Assembly (NCBI GenBank): GCA_017792345.1
Contig: CP051228.1
Span: forward strand, 496,001-560,000
Origin: Mesoflavibacter sp.
GTDB taxonomy: Bacteria; Pseudomonadota; Alphaproteobacteria; UBA8366; Aestuariispiraceae
Direction: 5' to 3'
DNA length: 64,000 bases
The notes beneath the pieces were generated by a model. It ran no database searches. It saw only the letters and a list, made by a program, of their open reading frames with translations, and was not told the DNA's origin. Both the position numbers and the translations under genes were made by a program. Positions 1 through 64,000 of the stretch are shown piece after piece. How positions within the stretch are numbered: the first letter of the stretch is position 1; each line of letters opens with the position of its first letter.

Positions 1-786
1 CTGGGCGTTTCGCTCAATACCGGACGGCCGGTTCTGACCGAGTTGATGACGCGGCTTCCGGCATCGCTGGAACTGACATTCACCGGGCTGGGCATCGCGA
101 TCCTCATCGCGGTGCCGCTCGGGGTTCTGGCCGCCGTACGGCCGGGAAGCTGGATCGACCATATGTGCCGCGTGCTGGTCACGGCAGGCGTTTCGCTGCC
201 GACCTTCTTCACCGGATTGTTCCTCATCTATCTGTTCTACTACCTCCTGGGACTGGCGCCGTCGCCGCTGGGGCGGCTCGACATCCTGTTTTTTCCGCCG
301 GAGCATGTGACGGGTTTCTACACGCTGGACAGCCTGATCGCCGGGGACGGGGAAACCTTCGTCGCGGCGCTGAAGCAGATCGTTCTGCCGGCTCTGACGC
401 TGGGCCTGTTCGCCCTGGCGCCGATCGCGCGCATGACGCGCGCGGCGATGCTGAACGCCCTGGCCAGCGACTTCGTGCGCACGGCGCGGGCCAACGGATT
501 GTCCAGCGCGACCGTCCTCGGCACCTATGCTTTTCGGAATGCGGCACTGCCGGTCCTGACCACGCTCGGCATGGTCTTCTCCTTTCTGCTCGGCGCCAAC
601 GTGCTGGTGGAGAAGGTGTTCTCCTGGCCCGGCATCGGTTCCTTCGCGATCGAGGCGCTGATCGCTTCCGACTATGCCGCCGTGCAGGGTTTCGTGCTGT
701 CGATGGCCCTGCTTTTCGTTCTGGTGAATCTCGCAATCGACACGCTTCTGACGCTGATCGATCCGCGTATCGGATTGGACGGCTGA
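1..786 (+). CDS. dppB: Dipeptide/oligopeptide ABC transporter permease (DppB type), 5' partial
   Basis: Inner-membrane permease of a peptide-class ABC importer. The reading frame is open from base 1 through the first ATG at 43, so the true start lies before the window; 261 residues are present against roughly 310-340 for the family, so some 50-80 N-terminal residues are missing. Several hydrophobic segments are visible. The typical permease loop with the EAA-type motif is seen around 'RTARANGLSSATVLGTYAFRNA', followed by the 'LGANVLVEKVFSWPGIG' segment characteristic of DppB/OppB. The stop precedes the dppC ribosome site by a few bases, so the genes are co-transcribed. The family is firm; the ligand (di-, oligopeptide, nickel or a glycoside) is not determined. 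Confidence 0.9.
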   Translation: MGVSLNTGRPVLTELMTRLPASLELTFTGLGIAILIAVPLGVLAAVRPGSWIDHMCRVLVTAGVSLPTFFTGLFLIYLFYYLLGLAPSPLGRLDILFFPPEHVTGFYTLDSLIAGDGETFVAALKQIVLPALTLGLFALAPIARMTRAAMLNALASDFVRTARANGLSSATVLGTYAFRNAALPVLTTLGMVFSFLLGANVLVEKVFSWPGIGSFAIEALIASDYAAVQGFVLSMALLFVLVNLAIDTLLTLIDPRIGLDG

Positions 787-800
787 GGGGGGAACCGACC

Positions 801-1646
801 ATGCTTCGCTTTGCAAAACACGCGCGCTACGTTCTGTCGGAAAATCCGGTTACGGCCGGCGCCTTCCTGTTCTTCACGCTGCTGATCCTGCTGGCCGTGT
901 TCGGCCCGTGGATCGCGCCGCACGATCCGCTTGCGACGAATGCCTCCAATGCGCTGCAGGCCCCGACCTGGGCGCATCCTTTCGGCACGGATCATCTGGG
1001 GCGGGATGTCTTCAGCCGGGTCATCGTGGCAACGCGGCTCGACCTCGGCATCGCGGTCTCGGCCGTCGCCTTGTCCTTCGTCATCGGAAGCGCGCTCGGC
1101 TGTTCGGCCGGCTTCTGGGGCGGCTGGACCGACCGCATCGTCGGACGGGTTTCCGACACGATCATGGCGTTTCCGCTCTTTGTCCTCGCCATGGGCGTCG
1201 TCGCGGCCCTTGGGAACTCTGTCGAGAACATCATCTACGCAACCGCCGTCATAAACCTGCCCTTCTACGCCCGGGTCGCCCGGAACGAGACGAGCCTTCG
1301 GCGCGAGGCCGGCTTCGTGCTGGCCGCCCGCATTTCGGGCGGATCCGACGCAAGGATCCTGGCGACCCAGGTATTTCCGAACATCCTGCCGCCGATGATG
1401 GTGCAGATCTCGCTCAATATGGGCTGGGCGATCCTGAACGCCGCCGGCCTGTCCTTCATCGGCCTGGGCGTTCGTCCGCCCGCGGCGGAATGGGGGATCA
1501 TGGTGGCGGAAGGCGCGACCTATATCGTGTCCGGCGAATGGTGGCTGGCGCTGTTCCCGGGGGCGGCGCTGATGCTGGCGGTTTTCTGCTTCAACCTGAT
1601 GGGTGACGGCCTTCGCGACCTCGTCGACCCGTCGCGCCGGACCTGA
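801..1646 (+). CDS. dppC: Dipeptide/oligopeptide ABC transporter permease (DppC type)
   Basis: Second membrane subunit, 281 residues, the normal length for DppC/OppC. It starts with a short cytoplasmic stretch and a hydrophobic helix ('AFLFFTLLILLAVFGPWIAP'), then the family hallmark 'HPFGTDHLGRDVFSRV' near residue 60. The EAA loop is at 'EAGFVLAARISGGSDARIL' and the C-terminal 'LSFIGLGVRPPAAEWG' is typical. The ATG at 801 follows a strong purine-rich ribosome site (GAGGGGGGA, about 785-793). It lies between dppB and the fused ATPase gene in one operon. Ligand unknown. Confidence 0.93.
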   Translation: MLRFAKHARYVLSENPVTAGAFLFFTLLILLAVFGPWIAPHDPLATNASNALQAPTWAHPFGTDHLGRDVFSRVIVATRLDLGIAVSAVALSFVIGSALGCSAGFWGGWTDRIVGRVSDTIMAFPLFVLAMGVVAALGNSVENIIYATAVINLPFYARVARNETSLRREAGFVLAARISGGSDARILATQVFPNILPPMMVQISLNMGWAILNAAGLSFIGLGVRPPAAEWGIMVAEGATYIVSGEWWLALFPGAALMLAVFCFNLMGDGLRDLVDPSRRT

Positions 1647-1658
1647 GGAGGCCCGATC

Positions 1659-3422
1659 ATGGCACCCCGTCCCATCCTGACGGTCGACGGATTATCCGTC
1701 GAATTCCGCACGCGCAACGGCACGGTCCGTGCTCTTGAATCGGTCGATCTGACGGTCGCGAAGGGCGAGGTTCTCGGCATCGTCGGCGAAAGTGGATCCG
1801 GGAAATCGGTCACTGCCTATACGGTCATCGGCCTTCTGGACAAGGCCGGAAGGCCCGTCGCGGGAAGTGCCGAATATGACGGCGTGCCCCTGATCGGCAC
1901 ACGGGAAAAGGACCTCGCCGATCTCCGCGGGCGGGAGATTTCCATGATCTTCCAGAACCCGCGCGCGGCGCTGAACCCGATCCGCCCGGTCGGCAAGCAG
2001 ATCGAGGATGTCCTGTTGCGGCACAATCAGGCGACCCGCCAGGACGCGAAGGAAAAGGCCATCGCGATGCTGGAAAAGGTCCGCATCGTCGATCCGCCCT
2101 TGCGGTACTGGTCCTATCCCTACGAACTGTCCGGTGGGATGTGTCAGCGGGTGATGATCGCCATCGCGCTGGCCTGCAACCCCCGCCTGCTGATCGCGGA
2201 CGAGCCGACGACCGGTTTGGACGTCACGACCCAGAAGGCGACCATGGACCTGGTCCAGGAACTCACCCGCGCAAGCGGGATGTCGGTGATCCTGATCACC
2301 CACGACCTGGGCATGGCGGCGGCCTATTGCGACCGGATCGTCGTGATGCGAAAGGGCGAGATCGTGGAGGCGGCACCGGTCGCCCAGCTCTTCGCCGATC
2401 CGAAACACCCCTACACGCAGAAACTGATCGCGGCGTCTCCCGGTCCGAATTCGAAACTGTCGGACCTGACCGCCGTTCCCGATGAGATGGAAGATGCGGC
2501 ACCCGTACAGGCCCCGGACGCGCCGCCTGTTCGGGTCATGCCCCCCTCCCGCGCGCCCTTGATGGAGGTCACGAACCTCGTGAAGGAATTCCCGCGCCGG
2601 GACGCGAAATCGGTTTGGCCCTGGCAGAAGTCGGAAACAGCCGACACGGTCTTCCGTGCCGTCGATGACATATCCTTTTCGTTGAGCCGCGGCGAAAGCC
2701 TCGGCCTGGTCGGAGAATCCGGCTGCGGCAAGTCCACGACCTCCAGCATCGTCACCCGTCTGCTCGACCCGACGGCGGGGTCCGTCTTCTTCGACGGGGA
2801 GGACATCACCGCCTTCCGTGCGGCGAAATTCGCGCGCCTGCCGCAGCGCCGGAAAATCCAGATGGTCTTCCAGGATCCGACGGACAGTCTGAACCCCCGC
2901 TTTTCCTCAGCCGATTCCATCTCCGACCCGTTGCGCCGGATGGTCGGGCTGTCCGGCGCGGCATTGACGAAAAGGGTCGAAGAGCTCTCGGATATGGTCG
3001 GCCTGCCGAGGCATCTGCTGACCCGGTTTCCGCATCAGCTGTCCGGCGGCCAGAAGGCGCGGGTCGGGATCGCGCGGGCGATCGCCGCCGATCCGATGCT
3101 TCTCGTCCTGGACGAGCCGACCTCCGCGCTCGACGTGTCCGTCCAGGCGGTGGTTCTGCAATTGCTCGACCGCCTGAAACAGGAACTGGGCATGAGCTAT
3201 ATTTTCGTCTCTCACGACCTGAACGTCGTGCGGCTTTTGTGCGAACGCGTGATCGTCATGAACAAGGGGAAGATCGTCGAGACGGGTACGGCCGAAGACG
3301 TGCTGACCAGACCGCAGCAGGACTACACGAAGACCCTGATCGCGGCGATCCCGCAACTTGATCCGGCCCGGTGGCGGCCGCCGCAAACAGCGGCCGCTCC
3401 CGTCCCGAAGGCCGCTGAATAG
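1659..3422 (+). CDS. Fused DppD-DppF ATPase of peptide-type ABC transporter
   Basis: Both ATPase subunits of the peptide importer in one 587-residue chain. The first nucleotide-binding domain has Walker A GESGSGKS at residues about 44-50, the signature LSGGMCQR near 157 and Walker B 'LLIADEPTTGLD'. The second has Walker A GESGCGKS near 351, 'LSGGQKARV' and 'LLVLDEPTSALD'. Each half ends with the oligopeptide-transporter C-terminal extension ('DPKHPYTQKLIAASPG' and 'RPQQDYTKTLIAAIPQ'). DppD and DppF are usually separate; fused forms occur (GsiA, YejF). GAGGAGG at 1645-1651 overlaps the dppC stop. Last gene of the (+) operon. Confidence 0.93.
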   Translation: MAPRPILTVDGLSVEFRTRNGTVRALESVDLTVAKGEVLGIVGESGSGKSVTAYTVIGLLDKAGRPVAGSAEYDGVPLIGTREKDLADLRGREISMIFQNPRAALNPIRPVGKQIEDVLLRHNQATRQDAKEKAIAMLEKVRIVDPPLRYWSYPYELSGGMCQRVMIAIALACNPRLLIADEPTTGLDVTTQKATMDLVQELTRASGMSVILITHDLGMAAAYCDRIVVMRKGEIVEAAPVAQLFADPKHPYTQKLIAASPGPNSKLSDLTAVPDEMEDAAPVQAPDAPPVRVMPPSRAPLMEVTNLVKEFPRRDAKSVWPWQKSETADTVFRAVDDISFSLSRGESLGLVGESGCGKSTTSSIVTRLLDPTAGSVFFDGEDITAFRAAKFARLPQRRKIQMVFQDPTDSLNPRFSSADSISDPLRRMVGLSGAALTKRVEELSDMVGLPRHLLTRFPHQLSGGQKARVGIARAIAADPMLLVLDEPTSALDVSVQAVVLQLLDRLKQELGMSYIFVSHDLNVVRLLCERVIVMNKGKIVETGTAEDVLTRPQQDYTKTLIAAIPQLDPARWRPPQTAAAPVPKAAE

Positions 3423-3462
3423 CGCCGCGACGCCCTCGCGCGGTCTAAGCCGCACAGGGCGG

Positions 3463-3487
3463 GATCGGGAGACTGGTCGCCCCGATC
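3463..3487. terminator. Candidate hairpin between convergent genes
   Basis: GATCGGG (3463-3469) and CCCGATC (3481-3487) form a perfect 7-bp inverted repeat with an 11-base loop, between the dppDF stop and the stop of the convergent DUF1989 gene. There is no T-tract on either side, so a terminator role is only inferred from position. Confidence 0.3.
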
Positions 3488-3507
3488 AAGCCGCCCCGAT
3501 CAAGCCG
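3480..3507. repeat. Tandem 14-bp duplication
   Basis: CCCCGATCAAGCCG occurs twice head to tail (3480-3493 and 3494-3507) in the short space between two convergent operons. It shares bases with the hairpin at 3463-3487. It looks like a small replication-slippage duplication. Confidence 0.7.
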
Positions 3508-3528
3508 CCGCGATACGTCCGACCGTCG

Positions 3529-4224
3529 TCATCGCGTCACGTCGAACATCAATGGCTGAGGCGTGGCCTCTGCCCCATTGACGGGGGTCTTGTCCTGCGG
3601 GCAGGCCGACATGACGGCGATGCAGTCGCGATCTGCACGGAGACGGATGCTGTCGCCCGGCTTCGATACCGGCGGCTGAAATTCGATCCCGCCCCGGGGA
3701 TCGACGGGAACATTCATCCAGATATTGAACGGCGCGGGGATTTCCGGCGCACGCAGGCCGATCGCCATCAGCGCCATGCGCAGATTGTCGGTGCAGTTGT
3801 CGTGGTATTCGACGACGCCCAATTGCCGATACCGGTGCAGATCGCAGGCCGCGACGATGGTGTCATGGATACCGGGCGAAGTGTCTTCCGTCACCGTCAT
3901 CAGGCTGCGCCGCAGATTGGTGACCAGCCCGTCGCCGGGTCGCGGCATGGTCCGGCCCAAGGCGGTGCGAAGATGTTCCATAGACAGGAATTCCCGCAGG
4001 TCCGGCAATGCGAAAGCCCAGAAATCGCAGACCTGGCTGCCTGCCGGATTGACGATGGTCAGGGTCTCGCCGGCGGCCAGCCGCACCGCCCGGCCGCAGC
4101 GCGCCGGCACGGTATAGCGCCGCCCCGGTTCCGGCCTGCCATCCGGTGAGATCGGTTCGTTCAGGGTGGCATTGTGCCCGTCCGGGGTGGCGGCATCGAA
4201 GGAAAGCGGGGACGTGTCGGTCAT
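3529..4224 (-). CDS. Urea carboxylase-associated family protein (DUF1989)
   Basis: A 231-residue member of the DUF1989 family, often found beside urea carboxylase/allophanate hydrolase or nitrogen-compound ABC transporters. Its biochemical role is not settled; accessory or aminomethyltransferase-like functions have been proposed. Visible family marks are 'RYTVPARCGRAVRLAAGETLTIVNPAGSQVCDFWAF' near the N terminus and 'LGVVEYHDNCTDNLRMAL', with the conserved His-x-Asn-Cys, in the second half. The frame is open to 4371, but ATG 4224 ('MTDTSPLSFD') sits 10 bases after the ATPase gene and matches the family's start. Last gene of the amidase/Pot-type operon; no urea carboxylase gene is in the window. 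Confidence 0.85.
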   Translation of the reverse strand: MTDTSPLSFDAATPDGHNATLNEPISPDGRPEPGRRYTVPARCGRAVRLAAGETLTIVNPAGSQVCDFWAFALPDLREFLSMEHLRTALGRTMPRPGDGLVTNLRRSLMTVTEDTSPGIHDTIVAACDLHRYRQLGVVEYHDNCTDNLRMALMAIGLRAPEIPAPFNIWMNVPVDPRGGIEFQPPVSKPGDSIRLRADRDCIAVMSACPQDKTPVNGAEATPQPLMFDVTR

Positions 4225-4234
4225 TGTTCGGTTC

Positions 4235-5314
4235 TCACGATGTGGCGCGTATGACATGGCCGTCGGCGTCGCTCCAGCTCGCGGCGATCGCCGCGCCGCG
4301 CTGAAGCGACAGGCCGTCCAGCTGGCGTTGCGGCATCTGGACCACCAGATCCCGGCCGCCCTCGGTCTCAAGATACAGGTTTACGCTGGCGCCGACGAAT
4401 TCCTCGCCGATCAGCCGGCAAGGCAGACTGTTCGCCTGCGACGGCCCGCCCAGCACGATCCGGTCGGCCGAGACGATCAGGTCGACCTCGCCGTCGAACA
4501 GGGCCGGATCGGCATCCGCCGGCAGCTTCAACAGGCCGTCGCCAGTCCGCAGATAGCCGCCGCCATCCGCCCCCTTTTCGGGCCGTCCGGTGAAGATGTT
4601 ATTGCTGCCCAGGAACTCCGCGACGAACCGTGTCGACGGCCGAAGATAGATTTCCTTCGGCGCGCCGATCTGTTCGATGCGGCCCTCGCTCATGATCACG
4701 ACGCGGTCGGCCATGGCGAAGGCTTCGGAATGGCTGTGCGTGACATAGATGAAGGTGATCCCCAATTCACGCTGCAGATTGGTCAGGACGGCCTGCATCC
4801 GCACCGATAGATGGGCATCCAGGGCGCTCAACGGTTCGTCCAGCAGCAGGACCGGCGGTTCCGTCACCAGGGCCCGGGCCAGGGCGACGCGCTGCCGCTG
4901 CCCACCGGACAATTCGTCGATGGCGCGGTCGGCGAAGCGGCCGATCTCCAATCGCTCCAGCCAGGACAGGGCGCGCCGCCGCCGTTCCGCCGCCGAAACC
5001 CCGCGCATCTTCAGGCCGAATTCGACATTCTCGACCACGTTCAGGAAGGGGAACAGGGCCAGGCTTTGCCAGACCATCGGCGTATCCCGTTCATGCGGCG
5101 CCAGGCCCCGGGTCGACCGTCCGTTCAGCAGAATGTCGCCCTTGGTCGGGGCTTCAAGCCCCGCAATCATGCGCAACAGGGTGGATTTGCCCGACCCGCT
5201 GGACCCCATGATGGCCAGGAACTCGCCCCGGACGATCTCCAGATTGACGCCGGTAACGGCCCGGAAATCCCCGAAACTCTTCTCAACATCGACGATTTTC
5301 AGAACAGGTTCCAT
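4235..5314 (-). CDS. Pot-type ABC transporter ATPase (first Pot-type system)
   Basis: Cytoplasmic ATPase of a polyamine/Fe3+-class importer, 359 residues. Walker A GSSGSGKST lies near residue 37, the Q-loop at 'PMVWQSLALFPFLNV' and the signature LSGGQRQRVALARAL near 135, then Walker B 'LLLDEPLSALD' and the His switch 'VTHSHSEA'. The C-terminal 100 or so residues form the TOBE-type regulatory domain of PotA/FbpC proteins. 'LARAPHERDTPMVWQ'-like spacing before the Q-loop is also PotA-like. It lies between the permease and DUF1989 genes. Substrate unknown; the hydrolase genes upstream in the operon argue against polyamines as the main ligand. Confidence 0.92.
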   Translation of the reverse strand: MEPVLKIVDVEKSFGDFRAVTGVNLEIVRGEFLAIMGSSGSGKSTLLRMIAGLEAPTKGDILLNGRSTRGLAPHERDTPMVWQSLALFPFLNVVENVEFGLKMRGVSAAERRRRALSWLERLEIGRFADRAIDELSGGQRQRVALARALVTEPPVLLLDEPLSALDAHLSVRMQAVLTNLQRELGITFIYVTHSHSEAFAMADRVVIMSEGRIEQIGAPKEIYLRPSTRFVAEFLGSNNIFTGRPEKGADGGGYLRTGDGLLKLPADADPALFDGEVDLIVSADRIVLGGPSQANSLPCRLIGEEFVGASVNLYLETEGGRDLVVQMPQRQLDGLSLQRGAAIAASWSDADGHVIRATS

Positions 5315-5326
5315 TTTCCTCTCCTC

Positions 5327-6142
5327 TCAGTCGCCGGTCCGGGCGGACCGCGCGTCCCGCCGGCTGCTGCGCAGGTGAACGACTTGCGCGGCAACGACCA
5401 GCAGGATTGATGTCAGAAACACGATCCCGCCGATTGCGTTGATCTCCGGGCTGACACTGCCCTGCAGGATCGACAGTACGCGTACGGGCACGGTTTCGTT
5501 CAGGCCGGACACGAACCAGGCAATGGCGTATTCGTCGAACGAGATGGCCATTGTCAGGAACAGCGCCGACACCAGCGAAGGCGCCGCGAAGGGCAGCACC
5601 ACATGGCGCATCGCCCGCCAGGGTCCGGCGCCCAGATTCCAGGACGCCGCCTCCAGGGCCGAATCCATCTGCGACAGGCGCAGGCGGATGATCGCCATGG
5701 CGAAAGGGGCGCATAGAACGGCATGGGCGATGACGATGGAATACAACGCCCCGGATAGCGCCAGCCGCGACAGATAGGCCAGCATGGACAATCCCAAGAC
5801 GATGACCGGCACCGTCGGCGGCAGAAGCGCGATGGCCAGATAGGCGCTCTTGCCGAAGAATTTGTAACGGTAGTCGGTATAGGCCGCGCCGAACCCCAGG
5901 AAGGTGGCCAATACCCCGGTTGCCAGCGCGGCCAGGGCGGAATGGGAGAAGGCCTCCCAGACCGCGGGATCGGTGAAAACCCGGGCATACCAGTCCAGCG
6001 AGAAGCCGCCCAAGGGCAAGGTCGGGAACCGGTCCGCGTTCAGCGAGAAGACGAAGCTTGCCGCGATCGGGGCGAAGACGAAGAGGTAGATCCCCCCGGT
6101 ATAGAGCCACAATGCGGCGGGTCTCTTGATCCGGTCAGCCAT
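5327..6142 (-). CDS. Pot-type ABC transporter permease, PotC-like (first system)
   Basis: Inner-membrane permease of 271 residues with about six hydrophobic segments, the first being 'LWLYTGGIYLFVFAPIAASFVFS'. The EAA-type loop is 'DSALEAASWNLGAGPWRAMRHVVLPFAAPSLV', and 'ISFDEYAIAWFVSG' is the conserved PotC/CysW segment. The start overlaps the end of the preceding permease by 8 bases, a sign of translational coupling. It forms the membrane pore with the neighbour at 6135-7058. Confidence 0.92.
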   Translation of the reverse strand: MADRIKRPAALWLYTGGIYLFVFAPIAASFVFSLNADRFPTLPLGGFSLDWYARVFTDPAVWEAFSHSALAALATGVLATFLGFGAAYTDYRYKFFGKSAYLAIALLPPTVPVIVLGLSMLAYLSRLALSGALYSIVIAHAVLCAPFAMAIIRLRLSQMDSALEAASWNLGAGPWRAMRHVVLPFAAPSLVSALFLTMAISFDEYAIAWFVSGLNETVPVRVLSILQGSVSPEINAIGGIVFLTSILLVVAAQVVHLRSSRRDARSARTGD

Positions 6143-7058
6143 GACTGCGCCTCCTGGTCTTGTATGCGAAGCGGACGGCGAAGAAGGCGACCAGGATCAA
6201 TGTCGTCACCATGGTCACGGCGACGACCGCCGCCCGCGGCCATTGATTCCCCGCCTTCGTGAAATCGGTAATCAGGATGCCCAGGGTCGGCGGATTGCCG
6301 CCCCCCAGATAGGTCGGGCTGACGAAATCGCCGAAGGTCAGGATGAAGGCGAAGGTCGCCCCCAGGACCAGACCGACCCGCGCCGACGGCACGATGACCG
6401 CCCAGACCGTGCGCCAGGGCGGACAGCGCAGATTGCGCGCCGCTTCGATCAGGCTGCGGTCGATATTCACCAGGCTCATGAATTGCAGCAGAACGACCAG
6501 TGGCAGGCAGAGCGTCGCATAGCCGACAAAGGTGCCGAAGACCGTATTCAGCATGGCGACCGGTTCTCGTCCGGCGCCTTGCAGCGCGGCGTTGATCAGC
6601 CCGTTATCGCCCAGAAAGGCCTGCCACGTGTAGACCCGCACCAGATAGCTGGTGAAGAAGGGCGTGATCAGCAGCAGGACCGCCAGCCGCCGCGCGCCCT
6701 TGTCCAGATGAAAGGCCAGGAAATAGGCGCAGGGGAAGGCGATCAGACTGATCAGCGCCGCCGCGCCGGCGGCCATGGCGCAGGTCCGCAGATAGACGCT
6801 CCAGAAATACGGCGTGCCGTAGACGGCGATCCAGTTCACCGGATCCAGGGCGGCGACCAGCCGGTAGTTTTCCACCTTCCAAAAGGTCAGGACGATCAGG
6901 AAGCCCAGCGGAACCACGAAGAACAGTGTCTGCCAGGCCGCCATCGGCGTGGCCCAGGCCAAGGGGTAAATCAACCGCGCAAAGCGGGGAACGGTGCCGC
7001 GCGACACCGCGGTTGCGGAGAGCACGGCGCCGGGTGATCGGTTCGTGACGGATAGCAT
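6135..7058 (-). CDS. Pot-type ABC transporter permease, PotB-like (first system)
   Basis: 307 residues, six predicted membrane segments, and the long N-terminal periplasmic region of PotB proteins. The EAA loop is 'DRSLIEAARNLRCPPWRTVWAVIVPSARVGLV', and 'FILTFGDFVSPTYLGGGNPPTLGILI' is a conserved PotB stretch. The gene follows the binding-protein gene after 75 bases that hold a strong hairpin (7082-7120). Confidence 0.92.
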   Translation of the reverse strand: MLSVTNRSPGAVLSATAVSRGTVPRFARLIYPLAWATPMAAWQTLFFVVPLGFLIVLTFWKVENYRLVAALDPVNWIAVYGTPYFWSVYLRTCAMAAGAAALISLIAFPCAYFLAFHLDKGARRLAVLLLITPFFTSYLVRVYTWQAFLGDNGLINAALQGAGREPVAMLNTVFGTFVGYATLCLPLVVLLQFMSLVNIDRSLIEAARNLRCPPWRTVWAVIVPSARVGLVLGATFAFILTFGDFVSPTYLGGGNPPTLGILITDFTKAGNQWPRAAVVAVTMVTTLILVAFFAVRFAYKTRRRSHG

Positions 7059-7081
7059 GGTGCAGGCCTTGCTCGCCGGCC

Positions 7082-7120
7082 CCGGGGAGTCCGCGGCTTC
7101 GACGGCCGACGGCTCCCCGG
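7082..7120 (-). promoter_or_regulatory. Intercistronic GC hairpin after the binding-protein gene
   Basis: CCGGGGAG (7082-7089) pairs with CTCCCCGG (7113-7120). Pairing continues inward with a wobble pair, one more G-C pair and, after two mismatches, a CGGC/GCCG inner stem around a 7-base loop. It stands just after the stop of the binding-protein gene and before the permease gene. Such hairpins commonly shield the upstream mRNA or attenuate, giving more binding protein than permease; that role is inferred here. Confidence 0.6.
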
Positions 7121-7133
7121 ACAGTGCCGGCCC

Positions 7134-8255
7134 TTAGAGGTTCTTGTAGCGGGACCAGGCGTCGTTCCACGCCTCGAGCGATTGGCGGACCGGCAAGGCG
7201 CGCGGCTTAATCCGGCCGTTGCGCAGCAGGTCCATTGCGTTCGGCCCGGATGCGACCATGCCCTGCCGGGCGGCCTCGTCGGGGTCCGATGCCTGCAGCG
7301 CCTTCCAGCCGCCTTCCGTCGGCAACAGGGCCGGATAGGCCTGCAGTTTCGCGGTGCGGACCTGCCCCGCCGGGGACGTCATGTACTGGATGAAGCGCTG
7401 CGCCAGATCCGGGCGCCGCGAGCCCTTGCCGATGGACAGGGATTCCGCCCACATCAGACCACCCTCTTCCGGAATGGCGGTCGCCACCGTCGCGCCGTCG
7501 CGCTGCAACACGCCGGTAATCCAGTCGCCGATGCCGGGGATCGCGGCCACTTCCCCGGACCGCAACGACGAGAGGACCCCGCCGTAGTCGAAATAGCCGG
7601 CGACCTGCGGCTTCAAACTGAACACGCGGTCCTGCACTGCCTGCCATCGGTCGTCCGACAGGTCGAACGGGTCGGCATTGCCGTCGAACTGGCTGACCAC
7701 CCCGAAATTCGGCAAATGCCAGTCGAAATGTCCGACGCGGCCTTTTACCTTGTCGTCCCACATCACGGCATAGCTCATGGCGTCCTTCTCGGTCAGGACC
7801 GCCGTGTTGTAGGACAGGCCCAGATACCCGAAGCGGATCATCACGGAATACAGATCGTCCCCCATCCAATGGCCGGGAAATTTCTGAAATTCCGGGAAGA
7901 AGTCATCGAACGGGTAATCCTCGGGCGACAGGCGCTCGATCATATCCGCGGCGACAAGCTGTTCGACATATTCCCGGTCGGTCAGGATCACGTCATAGGT
8001 GCCGGGCGGGGATTGTGCCAACAGGGCCAGCATCTGATCGCCGCCGACATAGTATTTCTTCTTGATCCGGACATTGTTAACCTCTTCGAACTCGGCGACG
8101 GCGTCCGGCTCGGCATGACCGTACCAGGACAGCATGGTCAATTCCTCCGGCGCGGCCTTGGCCGGGCGCGCCGACAGCAGCGGCCCCGCCCCGATCAGGC
8201 CGGCGCCGGCCATGGCGGCTTTCAACACGGTCCGTCGATGTATCTGCTTACTCAT
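7134..8255 (-). CDS. Pot-type ABC transporter substrate-binding protein with Tat-like signal (first system)
   Basis: Periplasmic solute-binding protein of the PotD/FbpA superfamily, 373 residues. The N terminus 'MSKQIHRRTVLKAAMAGAGLIGAG' has a twin-arginine pair followed by a hydrophobic stretch and an AxA-type cleavage region near 'RPAKAAPEE', so Tat export is likely. The mature part begins with the typical 'ELTMLSWYGHAEPDAVAEFEEVNNVRIK' lobe. It lies directly upstream of the two permease genes and downstream of a second, signal-less binding protein (8284-9486). Ligand unknown. Confidence 0.9.
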   Translation of the reverse strand: MSKQIHRRTVLKAAMAGAGLIGAGPLLSARPAKAAPEELTMLSWYGHAEPDAVAEFEEVNNVRIKKKYYVGGDQMLALLAQSPPGTYDVILTDREYVEQLVAADMIERLSPEDYPFDDFFPEFQKFPGHWMGDDLYSVMIRFGYLGLSYNTAVLTEKDAMSYAVMWDDKVKGRVGHFDWHLPNFGVVSQFDGNADPFDLSDDRWQAVQDRVFSLKPQVAGYFDYGGVLSSLRSGEVAAIPGIGDWITGVLQRDGATVATAIPEEGGLMWAESLSIGKGSRRPDLAQRFIQYMTSPAGQVRTAKLQAYPALLPTEGGWKALQASDPDEAARQGMVASGPNAMDLLRNGRIKPRALPVRQSLEAWNDAWSRYKNL

Positions 8256-8283
8256 ATCGTTTCCTCCCTCACTCTGTTTTTGG

Positions 8284-9486
8284 TTAAAGCTTCAGGAATT
8301 CGGTCCATCGGCGGACGAGGTAGTTGTGTTCGTCCATGACCGAGTTCCAAATCGCGATCCGGCCCAGCCGGTCGGCATAGCTGCCGCCCGGATAACGCTC
8401 CCCCTGCCGGACGATGACCCTGCCGTAGGGGCATCGCAGGTCCTCGCCGGCCGGCTTGCCGCCGTACCAGTAGTCCCACTCGGCGGCGCTCATGTGCGCG
8501 CGGGCGGTTTCGGGATTGGAGATATGCGCGTTGTTGCGCGCCATCACGGCGCCGGCATAGCCGGACAGCCACCAGTTCAGATACGCATAGGCCGCGTCCC
8601 GGCGGCGGTCGTCCAGGTCGCGCGACAGGGCCAATCCGCCGTACCAACCGCGATAGCCTTCGCGCGGCGCGGCCATCGTCACCGCAACGCCGCGGCGGCG
8701 CAGTGCGACGAAGCCCTGCCACCACATGCTGGACACATTGACCCGGTCCGCCTCGAACAAGGCGCTCGCTTCCGCCTCCGTCGCCCAGAAGGCCTTGAAA
8801 TGACCTTTGCGGCGGCGCGCCAGCAGCATGTCGACCAGGGTATCGATCTCCCCGACCGTCAGATTGCCGGGATCGCGGAAATCCGTCCAACCGGCCGCAC
8901 GGGCCGCGAGGATCAGGTCGATGACACCGATGGCGGCATCGCTTTGCACGGCGACCCGGCCGGTATGGGCATTGTCCAGCAATGCCGCCCAGCTTTCGGC
9001 ATTCTCGCCCCCCGCGGCCATTGCGAAACTGTCCGCGTTATGCACGGTGGGCAGCATGCTGATATGCCCGGTGGGCTGTGCCCCCAACTCACCGTCTTCC
9101 TGGACATAGAGCCGGTTGGCCGGATTGCCGCCGGGCGCCGTTTCGGCGTCGGCATTCAAGCGGCCCCGCTTCGGCAGATCGTTGATCTCGTCCCATCGCT
9201 CGATGCGTGTCAGGTCGAGAGGCTGGATGGAGCGGGCGGGCCAGATCAGGTCGATATTATGGAACCACTGGTCGTAGACATCGAAGGCCTCCGGATACAG
9301 CGCCGCGATCCGCTGGGCGCTGGTTCCGTCTTCGATGATGAAATCCAGCGTGATGCCCAGATCCTGCTCCGCGCGTGTCCGGATCGGCTCGATCAGGCTG
9401 ACCGAAGTGCCGAGGACGCGCAGCGCCGGTTTGCCGCGATGAACGGCGGCGGATTTCGTCGAAGGTCTTGTCACTCGGCCGGGCAT
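8284..9486 (-). CDS. Second PotD-like solute-binding-type protein lacking an export signal
   Basis: 400 residues resembling PotD-class extracellular solute-binding proteins. It has the lobe start 'KPALRVLGTSVSLIEPIRTRAEQDLGITLDFIIEDG', the mid segment 'VYDQWFHNIDLIWPARSIQPLDLTRI', and a C-terminal 'AAYAYLNWWLSGYAGAVMARN' of the kind seen in these proteins. The N terminus 'MPGRVTRPSTKSAAVHRG' has no hydrophobic signal segment. The ATG at 9486 has an excellent ribosome site (GGGGGAGAG), so a mis-called start does not readily explain this. It lies between the NodB-fold hydrolase and the Tat-exported binding protein. It could be a cytoplasmic ligand-binding protein or a binding protein exported by another route. 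Confidence 0.75.
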   Translation of the reverse strand: MPGRVTRPSTKSAAVHRGKPALRVLGTSVSLIEPIRTRAEQDLGITLDFIIEDGTSAQRIAALYPEAFDVYDQWFHNIDLIWPARSIQPLDLTRIERWDEINDLPKRGRLNADAETAPGGNPANRLYVQEDGELGAQPTGHISMLPTVHNADSFAMAAGGENAESWAALLDNAHTGRVAVQSDAAIGVIDLILAARAAGWTDFRDPGNLTVGEIDTLVDMLLARRRKGHFKAFWATEAEASALFEADRVNVSSMWWQGFVALRRRGVAVTMAAPREGYRGWYGGLALSRDLDDRRRDAAYAYLNWWLSGYAGAVMARNNAHISNPETARAHMSAAEWDYWYGGKPAGEDLRCPYGRVIVRQGERYPGGSYADRLGRIAIWNSVMDEHNYLVRRWTEFLKL

Positions 9487-9504
9487 GGTCGCTCTCCCCC
9501 GTTT

Positions 9505-10404
9505 CTACGCCGTGGCCCGCACAAGGCCGGGATGGGGATGACGGCGGGCAAAATCCTCCGCCACGGCGCCCAAGGTGCAGAACCGGACGCCCGGGTGTTC
9601 GCGCATATGGGCGATCAGCCGCTCATGCATCAGCAGGGTCTGCGGACGGCCGGAGACATCGGGATGGATGGTCATCGGGAAGACCGCGTAATCGTATTCC
9701 CGATAGACCCAGTCGAACTGGTCGCGCCAAAGCTCCTCGACCTGGCTCGGCAGGACATAGCCGTGGCTGTTCGGGGCCGATTTGACGAACATCTGCGGCG
9801 GCATGTCGTCCAGATGCCAATTCGCCGGGATTTCGATCAGGCGCGACGGCGTGCCGCCGGTGAACGGCTTCATCCAACTGCCCGCCGGCCGATCGAAATC
9901 GATCTTGGTCCAGCTTTCGCCGAGCGGCAGGTAATAGGGCTCAAAATCGCGGTGCATCATGCTGTGGTCGTATCGAACGCCCCGCGCCAGAAGCAGGTCC
10001 GCCGTATTCGGGCTGAATTCCCACCATGGGGCGACATAGCCGCGCGGCCGAATACCGGTCATCCGGACCAGGATTTCCAGGGACCGATCCAGAACTTCCT
10101 CTTCCTGCTCGCGGGACATCGACAGCGGATTTTCATGGCTGTAGCCGTGCAGGCCAATTTCGTGTCCGGCGGCGGCAATGGCCTCCGTCTGTGCTGGGAA
10201 ACTTTCGGCGGAATGGCCGGGGACGAACCAGCTGACGGTCAGGTCGTTGCGCCGGAACAGTTCCAACAGGCGCGGCACACCGACTTCCGCCGCGAAGACA
10301 CCGCGAGAAATGTCGCAGGGCGAATCCTCCCCGCCATAGGAGCCGAGCCAGCCCGCCACAGCATCGAAGTCCACGCCATACGCGACCAATATTTCCTTCG
10401 GCAT
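9505..10404 (-). CDS. Polysaccharide-deacetylase-family (NodB-fold) hydrolase, PuuE/cyclic-imidase-like
   Basis: 299-residue metal-dependent amidohydrolase of carbohydrate-esterase family 4 fold. The metal-site Asp pair is in 'VDFDA' (D12, D14) and the His-x3-His pair in '[12 protein letters not shown]' (H86, H90); '[14 protein letters not shown]' (about 121-134) is the family's next motif. There is no signal peptide, so it is cytoplasmic. That, and its overall length, fit the allantoinase PuuE/cyclic imide hydrolase branch better than cell-wall deacetylases. In an operon with an amidase, ABC importer and DUF1989 protein, a C-N ring-opening or deacylating role on an imported amide is the best inference. 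Confidence 0.8.
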
Positions 10405-10426
10405 CTCTTGTCCTTTCCGTCCTGGC

Positions 10427-11755
10427 TCAAGGGGTTATGAGGGCGAGCGACCGCTCGGCGTCGCGCGCAAATTCAAGCAGCGCCCGGTCCCGTCCCCGCG
10501 TCATCGAGAGCTGCAACCCGGCGGCCAACCCGCCCGGCCCGATCCCGATGGGAAGTGAGATCGACGGCATGTCCAGCAGACTGCCCAGCATCGTGTTGCG
10601 CAGCACCAAGGCGTTGAGGCGCGTGACGGAATCCGGGTCCACCAGATCCGCAAGCAACGGGGCGACGATCGGCACGGTCGGGAAGGCCAGGGCCTCCTTG
10701 CCGAGTTCCCGTTGCAGGCATAGCCGCGCCTGCCGGCGGGCCAGACCCAGCTCGGCCAGGGATCGGTCCGAGATCTCCGCGCCGGCACTCAGCCGTCGGC
10801 GAACATTGGGATCCATCGGACCGAAATCCGGCCCGCGCAGGAGGCCGCCATGGCGGCGATAGGCCTCCGCCACGACCGGCGCGCCGTGCCGCTCCATGGC
10901 GGAATGCAACATGTCGAAGCTTTGCAGCGGGCGGTGCGTGATCCGGACCCCCTGCGAAGACAAGGTACTCAGGGCGCGGTCGAACCTTTCGGCGACGATG
11001 GGGTCAAGCCCGTCTAGAACGATAGTCTCCGGCACGACGAGACCAGACGGCTTCGGGTAATCGCCCAAAGCGGGCTCCCGGCAAATCAGGCCGTCCAGGA
11101 ACGCCACGTCCCCGGCGCCCCGCGCGAGAATTCCGACTGTATCCAGGCCCGGGGCCAATGCGAAGACGCCGGCATCCGGATAACGGCCATGGCTGGGCCG
11201 GAACCCTGTAATGCCGTTGAACGCCGCCGGCACCCGGATCGACCCCGACGTATCCGTGCCGAATGCGGCAGGCACGAGGCCCAGCGCCACGGCGACGGCG
11301 CTGCCGGAGGACGACCCGCCCGGCGCGCGGTCCCGGTCCAAGGACGAGGCGTTGACCGGCGTGCCGTAATGCGGATTGAGGCCGAGGCCGCCGAGCGCCA
11401 TTTCCGATAGGTTCGTACGGCCGAAAAAGACGGCGCCCAGTTCCTCCATGTGATGGACGATGGGCGCGGTGCGATGGCCGACGCTGCGCAAGGCCGGTAT
11501 CCGCGACCCGGCCGTGCTGACGTCGCCGATCCGGGCGAAAACATCCTTCCAGGCAATCGCCACGCCGTCCAAGGGCCGGGCCTCGCCGCGGCGAAGCCGG
11601 TTGCGGCTCGCCTCCGCCGACCGGCGGATATCATCGGCATCCAGGGCGATGAAAACGTGCCGCGCAGGATCGCCGCCGGCGCCGTCGAGTGCCGCCTCCA
11701 CCGCCGTGACGGGATCCCACAGACCGGCATCAAACTGCAGGGGAAGAGAGGACAT
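10427..11755 (-). CDS. Amidase-signature-family hydrolase (GatA/AtzF type)
   Basis: 442-residue amidase-signature enzyme that hydrolyses a C-N amide bond. The Ser-cisSer-Lys triad is visible: K70 in 'VAIAWKD', cis-Ser in '[10 protein letters not shown]' (about 148-149) and nucleophile S172 in '[12 protein letters not shown]'. ATG 11755 ('[11 protein letters not shown]') is chosen because it fits the usual family N terminus. Open frame continues to 11869, but the longer starts run into repeats and a TTGACA-like box that look like control DNA; ATG 11806 is the main alternative. First gene of an eight-gene operon. Substrate unknown: allophanate, indoleacetamide-like or other amides are possible. 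Confidence 0.85.
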
Positions 11756-11845
11756 GCCGCCCCCGCCGCTTTCCGTGCCCGCCGTTCTGAATGCCGTCTG
11801 AAACATGCCGTTTCCAACCCGGTATTGATCCGATGGCATAGTGAT

Positions 11846-11876
11846 GTCAAAAATGACTATTGCGAACAATCGTCAT
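11846..11876. promoter_or_regulatory. Overlapping inverted repeats, candidate operator for the facing GntR regulator
   Basis: GTCA-AAAA-TGAC (11846-11857) is a perfect inverted repeat. It overlaps ATGACTATTG-CGAA-CAATCGTCAT (11853-11876), whose 10-bp arms differ at one position. The word AAAAATGACT (11849-11858) recurs at 11960-11969. A TTGACA box on the (-) strand (complement of 11845-11850) overlaps the first repeat. The site lies in the 265 bases between the divergent amidase and GntR genes, as expected for the operator. Confidence 0.6.
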
Positions 11877-11955
11877 CTTTTGAGAGAAACGGGATTCGGC
11901 AACCGATTGAAATCGTGGAGAAATCGCAAACAACCCGTCACCCAAACGGCCAGGT

Positions 11956-11970
11956 GAGTAAAAATGACTC
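11956..11970. promoter_or_regulatory. Second copy of the AAAAATGACT operator-like word
   Basis: GAGTAAAAATGACTC has GAGT/ACTC arms and contains AAAAATGACT at 11960-11969, an exact repeat of 11849-11858. It lies about 50 bases before the GntR gene start, a suitable place for autoregulation. Inference rests on position and repetition only. Confidence 0.45.
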
Positions 11971-12020
11971 TCCGATGACAGGCTGGGCGCGGCAATTCTG
12001 AGGGAAGGAAACGCCGGCAA

Positions 12021-13022
12021 ATGGATCATGCTGAGGATGCGGGGCAAGAGGAGCCGCTGTACGAAATCATCCGCGCGACCCTGGCCAAGAGAATCCGCGC
12101 CGGGGTTATCCCGAACGGTCTGGTTCTGATCGAAGGGCCGTTGGCGGAGCTGTTCGGCACCAGCCGTGCCCCCGTCCGCAAGGCGCTGGAATGCCTGCAT
12201 CGCGAAGGATTGGCGCACCGTTTCCGGGGACGCGGCTATCTCGCCGGAACCGACCGGACCGCCGAACCGCAGCGCCAGAGACTGGATGGCGACATTCTGG
12301 GCATGGAGGAAAGCCCGGGAACGCCGGTCGCGCGCGGCAAGCTGCAAATGGACAGAATGGTCCGCGCGGTCCGGGACGAGGCCGCCGTCGCCATGGCATT
12401 CGGACAGTTCCGGGTTCTCGAGATCGCGGTGGCGGATCATTTCGGGATCGGCCGGAAGATCGCGCATGAGATCCTGCTGCGGCTTCAGGAACAACGCATC
12501 CTATGGAAGGATTCGCGGGGTCACTGGATGGCCGGACCGCTGACCGCCCGGTCGGTCCGGGACGAGTATCAATTGCGGCGGCTGCTGGAACCCGCGGCCC
12601 TGAAGGAATCCGCGCCCAACCTGCCGCCGGAACTGGTCCGTACGATGCTGGCCCGTGTCGAACGGCTGATGGATGGCGACGAGACGCGCACCGCCGAGGA
12701 GCGGGAACAGGTCGAGACCGACCTGCATGAGGTATGCCTGAAGGAATGCCATAACGAGCGCCTGCGGGGCGTCATCCGGCGCAGCCAATTGCCTCTGCTG
12801 GTCAACAAGGTCTACCTGTCGACCATCGGCATTCAGCGAACCATGCCGGAACTGCACGAACACCGCCTGGTGCTGGAACATCTTCTGAGAGACGCGCCCG
12901 ACGCCGCGGCCGAAGCGCTGGACGCCCATCTGGAGGCGGCCAGCCGCCGTACGATGCAACGCCTGAAATCCCTATCCGTCCTGCCGGACCCCGAATTTCC
13001 GGCCTATCTATGCCGTCAGTGA
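12021..13022 (+). CDS. GntR-family regulator with two winged-helix domains and FCD domain
   Basis: 333-residue transcription factor, about 100 longer than usual FadR-type proteins. Residues about 12-75 form a GntR winged helix ('LYEIIRATLAKRIRAGVIPNGLVLIEGPLAELFGTSRAPVRKALECL'). A second DNA-binding-like module follows at about 115-170 ('VAMAFGQFRVLEIAVADHFGIGRKIAHEILLRLQEQRI'), then an all-helical FCD effector domain from about 180 ('YQLRRLLEPAALKE'). The ATG has a good ribosome site (AGGGAAGGAA). Divergent from the amidase operon, which it most likely controls. Confidence 0.87.
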   Translation: MDHAEDAGQEEPLYEIIRATLAKRIRAGVIPNGLVLIEGPLAELFGTSRAPVRKALECLHREGLAHRFRGRGYLAGTDRTAEPQRQRLDGDILGMEESPGTPVARGKLQMDRMVRAVRDEAAVAMAFGQFRVLEIAVADHFGIGRKIAHEILLRLQEQRILWKDSRGHWMAGPLTARSVRDEYQLRRLLEPAALKESAPNLPPELVRTMLARVERLMDGDETRTAEEREQVETDLHEVCLKECHNERLRGVIRRSQLPLLVNKVYLSTIGIQRTMPELHEHRLVLEHLLRDAPDAAAEALDAHLEAASRRTMQRLKSLSVLPDPEFPAYLCRQ

Positions 13023-13090
13023 ACAGGGGTTTGAGGATCCGGGCCGCGCCCGGGACAGGCGGGTAAGCGATCAGGGCCGGCTGAACGAGA

Positions 13091-13885
13091 CTAGTCCTCG
13101 AAATGGCCGGCGACCGTCCATTTGCCGCCTTGCAGGCGCACGGCTGGATCGTCGTTCGCATCCGGCCCGCAGGCGGCCTCGATCTTCTCGCGGAACTGTT
13201 CCGACGAATCCTGCGGCTGCCAGCCCAGGAACCGGGCGTGGCTGTTATCTTGCCATTTTTCGAGATTGTCGGACACGCCGTAAACGATGGTATGCGCAAC
13301 GCGCGGGGCGGCGAAAACCCGATCGATCAAACGAACCATGTCATTCAGGCTGAGCCACAGCGCCATAGAACGGCGATCGACCGGTTCCGGGAAGCAGAAG
13401 CCGATGCGGACACAGACGGATTCCATGCCGAACTGATCAAAATAATAGCGGGACAGGGCCTCGCCGAAGCATTTCGACACGCCGTAGATGCTGTCGGGCC
13501 GGATCGGCATCGACGGGTCGATCGACGTCTCGCGCGGGTAGAAGCCGGTGGCGTGATTGGAACTGCCGAACAGGATGCGCGGCTTTCCGGTCTTCCGGGC
13601 GGCCTCGTAGACATTGTAGGTGCCGCGGAAATTGGCTTCCAGAATGCGGTCGAACGTGTCCTCCAGCGAGATCCCCCCCAGATGGACGATGCCGTCGCAA
13701 TCCCGGACCAGCTCTTCGACCGCGGCATAATCCCGAAGGTCGCATTGGACGACCTCCTCGCCCTCCCCGGCCGGCCCAAGATCGGCAATATCGGACACCC
13801 GCAGGGTCGGATACTTGCCCGCCAGGGCGCGCCGCAATCGTGTTCCCATTCCGCCGGCGGCGCCGGTCAGCAGCAGTCTCTTCAT
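13091..13885 (-). CDS. udh: Uronate dehydrogenase
   Basis: NAD+-dependent oxidation of D-galacturonate/D-glucuronate to the aldarate 1,5-lactone, first step of oxidative hexuronate use. The 264-residue SDR-fold protein has the NAD motif TGAAGGMG at residues 7-14, 'DGIVHLGGISLEDTFDRILEANFRGTYNVYEAAR', 'FGSSNHATGFYP' and the catalytic Tyr-x3-Lys in 'IYGVSKCFGEAL'. 'WQDNSHARFLGWQPQD' near the C terminus is also a strong match to characterised Udh proteins such as that of Agrobacterium. It ends the (-) TRAP operon; the enzymes for all following steps lie on (+) at 17819-22253. Confidence 0.93.
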   Translation of the reverse strand: MKRLLLTGAAGGMGTRLRRALAGKYPTLRVSDIADLGPAGEGEEVVQCDLRDYAAVEELVRDCDGIVHLGGISLEDTFDRILEANFRGTYNVYEAARKTGKPRILFGSSNHATGFYPRETSIDPSMPIRPDSIYGVSKCFGEALSRYYFDQFGMESVCVRIGFCFPEPVDRRSMALWLSLNDMVRLIDRVFAAPRVAHTIVYGVSDNLEKWQDNSHARFLGWQPQDSSEQFREKIEAACGPDANDDPAVRLQGGKWTVAGHFED

Positions 13886-13923
13886 GTCACACTCCAGGGT
13901 TTCCGGATTTGCCTAGCGCCGCG

Positions 13924-15204
13924 TCACCCGAACAGGTTCGGCAGCGTCATCGAAATCGCCGGCACGAAGGTCGTCAGCGCCAGCGCGAACAGAATTGCCA
14001 GATAGAAGGGCCAGATCGTTTTCACCGTCTGCTCAAACCGGACCTTGCCGATGACACAGCCGACGAACAGACAGGCCCCGACCGGCGGCGTACACAGGCC
14101 GAGCCCCAGATTCATCATCAGCACCATGCCGAACTGAATCGGGTCCATCCCCAGATTGGTGGCGATCGGCAGGAAGATCGGCGTGCAGATCAGGATCAGC
14201 GCCGCCATGTCCATGATCATGCCCAGCGCCAGCAGCATCAGGTTCAGGATCAGCAGGATGACGATCTTGTTCTCAGAAATCGCGGTCAGCAGGCCGGTCA
14301 GCTCCTCCGGCACGCGGTAAAGCGCCAGCAAATAGGCGAAGGCCGTGGCGCAGGCGACCAGGATCATCACCATGGATGTTGTGCGCACCGAATTGACGAC
14401 GGCGATCTTGAACGCTTTCCAATCCAGCGACCGATAGGCCAGGGCCGTGACGATCAGCGCATAGATCGCCCCGATGGCGCCGGATTCGGTAACCGTGAAG
14501 ATCCCCGACAGAACCCCGCCGACGATGATCACCGCCGTGAACAGGCCCGGCGCCGCGGCGACGAAGGAAATCGCGAGGGACCGCCAGCCTGGGAAGGGTT
14601 CCCGCGCGTAGCCCCGTTTGACAGCGACGAGATAGGTCGCGACCGCCAGGCAAAGGGACATGATGATCCCCGGCACGATCCCGGCGATGAACAGTTTGGA
14701 CACCGAAATCCCGCCGCCCGCCGCAACGGCATAGAGGATCATGTTGTGACTAGGCGGGATGACGATGCCGGCAATGGAGGATGTCACCGTCACATTGACC
14801 GCATAATCGGCGTCATACCCCTTGTCCTTCATGACCGGGATCAGGATCGAACCCAGCGCCGAGACATCGGCGACGGCCGATCCTGAAATGCCGCCGAACA
14901 GCATGCTGGAGAAGACGTTCACCTGTCCCAGCCCGCCGCGAAGACTGCCCACGGCGGCGGCGGCGAGACGGACCAGCCGGACGGCGATCCCGCCATGCAG
15001 CATCAGCTCCCCGGCGAAGATGAAGAACGGAATGGCCAGCAGCGAGAAGACCGATATGCCGGACATGATCCGCTGAAACGGCAGCAGAAGCGGGAAGCCT
15101 TCGAAGGCGAAGGTGGCGACCGCGGCGATCCCCAGTGCAAAGGCGACCGGAACACCGATGACGACACACAGCGCGAAGACGCCGAGAAGCAGAGCGAGCC
15201 CCAA
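13924..15204 (-). CDS. TRAP transporter large permease (DctM type)
   Basis: 426-residue membrane subunit with about 12 hydrophobic segments, DctM length. Motifs include 'IPFFIFAGELMLHGGIAVRLVRLA', 'LGQVNVFSSMLFGGISGSAVADVSALGSILIPVM' and 'SSIAGIVIPPSHNMILYA', all typical of DctM. The start is a TTG at 15204: no ATG occurs before residue about 47, the N terminus 'GLALLLGVFALCVVIGVPVAFALG' matches the family, and AAGGAA lies about 8 bases before it. It couples the Na+ gradient to import of the DctP ligand, here inferred to be a hexuronate. Confidence 0.93.
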   Translation of the reverse strand: MGLALLLGVFALCVVIGVPVAFALGIAAVATFAFEGFPLLLPFQRIMSGISVFSLLAIPFFIFAGELMLHGGIAVRLVRLAAAAVGSLRGGLGQVNVFSSMLFGGISGSAVADVSALGSILIPVMKDKGYDADYAVNVTVTSSIAGIVIPPSHNMILYAVAAGGGISVSKLFIAGIVPGIIMSLCLAVATYLVAVKRGYAREPFPGWRSLAISFVAAAPGLFTAVIIVGGVLSGIFTVTESGAIGAIYALIVTALAYRSLDWKAFKIAVVNSVRTTSMVMILVACATAFAYLLALYRVPEELTGLLTAISENKIVILLILNLMLLALGMIMDMAALILICTPIFLPIATNLGMDPIQFGMVLMMNLGLGLCTPPVGACLFVGCVIGKVRFEQTVKTIWPFYLAILFALALTTFVPAISMTLPNLFG

Positions 15205-15209
15205 TTGCG

Positions 15210-15746
15210 CTATTCCTTGTTGATCGGGTCATCCAGCCCGGCATAGTCGCCGGAGGGCGTGACGAAGTGACGGGCCAGCCGGGAAAGGGCGAACAGGCAG
15301 ATCAGCGCCCCGCCGATTACCATCGACAGGCTGCGGAAGCTTTCGGGAATGCCGAGCAACGCGACCTTGGTCGACCAGCCGAACAGAACGAGCTCCCAGG
15401 AGTAGAAGGCCATCAGGCCGCCGAACCCCACCATGAGGAGGTCGCTCAGCACATGAAGCGCCTTGCGCAGTTTCGCGGGGACGCTGATGCGGAACATTTC
15501 AACGCTGAGATGGCTGTCCCGGTGAACGCCGACCGCGGCTGCCAGAAAGGTGATGTAGAGCACCATCAGCAGCCCCACCTGTTCCGCCCAGGTCGGTGTG
15601 GCGTTCAGGACATAGCGGCCGAACACCAGCCAACCGAGGACGGAGATCAGCACCACAAGGCATATCCCGGCGATGGCCGTGTTCGCCGCGGCCAGGAAGT
15701 CCAGCGCCCGGACGATCCGGCGCCCTAACGATCCATTGTGTTTCAT
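15210..15746 (-). CDS. TRAP transporter small permease (DctQ type)
   Basis: 178-residue membrane protein with four hydrophobic segments and the DctQ signature region 'LGWLVFGRYVLNATPTWAEQVGLLMVLYITFLAAAVGVHRDSHLSVEMF'. The frame opens at 15827, but ATG 15746 ('MKHNGSLGRR') gives the usual DctQ N terminus and leaves the upstream hairpin outside the gene. It sits between DctP and DctM genes. Confidence 0.9.
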   Translation of the reverse strand: MKHNGSLGRRIVRALDFLAAANTAIAGICLVVLISVLGWLVFGRYVLNATPTWAEQVGLLMVLYITFLAAAVGVHRDSHLSVEMFRISVPAKLRKALHVLSDLLMVGFGGLMAFYSWELVLFGWSTKVALLGIPESFRSLSMVIGGALICLFALSRLARHFVTPSGDYAGLDDPINKE

Positions 15747-15788
15747 GAAGATCACATTGCCACCGATTGCAGCAATTGGCGTGGATGA

Positions 15789-15823
15789 ATCCGGCCGGCA
15801 GTCATAACGTCCACCGGCCGGAT
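15789..15823 (-). promoter_or_regulatory. Intercistronic GC hairpin between dctP- and dctQ-type genes
   Basis: ATCCGGCCGG (15789-15798) and CCGGCCGGAT (15814-15823) are perfect 10-bp arms around a 15-base loop, just after the stop of the TRAP binding-protein gene. It probably stabilises or partly terminates the message so that more binding protein than permease is made. Arms are seen; function is inferred. Confidence 0.65.
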
Positions 15824-15856
15824 ACACCGTTCAACACAACCGCAAACCAGACCCGA

Positions 15857-16852
15857 TCAGTCGGTTGCCTTGATCTTCTCGACCAGCGGTCGCAGATCGG
15901 GGTGATCGGTCAGGAAGGTTTCGTAGACGGAAGCCATGGCGTTCTGGAACGCGGACTTGTCCGTGATCTCGTTGAACTTGACCCCGGCCTTGAGCACCTG
16001 CTCGCGACTTTGCTCGGCGCGTTTGGCCCAGGCTTCGCGCTGCAGATCCGCGCTTTCGCGGGCCGCTTGCTTCACCGCCGCCTGCGTGTCGGCGGACAGC
16101 GAGTCCCAGGTCTTCTTGTTGACGCACAGGCATTCCGGAATGATCAGGTGTTCCGACGTCGAATAATACCCGGCGACCTCGTAATGGTTCGTCGATTCAT
16201 AGGACGGCCAGTTGTTTTCCGCCCCGTCGATGACGCCGGTCTTCAGCGATTGATAGACCTCGGAGAAGGCCATCGGCGTGGCGTTTCCGCCCATCGCCTC
16301 GATCATCTTCACGAACAGATCGTTGTTCATGACGCGGATCTTCATGCCCTTCACATCGTCCGGCGACGCAATCGGCTTTGCGGTGTTATAGAAGGACCGC
16401 GCGCCGGAATCGTACCAGGCCAGCGGCTGCAGCCCCTTTTCCGCCAGATGCGCGCCGATCTCCTCGCCGATCGGGCCGTCCATGACCCGGTGCATGTGAT
16501 CCATGCCCTTGAAGATGAACGGCAGGGACACGACGCTGGCGGCCGGCACGACCTGACCCAGCGGCCCCATGTTGAACACGGCGAAGTCGATCGCACCGAC
16601 GCGGACCTGTTCGATCGCGTCGGGCTGGCTGCCCAGCACCGCATTGTGGAAAGTCTTCGGGTCGATCTCGCCGCCGGTCGCCGCGCGCACCTTGTCGCCG
16701 AAGGCTTCCATACCGGCAGAGACCGGATAATCGGGATCGTGGATGTTCCAGCCCCGCCACTCCTCAGCCTGCGCGGCAGACACCGCAACTGTCACGATCG
16801 ACGCAGCAACGACCGCAGCGACCCGCGCAACCATCCGTCCTTTGGATACCAT
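15857..16852 (-). CDS. TRAP transporter solute-binding protein (DctP type), likely hexuronate-binding
   Basis: 331-residue periplasmic protein with a Sec signal 'MVARVAAVVAASIVTVAVSAAQAEE' (from residue 7). The core has 'MKIRVMNNDLFVKMIEAMGGNATPMAFSEVYQSLKTGVIDGAENNWPSYESTNHYEVAGYYSTSEH': the conserved Arg that grips a carboxylate, the 'LKTGVIDGAEN' signature and the aromatic pocket of DctP proteins. Operon position with uronate dehydrogenase makes galacturonate or glucuronate the likely ligand. It is the first gene after the operator/promoter region at 16892-16937. Confidence 0.92.
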   Translation of the reverse strand: MVSKGRMVARVAAVVAASIVTVAVSAAQAEEWRGWNIHDPDYPVSAGMEAFGDKVRAATGGEIDPKTFHNAVLGSQPDAIEQVRVGAIDFAVFNMGPLGQVVPAASVVSLPFIFKGMDHMHRVMDGPIGEEIGAHLAEKGLQPLAWYDSGARSFYNTAKPIASPDDVKGMKIRVMNNDLFVKMIEAMGGNATPMAFSEVYQSLKTGVIDGAENNWPSYESTNHYEVAGYYSTSEHLIIPECLCVNKKTWDSLSADTQAAVKQAARESADLQREAWAKRAEQSREQVLKAGVKFNEITDKSAFQNAMASVYETFLTDHPDLRPLVEKIKATD

Positions 16853-16891
16853 TTCGTGATTCCTCCCAGTGGGGTGAGTTAAGTATGGTGT

Positions 16892-16920
16892 TCTTATCGT
16901 GATAAGACATCATATGACAT
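16892..16920. promoter_or_regulatory. Operator for the hexuronate GntR repressor (TRAP side)
   Basis: Two features touch here. TCTTATC-GT-GATAAGA (16892-16907) is a perfect 7-2-7 palindrome. It runs into GATAAGACATCATATGA (16901-16917), a 17-base word that recurs in reverse complement upstream of kdgD (17760-17776). The element covers the -10 box of the (-) strand TRAP promoter, so binding would block transcription. The core TCATATGA is itself a palindrome. Confidence 0.75.
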
Positions 16921-16937
16921 AACTTCTGGCGGGTCAA
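16909..16937 (-). promoter_or_regulatory. Promoter for the TRAP-udh operon
   Basis: On the (-) strand, TTGACC (complement of 16932-16937) is followed after exactly 17 bases by TATGAT (complement of 16909-16914), a near-consensus sigma-70 promoter. The -10 lies inside the operator word at 16901-16917, some 57 bases before the DctP-type start codon. Confidence 0.7.
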
Positions 16938-17010
16938 CAACCCGCTTGCTATGATACGACCCCACAGGACGGCCGATCCGGCCCAGGTTTTGATTGAACA
17001 GGACGTAAAG

Positions 17011-17736
17011 ATGCAGCAAGCCGAGCGGCGCCCACGGCGCAGCCTCACCCAGCAAGTCATCACGGAACTGAGATCCCGCATCGAATCCGGCAGCCTTCCC
17101 GAAGGCACCAAACTGCCGACGGAAGTGGCGCTGATCGAGGAATTCGGCGTCAGCCGCACCGTGATCCGCGAGGCCATTGCCGGACTGCGCGCCGACGGGC
17201 TGGTCCTGCCCCGCCACGGCGTCGGCGTTTTCGTCACCAAACCGAAGCCGACGGCCAATCTGTCCGGCATTTTCAATGTCGATACGGAACGCCTGTCTTC
17301 CATCATCGAAGCCCTGGAACTCCGCGCCGCCGTTGAGATCGAGGCTGCGGGCCTGGCGGCGGAGCGGCGCTCTCCCGCCCAGATGGCGAAGATTCTGGAA
17401 GCCCTGCAGAACATGGCCAGCGCCGTCGCCGCAGGGGACAGTGCGGAACAGGCCGATTTCGACTTTCACGCGGCCATCGCGGACGCCACCAACAATGCCA
17501 ATTTCGGAGAGTTCCTGACCTTCCTCGGGCGCCGGACGATCCCCCGGTCGCGCCTTCAGGAGGCCGGCATGGCCGCCACGGCGCCGGGCTACATGCAGAA
17601 GATCCACGTAGAGCACCAGGCCATCGCCGACGCCATCGCGAACCGCTCGGCCTTGGACGCCCGCGAAGCCATGCGGCTTCACCTGAAGGGCAGCCAGGAA
17701 CGCTACGAGAGACTGATCCGCTCCAAATCCGATTAA
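17011..17736 (+). CDS. GntR/FadR-family repressor of the hexuronate genes
   Basis: 241-residue GntR winged helix at about residues 8-75 ('SLTQQVITELRSRIESGSLPEGTKLPTEVALIEEFGVSRTVIREAIAGLRADGLVLPRHGVGVFV') followed by a helical FCD effector domain ('LEIRAAVEIEAAGLAAERR'-like region onward). ATG 17011 has AGGA eleven bases ahead; the upstream ATG 16951 would put the start inside promoter-like DNA. Its gene is flanked on both sides by the same operator word, and by a related one at its stop codon. Such regulators usually release DNA on binding a pathway sugar acid; the effector here is not shown. Confidence 0.9.
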   Translation: MQQAERRPRRSLTQQVITELRSRIESGSLPEGTKLPTEVALIEEFGVSRTVIREAIAGLRADGLVLPRHGVGVFVTKPKPTANLSGIFNVDTERLSSIIEALELRAAVEIEAAGLAAERRSPAQMAKILEALQNMASAVAAGDSAEQADFDFHAAIADATNNANFGEFLTFLGRRTIPRSRLQEAGMAATAPGYMQKIHVEHQAIADAIANRSALDAREAMRLHLKGSQERYERLIRSKSD

Positions 17737-17749
17737 GACATCATACAAT
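17733..17749 (+). promoter_or_regulatory. Third, imperfect operator word
   Basis: TTAAGACATCATACAAT resembles GATAAGACATCATATGA, in the same orientation as the TRAP-side copy. It overlaps the repressor stop codon and lies 12 bases before the full copy at 17760-17776. It may act as a weaker auxiliary site. Confidence 0.5.
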
Positions 17750-17750
17750 A

Positions 17751-17778
17751 TTGACAAACTCATATGATGTCTTATCGT
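17751..17778 (+). promoter_or_regulatory. kdgD operon promoter with embedded operator
   Basis: TTGACA (17751-17756) is a perfect -35; TATCGT (17773-17778) after 16 bases is a plausible -10. The word TCATATGATGTCTTATC (17760-17776), reverse complement of the TRAP-side operator, fills the spacer, a classic repression geometry. The kdgD start follows 40 bases later. Confidence 0.7.
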
Positions 17779-17818
17779 GGCCGCCAGAACCCAATCTGGT
17801 GCGTCAGGAGTCCGGCCA

Positions 17819-18730
17819 ATGGAATTTGAAGCGTTGAAGTCACGAGTGGGCAGCGGGCTGCTCTCTTTCCCCGTCACGACATTTCACGACAATTACGACT
17901 TCGACGAAGACCGTTACCGCCAGCATATTGAATGGCTGTCGAGCTATGACGCCGCCGCCCTGTTCGCGGCCGGCGGGACCGGTGAGTTCTTTTCGCTGAC
18001 GCCGGGCGAGGTGGTCCGGGTCGTGCGGGCGGCGAAACAGGCCGCCGGCGACATGCCGATCATCGCCGGCTGCGGCTACGGTCACGGCATTGCGGTCGAA
18101 CTGGCCCAAGCCGTCGAAAAGGAAGGGGCCGACGCCATGCTCCTTCTGCCCCATTATCTGGTCGGTGCGCCGCAGGAAGGGTTGTTCGCCCATATCAAGG
18201 CGGTCTGCGACGCGGTCAAGATCGGGGTGATCATCTACAATCGCGACAATTGCGTCGTACGCACTGACACCCTGCAGGCCCTGGCCGATGCCTGCCCGAA
18301 TCTGATCGGCTTCAAGGACGGGACCGGCGATATTGGGCTGGTCCGTCAGATCTGCGCGACGCTGGGGGACCGGCTGGTCTATATTGGCGGCATGCCGACC
18401 CACGAACTCTATGCCGAAGCTTACGATGCCGCCGGCGTGTCGACCTATTCGTCGGCCGTGTTCAATTTCATTCCGGAAATGGCGCTGTCCTTCTATCAGG
18501 CGATCCGCCGGCAGGATAAGGCCGCGATCCAGTCCTATCTGGAGGATTTCTTCTTCCCCTATTCGGTGGTGCGTGACCTGAAGCCGGGTTATCCCGTGTC
18601 CATCGTCAAGGCGGGCCTGAAGCTGATCGGCCGGGATCCCGGCCCGATGCGGCCGCCGCTGACCGACCTGACCGCAGCGGAACTGGACATGTTGCGGCCG
18701 CTGCTCGAAAGACACGCCAAGGCAGCTTAG
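17819..18730 (+). CDS. kdgD: 5-dehydro-4-deoxyglucarate dehydratase
   Basis: Dehydratase/decarboxylase that turns 5-keto-4-deoxy-D-glucarate into 2,5-dioxopentanoate (alpha-ketoglutarate semialdehyde), water and CO2. It is a 303-residue DapA-superfamily TIM barrel: 'FAAGGTGEFFSLTP' substrate loop near residue 45, catalytic Tyr in 'VGVIIYNRDNCVVRT' and the Schiff-base Lys in 'NLIGFKDGTGDIG'. 'GGMPTHELYAEAYDAAGVSTYSSAVFNFIPEMAL' is characteristic of KdgD. ATG 17819 has AGGAG 8 bases ahead; the longer frame from 17777 would overlap the promoter. Confidence 0.93.
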   Translation: MEFEALKSRVGSGLLSFPVTTFHDNYDFDEDRYRQHIEWLSSYDAAALFAAGGTGEFFSLTPGEVVRVVRAAKQAAGDMPIIAGCGYGHGIAVELAQAVEKEGADAMLLLPHYLVGAPQEGLFAHIKAVCDAVKIGVIIYNRDNCVVRTDTLQALADACPNLIGFKDGTGDIGLVRQICATLGDRLVYIGGMPTHELYAEAYDAAGVSTYSSAVFNFIPEMALSFYQAIRRQDKAAIQSYLEDFFFPYSVVRDLKPGYPVSIVKAGLKLIGRDPGPMRPPLTDLTAAELDMLRPLLERHAKAA

Positions 18731-18742
18731 GACATTTTCGAC

Positions 18743-19894
18743 ATGGCCAAGATCCGCGAAATCCGAATCCACGTCCTGGCCCATACCCTGGCGAAGCCCT
18801 TTCAATCGTCGTTCTCGACCTTCACGGAACGGCGGGCCTGCCTGGTCGCAATTTCGACCGATGACGGATTGACCGGCTGGGGCGAATGCCTGGGCCCCGC
18901 CGGTCCCAATGCCGCAACCGTCGATGCGATGGCGCAGCGGATCATCGGTTGGGACGCATCCCGGATCGAAGCGATCTGGCAGCATCTGTTCGTGGAATTC
19001 CGGGATCAGGGACCGCGCGGCATTACGATCACCGCCCTCAGCGGGATCGACATCGCGCTGTGGGATCTGGCCGGGAAACGGGCGGGCTTGCCGGTTCATG
19101 CTCTTATGGGGGCCAGCTTCCGGCAGGACGTGCCGGCCTATGCGACCGGCGGGTTCCGCAAGCTTGCGGGCGACAGGGCCGCGCGGACGGCGGAAGAAGC
19201 GGCCAACTACGTCGACGAAGGCTTCGGCGCGGTGAAGATCAAGATCGGCTATGGCGTCGCCGAGGACCTTTCGGCGATCGAGGCCGTACGGGCCGCCATC
19301 GGGGCCGAGACCGCATTGATGATCGATGCCAATCACGGATATGACGCCATCGAGGCGATCGAACTCGCCAGAGGCGCGTCAGCCTTCGACATCGGCTGGT
19401 TCGAGGAACCGGTCGTGCCGGAAGACCTGGCGGGCTATCGCGAAATCCGCCGGGCACAGCCGATTCCGGTGGCGGCCGGCGAAACCTGGCACACCCGCTG
19501 GGCCTTCCGGGATGCCCTGGTCGACCGCTGTGTCGACATCGTTCAGCCCGATGTCTGCGGCACGGGCGGCCTGACGGAAGCCCGAAAGATCGCCGATCTG
19601 GCCAGCGCCTTTCACATCCGGGTCGTTCCCCATGTCTGGGGCAGCGGCATCGCCGTCGCGGCGGCGCTTCAGTTTCTCGCGACCCTGCCGCCCGCGCCGA
19701 CACGGCATGCCGCAAGGGAACCGATGCTGGAATTCGACCGCACGGACAATCCCTTCCAGAAGGCCGTCCTCAAGGCGCCGATCGTGCCGGAGAACGGCCG
19801 GGTATCGATCCCGGATGGTCCCGGTCTCGGCATAGAGGTCGATATCGACGGGCTGGCCCGTTTTGCCGCCGCCCCGGCCATTTCCCGATCATAG
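18743..19894 (+). CDS. gci: D-galactarolactone cycloisomerase (enolase superfamily)
   Basis: Opens and isomerises D-galactaro-1,4-lactone to 5-keto-4-deoxy-D-glucarate, feeding KdgD. The 383-residue mandelate-racemase-type enzyme shows 'GWGECLGPAGPNAATV', 'RDQGPRGITITALSGIDIALWDLAGK', the KxK-type base 'AVKIKIGYGVAEDL', metal ligands in 'LMIDANHGYD', 'WFEEPVVPEDL' and 'VAAGETWH', and the His in 'RVVPHVWGSGI'. These stretches, and 'MLEFDRTDNPF' near the end, closely follow the characterised Agrobacterium Gci as I recall it. It is 12 bases after kdgD. Confidence 0.92.
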   Translation: MAKIREIRIHVLAHTLAKPFQSSFSTFTERRACLVAISTDDGLTGWGECLGPAGPNAATVDAMAQRIIGWDASRIEAIWQHLFVEFRDQGPRGITITALSGIDIALWDLAGKRAGLPVHALMGASFRQDVPAYATGGFRKLAGDRAARTAEEAANYVDEGFGAVKIKIGYGVAEDLSAIEAVRAAIGAETALMIDANHGYDAIEAIELARGASAFDIGWFEEPVVPEDLAGYREIRRAQPIPVAAGETWHTRWAFRDALVDRCVDIVQPDVCGTGGLTEARKIADLASAFHIRVVPHVWGSGIAVAAALQFLATLPPAPTRHAAREPMLEFDRTDNPFQKAVLKAPIVPENGRVSIPDGPGLGIEVDIDGLARFAAAPAISRS

Positions 19895-19903
19895 GAGATC
19901 CCG

Positions 19904-20752
19904 ATGCCCCGCCCCCTGGATGGCGATCGGCCGACGCTGACCGCCCCGCCATTGACGACGGATACGCATATGCATTTCTTTCTGCCCGGATATGACGGGC
20001 AGCCCGGCGGCCCGCCCCTGCCGGAAATGGCAAGCATCGAAGATTACGCCGTCGTTCGGCGGCGCCTGGGGATCGAGCGCGTCATCGCCGTTCAGCCCAA
20101 TGCCTATCAGGCCGACAATAGCTGCCTGTTGCATTGCCTGCGGCAGCTTGGCGACATCGCCCGCGGTGTCGCGGTGGTAACCCCGGACACGACCGAAGAC
20201 GAATTGCAGTCGCTGCACGATGCCGGCGTGCGCGGCGCCCGGATCATGAACCTGCCCGGCGGGGCGATCGGTCTGGACCGGATGCAGGAGGTCGAGCGCC
20301 TGGTCCGGCCCCTCGGCTGGCATCTGATCGTCCAGTTCGACGGCCGGAATATCCTGGAATACCTGCCGCTGCTGCGCGGCCTTCAGGGGCGCTTCATCGT
20401 CGATCACATCGGCAAGTTCCTGGAACCGGTCCCGACGGATGCCCCATCCTTCCTGGAGTTGAAGCGGCTGCTGGATTCGGATCGCTGCTATCTGAAACTG
20501 GCCGGTTGCTATGAGACGTCGAAGGCCGGTGCGCCAAAATTCGACGATGTCGGGCGCCTTGCAGCGGACCTGATCGCGCATGCCCCGGAGCGCATGATCT
20601 GGGGCAGCAACTGGCCGCATATCGGCGTCAGCGCGGAAAGGTATCCGGACGATGCGCAACTTCTCGACGTGCTGGGGGATTGGACCGGAAACGACCCTGC
20701 CCTCCTGCACCGAATCCTTGTCGACACGCCTGCCGAACTGTACGGATTCTAA
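19904..20752 (+). CDS. gli: Galactaro delta-lactone isomerase (amidohydrolase superfamily, COG3618)
   Basis: Amidohydrolase-fold protein of 282 residues with the metal-binding His-x-His in 'TTDTHMHFFLPGYDGQPGG' (about 24-28), 'FIVDHIGKF' and 'MIWGSNWPHIGVS'. The family includes 2-pyrone-4,6-dicarboxylate lactonase and the Agrobacterium isomerase that converts D-galactaro-1,5-lactone (the Udh product) to the 1,4-lactone used by Gci. Placement between gci and the dehydrogenase makes the isomerase role most likely; a lactonase role cannot be excluded. The start has AGGAGAT ahead. Confidence 0.85.
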   Translation: MPRPLDGDRPTLTAPPLTTDTHMHFFLPGYDGQPGGPPLPEMASIEDYAVVRRRLGIERVIAVQPNAYQADNSCLLHCLRQLGDIARGVAVVTPDTTEDELQSLHDAGVRGARIMNLPGGAIGLDRMQEVERLVRPLGWHLIVQFDGRNILEYLPLLRGLQGRFIVDHIGKFLEPVPTDAPSFLELKRLLDSDRCYLKLAGCYETSKAGAPKFDDVGRLAADLIAHAPERMIWGSNWPHIGVSAERYPDDAQLLDVLGDWTGNDPALLHRILVDTPAELYGF

Positions 20753-20766
20753 GACTTCTTCTTAGA
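20748..20766 (+). promoter_or_regulatory. Small hairpin at the gli stop codon
   Basis: TCTAAGA (20748-20754) and TCTTAGA (20760-20766) are perfect 7-bp arms around a 5-base loop, overlapping the stop of gli and 50 bases before the dehydrogenase gene. It is AT-rich and weak; possibly an mRNA-processing or attenuation element. Confidence 0.35.
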
Positions 20767-20816
20767 CCTCCCCAGCCCCCCGCGCATCCCATGCACGCTT
20801 TCTGAAAGGACCCGCC

Positions 20817-22253
20817 ATGCTTCCCGTCGACCTGAAACTTCTGATCAACGGCCGTTGGACGGACGGAACCGCCGGTCACCGGGAGCCCGTTATCAACCCG
20901 GCCGATGAAGAGGTCATCGGGGAGCTGCCCTTCGCATCCGATGCCGATATCGACGAAGCGCTGGCCGCATCCCTCGACGGTTTCCGGGTCTGGCGCGCCA
21001 CGCCCGCCATTCAACGTCAGGCCGTCATGGAAAAGGCCGCCATCCTGATGGCGGAGCGCAAGGAGACCATCGCGCGCATCCTGACAATGGAAATGGGCAA
21101 GGCCTTGGCCGAATCCCGGGCCGAGGTCGATTTCGTCATCGGCGTCACGCGCTGGTACGGCGAGGAAGGCAAGCGTGCCTATGGCCGCCTGATCCCGCCC
21201 CGCGCGCCGGGTGTCCGTCAGATCGTCCACAAGGAGCCGGTCGGCCCGGTCTGCGCCTTCGTCGCCTGGAACTTCCCCGGCACCAACTTCATCCGCAAGG
21301 TCGCCGGTGCCCTGGGGGCGGGCTGTTCCATCGTGATCAAGCCCAGCGAGGAGACACCCGGCACCGCCATCGCCATCGCGCAATGCTTCCAGGATGCCGG
21401 ACTTCCCAACGGTGTCTTGAACCTGGTCTTCGGCATCCCGTCGGCGGTGTCGGAACGCATCCTGCAATCCCCCATCCCGCGCAAACTGTCCTTCACCGGC
21501 AGCGTCCCCGTCGGCAAGCATTTGCAGAAACTGGCGGCCGACACGTTGAAGCGCACGACGATGGAACTGGGCGGCCACGCCCCGGTCATCGTATGCGACG
21601 ACGCGGATCTCGACCGTGCGCTGGACACGATGGTGCCGTTCAAATACCGCAATGCCGGTCAGGTCTGCATCTCGCCGACCCGCTTTATCGTTCAGGACGG
21701 TCTGCACGACCGGTTCGTCGATGGGTTTGTTCAGCGCGCGAACGCGATACAGGTTGGAAACGGCCTGGAGGACGGCGTCCAGATGGGACCGTTGATCGCC
21801 GCGCGCCGGCAGGCGGTGATGGAATCCTTTGTCGAGGACGCGACCCGGCGGGGCGCCAAGCTGCTCAGCGGTGGCGAACGCATCGGCAATCGCGGCTATT
21901 TCTTCGCGCCGACGGTCCTTGCCGACGTGCCCCATGACGCCGAAATCATGCGCGAGGAGCCCTTCGGCCCGGTCGCGCCGATCGTCCGGTTCGGCGATCT
22001 GGACGAGGCGATCGGCATCGCCAACAGCGTAACGGTCGGCCTGGCATCCTATGCGTTCACGGCCGATCCGAAACGCGCCGCCCGCCTGTCTGCGGAGCTG
22101 AATGCAGGCATGGTCGGCATCAACAATCCGGGCGTGTCGACACCGGAAACGCCGTTCGGCGGCGTCGATGAATCCGGTTACGGATCGGAAGGCGGCATTG
22201 AAGGCCTGGAAGCGTTCCTGCGCACCAAGTTCGTTTCCGAAACCTATATCTGA
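20817..22253 (+). CDS. Aldehyde dehydrogenase, probable alpha-ketoglutarate semialdehyde dehydrogenase
   Basis: NAD(P)+-dependent oxidation of an aldehyde; by context 2,5-dioxopentanoate to alpha-ketoglutarate, the last step into the citric acid cycle. The 478-residue ALDH has 'FVAWNFPGTNFIRKVAGALGAGCSIVIKPSEETPG' (cofactor binding), 'FTGSVPVGKHLQK', the general base Glu in 'TMELGGHAPVIV' and the nucleophile Cys in 'NAGQVCISPTRFIV'. A sequence of the succinate-semialdehyde dehydrogenase class also fits, but the operon favours the ketoglutarate route. GAAAGGA precedes the ATG. Last gene of the (+) operon. Confidence 0.88.
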   Translation: MLPVDLKLLINGRWTDGTAGHREPVINPADEEVIGELPFASDADIDEALAASLDGFRVWRATPAIQRQAVMEKAAILMAERKETIARILTMEMGKALAESRAEVDFVIGVTRWYGEEGKRAYGRLIPPRAPGVRQIVHKEPVGPVCAFVAWNFPGTNFIRKVAGALGAGCSIVIKPSEETPGTAIAIAQCFQDAGLPNGVLNLVFGIPSAVSERILQSPIPRKLSFTGSVPVGKHLQKLAADTLKRTTMELGGHAPVIVCDDADLDRALDTMVPFKYRNAGQVCISPTRFIVQDGLHDRFVDGFVQRANAIQVGNGLEDGVQMGPLIAARRQAVMESFVEDATRRGAKLLSGGERIGNRGYFFAPTVLADVPHDAEIMREEPFGPVAPIVRFGDLDEAIGIANSVTVGLASYAFTADPKRAARLSAELNAGMVGINNPGVSTPETPFGGVDESGYGSEGGIEGLEAFLRTKFVSETYI

Positions 22254-22284
22254 CGGCGCGGAACGGCCTTCGGCGACCGACCGG

Positions 22285-22761
22285 TCACCGCCGATATTCG
22301 GACCCGTCGGTCTGTTCACCGGTCAGCTGCCGGATCAGGCCGTGGACATCGCCCAGCACCCAAAGGTCGCGAACCCTGGGGCCATCGAAGTGAAAAATCG
22401 GCGCGCCGTACCACCAGACATGCCGTCCGGTGGCGGCGTGTCCGAACATGGTGTCCCGATGGGTCCCGTGAAAGCGGAGTTTTCCTGAAACCCGGTCCCC
22501 CTCCTCCACCATCTCCAGAATGTCGGACGTGTAGTTTCCCAGTGCCTGTGTCACCCAGCGGACATAGCCGGCAAATTGTTCATGGCCGACGAGGGTCGGG
22601 CCCAGCGAGCCCCTGAACGTGAAGTCCGGATGAAAGATTTCCGGGATCAGCGACAGATCCGCATAGTCCCACATGTCCTTATAGAACTTTCGAACGACTT
22701 CCTTCTGCGGGCTTAGCGCCCTGTCCCCGAACGTCATGGCGGGTTCGTCAAATGGGGGCAT
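22285..22761 (-). CDS. SnoaL-like/ester-cyclase-type small protein
   Basis: 158-residue protein of the SnoaL/NTF2-like alpha+beta barrel fold: 'VVRKFYKDMWDYADLSLIPEIFHPDFTFRGSLGPTLVGHEQFAGYVRWV' followed by 'FHGTHRDTMFGHAATGRHVWWYGAPIFHFDGPRVRDLWVLGDV'. Proteins of this type are predicted ester cyclases, dehydratases or ligand binders; the reaction is not inferable. Last gene of the GntR-led (-) operon, 42 bases after the PhyH-type gene. Confidence 0.8.
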   Translation of the reverse strand: MPPFDEPAMTFGDRALSPQKEVVRKFYKDMWDYADLSLIPEIFHPDFTFRGSLGPTLVGHEQFAGYVRWVTQALGNYTSDILEMVEEGDRVSGKLRFHGTHRDTMFGHAATGRHVWWYGAPIFHFDGPRVRDLWVLGDVHGLIRQLTGEQTDGSEYRR

Positions 22762-22803
22762 TCTGCGTCCTTTCCGGCAGACCGGGTTCCATGAAGCGGT
22801 CCC

Positions 22804-23718
22804 TTACAAGGGAACGACCTCAAACCTCGCCGCCAGTTTCTGGTTCTGGGCCACAATTGCCGGGTCCGGCAGAACCGGACCTTTCATTCGGCCCGCGATC
22901 CCGTCCTCGTCCAGATGGGGCAGCACCTGCGGGAATATGGGACCGCCGATCGCGTCACCCGGCTGCAGCCCGTGCCGCCAGGCGACCTGAAGCTCCGTTT
23001 CGGTGGGCGCGTATCGGGCATCGTCCCCGCACCAGCGCGTCGCGATGGCCCGCCTGTTCAGCCCCCCGGCGGGTTTGCCGCGCGAACCATGCAGGGTCAG
23101 GGCGTGAAACAAGACAGCGTCGCCCGGCTGCATGTCCCAACTGGCGATCCGATAGCTGTCCCGGGCACCGTCAAAGTCCGGGGCCGGATCGAATTCCGCC
23201 ACGGATTTCACGATCCCACCGACCCCCAGGGGGCGGAAACGCTGCGGCCATTTGTGGGAACCGACTATGAATTCCAGGGCGGATTCCTCCGCCTTTACCG
23301 GATCGACCGAGGTCCAGACCGATGCGATCTGAGCACCGCTCAACGGAAAGAATGTCATGTCGTGATGCCAGGGTGTCCGGTCGGCGTTATACGCCTGCTT
23401 CACGAAGATCTGGTCGCAGAACAGATTGACGCGCGCCGACCTGAATGCCTGCTGCACGAGCCCGGCCGTCGGTCCGAACAGGGCGAAATCCCGCACATTA
23501 TCGTTCTTGTGCCACGTATAGGGGTCGGACCGAAAGAACGGTTTCTTCGCCTCGGCGGACCGGTCGTCGCCGAAACCGCATATCTCATCCAGCGCGGCCT
23601 GGACGGTATCAATCCATTTCGACGAATAGAGGCCCCGCACGGCGATGACCCCGTCGCGCCAGAATGCATCAATCTCCGCCTCCGAAAGGGGCCGTGCGGG
23701 TGTTTCGGGTATCATCAT
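22804..23718 (-). CDS. Phytanoyl-CoA dioxygenase-family (PhyH) Fe(II)/2-oxoglutarate oxygenase
   Basis: 304-residue double-stranded beta-helix oxygenase. The iron-binding His-x-Asp is in 'RTPWHHDMTFFPL' (H118, D120), the distal His in 'DAVLFHALTLHGSRGK', and the 2-oxoglutarate-binding Arg likely in 'NRRAIATRWCGDD'. PhyH relatives hydroxylate acyl-CoAs, ectoine, alkyl phosphonates or other small molecules. It uses iron and 2-oxoglutarate and needs no ferredoxin, so the neighbouring ferredoxin pair serves something else. The start overlaps the stop of the DapA-like gene by 4 bases. Confidence 0.85.
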   Translation of the reverse strand: MMIPETPARPLSEAEIDAFWRDGVIAVRGLYSSKWIDTVQAALDEICGFGDDRSAEAKKPFFRSDPYTWHKNDNVRDFALFGPTAGLVQQAFRSARVNLFCDQIFVKQAYNADRTPWHHDMTFFPLSGAQIASVWTSVDPVKAEESALEFIVGSHKWPQRFRPLGVGGIVKSVAEFDPAPDFDGARDSYRIASWDMQPGDAVLFHALTLHGSRGKPAGGLNRRAIATRWCGDDARYAPTETELQVAWRHGLQPGDAIGGPIFPQVLPHLDEDGIAGRMKGPVLPDPAIVAQNQKLAARFEVVPL

Positions 23719-24635
23719 CGAGACTCCTCCAGGACTGCGCCACTGTCTTGATCACAAGGTGCCGCCAATTGGGCCAACAGACGTTCGAGATCCTGCCATT
23801 GCGACGGGGCCAAAGGGGACTGCGGCGCGACAGGATCGCCGACATCATACCCTTGGATCGTCAGCCCGGCCTTCACACAGGCTGCCAATCCGTTGCGATT
23901 GAAGAAATCGTTCAACACCCAAAGCCGCCTTTGCAAGGCCGCCGCGCGTTCCCATTCGCCCTTGCGGCAGAAATCGTAGAGCCGGACGCATTGTTCGGAA
24001 ACAAGGCAGGCGGGGCCGGCCATCCAGCCTTGCCCGCCGATCATCATTACGGCGACGGGCAGATGGGACGAGGCGGCGAATATGCCCAGATCATCACCGC
24101 ATCTGTCCTGGATGGACAACAGCCGCCCGGTATTGAAGGACGCATCCTTGAGGTATTGGATCCGTTCGTGCTGCGACAGACGGACGATCATGTCGATGGA
24201 CAGGTCGGTTCGCTGAAAATTGGGATTCGTATAGAGAACGATCGGCACGGCGACCGCATCGGCAATCGCGCGGAAGTATCCTTCCACCTGATGCGGCGCG
24301 AGGGGAAAATAGGAATCGACGACGGCGATGATCCCGTCGACCCCCAGGCTTTCGTATCGCCTCGCCTGATCGACGGCATCCCTGGTCGAGGTCGAGGAGA
24401 CACCTGCCAGAACCGGCACACGCTTCTCGGCGGCCGCGACGACCGTCTGCACGACGGCTTCCTTCTGTCCCCGGTCCAGATAGGCGAACTCGCCCGTCGA
24501 CCCGAGGGCCGCGAGGCCATGGACACCCTTGGCGATCAGATCGCCGCATAGTGTCGCCAGCACCTGCCGACGAACAGTGCCGTCGGGCGATACCGGAGAG
24601 ACGATATAGGGGAAAATTCCGTCAAACCGAGGCAT
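23715..24635 (-). CDS. Dihydrodipicolinate synthase-family aldolase/dehydratase
   Basis: 306-residue DapA-superfamily TIM barrel. The substrate loop is 'ALGSTGEFAYLD', the catalytic Tyr is in 'VPIVLYTNPNFQRTDL' and the Schiff-base Lys in 'RIQYLKDASFNTGRLL'. Family members cleave or condense 2-oxo acids. It is not a copy of the nearby kdgD: the loop and C-terminal half differ clearly. ATG 24635 ('MPRFDGIFPY') is chosen over 24692 as it gives the normal DapA N terminus; it overlaps the reductase gene end by 14 bases. Substrate unknown. Confidence 0.85.
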   Translation of the reverse strand: MPRFDGIFPYIVSPVSPDGTVRRQVLATLCGDLIAKGVHGLAALGSTGEFAYLDRGQKEAVVQTVVAAAEKRVPVLAGVSSTSTRDAVDQARRYESLGVDGIIAVVDSYFPLAPHQVEGYFRAIADAVAVPIVLYTNPNFQRTDLSIDMIVRLSQHERIQYLKDASFNTGRLLSIQDRCGDDLGIFAASSHLPVAVMMIGGQGWMAGPACLVSEQCVRLYDFCRKGEWERAAALQRRLWVLNDFFNRNGLAACVKAGLTIQGYDVGDPVAPQSPLAPSQWQDLERLLAQLAAPCDQDSGAVLEESR

Positions 24636-25863
24636 GGGCGTTCCCCGGTTGCAGGTGTAGCAGAAGCTCCTTTGCCGCCACGGCCGCGTCACTTGCTTGG
24701 TCCGCCAGGGTTTCCGATCGGGACCCGATCAGGCGTCGCGCAACCATATGCTCCGCGGGCTGATTGACGGATTCGACCGAGGCCAATTGACCATTCCGGA
24801 AACGGAAGACGGAAAACCGGTTCCGCTCCGGGTCGCCCCTAAGAACCTGCCGATCGGCCTCGCCGGGCAGGCCGGCGATCTGCAGCTTGTCGCTCCCCTG
24901 GTCGCTCCAGAACCAAGGCACCGCCGCATAGGGTCTCCGGTCTCCGGTCAGCCGCCGCGCCACGCATTTGGCATGGTCATTTGCGTTCTGAACGCTTTCC
25001 AAACGGATCGGCGCCGCCGCATGGGGCGAGGGAAATTGGGCACAGTCACCGATGGCCGAAATGGCCGGATCTGTCGTCGAAAGATACGTATCGACGACGA
25101 TGCCGTTATCCACGGCCAAGCCGGCGCGCGCCGCCAATTCGGTATTCGGCATCACACCGATCCCGGCCACGACGAGGTCTGCCTCAATCTCGCCGCCCGC
25201 TGTCGTCAGTAGGGTCGCCCGGTTTCCGAGGTGCCGGAAGATTTCGGCGACCCCCTGCCCAAGGTGAAAACGCACCCCCGCGTCCTGATGGCGATGGCGG
25301 AAGAAATCGGACACCTCTTCCGAGGTCGCGCGGGCCATGACCCGCGTGCCGATATCCACGACCTCCACGGTTTTGCCCTGCGCGGCGGTCAGTGCCGCGA
25401 ATTCCAATCCGATAAACCCGGCGCCGATGACGGCGACCCGGCGGGTCTGCGGCAGGCGCCCTCGCAGGATATCGGCGTCCCTCAGGCTCTTCAGATAGTG
25501 GACCCCGGTGTCCCCGGCCGGCACCGAGACGCGTCGGTTAACCGTCCCCACAGCCAGGATCAGATGATCGTAAGGCAAGGCATCCCCGGTACCCAGCCGC
25601 ACCTGCTGCCGGTCGCGGTCGATTTCCTCCGCGACGCCGGAAACCAGATGAATATCGTGGTCCGCAAAGGCCGTCTCCGCGCGAAGCAGGATTTCGTCGC
25701 GGCGTCCCGATTTCATATAGCCTTTGGATAGCGGCGGCCTTTGATACGGCGCGGCCTCCTCGCCATTCACCAGGGTCACCCGGCCCCTGAACCCGTTCTC
25801 GCGCAGCGCAAACGCCGCCTGGCAACCGGCGTGGCCGGCACCCAGAATGACGATGGTTTCCAT
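24622..25863 (-). CDS. FAD-dependent ferredoxin reductase
   Basis: 413-residue NAD(P)H:ferredoxin reductase of the putidaredoxin-reductase class. The N-terminal FAD motif is 'VILGAGHAGCQAAFALRENG', the NAD motif 'VAVIGAGFIGLEFAAL' is near residue 145, and 'TYLSTTDPAISAIGDCAQF' binds the flavin. A C-terminal domain of about 85 residues ('WFWSDQGSDKLQIAGLPGEADRQVLRGD') is typical of this class. It reduces the ferredoxin encoded 25 bases upstream; no P450 or Rieske oxygenase is in the window, so the final acceptor is open. Confidence 0.9.
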   Translation of the reverse strand: METIVILGAGHAGCQAAFALRENGFRGRVTLVNGEEAAPYQRPPLSKGYMKSGRRDEILLRAETAFADHDIHLVSGVAEEIDRDRQQVRLGTGDALPYDHLILAVGTVNRRVSVPAGDTGVHYLKSLRDADILRGRLPQTRRVAVIGAGFIGLEFAALTAAQGKTVEVVDIGTRVMARATSEEVSDFFRHRHQDAGVRFHLGQGVAEIFRHLGNRATLLTTAGGEIEADLVVAGIGVMPNTELAARAGLAVDNGIVVDTYLSTTDPAISAIGDCAQFPSPHAAAPIRLESVQNANDHAKCVARRLTGDRRPYAAVPWFWSDQGSDKLQIAGLPGEADRQVLRGDPERNRFSVFRFRNGQLASVESVNQPAEHMVARRLIGSRSETLADQASDAAVAAKELLLHLQPGNAHASV

Positions 25864-25888
25864 GTCCTACCCCGCCCGGTCTTGCCGA

Positions 25889-26212
25889 TCAGAATTGCGT
25901 TTCCGGGATGTGCAGGATCAGGCTGTCGATCTCGTCGGACAGTTCGATCTGACAGCACAGCCGGCTGGTCGCCTTTCGTGGGGCCGCGACGAGGTCCAGC
26001 ATATCCCCTTCCTCGTCACTGGGCGGCGGAAGCTTTTCGATGTCCGCTTCATCGACATAGACATGGCAAGTCCCGCAGGACAGCGCGCCGCCGCATTCGG
26101 CTTCGATCCCGCCGATTCCGTTCAGGCGCGCCGCGTTCATCGCGGAGGAATTGCCTGAAACGGTTATTTCGCGGCGAACGCCCTGCGGCGATACAAAGGT
26201 CAGGCTAGGCAT
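25889..26212 (-). CDS. 2Fe-2S ferredoxin (putidaredoxin/adrenodoxin type)
   Basis: 107-residue soluble electron carrier. Cluster cysteines are in 'CGGALSCGTCHVYVDE' (C-x5-C-x2-C pattern) and 'TSRLCCQIELSDEID'. 'LTFVSPQGVRREITVSGNSSAMNAARLNGIGGIEAEC' matches the vertebrate-type fold's first half. It is paired with the reductase downstream and follows the HdrD-like gene by 22 bases, so these three proteins may form one electron path. Confidence 0.92.
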   Translation of the reverse strand: MPSLTFVSPQGVRREITVSGNSSAMNAARLNGIGGIEAECGGALSCGTCHVYVDEADIEKLPPPSDEEGDMLDLVAAPRKATSRLCCQIELSDEIDSLILHIPETQF

Positions 26213-26234
26213 GGCTGATAATCCTTCCTTCTGG

Positions 26235-27551
26235 TCAGGCGCCTGCGATCACGACGCCCTGAACCGGTTTGGCCGCGATCTGGTCCGCCAACAGAATGTC
26301 TCGGGCCTCATTGGGGTCTAATCCATGGGCGTCGATCAGATCGCGGCATTCGTCGATCATCCGGTCGACGCCCTCCATCATCTTGATCCGCTTGTAGATA
26401 TCCTCGGCATGGAGCCCCATGCTCTCGCCGATGATTTCCATGACGTTGACGATTTCGAACGAAACGTTCTTTTCGAAATGGCAGAGTTCGCGGTGACACG
26501 CGTGAAACACGGTCGCCAACGTGGTGACGCCGGCATTCGCCGCTGCCTGGAATTCCTTCTCGCGCAGAGCATCCTTGAAGCGGGGCGTCACCGTCAGATA
26601 GTTGGACATCAGGCCGGCACGCGGCACGTCCAGATCTACCAATTCGACACCCGGGATCTCCCGCAGGATGGCCTTCACCGCCCGCGTTACACCGGGCAGG
26701 CCCGGCCGTTCGTTCAGGGCGACGGTCTTGTTCACACGGTGTTTGAAATGCGGCCGAAGCTGATCGAGCCGCGTTTCCAGAAACTCGAAGAACGGCTGCA
26801 GGTGGAAAGACCGGTCCTGCGTCATCTTCTCGTAATTGGGAATGATGATCTCATCGAACTGCGACTGGCAGCTGGGACACCAGGATACTTTTGCCGGCGC
26901 ATCTATTTCCCGGATCTGGTTCAGGGTACTCAACCCGGCGCGCCCGGAAGTCTCGCCATCACCGGCGCGAAACTGGTTGATGCCGCAGCAGGCCGACGTC
27001 CCGCCGACGACCTGATACCGTGCGCCGATCCGTTCCAAGACATCCAGGCACAGGACCAGGATATGCGGGGTCTTATGGATGTTACACCCCGTGAACAGGA
27101 CCAGATCCGCCGCTTCGGGCTCGCCGGTCGCCGCGCGCGACGGCTGCAGGCGGTCAATGGCCTGTTGCGGCAATTGTAGGCGCGACACAACCCGGACCGT
27201 CTTCGCCATGGACCGGAAGGACTTCAGGGCGTTGGCCTTCACCGTCGCCCCGTCGCGCTTCCGAATCCGGGCGTAATTCGCCAATCGGACGAGCATGCGC
27301 GGATCGACGCCATAGTCGCAGGCATCGGCACACAGGCCGCTGCTCGAACAGGCCGCCGCCCAGTTCCGGGCTTCCTCGGTCCCGTCGCCCCCGCGCAATA
27401 GATCGATCATGCCGTGCAGGACGCCAGGGGGATCCGCCGCGTCAATGCCGATGGCGCCGGTCATCGGACAGGCGGTAAAACAATTGCCACAGGCCGTACA
27501 GGCCTCTGCCATCGCGTCCATTCGGACACGTAGGGCGTCTACAAATTCCAT
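26235..27551 (-). CDS. HdrD/GlcF-like iron-sulfur protein with 4Fe-4S and CCG domains
   Basis: 438-residue cytoplasmic Fe-S protein. An N-terminal 4Fe-4S site is complete (C18-x2-C21-x2-C24-x3-C28). The second, 'AAACSSSGLCADACDYGVDP' (C68, C74, C78), has Ser at the place of the usual second Cys. A CCG domain follows ('FTGCNIHKTP', 'GGTSACCGINQ', 'VSWCPSCQSQ'). A second one is degenerate, keeping only 'HACHRELCHFE' and having 'NKTVALNERPG' where a Cys is normal. Relatives pass electrons from 2-hydroxyacid, glycerol-3-phosphate or disulfide oxidoreductases. No flavin dehydrogenase partner is adjacent; the ferredoxin pair is the likely partner. Confidence 0.85.
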   Translation of the reverse strand: MEFVDALRVRMDAMAEACTACGNCFTACPMTGAIGIDAADPPGVLHGMIDLLRGGDGTEEARNWAAACSSSGLCADACDYGVDPRMLVRLANYARIRKRDGATVKANALKSFRSMAKTVRVVSRLQLPQQAIDRLQPSRAATGEPEAADLVLFTGCNIHKTPHILVLCLDVLERIGARYQVVGGTSACCGINQFRAGDGETSGRAGLSTLNQIREIDAPAKVSWCPSCQSQFDEIIIPNYEKMTQDRSFHLQPFFEFLETRLDQLRPHFKHRVNKTVALNERPGLPGVTRAVKAILREIPGVELVDLDVPRAGLMSNYLTVTPRFKDALREKEFQAAANAGVTTLATVFHACHRELCHFEKNVSFEIVNVMEIIGESMGLHAEDIYKRIKMMEGVDRMIDECRDLIDAHGLDPNEARDILLADQIAAKPVQGVVIAGA

Positions 27552-27580
27552 GAAAGGTCTCCTTTGGGCGGGCCCGCGCT

Positions 27581-28342
27581 TCAGCGGGCCGTCCAGCCGC
27601 CATCCGCGAAAAGGGTCGAACCTGTGCAGAAGGACGATTCATCGCTGGCCAGGAAAAGCATGGCGGCGGCGATCTCTTCCGGACGACCGAGGCGGTTGAA
27701 CAATTGGCGCTGTTCCAGATGGGCGCGTAGCTTTTCCGGGTCCGGGCTTTCCGCGAACAGGCGGTCGTAATAGGGCGACTCCACGGTCCCGGCCCCGATG
27801 CAGTTCACGCGAATTTTCTGGTCTGCGTGATCCAGTGCCATCGCCCGGGTCAAGGCCGCGACCGCCCCTTTGGAGGCGACATAGGCCGCCCGGTTGTAGA
27901 TGCCGACGACGGAGGCAGCAGACGCCGTATTGATAATCGAGCCACCGCCCTGTGCCGCCATGATCGGGATCACCGCCTTGCAGCCGAAGAACACGCCGTT
28001 GACATTCGTCGCCATCAGCGCGTTCCAGTCGGCCGCCGTCGTGTCGACGACCGTCCCGCCGATGCCATATCCCGCATTGTTGACCAGGACATCGATCCGA
28101 CCCCAGGTCGTCTGGGCCCGTTCGACCATGTTGACGACCTGATCTTCGTTCGAGACATCGGTTTCCGTCGCAAAGGCCTTCCCGCCCGCGGCCTCGATCT
28201 CCTTCGCGACCCGCTCACCGTCGGCCTGGTTGCGATCGGCGATGCAGACGGACGCCCCCTCCCTTGCGAAGAGCAGCGCGGCGGCATGTCCGATCCCCGA
28301 CCCGCCCCCCGTGATGATGGCAGTTTTGTTCCTTAGGCGCAT
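27581..28342 (-). CDS. Short-chain dehydrogenase/reductase
   Basis: 253-residue classical SDR: NAD(P) motif TGGGSGIG near residue 11, 'DVLVNNAGYGIGG', the catalytic Ser in 'SIINTASAASVVG' and Tyr-x3-Lys in 'AAYVASKGAV'. The 'CIADRNQADGER' segment with Asp after beta-2 suggests NAD rather than NADP. It oxidises or reduces an alcohol/ketone intermediate of the operon's pathway; the substrate is not evident. It is 109 bases downstream of the GntR gene. Confidence 0.9.
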   Translation of the reverse strand: MRLRNKTAIITGGGSGIGHAAALLFAREGASVCIADRNQADGERVAKEIEAAGGKAFATETDVSNEDQVVNMVERAQTTWGRIDVLVNNAGYGIGGTVVDTTAADWNALMATNVNGVFFGCKAVIPIMAAQGGGSIINTASAASVVGIYNRAAYVASKGAVAALTRAMALDHADQKIRVNCIGAGTVESPYYDRLFAESPDPEKLRAHLEQRQLFNRLGRPEEIAAAMLFLASDESSFCTGSTLFADGGWTAR

Positions 28343-28451
28343 ACCATGCTCCTTGCATAATGGTTCGGATGGGTTCGATGGGACAACGCAGCAAGACCGG
28401 CGGCCCGGAAGGACCGCGGCGATGCCGCGATGATCGGGCGGACGGCCCGGT

Positions 28452-29105
28452 TCAGCTTCCCAGAAGGGCGATTTCCGTGGTGCGGATATGCGCCTGCAGC
28501 GCTTTTGCGAGCGCCACGGCGTCGCGCGACCGCAGGGCGTTCAGAATGTCCTGATGCTCGCGCTGCCGGATCTCGGCCGCTGCCGGATTGGCCCCGCGTT
28601 CCGCCAGATAGGACACGACGTGAAACTGGATTTGAAGCTGGGCATAGAACCGGCTCAGGGTCGGGTTGCCCGCCAGAGCGACGATCGCGGAATGGAAATC
28701 CGTGTTGGCCCGGACGAAATCCGAAGACGATCCCGCATCCCCCAGCCGTTCGACCCCCCGTGACAGATCCATCAGATCCGCGTCGGTCACGTTCTCCACG
28801 GCGTATTGCGCGGCGAAGGTCTCCAAGGTCGACCGAAGGGCAAACAACTGACGCGCCTGATCGTGCTCGATCGGATTGACGACCGTCCCGCTTCGGCCCG
28901 CGACGGAGAGGAACCCCTCGCTTTGCAATCGGTTGATGGCTTCCCGGACCGGTGTGCGGCCAATCTTCAGCCGGTCCGCCAGAAGATAGACCGATGTCCG
29001 CTCTCCCGGACGCAAGCCTCGGCTCAGCACCAAATCGATAATGCCGTAATAGGCCTGATCGACCGCGGAGAGTTCTTTCACAGATGTTTTCGAAATCTTG
29101 GCCAC
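28452..29105 (-). CDS. GntR/FCD-family regulator leading the Fe-S/PhyH operon
   Basis: 217-residue regulator. The winged helix spans about residues 15-80 ('AYYGIIDLVLSRGLRPGERTSVYLLADRLKIGRTPVREAINRLQSEGFL') and a FCD domain follows ('QLFALRSTLETFAAQYAVENV'). The start is a GTG at 29105; there is no in-frame ATG upstream and the N terminus fits. It is first in the eight-gene (-) operon and has a consensus promoter and inverted repeats 230-260 bases ahead, suggesting autoregulation and control of the operon. Confidence 0.87.
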   Translation of the reverse strand: MAKISKTSVKELSAVDQAYYGIIDLVLSRGLRPGERTSVYLLADRLKIGRTPVREAINRLQSEGFLSVAGRSGTVVNPIEHDQARQLFALRSTLETFAAQYAVENVTDADLMDLSRGVERLGDAGSSSDFVRANTDFHSAIVALAGNPTLSRFYAQLQIQFHVVSYLAERGANPAAAEIRQREHQDILNALRSRDAVALAKALQAHIRTTEIALLGS

Positions 29106-29334
29106 CTTTGACCGGCTCTTCTCTCTGGCCCGTTGAGGCGCCCAATGTAGTGACCCGGTCCTCCCGGACGCAAGGGGTTAGCAGGCAAGCGCGCGCCTGG
29201 AACCGGATGCCCGGTCGACCATTCGCAGCCGTGCCCCCTTGCCGGCCGCATCGCGCGGCGGGCCAGGCGCCGTCCGTCCTTTTCCGGGAAATCCGATTAC
29301 CGTGAGAAGTCACTTCTGCCTCCATTCCGACCGG

Positions 29335-29363
29335 ATAATAGCAATGGCAATATTATATGTCAA
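29335..29363 (-). promoter_or_regulatory. Consensus promoter for the GntR-led operon
   Basis: On the (-) strand, TTGACA (complement of 29358-29363) is followed after exactly 17 bases by TATTAT (complement of 29335-29340). The -35 lies within the inverted repeat 29357-29371. A second TTGACA (complement of 29371-29376) has a TATAAT only 13 bases on, which is too close for standard use. Confidence 0.7.
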
Positions 29364-29375
29364 ACTGACATGTCA
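29357..29375. promoter_or_regulatory. Triple TGTCA half-site cluster, candidate GntR operator
   Basis: ATGTCA-AAC-TGACAT (29357-29371) is a perfect inverted repeat, immediately continued by the 10-bp palindrome TGACATGTCA (29366-29375). Three half-sites therefore alternate in orientation and cover the -35 box. FCD-type GntR proteins bind short palindromes of this kind. Confidence 0.6.
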
Positions 29376-29462
29376 ATTAGTCGACACACTTCCGCCGCCC
29401 GGATACGCCAGGTGCGGATTCAGGTCCCGGATCCACGTCCGGAGCCGGGACCTTCCAGCCTG

Positions 29463-32400
29463 TCAGGCGTCCAGCACCAGATCCGATATGGGGAAGGCCT
29501 GGCATGCCAGGCAGGAATCCGGTTCGCCTTCTGCGATTTCGACGAAATGTCCGACCTCTCCCGCGACCACCGGCAGGGAGCAGCTTTCGCATTGGCCGGT
29601 CCTGCAGCCCGCCGGCAGAGACAGCCCCTTGCTCTCTGCGAACTCCAGGATGGACCCATCCTGGGGCGTCCACCTGACCGTCGTGCCCTGTTGCCGGAAG
29701 ACGATGTCGCAGGGCTTGAGGGTTTCGGATGTGCTGCGCTTCGGCGCGATGAAGCGCTCGTGGAATATCTCAAAGGCGGGCACGCCGCGCGCCAGCAGCC
29801 CGGCCCGGAACTCGGTCAGCATGTCGTCCGGTCCGCACATATAGAAACGGGCCCGCCGGGCGAAGAGATCCGCATCGATCCGCTCCAAAGTCAGGCGACC
29901 GGCGGTGAAGTCCCCGGTATCGCCGGGCAGTGGACGGCTGTAGAAATTCCGAACCGTCAGATTCGGAACCGCGTCCGCTAGTGCCGCGATCCGGTCCCGG
30001 AAGGCGTGATGGTCGCCATTGCGCGATCCGTAATAAAGCCGGATCTCCGGCCCCCCGCCGCCGGCAAGCTGTTCCAGCAGGCTCATGAAGGGGGTGATGC
30101 CGATCCCGGCCGCCAACAATACGACCGGGAACTCGTTCTCGAAGGGCAGCGTGAAATGGCCGTCCGGGCACCCGGCCTCCAACTCCTCCCCGACCGATAT
30201 GTCGCTCATCCTGCCCGACATCTGACCGTCCTCAAGCCGCCGGATCGCGACCCGGTATGCCGTCGGTGCCGTGCTGGGCGCGCCGATCAGGGAATAGGAG
30301 CGCGACGGCGAAACCTGCCCGTTCGGCGGCAGTCTCATGGGCAGGAACTGCCCCGCCTTGAAGGGCGCGAGGATGCCGCCGTCCCGGTCCGCCAGAGTGA
30401 GGGATGTGACCCCCGGCGCCTCGACCGTCTTGTCGGTCACGATCAGGCGCCGGTATCCGTTCCAGCGCCGGCCGTGCTCGGACCGGGCGGGCCGAACCTC
30501 GCATACCAGCGACCGGACCGCTGGCGCCCCGCTGACCGGGTCCAGACAATCGGAGCGTACAATGGAATTGTAATTGGCATCCGTTGCGCCGCCGATCTCA
30601 TAGGCCGGCGCGCCGATATCCGGGGCGGATTGCCACCAGCCGTATTCCGCGACGACCAGGCCCGGATGCAGATCCGCATCGAATCGCGCCTCCATCGTCA
30701 CATGGCGCTCCCCGCGCAGGATTTCGACCGGCTCGAATTCCGCGATCCCGCGCGCCCTGGCCGTATCGGGATGGATGTCGATCCGCGGCTTCACGGATTT
30801 CCGCCGCAGCGTGGAAAGACCGCGATGCTGGGTGTGGCAGTAATACCCGTTCTTCGCGGTGGTCAGGACCAGCGGATGGCGGTCATCCGTCGGTTCGGGT
30901 GCAACATAATCCGGCACCGGGGCATATCCGTGTTGCTGCAGCAGGCTGGAATAGAGTTCGACCCGCCGCGAGGGGGTGTTGAACCCCTTCACCCCGCCAT
31001 CGCCATTGTCCGCACCATAGGCCCGATACCCGTGCTGCAGCGGGACGGTCACGCCTTCCGGGTTTTCCCGCAGCGTCGCCGTGGTTACGCCGAGCGGTTC
31101 CAGGATCTCGTCATGGGCGGCATCCCAATCCCCATAGGCGAACTGGTCACCGAACCCCAAGCGTTCGGCCAGCGCGGCGGCGATATCGAAATCGGACCGG
31201 GCCTCCCCCCTCGGCGCGACCATGGCCGGACGGAGTTGCAGCAATTGCTGCGCCGACAGCGACAACTCGAAACCGGGCCGCAGCCCGTCCCGCTCCCACG
31301 CGCTGGTGACGGGCAGAACGATATCGGCGAACATCGCACTGGGGTTCAGGAACATGTCGCAATGGACCTGCAGTTCCAGACTTTTGAGCGCCGCCTTTCC
31401 GGCATCCGGGTCGGGCTGCGACGACAGGACATTGCTGCCGAAGCTGACCAGGGCGCGTATGCGATACGGCTTCGCTTCCAGGATGGCGCGATACAGTTCC
31501 GCCCCGGTGACCCAGCCACCGCTTCCGGGGCCGAGCGGCCGCTCCGCCAGCCCCAGGGCCTTCGCCGCCTGGTCCGGGTCCAGCATGGAATAGGCGCTGA
31601 TTGGGCGCATCGGCATCACTGGCCAGGCCACATTGCCGCCCGGGGTGTCATACTGTCCGGTCAGTGCGAAAAGGCAGGCGATGGCGCGGTCCGTCTGTGT
31701 CGCGTTGCCGTGCTGCCCGACGCCGGTCCAGCAATAGTAGCTGATGCGCTTTGCCGCGGAGATGCGCCGGGCGAACTGCCGGATGGCCTCCGGCTCCAGC
31801 CAGCATATCTCGGCCGCGTATTCGGGCGTATACCGCGCCGCCGCCTGCCGCAGATGGGAAAATGCGGTGCGGCATGAAACCTGAGAGCCGTCCTGCAATT
31901 CGGCCGTCCCGGTGTGATCCAGCGCCAGGGCCGCGCACAGATCGGCGGGCGGTCTTACGCGGGTGTCCAAGGCAACCAGCGTTTTCGTCCTGGCATCGAA
32001 TGCGACGAACGCCTCTTCCGGCGCCAATCCGACATCCGCGGCGCGCAGCATCTCGCCGCTTTCGTCCCGCACCAGGAACGGGGCGTTCGACCATTGTCGC
32101 ACGAAATCCGCATCGAACCCTTCGGTTTCGATCAGTTCCCGGATCAATGCGAGGGCCAGGGCCCCATCCGTTCCGGGGCGGACGCGCAGCCATTGCGCCG
32201 CCTTGGCGCCGGTACCGGTCTTCCTGGGATCGACGGTTACCAGATCCGCACCGTCGCGCAGGGCACGCGAGATGACATCGGCCTGGGCCAGCCATACGGC
32301 TTCGGGATTGTGCCCCCACAGCACGATCAGATCGCTGTTCCCGTAATCCGGCACCGGCAGGCCCGTACCGACGGTCAGCTTGTGCATATGGTCCTTGTGC

Positions 32401-32873
32401 CAGTTACACAGTTCCGTCGCCCAACTGATATTCGGACTGCCGAAGTTCCAAACGAGCCGTTCCAGCCAGGGTAACGCGTCGGAGATCGAGGTCGCACTCG
32501 GGGAGGAGAACGAGAATGCGACGGATTCGGGGCCGGTTTCCGACGCGATCTGCTTCAGCGTGCCGGCGATGGCGTCCAGCGCGTCATCCCATTCGATTTC
32601 GACAAAACCCGGATCCGCATCGCCTTTCGGCCGGGTCCGGCGCAGGGGTTTGGTCAGTCGGCGCGCACTGTGGACAAGTTCCGGCGCGGCACGGCCTTTC
32701 GGGCAGACGGCCTTTCCGGTCGGGTGGCCGGGATAGGGGCGCACAGAGACAAGACGACCATCCTCGACCCGGTTCAGGGTACCGCAGCGCGACCGACATA
32801 AGGTGCAGAAGCCGGGGATTTCACCGGCATCCCGCGGCGCTTCTACCCCGAGGTCAATTGTCGAACTGGTCAT
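29463..32873 (-). CDS. Molybdopterin oxidoreductase fused to ferredoxin-reductase and 2Fe-2S domains
   Basis: 1136-residue cytoplasmic fusion (no Tat signal). Residues 1-795: molybdopterin-bis-guanine-dinucleotide oxidoreductase, with a 4Fe-4S site C23-x2-C26-x3-C30-x26-C57, a likely Mo/W-ligand Cys156 in 'WATELCNWHKDH', 'GQHGNATQTDRAIACLFALTGQYDTPGGN', and a C-terminal cofactor-binding domain around 'TAKNGYYCHTQHRG'. Residues about 805-1045: FAD/NAD reductase with 'SRSYSLIG' (near 860), 'LLAAGIGITPFMS' (about 921-931) and 'MCGPDDML' (near 1015). Residues about 1055-1136: plant-type 2Fe-2S site C1090-x4-C1095-x2-C1098 plus C1121 or C1124. This predicts an NAD(P)H-linked self-sufficient molybdoenzyme. 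GGAGGA precedes the ATG. Substrate unknown. Confidence 0.88.
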   Translation of the reverse strand: MTSSTIDLGVEAPRDAGEIPGFCTLCRSRCGTLNRVEDGRLVSVRPYPGHPTGKAVCPKGRAAPELVHSARRLTKPLRRTRPKGDADPGFVEIEWDDALDAIAGTLKQIASETGPESVAFSFSSPSATSISDALPWLERLVWNFGSPNISWATELCNWHKDHMHKLTVGTGLPVPDYGNSDLIVLWGHNPEAVWLAQADVISRALRDGADLVTVDPRKTGTGAKAAQWLRVRPGTDGALALALIRELIETEGFDADFVRQWSNAPFLVRDESGEMLRAADVGLAPEEAFVAFDARTKTLVALDTRVRPPADLCAALALDHTGTAELQDGSQVSCRTAFSHLRQAAARYTPEYAAEICWLEPEAIRQFARRISAAKRISYYCWTGVGQHGNATQTDRAIACLFALTGQYDTPGGNVAWPVMPMRPISAYSMLDPDQAAKALGLAERPLGPGSGGWVTGAELYRAILEAKPYRIRALVSFGSNVLSSQPDPDAGKAALKSLELQVHCDMFLNPSAMFADIVLPVTSAWERDGLRPGFELSLSAQQLLQLRPAMVAPRGEARSDFDIAAALAERLGFGDQFAYGDWDAAHDEILEPLGVTTATLRENPEGVTVPLQHGYRAYGADNGDGGVKGFNTPSRRVELYSSLLQQHGYAPVPDYVAPEPTDDRHPLVLTTAKNGYYCHTQHRGLSTLRRKSVKPRIDIHPDTARARGIAEFEPVEILRGERHVTMEARFDADLHPGLVVAEYGWWQSAPDIGAPAYEIGGATDANYNSIVRSDCLDPVSGAPAVRSLVCEVRPARSEHGRRWNGYRRLIVTDKTVEAPGVTSLTLADRDGGILAPFKAGQFLPMRLPPNGQVSPSRSYSLIGAPSTAPTAYRVAIRRLEDGQMSGRMSDISVGEELEAGCPDGHFTLPFENEFPVVLLAAGIGITPFMSLLEQLAGGGGPEIRLYYGSRNGDHHAFRDRIAALADAVPNLTVRNFYSRPLPGDTGDFTAGRLTLERIDADLFARRARFYMCGPDDMLTEFRAGLLARGVPAFEIFHERFIAPKRSTSETLKPCDIVFRQQGTTVRWTPQDGSILEFAESKGLSLPAGCRTGQCESCSLPVVAGEVGHFVEIAEGEPDSCLACQAFPISDLVLDA

Positions 32874-32965
32874 GCTTCCTCCTGTCTGGAGTCGGTCGAA
32901 ATGGTTCCGACGGTCTTCAGATTACCATCGGCATGGGGCCGGCAGGCCCATTATCGTACTGTGAG

Positions 32966-34033
32966 TCAGAGTAGAACAGCCGCGTCCGGCGACCATTCCA
33001 ACACGACCGCCTGCCCGGGTTCAAATTCCGGCACGCCGCGCCCGAACCCGTTCTGCTGATGCACCGTCAGGCGTTGCGCACCGGCACCGACCACGATTTC
33101 GGTCATATTGCCCCGATAGATGATGCTTTCGACGGTCGCGCCGATTTCGTTGCCCGACACGCCCGCCCTTGGTTTTGTCGAGGGGGCACGCAGTCGGATC
33201 TGCTCCGGGCGGATCGAGATCGTCGATTTCTCCGATCCGGCGCCGACATGACCGAAACCGATCACTTCCCCGCTGGCCAGCTTGAACCGGTCCTTTCCGT
33301 CCATCGACCCGGACAGGAAGTTGGACGTGCCGATGAATTCCGCCACGAAACGATTGGCGGGACGTTCATAGATCCCATCCGGCGTTCCGATCTGTTCGAT
33401 GCGTCCGTTCGACATGACGACAATCCGGTCCGCAACGCTGATCGCCTCGTCCTGGTCATGGGTCACGAAGACCGTCGTCAGTCCCAGGTCCTTCTGCAGC
33501 GCCCGCAATTCCGTCCGCACCTCGTGACGCAATTTGGCGTCCAACGCAGACAGGGGTTCGTCCAACAACAACGCGTCGGGCCGGTAGACGATGGCCCGCG
33601 CGAGCGCGACGCGCTGCTGCTGTCCGCCGGACATTTGCCGCGGCAACCGGTCGGCCAGATGATCCATCCGCACCAGCCGCAGCGCCTCGGTCACGCGGGG
33701 TTCGATGTCCCGCTTGTCGACCTTGCGCATCTCAAGCCCGAAAGCGATGTTCTCGGCGACGGTCATATGCGGAAACAGGGCGTAACCCTGAAAGACCAGT
33801 CCGGCATTGCGCAGATAAGGCGGCAGGTCCGTCACCTCGCGATTACCGAAATGAATGCTGCCGCCATCCGGGATGGTCAGCCCGGCGATCATCCGCAGCG
33901 TCGTCGTCTTGCCGCAGCCCGATGGGCCGAGGAAGGCCAGAAACTCGCCCTGATCGATTTCCAGATCCAGAGCGTCGACAGTGACAAGGGAGCCATAGCG
34001 CTTGGTCACTTTGTTGAGGGTGATGCTAGACAT
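32966..34033 (-). CDS. Pot-type ABC transporter ATPase (second Pot-type system)
   Basis: 355-residue PotA/FbpC-type ATPase: Walker A GPSGCGKTT near residue 36, 'GLVFQGYALFPHMTVAENIAFGLEMR', signature LSGG-like 'MSGGQQQRVALARAIVYRP', Walker B 'LLLDEPLSALDAK', switch 'VTHDQDEA', then a TOBE domain. It ends the transporter part of the operon; the fused molybdoenzyme gene follows after 92 bases on the same strand, in which no terminator is evident. Confidence 0.93.
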   Translation of the reverse strand: MSSITLNKVTKRYGSLVTVDALDLEIDQGEFLAFLGPSGCGKTTTLRMIAGLTIPDGGSIHFGNREVTDLPPYLRNAGLVFQGYALFPHMTVAENIAFGLEMRKVDKRDIEPRVTEALRLVRMDHLADRLPRQMSGGQQQRVALARAIVYRPDALLLDEPLSALDAKLRHEVRTELRALQKDLGLTTVFVTHDQDEAISVADRIVVMSNGRIEQIGTPDGIYERPANRFVAEFIGTSNFLSGSMDGKDRFKLASGEVIGFGHVGAGSEKSTISIRPEQIRLRAPSTKPRAGVSGNEIGATVESIIYRGNMTEIVVGAGAQRLTVHQQNGFGRGVPEFEPGQAVVLEWSPDAAVLL

Positions 34034-34045
34034 GGTCGGAAATCC

Positions 34046-34870
34046 TCAGAAGGCGCGGGTCAGTTTGAAGAAGCGGTCGGTTACGACCATCACCAGCGTG
34101 ATGGCCGCGATCTGCACGGTGGCGACCGCGGCAATGGTCGGATCGATGCTCCATTCCAGATAATTGATGATCGCGATCGGCAGCGTCGTCGACCCGGGCC
34201 CCACCAGAAACAGGGATTTCTCCAGGTCGACGAAGGAGATCACGAAGGCGAATAGGCCGCCCGCAAAGATGCCGGGCCGGATCGCGGGCAGTGTGATCCG
34301 CCGGAACACGGTGAACGGACGGGCCCCCAGCGTCAGCGCCGCCTCCTCCACCTGGCGGTCCATCCCGACCAGCGAGGCGGTCACCAGACGGATCGTCCAG
34401 GGCAGCGCGATCAGGCTGTGCGCGAGGCACAGGCCGGCGAATGTCTGGGCGATCTGCACCCCGGTCGCGACCTCGAACCCAATCAGGAACATGAACAGGG
34501 CACTGCCCGCGACGATGCCGGGGACGATCAACGGGCCCAGCAGGATGGTCTGGATCATCTCCCGCCCCCAGAACTGCGTCCGCGCCAGAAAGATGGCTGC
34601 GGGCACGCCGACAAGCATGCTGACCATCGTCGCGACGAAGCCGACCTTGAGGCTCATCAGGAAACCTTCCCGGAACCGGGGCATGTTCCAGGCATTGGCA
34701 TACCAGTCGAGGGTATAGCCTTTGGGGGGGAAGTTGATGATCTTGTTTTCGAAGAAGCTGACCCAGATAACCGACGCCAGAGGCACGATCAGTTCCAGGA
34801 AGGCGAGCGCGGCGAGGCCGATGATGGCGATGTGGAAGATCTTGTCCCCCGATCGTGTCAGGAAGGTCAT
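34046..34870 (-). CDS. Pot-type ABC transporter permease, PotC-like (second system)
   Basis: 274-residue inner-membrane permease with about six hydrophobic helices. The EAA loop is 'DRQVEEAALTLGARPFTVFRRITLPAIRPGI' and 'FVISFVDLEKSLFLVGPGSTTLPIAI' is the PotC/CysW-type segment. It has GGAGG ahead of the ATG and is closely spaced with both neighbours. Confidence 0.92.
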   Translation of the reverse strand: MTFLTRSGDKIFHIAIIGLAALAFLELIVPLASVIWVSFFENKIINFPPKGYTLDWYANAWNMPRFREGFLMSLKVGFVATMVSMLVGVPAAIFLARTQFWGREMIQTILLGPLIVPGIVAGSALFMFLIGFEVATGVQIAQTFAGLCLAHSLIALPWTIRLVTASLVGMDRQVEEAALTLGARPFTVFRRITLPAIRPGIFAGGLFAFVISFVDLEKSLFLVGPGSTTLPIAIINYLEWSIDPTIAAVATVQIAAITLVMVVTDRFFKLTRAF

Positions 34871-34873
34871 CGC

Positions 34874-35755
34874 TCACATCCTCCCGTATTTCTTCTGCAG
34901 CACCACGCTGGAGACGACGGTCAGAACCAGGGTCGCAAACATCAGAACGAAGGCGAGGCTGGCAGCGAACGGCCAGTTGAAGACCTTGACCGCCTGTTCG
35001 TAGACCATCGGCGCCATCATGTGGAAAGTGGGGCCGCCGAGAAGGACCGGGCTGGCATAGGCATTCATGCTGAGAATGAAAACCAGCAGGCCGCCGGAAA
35101 AGATGCCGGGCATCGACAGCGGCACGAAGATCCGGAAGAAGGCGGTCCAGGGCGGGGCGCCGAGCGTTGCGGCCGCCTCTTCATAGGCCCCGTCGATCCT
35201 GTCGAAAACGCTTTGCAGCGTGATGATCATAAAGGGCAGAAGGACCGCAACGAGGCTGAGCAGAACCGCCGTCAGCGTATACATGATGCGCACCGGCGCA
35301 TCGACGACGTTAAGGACCAGCAAGGTCTCGTTGACCAAGCCGCGATCCGCCAGCAATACCATCCAGCCGGCGACCCGCACGGCGTTTCCCATCAGCAGCG
35401 GTATGATGGATCCGAGGATCAGCACGGTCCGCAATACCGGGGATTTTGTGCGGGATATGACATAGGCCGCCGGGATTCCCAGAACCAGACAGAACAAGGT
35501 CGTCAGCGCGGCGACCCAGACGGTACGGCCCAGGACCTCGCGATAGAAGGGGTCCGTGAAGAATTTCAGGTAATTCTCCAGGGTCAGGCCTTCGGCGATG
35601 ATGTCGGCGGGATTGTAGACGGCCAGGCTGTACCGCGCCATCAGCAGCAGGGGCAGGATCAGTCCGAAGGCGACAAGCAACAGGCTGGGGATCGGCAATG
35701 CGCCGAAGGGAAGTTTGACGTGCCGCCGGGTCCGGGAACCCGACGGCATCGCCAT
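34874..35755 (-). CDS. Pot-type ABC transporter permease, PotB-like (second system)
   Basis: Permease of about 293 residues with six hydrophobic segments, an EAA loop 'DGAYEEAAATLGAPPWTAFFRIFVPLSMPGI', and 'FILSMNAYASPVLLGGPTFHMMAPMVYEQ' typical of PotB. The frame is open to 35797, overlapping the binding-protein gene. ATG 35755 (or 35749) avoids this and leaves a usual short N terminus, though no start has a strong ribosome site. Confidence 0.88.
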   Translation of the reverse strand: MAMPSGSRTRRHVKLPFGALPIPSLLLVAFGLILPLLLMARYSLAVYNPADIIAEGLTLENYLKFFTDPFYREVLGRTVWVAALTTLFCLVLGIPAAYVISRTKSPVLRTVLILGSIIPLLMGNAVRVAGWMVLLADRGLVNETLLVLNVVDAPVRIMYTLTAVLLSLVAVLLPFMIITLQSVFDRIDGAYEEAAATLGAPPWTAFFRIFVPLSMPGIFSGGLLVFILSMNAYASPVLLGGPTFHMMAPMVYEQAVKVFNWPFAASLAFVLMFATLVLTVVSSVVLQKKYGRM

Positions 35756-35769
35756 GGTACTGACCGAAG

Positions 35770-36831
35770 TCACCCCTTGAACTCCTTGTTCCACCATTCC
35801 AGCCAGGCCGCATCGTTTTCCGCCGCATAGGGGTAGTCGACGAAATGCAGCGCTTCCTGCTGGGCCGGGGTGAACTCAAGGGACGCCTTCTCCTCAGCGC
35901 TCAAATCCGCATTCGAGGTGGCGACCGAGTAGAAGGTCTTGCGTGCGACACCGGCCATGGATTGCGGCGCCAGCATCGCGTTCAGATAGTCATAGGCCGC
36001 GTCCTTGTTCTTGGCCTTTTTCGGCATGCCGACGCCAAAGGCGATCGCCACCGCACCTTCTTTCGGATACGCCATGTCGATGGGCAGGCCGTTGTTCTTC
36101 CACAGCAGCGCTCGGGCGCTGTAATTGGCGGAAATATCGATCTCGTCATTCTCGAAACCGGCGGCCAGCGCATCATGCGACGGATAGAGGCGGGGCTGAA
36201 TCGCCTCCTTCATCTCCATCAGCTTGTCGAAGGCGGGTTCGACATTGCCCAGCGTACCGCCGGCAACCAGGGAGGCCGCGTAGATGTAGTTGAAGTAGAT
36301 CTGATCGTAGAGACCCACCCGGCCCTTGTATTTCGGGTCCCAGAGATCGGCGAAGCTGGTCGGCGGAGTCTTGATCTTGTTGGGATTGTAAAGGATCACC
36401 ACCCCGCCATAGATCGCCGGCACGTAGTAGGATTGTTTCAGGGACGGCAGAAGCTGGGCGGCGTTGGGCATGCGGTCGAAATCCAACTCCTCCAGAACGT
36501 CCTGTTGATACATTTCGAACGCGTCGCTGTCGCTGAGCCAGGTCAGGTCGACGGAACTGCGGGGCAGTCGGCGTTCCGCGAGAAGCCGCGTCTTCCGCTC
36601 CGACACCGGGGCCAGATCCTTGATCAGATCGACACCAGTGCCTTCGAATGCCTGTTTCTCGAAGGAATCGACCATGTAGTCGTTCCAGGACCCGCCCCAG
36701 TTGGAGACCACGAGCGGCCCCGATTGAGCGCGCGTTGCGGACGGCATCATCCCGGCCGTCAGGGCAGCGCCACCCGCCAGAAGGAAACTCCTGCGTCCCA
36801 TGGAAAAGTTCAGAACATCATGATTTTTCAT
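35770..36831 (-). CDS. Pot-type ABC transporter substrate-binding protein with Tat-like signal (second system)
   Basis: 353-residue PotD-class periplasmic protein. The start at ATG 36831 gives 'MKNHDVLNFSMGRRSFLLAGGAALTAGMMPSATRAQSG', a twin-arginine signal with hydrophobic core and cleavage near 'TRAQ'. The mature start 'PLVVSNWGGSWNDYMVDSFEKQAFEGTGVDLI' and 'VVILYNPNKIKTPPTSFADLWDPKYKGRVGLYD' are classic for the family. First gene of the operon that ends with the molybdoenzyme fusion; divergent from the LysR gene. Ligand unknown. Confidence 0.92.
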   Translation of the reverse strand: MKNHDVLNFSMGRRSFLLAGGAALTAGMMPSATRAQSGPLVVSNWGGSWNDYMVDSFEKQAFEGTGVDLIKDLAPVSERKTRLLAERRLPRSSVDLTWLSDSDAFEMYQQDVLEELDFDRMPNAAQLLPSLKQSYYVPAIYGGVVILYNPNKIKTPPTSFADLWDPKYKGRVGLYDQIYFNYIYAASLVAGGTLGNVEPAFDKLMEMKEAIQPRLYPSHDALAAGFENDEIDISANYSARALLWKNNGLPIDMAYPKEGAVAIAFGVGMPKKAKNKDAAYDYLNAMLAPQSMAGVARKTFYSVATSNADLSAEEKASLEFTPAQQEALHFVDYPYAAENDAAWLEWWNKEFKG

Positions 36832-36925
36832 CGGTTTGACACCATTGATTGGTCGTTTTCTGCGTCTGGAAGCGCCTCGATGAGGCGTGCCCCCTGTTCT
36901 CGGTGTCACTATTGATTCACATTTT

Positions 36926-36962
36926 CGATATTGCTATTTTTAAAAATAAAATTGCGATATTG
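36926..36962. promoter_or_regulatory. AT-rich divergent control region with palindrome and direct repeats
   Basis: TATTTTTAAAAATA (36935-36948) is a perfect 14-bp palindrome flanked by direct repeats CGATATTG (36926-36933 and 36955-36962). It lies just before the LysR start and about 100 bases from the divergent binding-protein start, as usual for LysR autoregulatory sites. The binding site itself is not proven. Confidence 0.55.
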
Positions 36963-36971
36963 GTTTAATCA

Positions 36972-37877
36972 ATGGAATTGACCCTGCGACAGATCCGCTA
37001 TTTCGTCGCGACTGCGGAAAGCGGTCAGGTTTCGCGCGCCGCGGAACTCTGCAACATCACGCAATCGTCCATCACCCTTGCCATCACCGCGCTGGAAAAC
37101 ACGCTGGGATACAAGCTGTTCGTGCGGCAGTCCCGCGGCATGCAGTTGACGGCCCAGGGCGAAAAATTCCTGCGGCATTGCCATGCGATCCTGCGCACGG
37201 TCGAGGATGCGGTCGAACCGGACCCGGCCCAGCCGAGCGACGTTTCCGGGTCGATCCGGCTGGCCGTGACGGGCACGATCGCCGCCTATGTCTTCCCGCC
37301 GGTGTGGCGGAAGATGAACCGCGAGTTTCCCGGCATCACATTGGAAGTGACCGAGGTCGAATATGCCGACATGGAGACCGGTTTGAAGGACGGCACCTTC
37401 GACATGGCCATGATGCTGACGTCGAACATTCAGCAGTCGGACAGCTTCCATTACGAAGAACTGATCCGGTCGCCTCGCCGCCTTTGGGTATCCAGCCGCA
37501 ATCCGCTGGCCAATCGCGAGGAAATATCGCTGAAAGACCTACAGGAGCTGGATTATATCGTCCCCACCATGGACGACCACGAACCGATGATCCGGCGCTA
37601 CTGGGACAAGTATAATTTCAAGCCCCGGATCCTGTTCAAAACCCATTATCTTGAGGCACTGCGCAGCATGATTGCGAACGATCTGGGCATCGCCATCCTG
37701 TCTGACATGGTCTACCGGTCGCTGTCGCTGGAAGGTCGCCGTATCGTGAAACGCGATATCGTCGAGCAGCCGCCCAGTTCCGATGTCGGCATCGCCTGGC
37801 TGAAGACAGCCGACCACACACCGCCGCAAGAGACATTCCTGTCTTTCCTGAAATCCGAGACATCGGACGCCTGGTAA
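36972..37877 (+). CDS. LysR-family transcriptional regulator
   Basis: 301 residues. The N-terminal winged helix is 'MELTLRQIRYFVATAESGQVSRAAELCNITQSSITLAITALENTLGYKLFVRQSRGMQLTAQGEKFL', a textbook LysR domain, and a periplasmic-binding-like effector domain follows ('GSIRLAVTGTIAAYVFPPVWRKMNREFPGITLEV'). Divergent from the second Pot-type operon, its probable target. The effector is presumably the imported compound or a product of the molybdoenzyme. Confidence 0.93.
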   Translation: MELTLRQIRYFVATAESGQVSRAAELCNITQSSITLAITALENTLGYKLFVRQSRGMQLTAQGEKFLRHCHAILRTVEDAVEPDPAQPSDVSGSIRLAVTGTIAAYVFPPVWRKMNREFPGITLEVTEVEYADMETGLKDGTFDMAMMLTSNIQQSDSFHYEELIRSPRRLWVSSRNPLANREEISLKDLQELDYIVPTMDDHEPMIRRYWDKYNFKPRILFKTHYLEALRSMIANDLGIAILSDMVYRSLSLEGRRIVKRDIVEQPPSSDVGIAWLKTADHTPPQETFLSFLKSETSDAW

Positions 37878-37885
37878 CCGGACCT

Positions 37886-37903
37886 CGGCTCTTTTGATAG
37901 CCG
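37886..37903. terminator. Weak hairpin between convergent genes
   Basis: CGGCT (37886-37890) and AGCCG (37899-37903) flank an 8-base loop between the LysR stop and the stop of the convergent oxidoreductase gene. Short stem with no T-tract; a terminator only by position. Confidence 0.25.
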
Positions 37904-37912
37904 TCCTGGCTC

Positions 37913-40363
37913 CTATGCCTTCACCTTGGCCATGTCCGGATCATAGAGCGGTTTGAGGTGAAGCGTGGCCGGGACCTTCTGGGCCGCGACTTCCAGTTCG
38001 TACTCGCCGGATTTCAGGAAATCCAGATCCACACCGCCCTTGTTGCGGACATATCCGTAGCCGATCGAGCACCCCACCGTATGGCCATAGCCGGCACTGG
38101 TGAGCCAGCCGACTCGTTCCCCGTTGCGCAGTATCGTCTCCCGTCCCAGAAGGGTAATCGCAGGATCATCGACCGTGAAACAGGCCAGTCTCTTGCGGAC
38201 GCCTTCCCGCCTTTGCGCCTCGATGGCGGCGCGCCCCCGGAAATCAATGTTCGACTTGAGCTTCACCGCCCATCCCAGACCGGCCTCGACAGGCGTGTGG
38301 TCCGGTCCGATATCGCTGCCCCAGGCGCGATATCCCTTTTCCAGGCGCAGGGTTTCGATGGCGCGGTAACCGGCATTGCGAAGACCGTGGGCGCGGCCGG
38401 CCGAGTGCAGCGCCTGATAGACCGACACCGCATACTCGACCGGCATATGCAGTTCCCAGCCCAGTTCGCCGACATAGGTGACGCGCAGTGCGAGAACGGG
38501 ACAGCCGGCAATGCCGATCCGCTTCGCGGTCCCGAACTTGAACCCGTCGTTCGACACATCGTCCCGGGTCACGGCCGCGAGAATGTCGCGGGCGCGCGGC
38601 CCCATCAGCGACAGGACCGCATTGGACGACGTGATGTCGAACAATTGCGCATTGGCCCCGACGGGGATGTTGCGGTTGATCCAGTCGAAGTCATGCGTGG
38701 CAAATCCGGTCCCCGTGACGATGTAGTAGCTGTCGGTCCCGGTACGGGCGATCGTCAGGTCGCATTCGATGCCGCCATGGTCGTTCAGCATCTGCGTGTA
38801 GGTCAGCGAGCCGACCGGCTTGTCGATGCGGTTGGCACAGATCCAGTCCAGGGCGCGACCGGCGTCGGGCCCCTTCAGTTCGAATTTGGCAAAGCTTGTC
38901 TGGTCGAACAGGACAGCGTCTTCCCGCGCGGCCTTGTGCTCCCGGCCGACGGCGTCGAACCAGTTGGGGCGCTGAAAGCTGTATTCGTCCTTCGGGGTCT
39001 CTCCCGCATCCAGGTCGGCATACCAGTTCGGCCGTTCCCAACCCAGTTTTTCGCCGAAACAGGCACCGTCTTTCTGGAGAATGTCATAGAGCGGCGACCG
39101 GCGGCACGGGCGGCCGCTATCGTGTTCTTCCGACGGCCAGGCGATCGTGTAGTGCTTGCCATAGGCCTCCAGCGTGCGGGTGCGCACCCAATCCGTGTCG
39201 AAATGCGGGCGGCCGAACCGCCGAATATCGACCGGCCACAGGTCATAGGGCGGCTCCCCGGCATGGACCCATTCCGCAAGGGCCTGGCCGGCGCCCCCAC
39301 CGGCGGCGATGCCAAAGGCGTTGAAGCCTGCCCCGACATAGAAGTTCCGCAGTTCCGGCGCCTCACCCAGGATGAAGTTGCCGTCCGGGGTAAAGCTTTC
39401 CGGTCCGTTCAGCAGCTGTTTCACGCCGGCTGTTTCCAGGGCCGGCACGCGACCCAGCGCCAGTTCCATCAGCTGTTCGAAATGATCGAAGTTCGAATCG
39501 AGCAGCGAATAGTGGAAGCCATCGGGAATCCCGTCGACCGCCCAGGGGATTGGATTGGGTTCATAGCCGCCCATCACCAGACCGCCGACTTCTTCCTTGT
39601 AATAGGTCAGTCGATCCGGATCGCGCAGCGTCGGCATGTCGGACGCGACACCGTCGATCCGTTCGGTGACCATGTACTGATGCTCGACCGAAACCAGCGG
39701 TACGTTGACGCCGACACTTGCCGCAAGAGTGCGGGTCCATTGCCCGGCACAGCAGATCACCTTCTCGCAGTCGATCCGGCCGGCGCTGGTCTCCACCCCC
39801 GTAATCCGGCCATCCTCAACGACAATGGCATTGACGCCGACATCCTCGACGATGGTCACGCCCGCATTCCGCGCGCCGCGGGCCAGGGCCTGGGTGATGT
39901 CCGACGGGTTCGCCTGTCCGTCGGTCGGCAGATAGGCCGCGCCGACGGCATCGTCGACATTCATCAACGGCCAGAGGTCCTGCGCTTCCTTCGGGGTCAG
40001 CAGATGCATTTCCAGGCCGAAGGACCGCGCGGTCGTGGCCTGCCGCTTGACCTCGGTCCAGCGCTCCTCATTACAGGCCAGGCGCAGCCCGCCATTCATC
40101 TTCCAGCCGGTCGACAGGCCGGTTTCCGCCTCCAGCCGGTTGTACAGATCGACGGAATTGCCCAGCAACTGGGTGATGTTGGCATTGGAACGAAGCTGGC
40201 CGACCAGTCCGGCCGCATGGAATGTCGTGCCGGAGGTCAGCTTGTGACGCTCCAGCAGCACCGTGTCCGTCCAGCCGAGCTTGCCCAGGTGATAGGCCGT
40301 CGAACAGCCGACAATGCCACCGCCGATAATGACCGTCCGCGCGGATTGAGGAAGTCCCGTCAT
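37913..40363 (-). CDS. Dimethylglycine/sarcosine dehydrogenase-like FAD oxidoreductase with GcvT domain
   Basis: 816-residue two-part enzyme. The N-terminal half is a DAO-type flavoprotein ('TVIIGGGIVGCSTAYHLGKLGW', then 'GTTFHAAGLVGQLRSNANITQLLGNSVDLYNRL', whose His is the usual flavin-attachment position in DMGDH). The C-terminal half, from about residue 430, is an aminomethyltransferase (GcvT)-like folate-binding domain ('FDQTSFAKFELKGPDAGRALDW', 'YVGELGWELHMPVEYAVSVYQAL', 'KGYRAWGSDIGPDHTPVEAGLGW'). Relatives oxidatively demethylate N-methyl amines and hand C1 units to tetrahydrofolate. ATG 40363 overlaps the kinase stop (ATGA); the longer frame to 40543 would overlap it heavily. Confidence 0.9.
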   Translation of the reverse strand: MTGLPQSARTVIIGGGIVGCSTAYHLGKLGWTDTVLLERHKLTSGTTFHAAGLVGQLRSNANITQLLGNSVDLYNRLEAETGLSTGWKMNGGLRLACNEERWTEVKRQATTARSFGLEMHLLTPKEAQDLWPLMNVDDAVGAAYLPTDGQANPSDITQALARGARNAGVTIVEDVGVNAIVVEDGRITGVETSAGRIDCEKVICCAGQWTRTLAASVGVNVPLVSVEHQYMVTERIDGVASDMPTLRDPDRLTYYKEEVGGLVMGGYEPNPIPWAVDGIPDGFHYSLLDSNFDHFEQLMELALGRVPALETAGVKQLLNGPESFTPDGNFILGEAPELRNFYVGAGFNAFGIAAGGGAGQALAEWVHAGEPPYDLWPVDIRRFGRPHFDTDWVRTRTLEAYGKHYTIAWPSEEHDSGRPCRRSPLYDILQKDGACFGEKLGWERPNWYADLDAGETPKDEYSFQRPNWFDAVGREHKAAREDAVLFDQTSFAKFELKGPDAGRALDWICANRIDKPVGSLTYTQMLNDHGGIECDLTIARTGTDSYYIVTGTGFATHDFDWINRNIPVGANAQLFDITSSNAVLSLMGPRARDILAAVTRDDVSNDGFKFGTAKRIGIAGCPVLALRVTYVGELGWELHMPVEYAVSVYQALHSAGRAHGLRNAGYRAIETLRLEKGYRAWGSDIGPDHTPVEAGLGWAVKLKSNIDFRGRAAIEAQRREGVRKRLACFTVDDPAITLLGRETILRNGERVGWLTSAGYGHTVGCSIGYGYVRNKGGVDLDFLKSGEYELEVAAQKVPATLHLKPLYDPDMAKVKA

Positions 40364-41256
40364 TTCTGTTTTCCTTGAACTTGAACCGACCGGAAGGTCG
40401 CCAGGGCGGCGTTGAGCCGCGAAAGGTTCTCTGAGGTGTAGGCGGAATAGTCGAAGTCGATTTCCGAATGTATTTCGGAGACCATGCTCCACATGGTCTC
40501 GCGCAGCAGGGAGGCGCATTTCATCGCCTCGTACCGGCGGCACAGATCCGGCGTCGGGTCCTCCCCGAAATAGAGCCGCAGGAGCTCCCTTTCCTGGTCG
40601 CCCTCAATACCGTTGTTGGAGGCAAGGCCGCCGAGATCGAACAGCGGGCTGTTGAACCCCGCATAGTCCCAGTCGATCAGCCAGATCCGGTCGCCGTCGT
40701 CGATGAAGTTGCCGCACAGCAGATCGTTGTGGCCGAACACCACATCGACCGGCCCCACGGCACGCTCCAGTTCCGCGGACGTGGTCAGCAGATCGTCCAG
40801 CTTGTCGGTATGGCGGCTGCCACCGTCGCGCAGGGTGGCGGCATAATCGCGAATGACATGGAAGACCCAGAACATGAGGACCGGGCCGCGCACGGCCGCC
40901 GGCATCTCCTGATGGCAGCGCCGGATCAGCGGCACGATGTGGGACAGGGTCTCCGGGTTCCGAACGTCCTCCTCCGTCAGCGTACGCCCTTCGACGAAAT
41001 CGATCACAAGGGCACCGGGTTCGTAATGCCGCAGGGCCGGCGACAGGCCGATCGCTTCCGCGGCCCGGCTGGCGGCCAGTTCGTTGAACCGCATCACCTG
41101 ATGAACCGGAATGTCGTTGCCGACGCGCACGACGTATTTCCGCCCGGCATCCTCCACCACGAAATTAACATTGGTGATCCCGCCACCGAGAGGCTGCGGG
41201 TCGACGGGCCCGGTCCAGAAGGACAGTCGGCTGGCCTTGGTCAAGGCATCGGTCAT
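40360..41256 (-). CDS. Choline/ethanolamine kinase-like phosphotransferase (APH superfamily)
   Basis: 298-residue protein-kinase-fold small-molecule kinase. Visible are 'PLGGGITNVNFVVEDAGRKYVVRVGND' (nucleotide/Lys region), the catalytic loop 'VVFGHNDLLCGNFIDDGDRIWLIDWDYAGFNSPLFDLGGLA' with H-x-D-x4-N and the metal Asp in IDWD, as in choline kinases. ATG 41256 has AGGGG ten bases ahead and is preferred over 41274. It sits between the fused permease and the dimethylglycine-dehydrogenase-like gene. The substrate is probably an imported amino alcohol or quaternary amine, not an antibiotic. Confidence 0.85.
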   Translation of the reverse strand: MTDALTKASRLSFWTGPVDPQPLGGGITNVNFVVEDAGRKYVVRVGNDIPVHQVMRFNELAASRAAEAIGLSPALRHYEPGALVIDFVEGRTLTEEDVRNPETLSHIVPLIRRCHQEMPAAVRGPVLMFWVFHVIRDYAATLRDGGSRHTDKLDDLLTTSAELERAVGPVDVVFGHNDLLCGNFIDDGDRIWLIDWDYAGFNSPLFDLGGLASNNGIEGDQERELLRLYFGEDPTPDLCRRYEAMKCASLLRETMWSMVSEIHSEIDFDYSAYTSENLSRLNAALATFRSVQVQGKQK

Positions 41257-41275
41257 GCTTCGGTCCCCCTGCATC

Positions 41276-43279
41276 TCAGTTCAGCCCCAGCCGTTTGCGG
41301 GCCCGGACAGCACCGGCGGAGATCAGCCGGTCAGCAATGATGGCAATGAAGGCAACGGACAGGCCCGCCACGACACCGCGTCCCGTGTCCGCCTTGGTCA
41401 GCGCGATATAGACTTCCTGGCCCAGGTCCCGCGTGCCCACCAGGGCCGTGATCACCAGCATCGACAGGGCCAGCATGATGGTCTGATTGATGCCCAGCAT
41501 GATTTCCGGCATGGCCAGCGGCAGCTTGATGCGGGTCAGCAACTGGCGACGCGTGCAGCCGGACACGATCCCCGCCTCCAGAAGTTCCGGCGGGATCGAC
41601 CGGATACCGTGCGAGGCATAACGGACCGCCGGTGCCAGGGCATAGAGGATCACGGCAATCATCGCCGAGAAATCCCCCACCCGGAACAGCATCACCACGG
41701 GTATCAGATAGACAAAACTGGGCAGCGTCTGAAGCGTGTCGATCCCGGCCTGAACAACGCGATTTGCGCGATCGTTCTGGGCGGAGAGGATCCCCAGCGG
41801 AATGCCGATCAGACAGGCGATGACGACGGAAACGCCGCAGAGATAGACGGTGATCATCGCCTTCGCCCAAAGACCGTTGCTCAGGATGAAGGCGGTCAGC
41901 GCAAAGCACAGGCAGGCGAGGCGGAGGCCGCCCAGCTGCCACCCCGCCAGAGTGAGGATGAACAGGACCCAGGGCCAGGGCAGTTCGAGCAGAAGCCTTT
42001 TGACCGGAACCATGAAGTGGATCAGGGCAAAGGTCTTCACCGCTTCGATCTGATCGAAGAAGTTGACGTTCAACCAGCCGACCAGATCCTCCCAGATCTT
42101 TCCGGTCGTGATCTGGGCCGCTTCCGGATAGTTCTGGACCGCGGGCGCGATCAGACCCAGAAGCCCCGTTCCCACGATCACCACGACACAGGTCGTCAGC
42201 CAGGGGTGACGTTTCAGGAATGACCGGCTGTCCTCGCTATGGGCGGGCGATGCGCGGCTGACCATGGCCTGGCTCAACCGGTCCAGCGCGATGGCCAGCA
42301 CCACGATCGCAACACCGGATTCCAGCCCGCCGCCAATATCCAACCGCCGCAGGGATGTCAGGACATCGTAGCCAAGGCCCCCTGCCCCGATCATGGACGC
42401 AATGATGACCATGTTCAGCGACAGCATGATGACCTGGTTCACGCCGACCATGAGACCCGGAAGCGCCGTCGGGATCAAAACGCGCCAAAGTCGCTGCCGC
42501 TCCGTGCAGCCGGTCATTCGGCTGAATTCGTCGATCTCCGCCGGGACGGCCCGCAATGCCAGTGTCGTGACCCGGACCATCGGCGGCATGGCATAGATCA
42601 CCGTGGCGACCAGCGCGGAAACCGGGCCGAACCCGAAGAGAAACAGGATCGGCACAAGATAGGCGAAGACCGGGACGGTCTGCATCAGGTCGAGGATCGG
42701 CGTCAGAATGCGGTCCAGCCAGCGCCACTTGAAGCCCGCCACGCCAAGTCCGAGACCGCCCGCGACCCCGAAAGGAACCGCGATCAGAATGGAGGCCAGC
42801 GTGATCATCGCGCTTTCCCATTCCCCGAATGCCGCGAGATAGAGGAAGCAGGCGCCGACGAAGCCGGCCAGAATCCAACTGCCGGCCCACCGACCGATTG
42901 CAACGACAACGGTAATCACAGCGACCCAGCTGAGCGGCGGCAGTATCTGGACCGCCTCGTTGCCGACCCCGAATACGAGACCGTCGATCAGGAGGCCGCG
43001 CATGAACGCGTAGGGCACCTCGATCAGCCAGGCGATCCCGCGGGTCAGGTCGACGAAGCTGAAGAGGCCGAACCCCGCATCCTCAACCAACCAGGCCATG
43101 AAGCGGCTGATGTCGTCCTTTATGGGGAATGTCAGTTCACGCGGAAACTTGATCAGCCATTTTGCATCCAGGGCGGCCGCCAGATCCTTGCCGTACTGCC
43201 CCAGCAGTATCGAGGCGGCGAGAATGACAAGCCAGAAGGCCGCCTTTCTGGAAATGCAATAAGGCCCGAGCGCGATCAT
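41276..43279 (-). CDS. proW: Fused double permease of glycine betaine/choline-type ABC transporter (ProW-like)
   Basis: 667-residue membrane protein built of two ProW-type permease halves in tandem. Half one has 'FAYLVPILFLFGFGPVSALVATVIYAMPPMVRVTTLALRAVPAEIDEFSRMTGCTERQRLWRVLIPTALPGLMVGVNQVIMLSLNMVIIASMIGAGGLG'. Half two has 'YLIPVVMLFRVGDFSAMIAVILYALAPAVRYASHGIRSIPPELLEAGIVSGCTRRQLLTRIKLPLAMPEIMLGINQTIMLALSMLVITALVGT'. ProW usually has one such domain of about 280-350 residues and works as a homodimer; here one chain can supply the whole pore. Its start overlaps the ProV stop (ATGA). Confidence 0.9.
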   Translation of the reverse strand: MIALGPYCISRKAAFWLVILAASILLGQYGKDLAAALDAKWLIKFPRELTFPIKDDISRFMAWLVEDAGFGLFSFVDLTRGIAWLIEVPYAFMRGLLIDGLVFGVGNEAVQILPPLSWVAVITVVVAIGRWAGSWILAGFVGACFLYLAAFGEWESAMITLASILIAVPFGVAGGLGLGVAGFKWRWLDRILTPILDLMQTVPVFAYLVPILFLFGFGPVSALVATVIYAMPPMVRVTTLALRAVPAEIDEFSRMTGCTERQRLWRVLIPTALPGLMVGVNQVIMLSLNMVIIASMIGAGGLGYDVLTSLRRLDIGGGLESGVAIVVLAIALDRLSQAMVSRASPAHSEDSRSFLKRHPWLTTCVVVIVGTGLLGLIAPAVQNYPEAAQITTGKIWEDLVGWLNVNFFDQIEAVKTFALIHFMVPVKRLLLELPWPWVLFILTLAGWQLGGLRLACLCFALTAFILSNGLWAKAMITVYLCGVSVVIACLIGIPLGILSAQNDRANRVVQAGIDTLQTLPSFVYLIPVVMLFRVGDFSAMIAVILYALAPAVRYASHGIRSIPPELLEAGIVSGCTRRQLLTRIKLPLAMPEIMLGINQTIMLALSMLVITALVGTRDLGQEVYIALTKADTGRGVVAGLSVAFIAIIADRLISAGAVRARKRLGLN

Positions 43280-44310
43280 TTTGCCGGCACCCGACCGACA
43301 AGGACGTCGATCACCTGCTGACGCTCGATATAGCCGATCCGACTGCCGTTTCCGTCTTCGACGGCCATGGGACCGTCGGCGGACTCCACGCGATCCGCAA
43401 TGTCCTCGATCCGGTCGGAGGCATTGACGGCACCGGCGATCGTGCCTTTCGGTTCCCCCTCCCGGGCCAGGGACCCGGCCGTCAGAACCTTGGCGCGCGG
43501 GATGTGCCGCGTGAATTCGGCGACATAGTCTGTCGCCGGGTTGAGGACCAGTTCCTCCGGCGACGCGATCTGGATAACCTCCCCGTCCTTCATGATGGCG
43601 ATCCGGTCGGCCAGTCGGATCGCTTCGTCGAAGTCATGCGTGATAAAGACGATGGTTTTGCGCAGCAGGTTCTGCAGCCGCAGAAACTCGTCCTGCATCT
43701 CTCTCCGGATCAACGGATCAAGGGCCGAAAACGGCTCGTCGAGGAACCATAGCTCGGGATTGACGGCCAGGGAGCGCGCGATGCCCACCCGCTGCTGCTG
43801 ACCGCCGGACAATTCCCGCGGATAATAGGATTCGCGCCCTTTCAGGCCGACCAGGTCGATGACCTCATGGGCCGCCTTCTCGCGCTCCGCCCTGGAAATC
43901 CCCTGAACATCCAGAGGAAAGGCCACATTCTGCAGGACCGTGAGATGGGGCAGCAGCGCAAAATGCTGAAACACCATGCCCATCTTGTGACGGCGAATGT
44001 CGATCATCTCGCGTTCGTCGGCCCGCAGAAGATCTCGGCCGTCGAAGAGGATCTCCCCCGCTGTGGGCTCGATCAGCCGCGACAGGCATCGCACCAGGGT
44101 CGACTTTCCGGAACCGGACAGGCCCATGATAACGAAAATCTCGCCTTCGCGAATCTCCAGATTGGCGTTTCGGACCGCCCCGATCAGACCGGCCTGCTCG
44201 ATCTCGGTCATCCCGGGGTTGCCCCGGGTCTGTGCCATCACGCGTTCGGCACCATTGCCAAACAGCTTCCAGACATTGTGGCAGGCGAGCTTGACCGGCG
44301 AATGTTCCAT
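43276..44310 (-). CDS. proV: Glycine betaine/choline-type ABC transporter ATPase (ProV-like)
   Basis: 344-residue ATPase: 'LACHNVWKLFGNGAERVM' N terminus of ProV/OpuA proteins, Walker A GLSGSGKST, 'MGMVFQHFALLPHLTVLQNVAFPLDVQGI', signature LSGGQQQRVGIARSL, Walker B 'LWFLDEPFSALDPLIRREM'. The C-terminal 80 or so residues ('DGPMAVEDGNGSRIGYIERQQVIDVLVG') are a shortened CBS-like region. The frame is open to 44385, but ATG 44310 ('MEHSPVKLACHNVWKLF') matches the family start. Confidence 0.92.
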   Translation of the reverse strand: MEHSPVKLACHNVWKLFGNGAERVMAQTRGNPGMTEIEQAGLIGAVRNANLEIREGEIFVIMGLSGSGKSTLVRCLSRLIEPTAGEILFDGRDLLRADEREMIDIRRHKMGMVFQHFALLPHLTVLQNVAFPLDVQGISRAEREKAAHEVIDLVGLKGRESYYPRELSGGQQQRVGIARSLAVNPELWFLDEPFSALDPLIRREMQDEFLRLQNLLRKTIVFITHDFDEAIRLADRIAIMKDGEVIQIASPEELVLNPATDYVAEFTRHIPRAKVLTAGSLAREGEPKGTIAGAVNASDRIEDIADRVESADGPMAVEDGNGSRIGYIERQQVIDVLVGRVPAK

Positions 44311-44430
44311 GACGACCCCGTATGCCGAGACGGCGATATGGCACCCGGAGCCCGCGCAGCCGTGATCCTGCGCGCCGGGCAGCAACGTTTCAGACAGTTC
44401 CGATTATACAGAGACGCTCTAAACAGCTCT

Positions 44431-44462
44431 CGAAGAAAGGTACCGGCGAAGAAAGGCACCGG
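44431..44462. repeat. Tandem 16-bp repeat between proX and proV
   Basis: CGAAGAAAGGTACCGG (44431-44446) is followed directly by CGAAGAAAGGCACCGG (44447-44462), differing at one base. On the (-) strand it gives C/T-rich runs just after the hairpin at 44459-44496. Confidence 0.7.
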
Positions 44463-44496
44463 CCGTCGCCATCGAAACTCAGACAACGACGGCCGG
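44459..44496 (-). promoter_or_regulatory. Intercistronic GC hairpin after the ProX-type gene
   Basis: CCGGCCGTCG (44459-44468) and CGACGGCCGG (44487-44496) are perfect 10-bp arms with an 18-base loop, about 20 bases after the binding-protein stop. It likely allows a higher level of binding protein than of membrane parts, by partial termination or mRNA protection. Confidence 0.65.
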
Positions 44497-44514
44497 GCAA
44501 GGAGACATCACACC

Positions 44515-45468
44515 TTATTGGCCGATCCAACCCTTCCAGGTCGCTTCATTGGCCTTAACCCAATCGGCAACGACCGCGTCCAGGTCACGCCCTTCCAGGT
44601 CGATCTGGGCGATCATGCCCGCCATTTCGTCATTGGAGATCGTGAAGTTCTTGATCGCGGCGTGCGCGCCCGGCCACTTGTCCTTCACGCCGGCCCAGGC
44701 AACCTTCCAGATCGGGCCGCGCGGCTTGCCGCAGTCATAGGCCATGTCCTCGTTGCTGCCCCAGGACGGGTCATTGTAACACTCGGCCGTGTATTCCGGG
44801 AACTCGATCCATTCGCCCTCATACTTGATCTGCGCCCAGTGCGGCGCATAGACCCAAAGCAGGATCGGCGCCTTGCGCTGATAGGCGGATTCCAGTTCGG
44901 CGAACAGCGCCGCATCGGTCCCCGCGTGGACGACCTCATAATCCAGTTCCAGCGCCTCGACGCGTTCGTCGTCGAACCCGCCCCAGGTCACCGGCGCGCC
45001 CAGATAGCGGCCCATCGGCGCGGTTTCAGGCGTTGAGAAGACCTCCGCACAATCGTTCAGGGCCTCCCAGTTCGGCAGGCCGGGGCAGAGTTCCTTCATG
45101 TAGGAGGGATACCACCATTCCTCGACCGCCAGCATGCCGGTCTCGCCAAGATTTTCGACCTTGCCCGTGCCCGTGGCCTCATCCATCGCCTCGCGGCCCG
45201 TGGTTTCCCACATTTCCATCGCGACATGAAGGTCGCCGGTCTTCAGACCCGCAAACTGCGCGATGTAATCCGCCTGGACATATTCGACATTGTAGCCGGC
45301 ATTCTGGAGGACCGATCCCATGATCTTCGTCGTGACCAGCTGACCCGTCCAGTCATGCAGGGTGAGCTTGATCGGGTCCTTGGACTCCACTTCGGCCTGC
45401 GCAGCGGTCGCTAGACCGATGCTTGCGACGACCGCGAAGGCCGTCCCCAATAGTCTGCTTCTATTCAT
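44515..45468 (-). CDS. proX: Glycine betaine/choline-type ABC substrate-binding protein (ProX/OpuAC)
   Basis: 317-residue periplasmic protein with a Sec signal 'LLGTAFAVVASIGLATAAQAEV' and an OpuAC fold: 'KLTLHDWTGQLVTTKIMGSVLQNAGYNVEYVQADYIAQFAGLKTGDLHVAMEMWETTG'. Several Trp residues ('HDWTG', 'EEWWYPSY', 'VTWGGF', 'LLWVYAPHWAQ') can build the aromatic box that holds a quaternary ammonium group. First gene of the operon; ligand by family is betaine, choline, carnitine or similar. Confidence 0.9.
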   Translation of the reverse strand: MNRSRLLGTAFAVVASIGLATAAQAEVESKDPIKLTLHDWTGQLVTTKIMGSVLQNAGYNVEYVQADYIAQFAGLKTGDLHVAMEMWETTGREAMDEATGTGKVENLGETGMLAVEEWWYPSYMKELCPGLPNWEALNDCAEVFSTPETAPMGRYLGAPVTWGGFDDERVEALELDYEVVHAGTDAALFAELESAYQRKAPILLWVYAPHWAQIKYEGEWIEFPEYTAECYNDPSWGSNEDMAYDCGKPRGPIWKVAWAGVKDKWPGAHAAIKNFTISNDEMAGMIAQIDLEGRDLDAVVADWVKANEATWKGWIGQ

Positions 45469-45569
45469 TGATCCCAGTTCCTGTTCCGTCGGTTCAAGCC
45501 ATGGCCGCCGACTATCGGCAACGATGGACCGTCATTGTTATGCGTTACAGGCGGGAATTTTTTGAGAGA

Positions 45570-45610
45570 AACACACAAATGTCAACAAACGATGTGACTT
45601 TTTGTGTGTT
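45570..45610. promoter_or_regulatory. Long inverted repeat, candidate DeoR-type operator with proX -35 box
   Basis: AACACACAAA (45570-45579) and TTTGTGTGTT (45601-45610) are perfect 10-bp arms spaced by 21 bases. A TTGACA on the (-) strand (complement of 45580-45585) abuts the first arm and would be the -35 of the proX operon; no good -10 is seen at 17 bases. It lies between divergent proX and the DeoR-type gene. Confidence 0.65.
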
Positions 45611-45672
45611 TTCGTGGTTCGATATTGCTAATCAGGATCGTGTTCCGGATATTCCGGTCGCCATAAGGCAGC

Positions 45673-45688
45673 TTCAGGAAATCCTGAA
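45673..45688. promoter_or_regulatory. Perfect palindrome just before the DeoR-type gene
   Basis: TTCAGGA-AA-TCCTGAA is a 7-2-7 perfect inverted repeat ending 17 bases before the TTG start codon and just ahead of its ribosome site. It may be an autoregulatory site or an RNA hairpin affecting translation. Confidence 0.5.
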
Positions 45689-45705
45689 ACTTCGGAGAGC
45701 GCCCT

Positions 45706-46500
45706 TTGACGGTTCATTCAACGCACCGAGAAATGGAAATACTGGAGGAGCTGAAAATCCTCGGTTCCTGCCGAATTCAGGATCTGGCCCGACGGCTGGA
45801 CGTGTCGGAGGAAACCATCCGCCGAAATGTCCGAAGTCTGGCCGAACAGGGCATCGTCCGGAAGGTTCATGGCGGCGTCTACCTGGCCGAAGCCGTTCAG
45901 GAACCGACGTTCAGTCAGCGGATGAACGTCAACCCGGATGCGAAGCGCCAGGTGGCGGAGGCCGTGGCTGCCCGGATCCGAAACGGAGATTCGCTAATTC
46001 TGGACATCGGCTCGACCACGGCCTTCGTCGCCCGCGCCCTGCGCAATCACCATGACCTGTTCGTGGTCACAAACTCCATTGCGGTCGCCCAGAGCCTGGC
46101 GACGCGGAACAACAACCGCGTGTTCATGGCGGGGGGTGAGCTTCGGCCCCATGATGCGGGCGCATTCGGCCGGGAGGCGATAAATTTCGTACGGCAGTTC
46201 AACGTCCAGCACGCGATCCTGTCCGCGGCCGCCATCGACGCCACGACAGGCTTCATGCTTTTCGACATGCAGGAGGCCGAATTTTCGCGCGAGATCATGC
46301 GACGGTCGAACCATGTTCTGGTCGCCGCCGATTCCAGCAAGTTCGGGGGGCTGGCACCAATCCGGATTGCGCCGCCCGAGGATGTTGACCTGCTGATCAC
46401 CGACGCCGCCCCGCCAGCCGACCTGCAGGATTTCCTGAAACAGGCAAATGTCGCCGTCGAAATCGCCAGCGACGTCCCCGCCCCCGATATGTCGGAGTAA
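45706..46500 (+). CDS. DeoR/GlpR-family transcriptional regulator (TTG start)
   Basis: 264-residue DeoR-type repressor. The N-terminal helix-turn-helix is 'EMEILEELKILGSCRIQDLARRLDVSEETIRRNVRSLAEQGIVRKVHGGVYL', followed by the sugar-phosphate-sensing DeoRC domain ('NGDSLILDIGSTTAFVARALRNHHDLFVVTNSIAVAQSL', 'AADSSKFGGLAPIRI'). The start is a TTG at 45706 with GGAG at 45694-45697; the first ATG (45733) would cut into the conserved N terminus. DeoR regulators usually sense a phosphorylated metabolite, fitting the kinase in the divergent operon. Confidence 0.88.
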   Translation: MTVHSTHREMEILEELKILGSCRIQDLARRLDVSEETIRRNVRSLAEQGIVRKVHGGVYLAEAVQEPTFSQRMNVNPDAKRQVAEAVAARIRNGDSLILDIGSTTAFVARALRNHHDLFVVTNSIAVAQSLATRNNNRVFMAGGELRPHDAGAFGREAINFVRQFNVQHAILSAAAIDATTGFMLFDMQEAEFSREIMRRSNHVLVAADSSKFGGLAPIRIAPPEDVDLLITDAAPPADLQDFLKQANVAVEIASDVPAPDMSE

Positions 46501-46507
46501 CCGGTCC

Positions 46508-47290
46508 ATGTCCCTGTCGCATGACGACCTTCTGAAAGTCAGTCTGGAGATTCTGCATGCCGCGAAAGAACCGGCGCTGCGATATTTCCGAACCGCGCTG
46601 CAGGTCAGCGACAAGGAAGACGAGAGCCCCGTCACCGTCGGCGACCGGGAGACGGAGAAGGCCCTGAGGGCGGAAATCAAACGGCGATTTCCCGACCATG
46701 GGGTGATCGGCGAGGAGTTCGGAGCGGACAATCCCGACGCGGAATATGTCTGGATCGTGGACCCGATCGACGGAACCAAGTCCTTCATTTCCGGCATGCC
46801 CCTGTTCGGGACGCTTCTGGGGCTGCTGCATCAGGGACGTCCGATCGTCGGCACAATCGGCATGCCCGCCCTGGGGGAGGACTTTGCCGGGGCGGTCAAC
46901 GGTCACTCCGTCCTGAATGGCGCGGTCATTTCCTGCCGCGAGACGAAGAACCTTCACGCCGCCTTCGTCTCCTGCAACGAGCTACCGAGCCTGTTCACGA
47001 CGCACCCGCGGCTGGTTTCGGACCTGACCAGCCGGGCGCGCTACCTGCGACCATCCAACGATTGCTATCCCTATGCCCAGCTTGCCGCGGGCTGGGTCGA
47101 CGCGGTCGTGGACTGCAACCTTCAGCCCTATGACTATCTGCCTCTTGTTGGCGTCATCGAAGGCGCCGGTGGTGTCATCACCGATTGGTCCGGGGCGCCA
47201 CTGAGCCTGCATTCGGACGGCCGCGTCATCGCTGCGGCGACGGCGGAACTCCATGCGGAAATGGTCGCCCTCTTCAAAAATTCTGTCTGA
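46508..47290 (+). CDS. Inositol-monophosphatase-family phosphatase (HisN-like)
   Basis: 260-residue Mg2+-dependent phosphatase: 'GVIGEEFGADN' (metal Glu), 'VWIVDPIDGTKSFISGMPLFGTLLGLL' (DPIDGT metal site) and 'CNLQPYDYLPLVGVIEGAGGVITDW' (third-site Asp). Members act on inositol phosphate, histidinol phosphate or other small phosphate esters. Position 8 bases after the DeoR gene, opposite an operon with a small-molecule kinase, raises a role on the same phosphorylated intermediate. ATG 46508 is chosen; 46448 would overlap the regulator. Confidence 0.87.
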   Translation: MSLSHDDLLKVSLEILHAAKEPALRYFRTALQVSDKEDESPVTVGDRETEKALRAEIKRRFPDHGVIGEEFGADNPDAEYVWIVDPIDGTKSFISGMPLFGTLLGLLHQGRPIVGTIGMPALGEDFAGAVNGHSVLNGAVISCRETKNLHAAFVSCNELPSLFTTHPRLVSDLTSRARYLRPSNDCYPYAQLAAGWVDAVVDCNLQPYDYLPLVGVIEGAGGVITDWSGAPLSLHSDGRVIAAATAELHAEMVALFKNSV

Positions 47291-47362
47291 TCGAGCGGCC
47301 GTAATCGGGGCGAGGACCGGATCTATTCCGGCATGCTGACCGAATTAAGGAAGGCGCTTCGA

Positions 47363-48247
47363 TCAACCTGACCGGCCGCCACCGTCCGTGGCGTCGGCCC
47401 GTTTCAGGATCGCCTGCGCCTGTTTCAAATGCGGCCGGTCGAGCATCTTGCCATCCAGGCGCGCGACGCCGTCGCCGGCCTGCGCCATGGCCGAAACGAC
47501 CCGGCGCGCCCAGTCGATCTGGGCGTCGGTCGGGGTGAAGGCATGGTGGATCGGGGCGATCTGCGCCGGGTGGATGGCCAGCTTGCCGTCGAAGCCACAG
47601 GCCGCGGCAGTCTGCGCCTCGGTGGCCAGCCCCGCCTCGTCCCGGAAATCGGTGAAGACGGAATCGATCGCGGCCACGCCGGCGGATTTCGCGGCGAACA
47701 GCATGGCGTCGCGGGCGAAGCGGAAGGGCGAGTGATAGTGACCATCCGGCCCCCTATTCGCAGTCGCGCCGAGATCGGCGGCAAGGTCCTCCCCGCCCCA
47801 GGCCATGCCGGTCAGACGGGGATGGGACCAGTCCTGACCGAGCAGCGCCCGGACAGCCCGAACCGTCTCCGTCGCGATGACCAGAACGCCGCATTCCGCC
47901 GCCGCGCCGTGCCGATCCATCAGGCCCGACAGGGCCTCGATATCATCGCGGCCCTCCGCCTTCGGCAGGACATAGCCCGCCGGGCCGGCACCCGCCGTGG
48001 CAGCGATATCGGCCTCGGTCAGGCCGGTATCCAAGGCGTTGACCCGCACCAGACGGGGCATCGGCGCCGGTTTTCCGAGAAATGCCGCAACCAGATCCCG
48101 GGCCGCGCCCTTGGCGTCCGGCCCGACCGCGTCTTCCAGATCGAGGATCAATGCGCCGGCACCGCTTTCCAGCGCCTTTTCCATCTTCCGGGCACTGTCG
48201 CCCGGCACGAAAAGATAGCTCAGGATTGACACGGCTTGCTCCGTCAT
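47363..48247 (-). CDS. HpcH/HpaI-family CoA-ester lyase (CitE/malyl-CoA lyase-like)
   Basis: 294-residue TIM barrel of the CitE/CLYBL group: 'SYLFVPGDSARKMEKALESGAGALILDLEDAVGPDAKGAARDLV' at the N terminus, a conserved Arg-Val-Asn in 'RLVRVNALDTG', 'VLVIATETVRAVRALL' with the metal Glu, and 'GMAWGGEDLAADLGA'. The C-terminal 'CGFDGKLAIHPAQIAPIHHAFTP' is typical. Known members cleave citryl-, malyl-, methylmalyl- or citramalyl-CoA. In this operon it would be the final C-C cleavage after carboxylation and hydration. Confidence 0.88.
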   Translation of the reverse strand: MTEQAVSILSYLFVPGDSARKMEKALESGAGALILDLEDAVGPDAKGAARDLVAAFLGKPAPMPRLVRVNALDTGLTEADIAATAGAGPAGYVLPKAEGRDDIEALSGLMDRHGAAAECGVLVIATETVRAVRALLGQDWSHPRLTGMAWGGEDLAADLGATANRGPDGHYHSPFRFARDAMLFAAKSAGVAAIDSVFTDFRDEAGLATEAQTAAACGFDGKLAIHPAQIAPIHHAFTPTDAQIDWARRVVSAMAQAGDGVARLDGKMLDRPHLKQAQAILKRADATDGGGRSG

Positions 48248-48265
48248 CTGCCGATTACCGCCTCA

Positions 48266-49027
48266 CTATAAGGCTGAAATACCGCCGGTCACGGAGATGG
48301 TCTGACCGGTGATCCGGGACGCGGCGGGGCTGGCCAGGAAGACCGCCAGCGCCGCCAGATCTTCGGATTCGACGACGCCCAGATCGGCCATGCTCTCCGC
48401 CTTGGAGAACAGTTTGCGCGCAAAGGGATTCGCCATCAGCGTCTCGTAGAGCGGTGTGTCGCGCACGACGGACGGGGTCAGGCAGTTCACCCGGATCTTC
48501 TGGCGTTTAGCCTCGATGGCCATGGCGCGGCAGAACATGGCGATGCCCCCCATTGCCGCGCCGATGGCGACCTCGCCCGGCGTCGCGATTTTTCCGGCAT
48601 CGGAGGCCACACACAGGATCGTCCCGCCGCCCGCTGCCGCCATGATGGGATAGACGGCCCGGCAGGGCGTGATGACGGGCGCCAGCGTGTTGGTCACATC
48701 GGCCATCAGTTCCGCCGTCGGTATGTCCTTCAGAAGGCGCGGCATCGGATCGCCCCCGGCACAGGACAGTAAGACGTCGACACCGCCCATGCGATCCGCC
48801 GCCTCGGCGACGATACGATCCGCGTCTCCCGGGTTACCCGCATCGCCCTGCACGAAACCGGAGGCGCGATTGTCCAAGGCGTCCAGCGCCGCCGCGCCGC
48901 GCGCTGCGTTCCGGCCCGCCAGCGTGACCGCGTCGGCGCCTTCGGCCAGCATCCGACGTGCCGAGGCAAGGCCGATCCCCGAAGTGCCGCCGACGATCAG
49001 GATGCGCAGACCAGCCAGCGCGGCCAT
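48266..49027 (-). CDS. Short-chain dehydrogenase/reductase (acyl-CoA cluster)
   Basis: 253-residue SDR: 'ILIVGGTSGIGLASARRM' (cofactor motif near residue 8), 'DVLLSCAGGDPMPR', 'GGTILCVASDAGKIATPGEVAIGAAMGGI'. The usual Tyr-x3-Lys is not obvious: 'TPGEVAIGAAMG' stands where YxxxK is expected, so catalysis may be altered or lost. 'FLASPAASRITGQTISVTGG' at the end is standard. ATG 49027 overlaps the MaoC stop (TGATG). Confidence 0.82.
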   Translation of the reverse strand: MAALAGLRILIVGGTSGIGLASARRMLAEGADAVTLAGRNAARGAAALDALDNRASGFVQGDAGNPGDADRIVAEAADRMGGVDVLLSCAGGDPMPRLLKDIPTAELMADVTNTLAPVITPCRAVYPIMAAAGGGTILCVASDAGKIATPGEVAIGAAMGGIAMFCRAMAIEAKRQKIRVNCLTPSVVRDTPLYETLMANPFARKLFSKAESMADLGVVESEDLAALAVFLASPAASRITGQTISVTGGISAL

Positions 49028-49491
49028 CAGTTCTTGCCCTCTGGCGGGCGCTTCATCATCAGGGCGGCGCGGTCGCAGACGCCGCACAGGACGCCATCCT
49101 GATTGAAGCATTCATGGCGCAGGGTCACGATCCCCTCCGTCGGCCGCGACTTGCTTTCGCGCTTGCCAAGCACGGTCGTGCGCATACGGATGGTGTCGCC
49201 TTCGAACAGCGGGTGCGGGAATTTGACCTCGCTCATGCCCAGATTGGCGACGGTGGTGCCGAAGGTCGTGTCATTGACCGTCATTCCCACCATACAGCCC
49301 AAGGTCAGCAAGGAATTGACCAGCGGGCGCCCCCAGACCGACTTGGCGGCGGCATGCGCATCGATATGGACCGGCTGGGTGTTCATGGTCAGAAGCGAGA
49401 ACCAGCGATTGTCGGTCTCGGTGATGGTTCGTGTCCATTCATGGTCAAAGACCATGCCCTCTTCGAATTCCTCATACCACAGGCCAGCCAT
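49027..49491 (-). CDS. MaoC-family dehydratase/hydratase
   Basis: 154-residue hot-dog fold protein: 'EEFEEGMVFDHEWTRTITETDNRWFSLLTMNTQPVHIDAHAA' contains the D-x4-H type hydratase motif (about residues 31-46), and 'VNSLLTLGCMVGMTVNDTTFGTTVANLGMSEVKFPHPLFEGDTIRMRTTVLGKRESKSRPTEGIV' is the MaoC core. Members hydrate enoyl-CoAs or mesaconyl-CoA. It is co-transcribed with the biotin-dependent carboxylase (1-base overlap). Confidence 0.87.
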   Translation of the reverse strand: MAGLWYEEFEEGMVFDHEWTRTITETDNRWFSLLTMNTQPVHIDAHAAAKSVWGRPLVNSLLTLGCMVGMTVNDTTFGTTVANLGMSEVKFPHPLFEGDTIRMRTTVLGKRESKSRPTEGIVTLRHECFNQDGVLCGVCDRAALMMKRPPEGKN

Positions 49492-51437
49492 CAGTCCGTC
49501 TCCTCCACTTCGACAAGTACGGTCTTCACCGCGACACTGGACCCGGCCGACGCCGTCAGCCGGGCGATCCTTCCGTCATGGGGCGCGGTCAGGGTATGCA
49601 CCAGCTTCATCGCCTCCATGACCAGCAGCGGCTGCCCCTTGGCGACCATTTCTCCCTCTGTGACCAGCACATCGGTGATCAGTCCCGTCAGCGGCGCCAG
49701 AATGACGCCCTGCGCCGATCCTGCCGACGGCGCCGCCATGCGCGCCTCGGCCAGGGGCCGCAGGGTCATCGCGATGGACAAGCCGCCATCGGCCGCGTGG
49801 GCGGTGCCGTCGCGCAGGGTCAAACCCGCCGGCGGCGCACCGAGCGGGATCGTATTCTCCCCCTCGGATACTGCCGGTTCGCGGTCGAAATGCAGCACGA
49901 TCTCCGCCGAGCCATAATCGTCTTCGATCTGAACCGGCGCCCGGCCCGGCATGCAGCGCCCGCCGACCCGGAATCCGTCCTTGCGGTCGGCGCCCTGTCC
50001 CGATGCCGTCAGCAGCGCCATCGCCGCCTGTCCGCGCAGCCGCAGCAGCCGGTCCGGATCAGGCTGCCAGCCTTCCGGGAATGTCTCGGCAAGGAACCCG
50101 GTGGTCGCTTCGCCCCGGCGGAAGGCCGGCGCATCCAGGCAGTCGGCGAGGAAGCCGAGATTGCTGCCGACCCCGTCCAGCACCGTCCCGGCGACCCCGT
50201 CCGCCAGCCGGGCCAGCGCGGCATCGCGGTCCGGCCCGTGGGCGATCAGTTTCGCCAGCATGCTGTCATAATGGCTGGTGACGTCGGAGCCCGCCGCGAC
50301 CCCGGTGTCCAGACGCAGCCCCGGCGGCGTATCAAACGCGGCGACCTTTCCCGTCGCGGGCAGGAACCCGGCCTCCGGCCGTTCCGCGTTGATGCGGATT
50401 TCGATGGCGTGCCCCTTGGGCCGGATCTGGTCCTGGCGAAGCGGCAGCGGCAGACCCGCCGCCTGACGCAGTTGCCACTCGACCAGATCGACGCCGCAGA
50501 TTGCCTCCGTCACCGGATGTTCGACCTGCAGCCTGGTGTTCATTTCCAGAAAATACGGGCTGTCGTCGCCCGCCTGCATGACGAATTCCACGGTTCCCGC
50601 CCCGGCATAGCCGATCGCCGACGCCAGCTTGGTTGCGTGATCGAACAGTGCCCGGCGCACCGCATCGGGCAGGTTCGGCGCGGGCGCTTCCTCGATCACC
50701 TTCTGATGATTGCGTTGGACTGAGCAGTCCCGTTCATGGAAATGCAGCACCCCGCCGGCGCCGTCGCCGAAGATCTGGACCTCCAGATGGCGCGGGTCCT
50801 GGATCAGCTTTTCCAGGAACACCGTGGCATCCCCGAAGGCGGAAGCGGCTTCCGACCGGGCCGAAGCGAGGGCCTGCGGCAGATCGTCGGGACCCGCCGC
50901 CCGGCGCATGCCGCGCCCGCCGCCGCCCGCGCTGGCCTTGACCAGAACCGGGTAACCGATCTCCGCCGCCGCCTGTGCCAGATCCGCATCCGTTGCATCG
51001 GCGCCGTCGAAACCGGGCACGATTGGCACCCCGGCCTCCCGCGCGACCCTGCGGGCGGCGATCTTCGAGCCCATGGTTTCCACCGCATGGGAATCGGGGC
51101 CGACAAAGATCAGCCCGGCCGCCTCGACCGCGCGCACGAATGCCGGGTTCTCGGACAGGAACCCATAGCCGGGATGAATGGCATCGGCGCCGCTGGCCCG
51201 CGCCGCGTCCAGGATCGCATCGATCTTCAGATAGCTGTCGCCGGCCGGGGACGGGCCGATGCGCCGGGCCTCGTCTGCCTGGGCGACATGCTGCGCCCCG
51301 GCATCGGCGTCGGAATAGACCGCCACCGAACGCAGTCCAAGCCGGCGGCAGGTGCGGATGATGCGGCAGGCGATCTCTCCCCGGTTGGCGATCAGAACTG
51401 ACCGGATCGATCGAGGGGCTGTCAGAAACTCGGTCAT
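49491..51437 (-). CDS. Acyl-CoA carboxylase alpha subunit (biotin carboxylase + biotin carrier)
   Basis: 648-residue subunit of the methylcrotonyl/geranyl/propionyl-CoA carboxylase type. Order: biotin carboxylase N-terminal part ('SVLIANRGEIACRIIRTCRRLGLRSVAVYSDADAGAQHV'), ATP-grasp with 'VLVKASAGGGGRGMRRA' and 'EMNTRLQVEHPVTEAICGVDLVEWQL', BC C-terminal part, a linking region, and the biotinyl domain with the target Lys in 'PLLVMEAMKLVHTLTAPHDG' near the C terminus. It carboxylates biotin; the beta subunit at 51442 moves CO2 to an acyl-CoA. Confidence 0.93.
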   Translation of the reverse strand: MTEFLTAPRSIRSVLIANRGEIACRIIRTCRRLGLRSVAVYSDADAGAQHVAQADEARRIGPSPAGDSYLKIDAILDAARASGADAIHPGYGFLSENPAFVRAVEAAGLIFVGPDSHAVETMGSKIAARRVAREAGVPIVPGFDGADATDADLAQAAAEIGYPVLVKASAGGGGRGMRRAAGPDDLPQALASARSEAASAFGDATVFLEKLIQDPRHLEVQIFGDGAGGVLHFHERDCSVQRNHQKVIEEAPAPNLPDAVRRALFDHATKLASAIGYAGAGTVEFVMQAGDDSPYFLEMNTRLQVEHPVTEAICGVDLVEWQLRQAAGLPLPLRQDQIRPKGHAIEIRINAERPEAGFLPATGKVAAFDTPPGLRLDTGVAAGSDVTSHYDSMLAKLIAHGPDRDAALARLADGVAGTVLDGVGSNLGFLADCLDAPAFRRGEATTGFLAETFPEGWQPDPDRLLRLRGQAAMALLTASGQGADRKDGFRVGGRCMPGRAPVQIEDDYGSAEIVLHFDREPAVSEGENTIPLGAPPAGLTLRDGTAHAADGGLSIAMTLRPLAEARMAAPSAGSAQGVILAPLTGLITDVLVTEGEMVAKGQPLLVMEAMKLVHTLTAPHDGRIARLTASAGSSVAVKTVLVEVEETD

Positions 51438-51441
51438 GCCA

Positions 51442-53043
51442 TCACATCCTGTAAACGGGTCGGGACGGGCGTTCCTCGACGCGGCCCGTCACGACGGAAA
51501 GACAGAGGCCCAGCACCCGCCGCGTATCGCGCGGATCGATGATCCCGTCGTCGAACAGGCGCGCGGTGCAGAAATACGGGTCTGATTTCTCCTCAAACAT
51601 GGCGCGCAGCTTCGCCTCATGTGCGGCCAATTCCTCCTTGCTGGCCGGATCGCGCGAGATCGATGCCATGCGCAAGTCCATCAGCACGCTGCTGCCGACA
51701 TCCGGGTTCATCCCGCCCAGCCGCGCATTCGGCCACATGAACAGGAAATGCGGGCGGAACCCGCGCCCGGACATGCCGTAATTGCCGGCGCCGTAGGAAC
51801 TGCCGGTGATGACCGTCAGCCGCGGCACCCGGGTATTCGACATGGCATAGACCAGTTTCGCCGAATGCTTCGAAATCCCGCCCAGTTCCGCATCGCGCCC
51901 GACGATGAAGCCGGTCGTATTCTGCAGGAACAGAAGCGGCGTGCCGCGCTGGTCGCACAGCTCGATGAAATGGGTGGCCTTCAGGCAGGCTTCGGCGAAA
52001 AGCACACCGTTATTGGCGACGATGCCGACGGCCATGCCTTCGATCCGCGCAAAACCGCAGCAGATCGTGTCGCCCCATTCGGGCTTGAACTCGTGGAACG
52101 CGCTGCCGTCCACGATGCGGGAAATCACCTCGCGCTGATCGAATGGATGCGACAGATGCGTGCCGACGATGCCGGGCAGGTCGTCAATGTCGTGCACCGG
52201 CGGCACCGGATCGATGCGGTTCACCGCCGGCAGCCTCGTATAGGCCAGGGCGCCCACCATGTCGCGCATCCGGCCCAGGGCGGTGTATTCGTCGGCCACG
52301 ATATGGTCGGACACGCCGCTCTGCCGGGAATGCAGTACCGCACCGCCCAGCTCGTGACGGTCGACGATTTCCGAGATTGCCGCCTTCACGATGGGCGGCC
52401 CGCCGAGATGGATCGAGGCGTTTCCCTCCACCATGATGAACTCGTCGCACAGGGCCGGGATATAGGCGCCGCCCGCCGTGCATTCGCCGAATACGGCGGC
52501 CAGTTGCGGAATGCCCGACGCGGACATGCGGCACTGGCGGTGGAAAGTGCCGCCGAAATGGTTCTCGTCGTAGAACACCTCTTCCAGCTGGTTCAGGTTG
52601 GCACCGCCGCAATCGACCAGATAGACGACCGGCAGCCGGTTTTCGGCGGCAATGTCCTGGGCGCGGATGTGCTTCTTCACCGTCTCGCGGTGGAAGCTGC
52701 CGCCCTTCACCGTGGCATCATTGGCGATGATCATGCAGTCGGTGTCGCGAATCCGGCCGATGCCGGTGACGATCCCGGCGGCCGCGACATTGCCGTCATA
52801 CAGGCCCCAGGCGGCCAGGGGTGTCAGTTCCAGAAAGGCGCTGCCCGGGTCGATCAGCAGGTCGATCCGGTCGCGGACCGGAATCTTTCCGCGTTCGCGA
52901 TGGCGTGCCATCATCTTGTCGCCGCCGCCGGCTCGTGCCCAGGCCAATTTCCGGTCCAGGTCGTCGATCAGCGCGGCATAGTCGTCGGCGCGCTGGCGAA
53001 ACGCCTCCGACTGCGTATCGATTTGGGAGTTGAGAAGCGCCAT
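51442..53043 (-). CDS. Acyl-CoA carboxylase beta subunit (carboxyltransferase)
   Basis: 533-residue carboxyltransferase of the MCC/GCC type. The N-terminal domain has 'RERGKIPVRDRIDLLIDPGSAFLELTPLAAWGLYDG' and 'NHFGGTFHRQCRMSASGIPQLAAVFGECTAGGAYIPALCDEFIMVEGNASIHLGGPPIV'; the C-terminal domain has 'FLQNTTGFIVGRDAELGGISKHSAKLVYAMSNTRVPRLTVITGSSYGAGNYGMSGRGFRPHFLFMWPNARLGGMNPD'. This pattern is of methylcrotonyl- or geranyl-CoA carboxylase, acting on 3-methyl-branched enoyl-CoAs, more than propionyl-CoA carboxylase; the exact acyl group is open. First gene of its (-) operon, divergent from tetR. Confidence 0.92.
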   Translation of the reverse strand: MALLNSQIDTQSEAFRQRADDYAALIDDLDRKLAWARAGGGDKMMARHRERGKIPVRDRIDLLIDPGSAFLELTPLAAWGLYDGNVAAAGIVTGIGRIRDTDCMIIANDATVKGGSFHRETVKKHIRAQDIAAENRLPVVYLVDCGGANLNQLEEVFYDENHFGGTFHRQCRMSASGIPQLAAVFGECTAGGAYIPALCDEFIMVEGNASIHLGGPPIVKAAISEIVDRHELGGAVLHSRQSGVSDHIVADEYTALGRMRDMVGALAYTRLPAVNRIDPVPPVHDIDDLPGIVGTHLSHPFDQREVISRIVDGSAFHEFKPEWGDTICCGFARIEGMAVGIVANNGVLFAEACLKATHFIELCDQRGTPLLFLQNTTGFIVGRDAELGGISKHSAKLVYAMSNTRVPRLTVITGSSYGAGNYGMSGRGFRPHFLFMWPNARLGGMNPDVGSSVLMDLRMASISRDPASKEELAAHEAKLRAMFEEKSDPYFCTARLFDDGIIDPRDTRRVLGLCLSVVTGRVEERPSRPVYRM

Positions 53044-53077
53044 GCCCCTAACGGATCCTTTCTGAAAACATATTGTT

Positions 53078-53095
53078 ACCTAACATTCGTTTGGT
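53078..53095. promoter_or_regulatory. Candidate TetR operator
   Basis: ACCTAAC-ATTC-GTTTGGT is an inverted repeat whose 7-bp arms match at 6 positions. It lies in the 97 bases between the divergent carboxyltransferase and tetR-type starts, the normal place for a TetR site controlling both. Confidence 0.5.
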
Positions 53096-53140
53096 GTAGA
53101 CAGCGGCGTTCGCCATCCAGCCACGACACGAGGAGTCCCG

Positions 53141-53758
53141 ATGTCCCAGACTGACGCACCCCGAAAGGCCCGGCTTCGCGACGTGTCCCGGCGCACCATC
53201 CTGGACCGCACCGCCCGGCTTCTCGTGGAACGGGGTTATTCGTCGACATCGCTGCGCGAGATCGCCAAGGCCGTCGGGATGAAGGCCGGAAGCCTGTACT
53301 ATCACTTCGACAACAAGGAGAGCCTGGTCGAGGAGATCCTGACCGAAGGCGTTGTCCATGTTCAGGAAAGCGTCGGCGCGGCGCTGGATGCGGCACGGGA
53401 TGCCGGGCCGATGGAACGCCTGCGCATCGCGATGGAATGCCATCTGCGCACGCTGCACGAACAGAGCGACTATGCCTCGGCGCATATCCGCTGTTTCGCC
53501 CATGTCCCGCCGGAAATCCGGCACCGCCTGCGCAAGGTACGCGAAGAGTATGACGGGGTCTGGGTACAGCTGCTGAAGGATGCGGAAGACGCCGGGTCCC
53601 TGGCCGAAGGGATCGACCCGCACTTCCTGCGCATGGCCCTGTTCGGCCTGTTGAACTGGACCCTGGAATGGCGCCTGCCGCCGGACCGCAGTCTGGAAGA
53701 CCTGACGTACCAGTTTTATCGCATCGTGTTCGAGGGGGCCGCCCGTGACGGATCGTAA
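53141..53758 (+). CDS. TetR-family transcriptional regulator
   Basis: 205 residues. The helix-turn-helix is 'RRTILDRTARLLVERGYSSTSLREIAKAVGMKAGSLYYHFDNKESLVEEIL' at about 15-65, and a helical ligand-binding domain follows. TetR proteins beside acyl-CoA operons often sense an acyl-CoA. It is divergent from the carboxylase operon, and its end overlaps the CoA-transferase gene by 14 bases. Confidence 0.92.
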   Translation: MSQTDAPRKARLRDVSRRTILDRTARLLVERGYSSTSLREIAKAVGMKAGSLYYHFDNKESLVEEILTEGVVHVQESVGAALDAARDAGPMERLRIAMECHLRTLHEQSDYASAHIRCFAHVPPEIRHRLRKVREEYDGVWVQLLKDAEDAGSLAEGIDPHFLRMALFGLLNWTLEWRLPPDRSLEDLTYQFYRIVFEGAARDGS

Positions 53759-54923
53759 GGGACCGCTGACCGGGGTTCGCATCGTCGAAATGACCGGCAT
53801 CGGGCCGGTGCCCTATGCCGCGATGATCCTGGCCGATATGGGCGCGGAAATCCTGCGCATCGACCGGCCCGGCGGATATCCGGCGGTCGGTCCGACGCTC
53901 GACTTCTCGGCCATGGAAAAAGCGTCGATCTTCTATCGCTCGCGCCGGCTGGTCCGGATCGACCTGAAAGCAGCGGCGGGACGCGATCTGGTGCTGGACC
54001 TGATCGGCGGCGCCGACGCGGTGCTGGAGGGCTATCGCCCCGGCACGATGGAGCGGCTGGGCCTGGGCCCGGAACCCTGTCTTGCCCGGAACCCGGCGCT
54101 GTCCTTCGTCCGCGTCACCGGCTGGGGTCAGGACGGTCCGATGGCCCAAATGGCCGGTCACGACATGAACTATATCGGCGTGTCGGGCGCGCTGTCGCTG
54201 TTCGCCCGCGACGGCCGGCTGCCCCCCGGTATCCCGCCGCTGATCGGCGATATGGCGGGCGGGGCACTGTTCGCGGTCATCGGCTGTCTGGCGGCCGTGC
54301 TGAACGCCCGGTCGACGGGAAAGGGTCAGGTGGTCGACGCCAACATGGTCGACGGCACGGCCAATCTCTACACCCTGCTGTCCGCCCTGTCGGCGATGGG
54401 CCTGCACGATGTCCGGGCCGGGAACAATGTTCTGGACGGCGGGCGGCACTATTACCGGACCTATACCTGCGGCGACGGTCTGCCGATTGCGGTCGGCGCC
54501 ATCGAACCCGGATTCCGCAAGGTCCTGCTGCAGAAGCTCGACCTCTCCGACGACCCCCGTTTCCGCAGCGACGCGCCGGAAGACGAAGCCTATTGCACCG
54601 AAACGCTGGCCGCCCGGTTCGCTGCGCAGACCCGCGATCACTGGGTCGCCCTGTTCGACGGCACCGACGGCTGCGTGACGCCGGTCCTGACGCTGGACGA
54701 GGCGCCGACCCATAAGCACAACGCCGAACGCGACGTCTTCCGAACGATCGACGGTGTGGTACAGCCCGCCCCGGCGCCGCGTTTCGAACGCACGCCCGGC
54801 GACATCTCGACCTCGGCGGCCGCGGCCAGCCGCAGCGATCCCGCCATCCTTGCGGATTGGGGCATCGATGCTGCACGGATCGACACCCTGACCCGCGACG
54901 GCGTCGTCTCCGGCGACGATTAG
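53745..54923 (+). CDS. Family III CoA transferase (CaiB/BaiF)
   Basis: 392-residue CoA-transferase: 'LTGVRIVEMTGIGPVPYAAMILADMGAEILRIDRP' at the N terminus, 'LVLDLIGGADAVLEGYRPGTMERLGLGPEPCLARNPALSFVRVTGWGQDGP', and the likely catalytic Asp in 'GKGQVVDANMVDG'. 'GHDMNYIGVSGALS' is typical of the AMACR/formyl-CoA transferase group; alpha-methylacyl-CoA racemase activity is a real alternative. The start is GTG 53745, with GAGGGGG ahead, inside the tetR gene. Confidence 0.9.
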   Translation: MTDRKGPLTGVRIVEMTGIGPVPYAAMILADMGAEILRIDRPGGYPAVGPTLDFSAMEKASIFYRSRRLVRIDLKAAAGRDLVLDLIGGADAVLEGYRPGTMERLGLGPEPCLARNPALSFVRVTGWGQDGPMAQMAGHDMNYIGVSGALSLFARDGRLPPGIPPLIGDMAGGALFAVIGCLAAVLNARSTGKGQVVDANMVDGTANLYTLLSALSAMGLHDVRAGNNVLDGGRHYYRTYTCGDGLPIAVGAIEPGFRKVLLQKLDLSDDPRFRSDAPEDEAYCTETLAARFAAQTRDHWVALFDGTDGCVTPVLTLDEAPTHKHNAERDVFRTIDGVVQPAPAPRFERTPGDISTSAAAASRSDPAILADWGIDAARIDTLTRDGVVSGDD

Positions 54924-54924
54924 G

Positions 54925-56127
54925 TCAGAACCGGCGCGCATCGTCGATTTCCGTCTCGATGGTGAAGGTTTCGGCCCGGACGACCGTGTCGGCCCGCAGA
55001 CGCGTGACCGTCTGAAACGTGTCCGCAATCCGCGCATCCGGCAGGGCCGCACCGCGATATTCCAGGGCAATATGATCCTTGCCCCCCTGCCGCGTGATCC
55101 GCGCGCGCACGGCCTCGACACCGTCGAGACGCGCGGCGAGCGCGCCCAGATGGGCCGGATAGATGAAGATTTCCCGCACCTTCACGCCGGCACCGACGCG
55201 CCCCTCGACCGGGCCCAGGCGCGACACGAAACCATCCGCTGCCAGGGTCTCCGCCCGCGCCAGATCGCCCGTGCCGAAGCGGATCATCGGCCAGCCCCGC
55301 GCCAGGGTGGAGACGACAATCTCCCCAGGGACGCCCGGTTCCAGCGCCCTTCCGGTTTCCGGGTCGCAGATCTGGACCAGCCGCTCGGGATGAACCGAAT
55401 AGCCGGGACGGTCGTCTTCCTCGAACCCGACCAGACCGACATCGGCGGTGCCGTAGCAGCCATGTGTCGTGATGCCGTGCGCGGCCTCAAGCCGCCGGCG
55501 CTTGCCGTACCAGTCGCCCGGCTCCCCGCCCAGGAAGGCGCGGGTCAGGGACCAGACGCCCTTGGTGCCGCCATGGGTCTCCGCGAAGGCGTCAGCAACC
55601 GTTTCGAAATAGGCGGTGGAGCCGAGAAAGGCCGTCACCCCGGCGCGCGCCATGAGCTGGACCTGAAGGTCCGTCTGGCCCGGTCCCGACGGGATGACGC
55701 TGGCCCCGGCATCCCGCGCGCCCTGGCCGAACAGCAGACCGGCCGGGACGAGGTGATAGTTCCAGGTGTTCAGCGCGATATCGCCCGGCCCGATCCCCGC
55801 CGCGCGGAACATCAGATCGAAGCCGCAGCCGCGCCCCGGTCCTTTCAGAACCGGCTCGAAGATCGGGCCCGGCGAGACGTAGATATGGTCCACATCCTCG
55901 ATCGGGCAGGACAGGAAGCCGGCGAAGGGCGGATCCGCCGCCTGCAGCGCCATCAGCCGTTCCTTTTTCAGAACCGGCAACCGGTCCAGTCCGTCCGGTG
56001 CCGCCAGATCGGCAGGCGAAAGATCGGCCTCCCGCAGGCGCGCGGCGAAGGCCGGGGCATGGCGGGCCGCATCCCCGGCAACCTGTGCGAGGCGAGCAAG
56101 CCTGGTATCGGATTGCGCCCGGGTCAT
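54925..56127 (-). CDS. Phenylacetate-CoA ligase-like (PaaK family) adenylate-forming enzyme
   Basis: 400-residue adenylate-forming enzyme. Seen are 'LPVLKKERLMALQAADPPFAGFLSCPIEDVDHIYVSPGP', 'RAGVTAFLGSTAYFETVADAFAETHGG', 'HGCYGTADVGLVGFEEDDRPGYSVHPERLVQICDPETGRALEPGVPGEIVVSTLARGWPMIRFGTGDLA' and a C-terminal lid. The usual P-loop 'SSGTTG' is replaced by 'YVSPGPIFEPVLKGPG', a feature of some PaaK-like branches. ATG 56127 overlaps the LivF stop by 4 bases; the longer open frame lies over livF. It probably activates an aromatic or alicyclic acid. Confidence 0.85.
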   Translation of the reverse strand: MTRAQSDTRLARLAQVAGDAARHAPAFAARLREADLSPADLAAPDGLDRLPVLKKERLMALQAADPPFAGFLSCPIEDVDHIYVSPGPIFEPVLKGPGRGCGFDLMFRAAGIGPGDIALNTWNYHLVPAGLLFGQGARDAGASVIPSGPGQTDLQVQLMARAGVTAFLGSTAYFETVADAFAETHGGTKGVWSLTRAFLGGEPGDWYGKRRRLEAAHGITTHGCYGTADVGLVGFEEDDRPGYSVHPERLVQICDPETGRALEPGVPGEIVVSTLARGWPMIRFGTGDLARAETLAADGFVSRLGPVEGRVGAGVKVREIFIYPAHLGALAARLDGVEAVRARITRQGGKDHIALEYRGAALPDARIADTFQTVTRLRADTVVRAETFTIETEIDDARRF

Positions 56128-56921
56128 CCCAGCCACCTCTTGCGGCGGCGGTAATGTTTGACGTCGCGATAGCTCGGCCGGTCCGCCGCGCCCGACATGC
56201 CGAGATAGAATTCCTGAACGTCCTGATTGCCCTGAAGCTGTTCGCGGTCGCCGTGCAGCACGATGCGCCCGCCCTCCATGATGTAGCCGTAGTCGCATTG
56301 GGCGATGGCGGCGCGGGCATTCTGTTCGACGAGAAGAACCGTCAGCCCTTCCTCGCGCTTGATCCGCCCGATGGTCTCAAACAATTGTTGCACCAGGATC
56401 GGCGCCAGGCCCATGGACGGCTCGTCGAGGATCAGCAATTCCGGCCGCGCCATCAGGGCACGCCCAATCAGCACCATCTGCATCTCGCCGCCCGACAGAT
56501 ATCCGGCCGTTCGGTTCAGCAGCGGCGGCAGGGCCGGGAAATAGTCATAGACCCGCTCCAGATCCGTCTTCACCGCCGCCCGGTCGGATCGCAGATGCGC
56601 ACCGACCATCAAATTCTGAAGGACCGTCAGGTGCCCCAGGACGCGGCGGCCCTCCAGCACCTGCACGATGCCGTCGCGCACCGTGTCGGACGGGTCCGCA
56701 TTGGCGATGTCCTTGCCCTTGTAGGTGATCCGCCCGGCGGTGACTTCGCCAAGTTCGGCATGCAGCAGGGACGAGATCGCCTTCAGCGTGGTCGTCTTCC
56801 CGGCGCCGTTGGCGCCGAGAAGAACCACCATCTGGCCCTCGCGAACCTCGATATTCGTCGAGCGCAAAACCTGGATCACGCCGTTATAGACGACATCCAC
56901 GTTGGCGAGGGTAAGGGACAT
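56124..56921 (-). CDS. livF: Branched-chain amino acid-type ABC transporter ATPase (LivF)
   Basis: 265-residue LivF-type ATPase: Walker A GANGAGKTT near residue 38, 'ERRVLGHLTVLQNLMVGA'-type segment preceded by 'DGIVQVLEGRRVLGHLT', signature 'LSGGEMQMVLIGRAL', Walker B 'LLILDEPSMGLAP', 'VLLVEQNARAAI'. It is co-transcribed with livK, livM, livH, a CoA ligase and livG; the ligand is more likely an organic acid than an amino acid, given the ligases. Confidence 0.92.
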   Translation of the reverse strand: MSLTLANVDVVYNGVIQVLRSTNIEVREGQMVVLLGANGAGKTTTLKAISSLLHAELGEVTAGRITYKGKDIANADPSDTVRDGIVQVLEGRRVLGHLTVLQNLMVGAHLRSDRAAVKTDLERVYDYFPALPPLLNRTAGYLSGGEMQMVLIGRALMARPELLILDEPSMGLAPILVQQLFETIGRIKREEGLTVLLVEQNARAAIAQCDYGYIMEGGRIVLHGDREQLQGNQDVQEFYLGMSGAADRPSYRDVKHYRRRKRWLG

Positions 56922-56929
56922 GATCTAAC

Positions 56930-58126
56930 TCACCACTTCTCGAGTTGCGGGACGTCGATCCAGCCGGTGTCGGCCGGCACGATCTTGCCGTCCTTCACCA
57001 CCTCGGCCGTGGCCTTGATCGCCCCGACCGGGAACGGCGCGGTTGTGTCGAAATCCAGCGACGGCAGGGCGCCGAGCAGCTGTTCTTCGCTGTACTCGTT
57101 GGCCATCAGCGCGTCATACATCGCCTGACCGGTGATATTCTCCTTACCCACCGCCGCGACGGCATTCTCCAGCACGCGCAGGGCGAGGATCGCCTGGGCG
57201 CTGGCCTGGGCCGTGATCAGGCCCCATTTGCCGTCGGTCTTGTACTTTTCGAAGACATCCCGGATCGGCAGATCGGCCTTGCCCGGCGCCGCGAAACTGA
57301 AGGCGCTGTAGGAGCCGTCGAGCTGATCCAACGCGATGCCCTTCGACGATTCGTATAGGCCGTTATGGGTGGAGGCGACGATGGGAACGCTCTGCCCCAG
57401 TTCCTGCATCGCCTTGGCGGTGGCGATGACCTGGGCCGTGGTGCCGCCGACCAGAATGAGATCCGGCCCATCCGCCAGCGCCGAGCGCACTTGCGGCGTC
57501 AGCGACACGGGCGAAGTATCGGCCCATTGCACGCTGGTGACCTCGAACCGGTCCGGATATTGCGCCGCCAGTTGTTTGACGCCGTTCACCTGATCGACGA
57601 AACCCGCCTGGGTCTGGGTCGAGACCGCCGCGATTTTCAGGACGTCGCCCTTCTTGGCCTGCAGATCGGCGAAGAGCCCAGCGAATTCATGGCTGTAGGT
57701 CGGCCGGATGGAGAAGTGCCAACCGTCCGGCTTCCAGACCAGGCCGACCATCGCGGTTCCCAGCAGCATCGGCACCTTGTCGTTCGGCAACCGCCCCATC
57801 AGCGTGACCAGATCCGGCGACCCGAAGCCCAGATGCATGACCGGGTTTTCCGACGACAGGATCGCCGGCCAGGTCTTGGCGACGACGGCACTGTCATAGC
57901 GCATGTCGTGGATGTTCAGATTGACCTCGACATCCAGACCGGCGCCGACCTCCTCGTTCCAATAGGCGACCATGGCTTTCAGGCCGGCCATCGCGTCCGG
58001 CATGACGTCCGCGAAGGGTCCGGAATAATCGGCACTGGCCGTCATCACATAGGTTTCTGCCGAGGCCGGCCCGGCAAGGCAGAACGCCGTGGCGCCCGCC
58101 AGTATCATCGACTTGAGTCTCATCAC
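56930..58126 (-). CDS. livK: Branched-chain amino acid-type substrate-binding protein (LivK)
   Basis: 398-residue periplasmic binding protein with Sec signal 'LKSMILAGATAFCLAGPASAET'. The mature part has 'YSGPFADVMPDAMAGLKAMVAYWNEEVGAGLDVEVNLNIHDMRYDSAVVAK', 'IAAVSTQTQAGFVDQVNGVKQLA' and 'VPIVASTHNGLYESSKGIA', all of the type I LivK fold. Unlike the other binding-protein genes in the window it lies in mid-operon, 8 bases before livF, with no hairpin after it. Confidence 0.9.
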   Translation of the reverse strand: MMRLKSMILAGATAFCLAGPASAETYVMTASADYSGPFADVMPDAMAGLKAMVAYWNEEVGAGLDVEVNLNIHDMRYDSAVVAKTWPAILSSENPVMHLGFGSPDLVTLMGRLPNDKVPMLLGTAMVGLVWKPDGWHFSIRPTYSHEFAGLFADLQAKKGDVLKIAAVSTQTQAGFVDQVNGVKQLAAQYPDRFEVTSVQWADTSPVSLTPQVRSALADGPDLILVGGTTAQVIATAKAMQELGQSVPIVASTHNGLYESSKGIALDQLDGSYSAFSFAAPGKADLPIRDVFEKYKTDGKWGLITAQASAQAILALRVLENAVAAVGKENITGQAMYDALMANEYSEEQLLGALPSLDFDTTAPFPVGAIKATAEVVKDGKIVPADTGWIDVPQLEKW

Positions 58127-58211
58127 GTATTTCCTCCTCTGTTGTTCGGATAACCCGCCCCGTTTGCCGGGGTCTGATCCTGTTTTTGTCCCATAGCGGT
58201 CCGTTGCGCGG

Positions 58212-59264
58212 TCAGTTGCGCGGGAACGGCCAGAGCCGGAACCCTGTGACCGCCGTATGCCAGAGATGCGCGAGACCGCGCGGCTCGAAGATCAGCGCGA
58301 TCAGAATGCAAAGGGCGAGCACGACGGAGCTGAGCGCGAAGACCGCGCCGCCGCCCATGAAGGCGCCGGATTGCATGAAGGTGTTGGCCGCCGTGTGCAG
58401 GCTTTCCTGCACCAGCGTGACGAAGACCACGCCCAGGATCGGCCCCAGCGGCGTGTGGATGCCGCCGACGATCAGCATGCCGAGATACCAGACGGATGTG
58501 AAAAGGGTGAAGCTGGACACCGTCACGAATTGCAGGAAGTAGGCGAGGATCGCGCCGGCGACCCCGGCATAGAGCGCGCCCGCGAAGAAGGCTTCGATCT
58601 TGATCCGGGTCACGGGAATGCCCAGCACCCCGGCCGCCGTGTCGTTGTCGTGGACCGCGCGCAGGGCCCGGCCGAAACGGGAGCGCGGCAGGTTGAAGCC
58701 GGTCCAGACCGCCAGCGCCGCGAAGACGAAGGCCAGATAGTAGAACCCGGTGGGTGTCGCCAGATTGAGGCCGAACAGGTCCGGCGCCGGGACCGGCATG
58801 CCGACCAGACCGCCCAGCCAGGACATCGGCAGTGCCAGGATGACGATCGGGAAGATGATCTGCGCCGCCAGGGTCGTCAGCGCCAGATAGAAGCCGCGCA
58901 CCCGCGCCGCCGGCAGAGCGAAGACTACCGAGACCAGCCCCGTCACCACGGCGGCCGCCGGCACCACCAGCCAAAAGGGCAGGCCCAGCCCGGCAAATTT
59001 CGCCGCCGCGAAGGCGCCGACCCCGACAAAGGCGGACTGGGCAATGTTGATCTGCCCCGCCATGCCGACGGTCACGAACAGGCCATAGACGGCGATCAGG
59101 GTGATGAAGAGATGGGTCATCTCCCCCAGCAGCCAGGGGCCGGCCGTCAGCGGCAGGGCCAGCAGGCCGAGGCCGAGCAGCCCGAGCCACAGCCGGGAGC
59201 GCCGCGTCTGCAGGACACTTGCTTCGCCCGCATAGGACTGGAACCAGATTCCGGTGGGCCGCAT
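58212..59264 (-). CDS. livM: Branched-chain amino acid-type ABC permease (LivM)
   Basis: 350-residue permease with about ten hydrophobic segments. Typical are 'GLFVTVGMAGQINIAQSAFVGVGAFAAAKFAGLGLPFWL', 'TLAAQIIFPIVILAL', 'RALRAVHDNDTAAGVLGIPVTRIKIEAFFAGALYAGVAGAILAYFLQFV' and 'LIVGGIHTPLGPILGVVFVT'. It pairs with LivH (59268-60167). Confidence 0.92.
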   Translation of the reverse strand: MRPTGIWFQSYAGEASVLQTRRSRLWLGLLGLGLLALPLTAGPWLLGEMTHLFITLIAVYGLFVTVGMAGQINIAQSAFVGVGAFAAAKFAGLGLPFWLVVPAAAVVTGLVSVVFALPAARVRGFYLALTTLAAQIIFPIVILALPMSWLGGLVGMPVPAPDLFGLNLATPTGFYYLAFVFAALAVWTGFNLPRSRFGRALRAVHDNDTAAGVLGIPVTRIKIEAFFAGALYAGVAGAILAYFLQFVTVSSFTLFTSVWYLGMLIVGGIHTPLGPILGVVFVTLVQESLHTAANTFMQSGAFMGGGAVFALSSVVLALCILIALIFEPRGLAHLWHTAVTGFRLWPFPRN

Positions 59265-59267
59265 CGT

Positions 59268-60167
59268 TCAGAGCCTTTCGATCTTGCGCCAGCCAAACAG
59301 GCCGTAGGGACGGATGAGCAGGACCGCGATCATCACCGCATAGGGCAGCACGCCCGACGCCGCGCCATTGGTCAGCGGGTCCAGATAGGCCGAGGCCAGG
59401 ACTTCCAGAATGCCGATCAGAAGACCGGCTAGCGGCGCCCCGCGGATGCTCTCCATACCGCCCAACAGGGCGACGGGCAGCGCCTTGAACCCGATGACCG
59501 CGACTTCCAGCGACAGGATGGAACCGGACAGCAGCACCACCGCGGCGGCCGCCGCGACGACGGTACCCAGCACCCAGGCCACACCGATGGCCTGCCGCAC
59601 CGACACGCCCAGCGACAGGGCCGTCGTATGGTCCTCCGCCACCGCCGCAAGACGCAGACCGAGGCGCGACCGGGTGAAGAAGACATGCAGGGCCTGGGTC
59701 AGAACCAGGGTGAAGATCGCCCCGATCAGCAGGCGGGAATTGACCAGAAACGGCCCGATCTCAATCGCGCCCTCGGGCAGGATGACCGGCGCGGAGCGCG
59801 ATTCCGCGCCCCAGATCAGCTGTGCCAAGCCGCGCAGCAGGATCAGCAACGCGACACCCGCCATGAAGATCGTGAAGGCCGACTGTCCGATCAGAGGCCG
59901 GAAAATCGTGCGTTCGACCGTGACGCCGAAGACCGTGCAGGCGCCGACCGTCAGCAACAAGGCGACCGGCAGCGGGATGTCCCAGCCGACCCCCGCCGCG
60001 CCCTCGGTAAAGGTCCACAGCATGAAGGCGCCGAAGACCAGCACCTCCCCCTGGGCCAGGTTGATGATTTTCGACGCGCGGTAAATCACGACGAAGGAGA
60101 TGGCGACCAGGCCGTATACCAACCCGACCAGAGCACCTTCGATCAGGATCTGGAAGAATTCGATCAT
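59268..60167 (-). CDS. livH: Branched-chain amino acid-type ABC permease (LivH)
   Basis: 299-residue permease with eight or so hydrophobic segments: 'LVGLVYGLVAISFVVIYRASKIINLAQGEVLVFGAFMLW', 'GLRLAAVAEDHTTALSLGVSVRQAIGVAWVLGTVVAAAAAVVLL', 'VIGFKALPVALLGGMESIRGAPLAGLLIGILEVLASAYL'. The start overlaps the preceding ligase stop (ATGA). Confidence 0.92.
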   Translation of the reverse strand: MIEFFQILIEGALVGLVYGLVAISFVVIYRASKIINLAQGEVLVFGAFMLWTFTEGAAGVGWDIPLPVALLLTVGACTVFGVTVERTIFRPLIGQSAFTIFMAGVALLILLRGLAQLIWGAESRSAPVILPEGAIEIGPFLVNSRLLIGAIFTLVLTQALHVFFTRSRLGLRLAAVAEDHTTALSLGVSVRQAIGVAWVLGTVVAAAAAVVLLSGSILSLEVAVIGFKALPVALLGGMESIRGAPLAGLLIGILEVLASAYLDPLTNGAASGVLPYAVMIAVLLIRPYGLFGWRKIERL

Positions 60168-62119
60168 TGCGCGGCCTCCATCCGGTTCATCGCGACATTG
60201 GCGCGCAGACGGCTCTTCCGGCCGTCCTGATAGGTCACGTCGATATCGATCGGTGCGATTTCCTCATCGCCATAGAGCCCGTCGATCAGCGCGGCGTATT
60301 TCGTCTCGATCGCTTCGCGCCGAAGTTTGCGGGACCGGGTCAGTTCCTCTTCGTCGGCATCCAGTTCCTTCGGCAGATTGGCGAAGGCGGCGATGCGCGC
60401 CCCGGCGTCGACGATGGCGTTGACCCGCGCGACCGCCCGCGCGATTTCCGCGCGCACGGGTGGAAGCTGGCTGAGTTCCGAGAAGGTCCCGAAGGCGAGG
60501 CCCGACCGTTCCGCAAAACGGCCGGCGATTTCCATGTCGATATTGATCAGCGCCACCACCCGGTCGCGGCTTTCGTCGCCGATCACGATGGCGTCGCGGA
60601 TCATCGCGGCGGAACGCAGATGGTTCTCCAGGAACTGCGGCGGATAGGGCTGACCGGTCGACAGCTTGCGCAGATCCTTGACCCGGTCGAGGAAGATCAG
60701 CTGACCGTTTTCGTCCAGCCGCACGGCATCGCCGGTGCGATAGCCGTCATCCCCCGTTCCCATCTCTGCGGTCGCATCGGCATTGTCGAGATAACCGGAG
60801 AAGGCCCGGACCTTCAGGCGCAGCTGACCGTCGGGATCGACCCAGGCTTCCATCGGCGGGGCGATGGACGGATCGGACGGCATCAGCTGCCCCATCGTTT
60901 CCGGGTTGGTGTCACCCGGCCGATGGGTCGCGATCAGCCCCAGTTCGGAACTGCCGTAGAGATTGCCCAGCGGCACGCCGAAGGCCCGATATCGGCCGAA
61001 CAATTCCGCCGATAGGCCGGACCCGCCGGACAGAACCGCCTTGGCGCGGGTCAGGCCCAGCAGATCGCGGACGCCTTTCAGCACCAGCTGATCGGCCAGC
61101 GGCCACAGGACATGCCGGTCGAAAGCTCCGCCATCGCCGGCGGCCCGGGCCTCGCCCTGCCTCAGCCCCCAGGCAAACAACTTCTGACGCCAGGCCGGGG
61201 CATCCATCATGCGGGCCTCGACGTCGCTTGCCTGCAATTCCCACTGGCGCGGGGTGAACATCAGGAATTCCGGCCCGATTTCGCGCAGGTCGCCCTTCAC
61301 CGTTTCCGGTTTTTCCGAGAAATGCAGTACCAGCGGCGCCAGCAGCGGCAGCGCCACGCCGAAGAACTGTTCCGCCGCCCAGGCCGGCGAGATGTAGGAC
61401 AGGTAATTGCCGCCCGGGCGGATACCCAGCGAGCCCATCAGGCGATAGCCATTGTCCAGAATGAAGGCGTGATCCAGCATCGCCGCCTTCGGCCGGCCCG
61501 TGGTGCCGGACGTGTAGCAATAGACCGCGACGTCGTCCTGACCCGCCCCGTCGATACTCTCATCGATGCGTTTCAGCGTCTCCGCATCCGTCGCCGCCGC
61601 GGCCTGCGCTTCCGCCAGATCGATCAGACGGCCATCGGTATAGTTCCAGAGGCCGTTCGATTCGACATAGAAGACCCTTTCTACCCCCGGCGCGCCCTGC
61701 GGGCAGCCAAGAATCTTGTCGACCTGTTCCTGATCCTCGCCCAGGGCGAAGCGCGCGCCGGAATGATCCAGGACATAGGCGATCTCGTCGATCGTCGCGT
61801 CGGGATAGATGTTCACCGCGACCGCACCCAGTGCGATGGCGGCCATCTGGGTGATCCAGGCCTCTTCGCGGTTTTCACTGATCAGGGCCAGTACATCGCC
61901 GTGCCCGACCCCAAGCCCGGACAGCGCCGAGGCCGTACGCCGGACCGTGCCGTGCAGGTCTGCCCAGGAAAGATTGCGCCACAATCCCGCCCGTTTGGAG
62001 CGGATCGCCGTCTCCCCGCCCATGGAGGCGGCGTTGTCGCGCAGGATCTGTGGCAGGGTCCGGCCCTGCGAGCCGCGCGACAGGGCCACTGCCTGCGCCT
62101 GAAGACGGGTTGCGCTCAT
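60164..62119 (-). CDS. Long-chain acyl-CoA synthetase-type AMP-binding ligase
   Basis: 651-residue ATP-dependent CoA ligase: 'LGVGHGDVLALISENREEAWITQMAAIALGAVAVNIYPDATIDEIAYVLDHSGA', the P-loop 'AVYCYTSGTTGRPKAAMLDH', 'NLYGSSELGLIATHRPGDTN', 'GYRTGDAVRLDENGQLIFLDRVKDLRKLSTGQPYPPQFLENHL' (hinge and A8 motif). It sits between livH and livG with 4-base overlaps on both sides, so it is tied to the importer: the acid is likely activated as it enters. Confidence 0.92.
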   Translation of the reverse strand: MSATRLQAQAVALSRGSQGRTLPQILRDNAASMGGETAIRSKRAGLWRNLSWADLHGTVRRTASALSGLGVGHGDVLALISENREEAWITQMAAIALGAVAVNIYPDATIDEIAYVLDHSGARFALGEDQEQVDKILGCPQGAPGVERVFYVESNGLWNYTDGRLIDLAEAQAAAATDAETLKRIDESIDGAGQDDVAVYCYTSGTTGRPKAAMLDHAFILDNGYRLMGSLGIRPGGNYLSYISPAWAAEQFFGVALPLLAPLVLHFSEKPETVKGDLREIGPEFLMFTPRQWELQASDVEARMMDAPAWRQKLFAWGLRQGEARAAGDGGAFDRHVLWPLADQLVLKGVRDLLGLTRAKAVLSGGSGLSAELFGRYRAFGVPLGNLYGSSELGLIATHRPGDTNPETMGQLMPSDPSIAPPMEAWVDPDGQLRLKVRAFSGYLDNADATAEMGTGDDGYRTGDAVRLDENGQLIFLDRVKDLRKLSTGQPYPPQFLENHLRSAAMIRDAIVIGDESRDRVVALINIDMEIAGRFAERSGLAFGTFSELSQLPPVRAEIARAVARVNAIVDAGARIAAFANLPKELDADEEELTRSRKLRREAIETKYAALIDGLYGDEEIAPIDIDVTYQDGRKSRLRANVAMNRMEAAQ

Positions 62120-62919
62120 GCCGCGCCCTCCGCCAGGGTCTCTGCGTCGCCCCCCAGATAGGCGGCGATCACACGGGGGTCGGCCGCGACCTCCGCCGGC
62201 GTGCCGTCGGCGATGACGGCGCCGAACTCCAACACCGTCACCCGGTCGGAAATGTCCATCACGACATCCATGTCATGCTCGACCAGCACGACGGGGATGC
62301 CGAAACGGTCGCGGATATCCAGTACGTATCGGGCCAGGTCGCCCTTCTCCTCCGGACTCATCCCGGCCATGGGTTCGTCCATGATCAGGATCGACGGCGA
62401 CAGGGCGAGGGCGCGGCCGAGATCGACCTGTTTGCGCAAACCGTAGGACAGGCCCCCGACCGGGCTGTGCCGAACCTCCTCCAGTTCCAGGAAATCGATG
62501 ATCTCCTCCGCCTTCGTCGCGAATTCCTCTTCCTGCCGGATCGAGGCCGGGGTCCGGAACAGGGCATGGAAGACCCCGCCCTTCATGCGCGGGTGAAAGC
62601 CGGTCAGGATGTTTTCGCGCACCGTCATCGACGGATAGGTCTGGATGCCCTGGAAGGTGCGGCCGATCCCGCCCCGTGCCCGCTCAGGCGGGGAGAGACC
62701 GGAAATGTCCGCGCCCTTGAACAGGACCGATCCGGAATACGGGCGATAGAAGCCGGACAGGCAATTCAGCAAGCTCGACTTGCCGGCCCCGTTCGGGCCG
62801 ATCAGGGCATGCACCGAACCGGCCTCGACCGTCAGCGAAACGCTGCGCAGTGCCTCCACCGCGGCGAACCGCAGGCACAAGTCGCGTGCTTCCAGTATGG
62901 CACCGGACTCCCGGACCAT
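62116..62919 (-). CDS. livG: Branched-chain amino acid-type ABC transporter ATPase (LivG)
   Basis: 267-residue LivG-type ATPase: Walker A GPNGAGKSS, 'GIGRTFQGIQTYPSMTVRENILTGFHPRMKGGVFHALFRTPASIRQEE', signature-region 'GLSYGLRKQVDLGRALALSPSILIMDEPMAGMSPEE', 'VVLVEHDMDVVMDISDRVTVLEFGAVIADGTP', the standard LivG tail. ATG 62919 has a strong GGGAGGA site and the family's N terminus; the frame is open to 62994 but that start would overlap the acyl-CoA dehydrogenase. Confidence 0.92.
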   Translation of the reverse strand: MVRESGAILEARDLCLRFAAVEALRSVSLTVEAGSVHALIGPNGAGKSSLLNCLSGFYRPYSGSVLFKGADISGLSPPERARGGIGRTFQGIQTYPSMTVRENILTGFHPRMKGGVFHALFRTPASIRQEEEFATKAEEIIDFLELEEVRHSPVGGLSYGLRKQVDLGRALALSPSILIMDEPMAGMSPEEKGDLARYVLDIRDRFGIPVVLVEHDMDVVMDISDRVTVLEFGAVIADGTPAEVAADPRVIAAYLGGDAETLAEGAA

Positions 62920-62977
62920 CGTCTTCCTCCCTGCCTGTCGCGCGGGGTGCTCTTCCGGCACCCTTTCGGCGCGGAAA

Positions 62978-64000
62978 TCAGAACTGAACGTCAAGCCCGC
63001 AGGCGCGGGCGATCAGCAATGTCTGGATCTGGCTCGACCCGTCCCCGATGGTGCAGATCCGGTTGTCGCGCAGATAGCGCGACGGCGGGCAGTCATCCAT
63101 GAAGCCCCAGCCACCGGAGACCTGGATCGCCAGATTGGCAACCTCCGACCCGACTTCGGTCGCATGCAGTTTCGCCATGGACAGCGCCCCCAGATCCTCG
63201 ATGCCCTCATCCACCTGCCAGGCGGCGCGATAGGTCACCAGCCGCGCGCTGTCCGTCTTCAGCGCCATCTTCGCGACCATTTCCTGAATCAGTTGCAGCC
63301 GCCCGATCGGTCCGCCGAAGGCCTGGCGCTCCTTCGCATAGGAAATCGCATGATCCAGGCTGGCCTGGGCGAGGCCCAGCGAACTGGCCGCCAGGAACAG
63401 GCGCGCCGCCTGATACCCTTTGTGCAGCAGATAACGTCCCGAATGGGGCGCCCCCACCACGGCGTCCGGACCCAGCACGCAATCGTCAAGATAGAGCGGC
63501 CGCGTGTCGGAGCTTTTCCAGCCCATCTTGTTGTAGAGCTTGCCCCGGCTGTACCCGTCGGCATCGTTGGGCGTCAGGAACAGCGTGAATTTCTTCTTTT
63601 CCTCTTCCTTCGGCGAGCTGACCGCCAGGATCAGGGTGAAGGACGAGATCGGGGTGCCGGCATTGGTGATGAAGGCCTTCTCACCGGTCAGAGACCAACT
63701 GCCGTTGCCCATTTCGGTGGCGCGGGTCTTGAACCCGCCGGTATCCGATCCGGCATCGGGCTCCGTCCCGGCGATGGAACAGATCTTCTGGCCGGACACG
63801 ATGTCCGGCAGCCACTTGGCCTTCTGTTCATCGGTACCGTAGCGCGCAACCGTCAGGCCCGTGGCCATCGACACCATGGCCGAAACGGCGAGCGACTGGT
63901 CGGCGCGGGCGATTTCTTCAAGGGCCAGGACGGCTTCGAAGACACCGAGACCCAGACCGCCGAGTTCCTTCGGGAAGGGGATCGCCTGCACGCCCATTTC
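62978..64000 (-). CDS. Acyl-CoA dehydrogenase, 5' partial (cut by window end)
   Basis: Flavin-dependent alpha,beta-dehydrogenation of an acyl-CoA. The frame is open through 64000; the first Met at 63997 lies within the conserved 'GVQAIPFPKELGGLG' segment, so some 40-50 N-terminal residues lie outside the window. Seen are 'ICSIAGTEPDAGSDTGGFKTRA', 'WSLTGEKAFITNAGTP', 'MGWKSSDTRPLYLDDCVLG', and near the C terminus 'QVSGGWGFMDDCPPSRYLRDNRICTIGDGSSQIQTLLIAR'. 'GDGSSQIQ' is where short-chain acyl-CoA dehydrogenases have 'EGTSEIQ', so the Glu there is replaced by Asp. It heads the Liv operon. Confidence 0.92.
   Translation of the reverse strand, partial: EMGVQAIPFPKELGGLGLGVFEAVLALEEIARADQSLAVSAMVSMATGLTVARYGTDEQKAKWLPDIVSGQKICSIAGTEPDAGSDTGGFKTRATEMGNGSWSLTGEKAFITNAGTPISSFTLILAVSSPKEEEKKKFTLFLTPNDADGYSRGKLYNKMGWKSSDTRPLYLDDCVLGPDAVVGAPHSGRYLLHKGYQAARLFLAASSLGLAQASLDHAISYAKERQAFGGPIGRLQLIQEMVAKMALKTDSARLVTYRAAWQVDEGIEDLGALSMAKLHATEVGSEVANLAIQVSGGWGFMDDCPPSRYLRDNRICTIGDGSSQIQTLLIARACGLDVQF

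Follow-up and report, generated by a model that had tools for sequence, protein, structure and literature searches.

The window, as we call the whole 64,000-nucleotide stretch analysed, carries on its minus strand an open frame for a single-chain molybdoenzyme, here termed MOL. The features of this region are given below, one per line, with the basis of each assignment.

29463..32873, minus strand: MOL, a fused molybdoenzyme of 1136 aa (open frame; Pfam; AlphaFold2 model, pLDDT 89.3)
32670..32813, minus strand: Molybdop_Fe4S4, MOL residues 21-68, with cysteines 23, 26, 30 and 57 (Pfam; FdhF alignment)
31161..32660, minus strand: Molybdopterin oxidoreductase domain, MOL residues 72-571, including the metal-ligand candidate C156 (Pfam; alignment)
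30513..30872, minus strand: Molydop_binding, MOL residues 668-787 (Pfam)
30153..30365, minus strand: FAD_binding_6 (flavin-binding), MOL residues 837-907 (Pfam)
29811..30119, minus strand: NAD_binding_1 (NAD(P)-binding), MOL residues 919-1021 (Pfam)
29490..29690, minus strand: Fer2 (2Fe-2S), MOL residues 1062-1128, with C1090, C1095, C1098 and C1124 (Pfam; alignment)
32966..34033, minus strand: importer ATPase of PotA/PhnT type, 92 bases from MOL (family models)
34046..34870, minus strand: importer permease, after a 12-base gap (BPD_transp_1), with kin beside MOL in loci L024 and L049
34874..35797, minus strand: importer permease of PotB type (family models), with kin beside MOL in L024, L049, L092 and L099
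35770..36909, minus strand: importer substrate-binding protein (SBP_bac_8; PotD model below cut-off), with kin in L024, L092 and L099
36972..37877, plus strand: LysR regulator, in divergent orientation to the importer and MOL genes (Pfam; cluster c3)
28452..29105, minus strand: GntR-FCD regulator, 357 bases from MOL (family scan; gap measurement)

The MOL frame has no stops, and all six of its Pfam domains score above their gathering thresholds, which bears out the domain composition proposed in the first-pass annotation: a 4Fe-4S/molybdopterin part, a reductase-like module and a C-terminal 2Fe-2S domain. The catalytic part was aligned with E. coli FdhF: the four 4Fe-4S cysteines of FdhF correspond to C23, C26, C30 and C57 of MOL, its K44 to K59, and its metal-ligand position 140 to C156, around which the family signature is mostly TEICNWHKDxAHxFTFG. 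With Molybdop_Fe4S4, Molybdopterin and Molydop_binding all over their Pfam cut-offs, and all 50 Foldseek matches listed falling within the DMSO reductase superfamily, MOL is a member of that superfamily by domains and fold, and a bis-MGD cofactor (Mo or W) is predicted from its sequence. No twin-arginine-like signal was seen in the 22 residues before the first cluster cysteine, and this stretch is even shorter in the 12 relatives compared.

The tail runs flavin - NAD - 2Fe-2S with a plant-type CxxxxCxxC..C motif, which is the order of the phthalate dioxygenase reductase (PDR)/VanB-type module, and the four cysteines of this motif are invariant across 52 fused rows. A PDR-like tail had been proposed, and the domain order agrees with this: phmmer matches to PDR (2pia), 7ylr and two P450 fusion proteins share that order and reach the 2Fe-2S domain as well. 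As a refinement, the flavin/NAD module is matched better by flavohemoproteins (1gvh, E 5.1e-32), which are FAD proteins, than by PDR (2pia, E 1.5e-22). PDR carries FMN, PaaE and flavohemoprotein carry FAD, and the flavin of MOL may be either. PaaE shares the tail order with PDR; in MOL the module is joined to a molybdopterin enzyme instead of an oxygenase or haem.

Among solved structures, the best match of the catalytic part is acetylene hydratase (2e7z; Foldseek TM 0.86 on target, 22% identity; profile E 1.6e-88), which has an aligned Cys at the ligand position. However, the Asp after its second cluster Cys (D13), essential for catalysis there, is Arg27 in MOL, and we set this assignment aside. 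Acetylene hydratase is a non-redox enzyme, and its place as nearest solved structure counts against reading MOL as a reductase. Thiosulfate/polysulfide reductase PsrA (2vpw), the second-best profile match (E 4.1e-79), also has Cys at the ligand position; PsrA belongs to a periplasmic membrane complex, whereas MOL carries its tail within a single chain. Formate dehydrogenase was rejected on N157 and V419 against H141 and R333 of FdhF (R333 lying in a weakly aligned stretch) and on an Fdh-alpha score of 223.7 of 666.25 bits. The S/N-oxide reductases (DmsA, TorA, BisC) were rejected as well, as they form a separate clade and DmsA and TorA have Ser where MOL has Cys156.

In a 48-row tree, drawn without S_L032, for which a wrong reading frame had been picked, and L056, which lacks a single open frame, the catalytic part of MOL and its unfused kin form a clade with 100/100 support that lies outside the sampled nitrate reductases, formate dehydrogenases and S/N-oxide reductases. 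Its nearest reference rows, a 1008-aa protein of the same genome and Rhodococcus L089, are both long-branched proteins of unassigned function, so that any choice of sister family would be tentative.

We regard it as extremely improbable that MOL is a divergent member of the assimilatory nitrate reductases, equipped with an unusual electron module. The four sampled nitrate reductases form a separate starred group with full support that excludes MOL, and MOL has Asn157 where Nas/Nap have Met after the ligand Cys. MOL reaches 142.9 of 1100 bits on the NasC model and 66.6 of 930.55 on the NapA model, although these misses alone prove little, as the nitrate-reductase-type protein of the same genome also falls below both cut-offs (411.5 and 324.6). 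A protein of this genome other than MOL shares 59-62% identity with the four best annotated nitrate reductases of Alphaproteobacteria among those listed. One plasmid record does name a relative nasC; apart from this and one ddhA, the annotated plasmid relatives listed carry generic names. In line with the first-pass annotation, the family scan of genes in 22285-45468 (41276-44385 by eye only) turned up neither a nitrate transporter (nrt) nor a nitrite reductase (nir). That annotation also called the known nitrate reductase fusion alphaproteobacterial; the fused nitrate reductase/sulfite-reductase flavoprotein encountered here (L087) comes from a mycobacterial plasmid. By annotation it resembles MOL in joining a DMSO-family Mo domain to its own electron module, but its tail is of the sulfite-reductase type and it groups with the nitrate reductases in the tree.

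The fusion is widespread. A scan of genome contigs with the single MOL protein as query returned no relative, whereas an alignment-based scan of reference genomes found 330. Of the best 80 of these, 79 align to the last residues of MOL; they come from Proteobacteria and Actinomycetota, and the fused form ranges from Bradyrhizobium and Burkholderia to Streptomyces. This recurrence in many independent genomes argues against an assembly accident. We found no description of the fusion in the open-access literature, the part of the literature to which the search was largely confined. The 19 loci of unfused relatives (regions of up to 20 kb, shorter at contig ends) were searched by tblastn, the queries being the tail and several proteins of the window and of the partner set, and only a Variovorax pair had a tail-like reductase gene nearby; no constant partner appeared in the 10 of these loci family-scanned by Pfam. 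The chemistry of MOL may thus be possible without the tail and without the amino-acid link described below.

A Pot-type importer (32966-34033 and 34046-36909) and a divergent LysR gene (36972-37877) precede MOL, as had been noted. Importer kin adjoin MOL also in L024, L049, L092 and L099, and kin of the LysR elsewhere lie directly divergent from MOL: the window LysR is 47% identical to the one beside MOL in Phaeobacter, which in turn is 41-72% identical to the MOL-adjacent LysR of Tritonibacter, Cupriavidus, Paraburkholderia and Caballeronia. On the other side, the GntR-FCD gene probably opens another transcription unit. Because this regulator and the 357-base gap precede them, and because they are not among the recurrent MOL-adjacent clusters, the downstream genes (GntR, SDR, CCG, ferredoxin, ferredoxin reductase, DHDPS, PhyH and SnoaL) were set aside as partners.

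We then turned to neighbours conserved across 93 fused loci: the window, L024, the 80 genome loci that ranked highest among the 330 (hence those most like the query, including 19 Streptomyces and 7 Bradyrhizobium) and 11 plasmid loci out of 17, the other six being L051, L060, L062, L063, L064 and L065 (the last of the same type as L054). Genes were called by a custom ORF script, uncurated, and loci cut by contig ends were scored as misses. A ketimine reductase-type gene (OCD family; Delta1-pyrroline/piperideine-2-carboxylate) lies within five genes of MOL in 49 loci, on the same strand directly 3' in 32 and directly 5' in 9; it was not seen within five genes in the other 44. A TIGR00366 transporter lies within the same distance in 44, and 59 loci have at least one of the two. 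LysR genes are near MOL in 27 loci (26 directly divergent) and GntR genes in 19 (18 directly divergent), giving 44 loci with one or the other directly divergent. The next commonest family reaches 9 loci. Streptomyces olivaceus (L116) is one example with the complete set of regulator, MOL, OCD and transporter. An SDR-superfamily cluster is near MOL in three loci besides the window, once directly 5' (L052). Within the 80 genome loci, OCD occurs in 43 (21/37 genus-level groups) and the transporter in 40 (20/37). The OCD gene is near MOL in 6/17 plasmid loci, and tblastn found none in the six non-census ones.

The OCD partners were scanned with NF004793, the Delta1-pyrroline/piperideine-2-carboxylate reductase model. 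From 51 entries, two failed the length filter and one each in L126 and L132 (near locus ends) was omitted; 46 of the 47 remaining match at E ≤ 1e-96, which is about the curated cut-off of 322 bits, and three scored 390-416 bits. As background, this cut-off is exceeded in 89/385 alphaproteobacterial genomes and 0/14 controls. In loci that lack OCD, the gene directly 3' of MOL is of the ELFV (Glu/Leu/Phe/Val) dehydrogenase type in Amycolatopsis (4 loci), while Photorhabdus (4 loci) and G318 have an aminotransferase a few genes away (one member per cluster scanned, plus that of G318 itself). In the window, the matching LysR is present and the Pot-type importer stands in place of the usual neighbours. 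The genome has no protein above the NF004793 cut-off, either near MOL or elsewhere, which counts against the reading of the partner from relatives.

These conserved neighbours of relatives lend indirect support to the organic substrate suggested at first, and to a nitrogen-containing one: by this genomic context, a nitrogenous organic acid with a tie to amino-acid metabolism is slightly favoured. MOL could also be imagined to reduce an aromatic N-heterocyclic acid such as pyrrole-2-carboxylate with two electrons to Delta1-pyrroline-2-carboxylate, the partner then yielding proline. The two carboxylates are two hydrogens apart, the partner family is named for the latter and a Rhodococcus opacus copy lies near proline catabolism genes, but Amycolatopsis and Photorhabdus have other partners and we know of no Mo enzyme that de-aromatises a pyrrole, so that we consider this very unlikely.

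Three of four enterobacterial plasmid loci (L054, L061 and L065; not L060) adjoin metal-resistance genes, which speaks against an organic nitrogenous substrate. Some plasmid copies are flanked by spare lpxC and def genes. With the Klebsiella, E. coli and E. ludwigii copies next to metal P-type ATPases and CueR-/ArsR-type regulators, and perchlorate reductase and ArrA among the fold matches, MOL might detoxify or respire chlorate, selenate, tellurate, arsenate or a similar inorganic oxyanion. We judge this unlikely in view of the 59/93 loci with ketimine reductase and/or TIGR00366 transporter, the NAD(P)H module within the chain and the lack of an export signal.

The direction of the reaction had been left as reduction or hydroxylation with NAD(P)H, and the PDR/flavohemoprotein-type module makes reduction the likelier. 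MOL could conversely take up electrons from a cyclic amino or imino acid brought in by the importer, which it would dehydrogenate or hydroxylate, and pass them to NAD(P)+, with the ketimine reductase completing an inversion or salvage. The partner family is indeed named for cyclic imine reduction, the better fold matches include ethylbenzene dehydrogenase, and NAD-linked formate dehydrogenases run in the oxidative direction. However, tails of the PDR/flavohemoprotein type feed electrons in from NAD(P)H in known enzymes, and we regard oxidation as rather improbable.

MOL is very probably a soluble NAD(P)H-driven reductase. We envisage a cytosolic, self-sufficient molybdenum (or tungsten) bis-pterin enzyme in which two electrons would pass from NAD(P)H to the flavin of the C-terminal module and then singly, via the 2Fe-2S cluster of the tail and the 4Fe-4S cluster near the N terminus, to the metal. 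At this metal, with C156 as its ligand, the enzyme would reduce a small nitrogenous organic acid taken up from outside, which in the window would enter via the Pot-type importer under LysR control. The likeliest chemistry would take oxygen off the nitrogen of an amino-acid-like oxime, N-hydroxy-imine or nitrone. The alpha-imino or alpha-keto acid so formed would then be turned into an amino acid by the ketimine reductase, amino-acid dehydrogenase or aminotransferase of the usual operon. We give even odds to this reading as a whole, in which a soluble molybdoenzyme driven by NAD(P)H reduces a nitrogenous organic acid from outside the cell, probably at its N-O bond, and so supplies amino-acid metabolism with an imino acid; N-O reduction as such is a tentative suggestion. 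N-hydroxypipecolate as the one substrate would fit the partner's name but was set aside, as nothing further speaks for it.

A close parallel in organisation is Vibrionales-type YcbX, which is not known to have a 4Fe-4S cluster. Its Mo domain belongs to the MOSC superfamily, whereas MOL has the DMSO-reductase-family fold. This YcbX likewise has Mo, NAD(P)H/FAD and 2Fe-2S domains in one chain, and MOSC family molybdoenzymes reduce oximes, hydroxylamines, N-oxides and hydroxamic acids (PMC10637980). More speculatively, and with considerable doubt, MOL may be the first of an undescribed class of N-reductases that are cytosolic, self-sufficient and of the bis-pterin type. As a counterpart of mARC/YcbX within the DMSO superfamily, fed by NAD(P)H, it would open N-oxygenated amino-acid derivatives. 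If so, oximes, nitrones, N-hydroxy compounds and possibly natural hydroxamates would serve as nitrogen source or be detoxified through an operon with ketimine reductase, and the plasmid copies would represent an offshoot used in detoxification, since the spare lpxC and def genes beside them encode well-known targets of hydroxamates. DMSO-family molybdoenzymes often need partner subunits or membranes; a soluble single-chain NAD(P)H-driven one would be an unusually convenient form of its class. The link to ketimine reductase and transporter turns an orphan enzyme into a pathway question, that of bacterial use of a nitrogen-containing acid.

The fused molybdoenzyme (MOL; window 29463-32873, minus strand) is encoded by one uninterrupted open frame of 1136 residues, with Molybdop_Fe4S4, Molybdopterin, Molydop_binding, FAD_binding_6, NAD_binding_1 and Fer2 in that order, each above its Pfam gathering score. 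This confirms the single-chain molybdopterin/flavin/NAD/2Fe-2S fusion described in the first-pass annotation. That the fusion might be an assembly-specific artefact was checked in reference genomes, where 330/385 pattern matches encode MOL relatives: among the best 80 of these 330, 79 align through residue 1135 or 1136 and one stops at a contig edge. The fusion is real. A plasmid collection held 27 records with a region covering at least 80% of the MOL query, at 37–47% identity in 26 (Agrobacterium, Cupriavidus, Rhodococcus, Mesorhizobium, Caballeronia, Sphingobium, Paraburkholderia, Tritonibacter, Klebsiella, Raoultella, E. coli, Phaeobacter, Enterobacter, Novosphingobium, Variovorax and a Paracoccaceae strain) and 27% in one; in a Mesorhizobium record, the last part of the relative is annotated as a separate gene. 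On a Variovorax plasmid (L064 8998-12360), the catalytic part, which clusters with unfused relatives, and a PDR-like reductase are two adjacent separate genes.

Strong relatives (E ≤ 1e-150) were present in 16/385 alphaproteobacterial genomes surveyed, with a full-length match only in the source genome and one other (G318). In the remaining 14, the match stops by about residue 807, and the extracted unfused proteins are 771–808 residues long, with one more of 731 residues cut by a contig end. As 6 of 14 genomes in the organism's own family carry a relative (E ≤ 1e-120), fused only in the source genome, MOL is an accessory gene in its lineage.

In a maximum-likelihood tree of the catalytic part (48 rows, including 16 fused relatives and 19 unfused ones, among them the Variovorax half), all MOL relatives formed one clade with 100/100 support. 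This clade is separate from formate dehydrogenases, DmsA, the TorA/BisC type and the four nitrate reductases sampled, the group within which the catalytic part might have fallen. Fused proteins form almost one lineage, with an unfused copy (L044 8350-10734) nested inside it; that copy has no tail in the fetched region and lies by a resolvase-type recombinase and ftsW/penicillin-binding-protein genes, and its tail was probably lost after transfer. A quicker tree of 101 rows groups MOL with a protein from a Bradyrhizobium MAG (54% identity) and places it close to relatives at L092, L099 and L049, which also carry a Pot-type importer; in this tree, the join of MOL with L091 is flagged as two long branches.

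The family conserves four cluster cysteines, K59 and C156, which we take to be the metal ligand, mostly within TEICNWHKDxAHxFTFG. Exceptions occur in L049 (CTWHKD), in L062 and L063 (both CNFQKD) and in five unfused rows. Asn157 and Val419 occupy the positions of the catalytic formate dehydrogenase His and Arg, Asn157 also that of the nitrate reductase Met, and Arg27 that of the acetylene hydratase Asp. All 25 NCBIfam models listed for MOL scored below their cut-offs, the best being Fdh-alpha (223.7 versus 666.25 bits required). The source genome encodes six other PF00384 proteins, one of which shares 59–62% identity with the four best annotated nitrate reductases listed from Alphaproteobacteria; this nitrate-reductase-type protein likewise falls below the NCBIfam nitrate reductase cut-offs. 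An AlphaFold2 model (52-row alignment of MOL and 51 relatives, nearly all full-length fusions; mean pLDDT 89.3, pTM 0.88) is closest to acetylene hydratase (TM 0.86 on the target, 22% identity), with perchlorate reductase, ethylbenzene dehydrogenase, formate dehydrogenases, ArrA, NapA and polysulfide reductase among further top solved matches. The novelty of the family is limited to a variant within the DMSO reductase superfamily.

Genes for a binding protein, two permeases and an ATPase precede MOL on the same strand (successive gaps of -28, 3, 12 and 92 bases), and a LysR gene diverges from the binding-protein gene across 62 bases. This LysR is 47% identical to a Phaeobacter LysR directly divergent from MOL, kin of which hold the same position in Tritonibacter, Cupriavidus, Caballeronia and Paraburkholderia. 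Other clusters were seen in the window and at relatives' loci:

Window 22285-29105, minus strand: GntR-FCD, SDR, 4Fe-4S/CCG protein, 2Fe-2S ferredoxin, ferredoxin reductase, DHDPS-like, PhyH-like and SnoaL-like genes; this run resembles a distinct catabolic operon equipped with an oxygenase electron chain of its own.
Window 37913-45468: DAO/GcvT fusion (dimethylglycine/sarcosine-dehydrogenase-like), choline-kinase-like gene, OpuAC-type glycine-betaine binding protein and, by eye, ProV-like ATPase and double-length permease; putative quaternary-amine use cluster.
L054 9238-15927, L144 7184-13928, L065 6172-13927 and L149 5371-11790: fused molybdoenzyme beside lpxC/CueR-type regulator.
L057 3126-7183, by the Paraburkholderia copy: annotated cytochrome c, two molybdopterin cofactor-binding proteins and (2Fe-2S)-binding protein; these probably make up another molybdoenzyme, of xanthine-dehydrogenase type.

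On plasmids of Klebsiella and E. coli, and on the Leclercia chromosome, the fused gene is flanked by a spare lpxC with a CueR-type regulator on one side and def (peptide deformylase) on the other, with metal-resistance genes adjoining; an Alteromonas copy keeps the lpxC and regulator side, with transposase-type genes in place of def. LpxC and Def are metalloenzymes sensitive to hydroxamates, a shared trait that may reflect no more than the chance make-up of the island.

Within five genes of MOL at 93 fused loci, we found an ornithine-cyclodeaminase-family (ketimine-reductase-type) gene (OCD) in 49, on the same strand directly 3' in 32 and directly 5' in 9, and a TIGR00366 transporter in 44; 59 had at least one of the two. 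LysR (27, of which 26 directly divergent) and GntR (19, of which 18 directly divergent) followed, and the next commonest family reached only 9/93. Across 80 genome loci (best 80 of 330), OCD occurred in 43 (21/37 genus-level groups) and the transporter in 40 (20/37). Nearly all OCD proteins scanned (46/47) matched NF004793, the Delta1-pyrroline-2-carboxylate/Delta1-piperideine-2-carboxylate reductase model, at E ≤ 1e-96 (close to the curated cut-off). As this model exceeds its cut-off in 89/385 alphaproteobacterial genomes (0/14 controls), mostly in one copy, we judge that chance is very unlikely to explain OCD adjoining MOL in half of the loci, although related genomes do not count as independent. 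OCD lies upstream of MOL in Bradyrhizobium, Azorhizobium and Methylobacterium, mostly with an ABC importer cluster that we read as putatively Liv-like. An ELFV dehydrogenase-type gene is directly 3' of MOL in Amycolatopsis, and a class-III aminotransferase lies a few genes away in Photorhabdus (AptA-type by NCBIfam, one scanned) and G318.

These recurrent partners (ketimine reductase, ELFV dehydrogenase, aminotransferase) act on compounds of the imino, keto and amino classes, so MOL probably yields an imino or keto acid from a more oxidised nitrogen-bearing acid. PDR- and flavohemoprotein-type modules carry NAD(P)H electrons via flavin; in MOL, these would pass from NAD(P)H through flavin, 2Fe-2S and 4Fe-4S to Mo/W and the substrate. 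An N-O bond (oxime, nitrone, N-hydroxy) would fit, with one two-electron step. An analogue is YcbX of Vibrionales: a review describes it as a single chain with NAD(P)H/FAD and 2Fe-2S domains fused to a Mo-binding domain, and names oximes, hydroxylamines, N-oxides and hydroxamic acids as compounds reduced by mARC, of the YcbX superfamily (PMC10637980). Several observations count against this reading: the window has no OCD near MOL and the source genome no NF004793 match over cut-off; OCD was not seen within five genes in 44/93 fused loci, nor at 11/17 plasmid loci; no constant partner emerged among the unfused loci scanned; 3/4 enterobacterial plasmid loci adjoin metal-resistance genes; and the nearest fold match is a hydratase. 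As far as sequence allows, the earlier interpretation of an organic substrate and NAD(P)H-driven chemistry is supported. The conserved operon is the part that a specialist would not expect, and it is testable.
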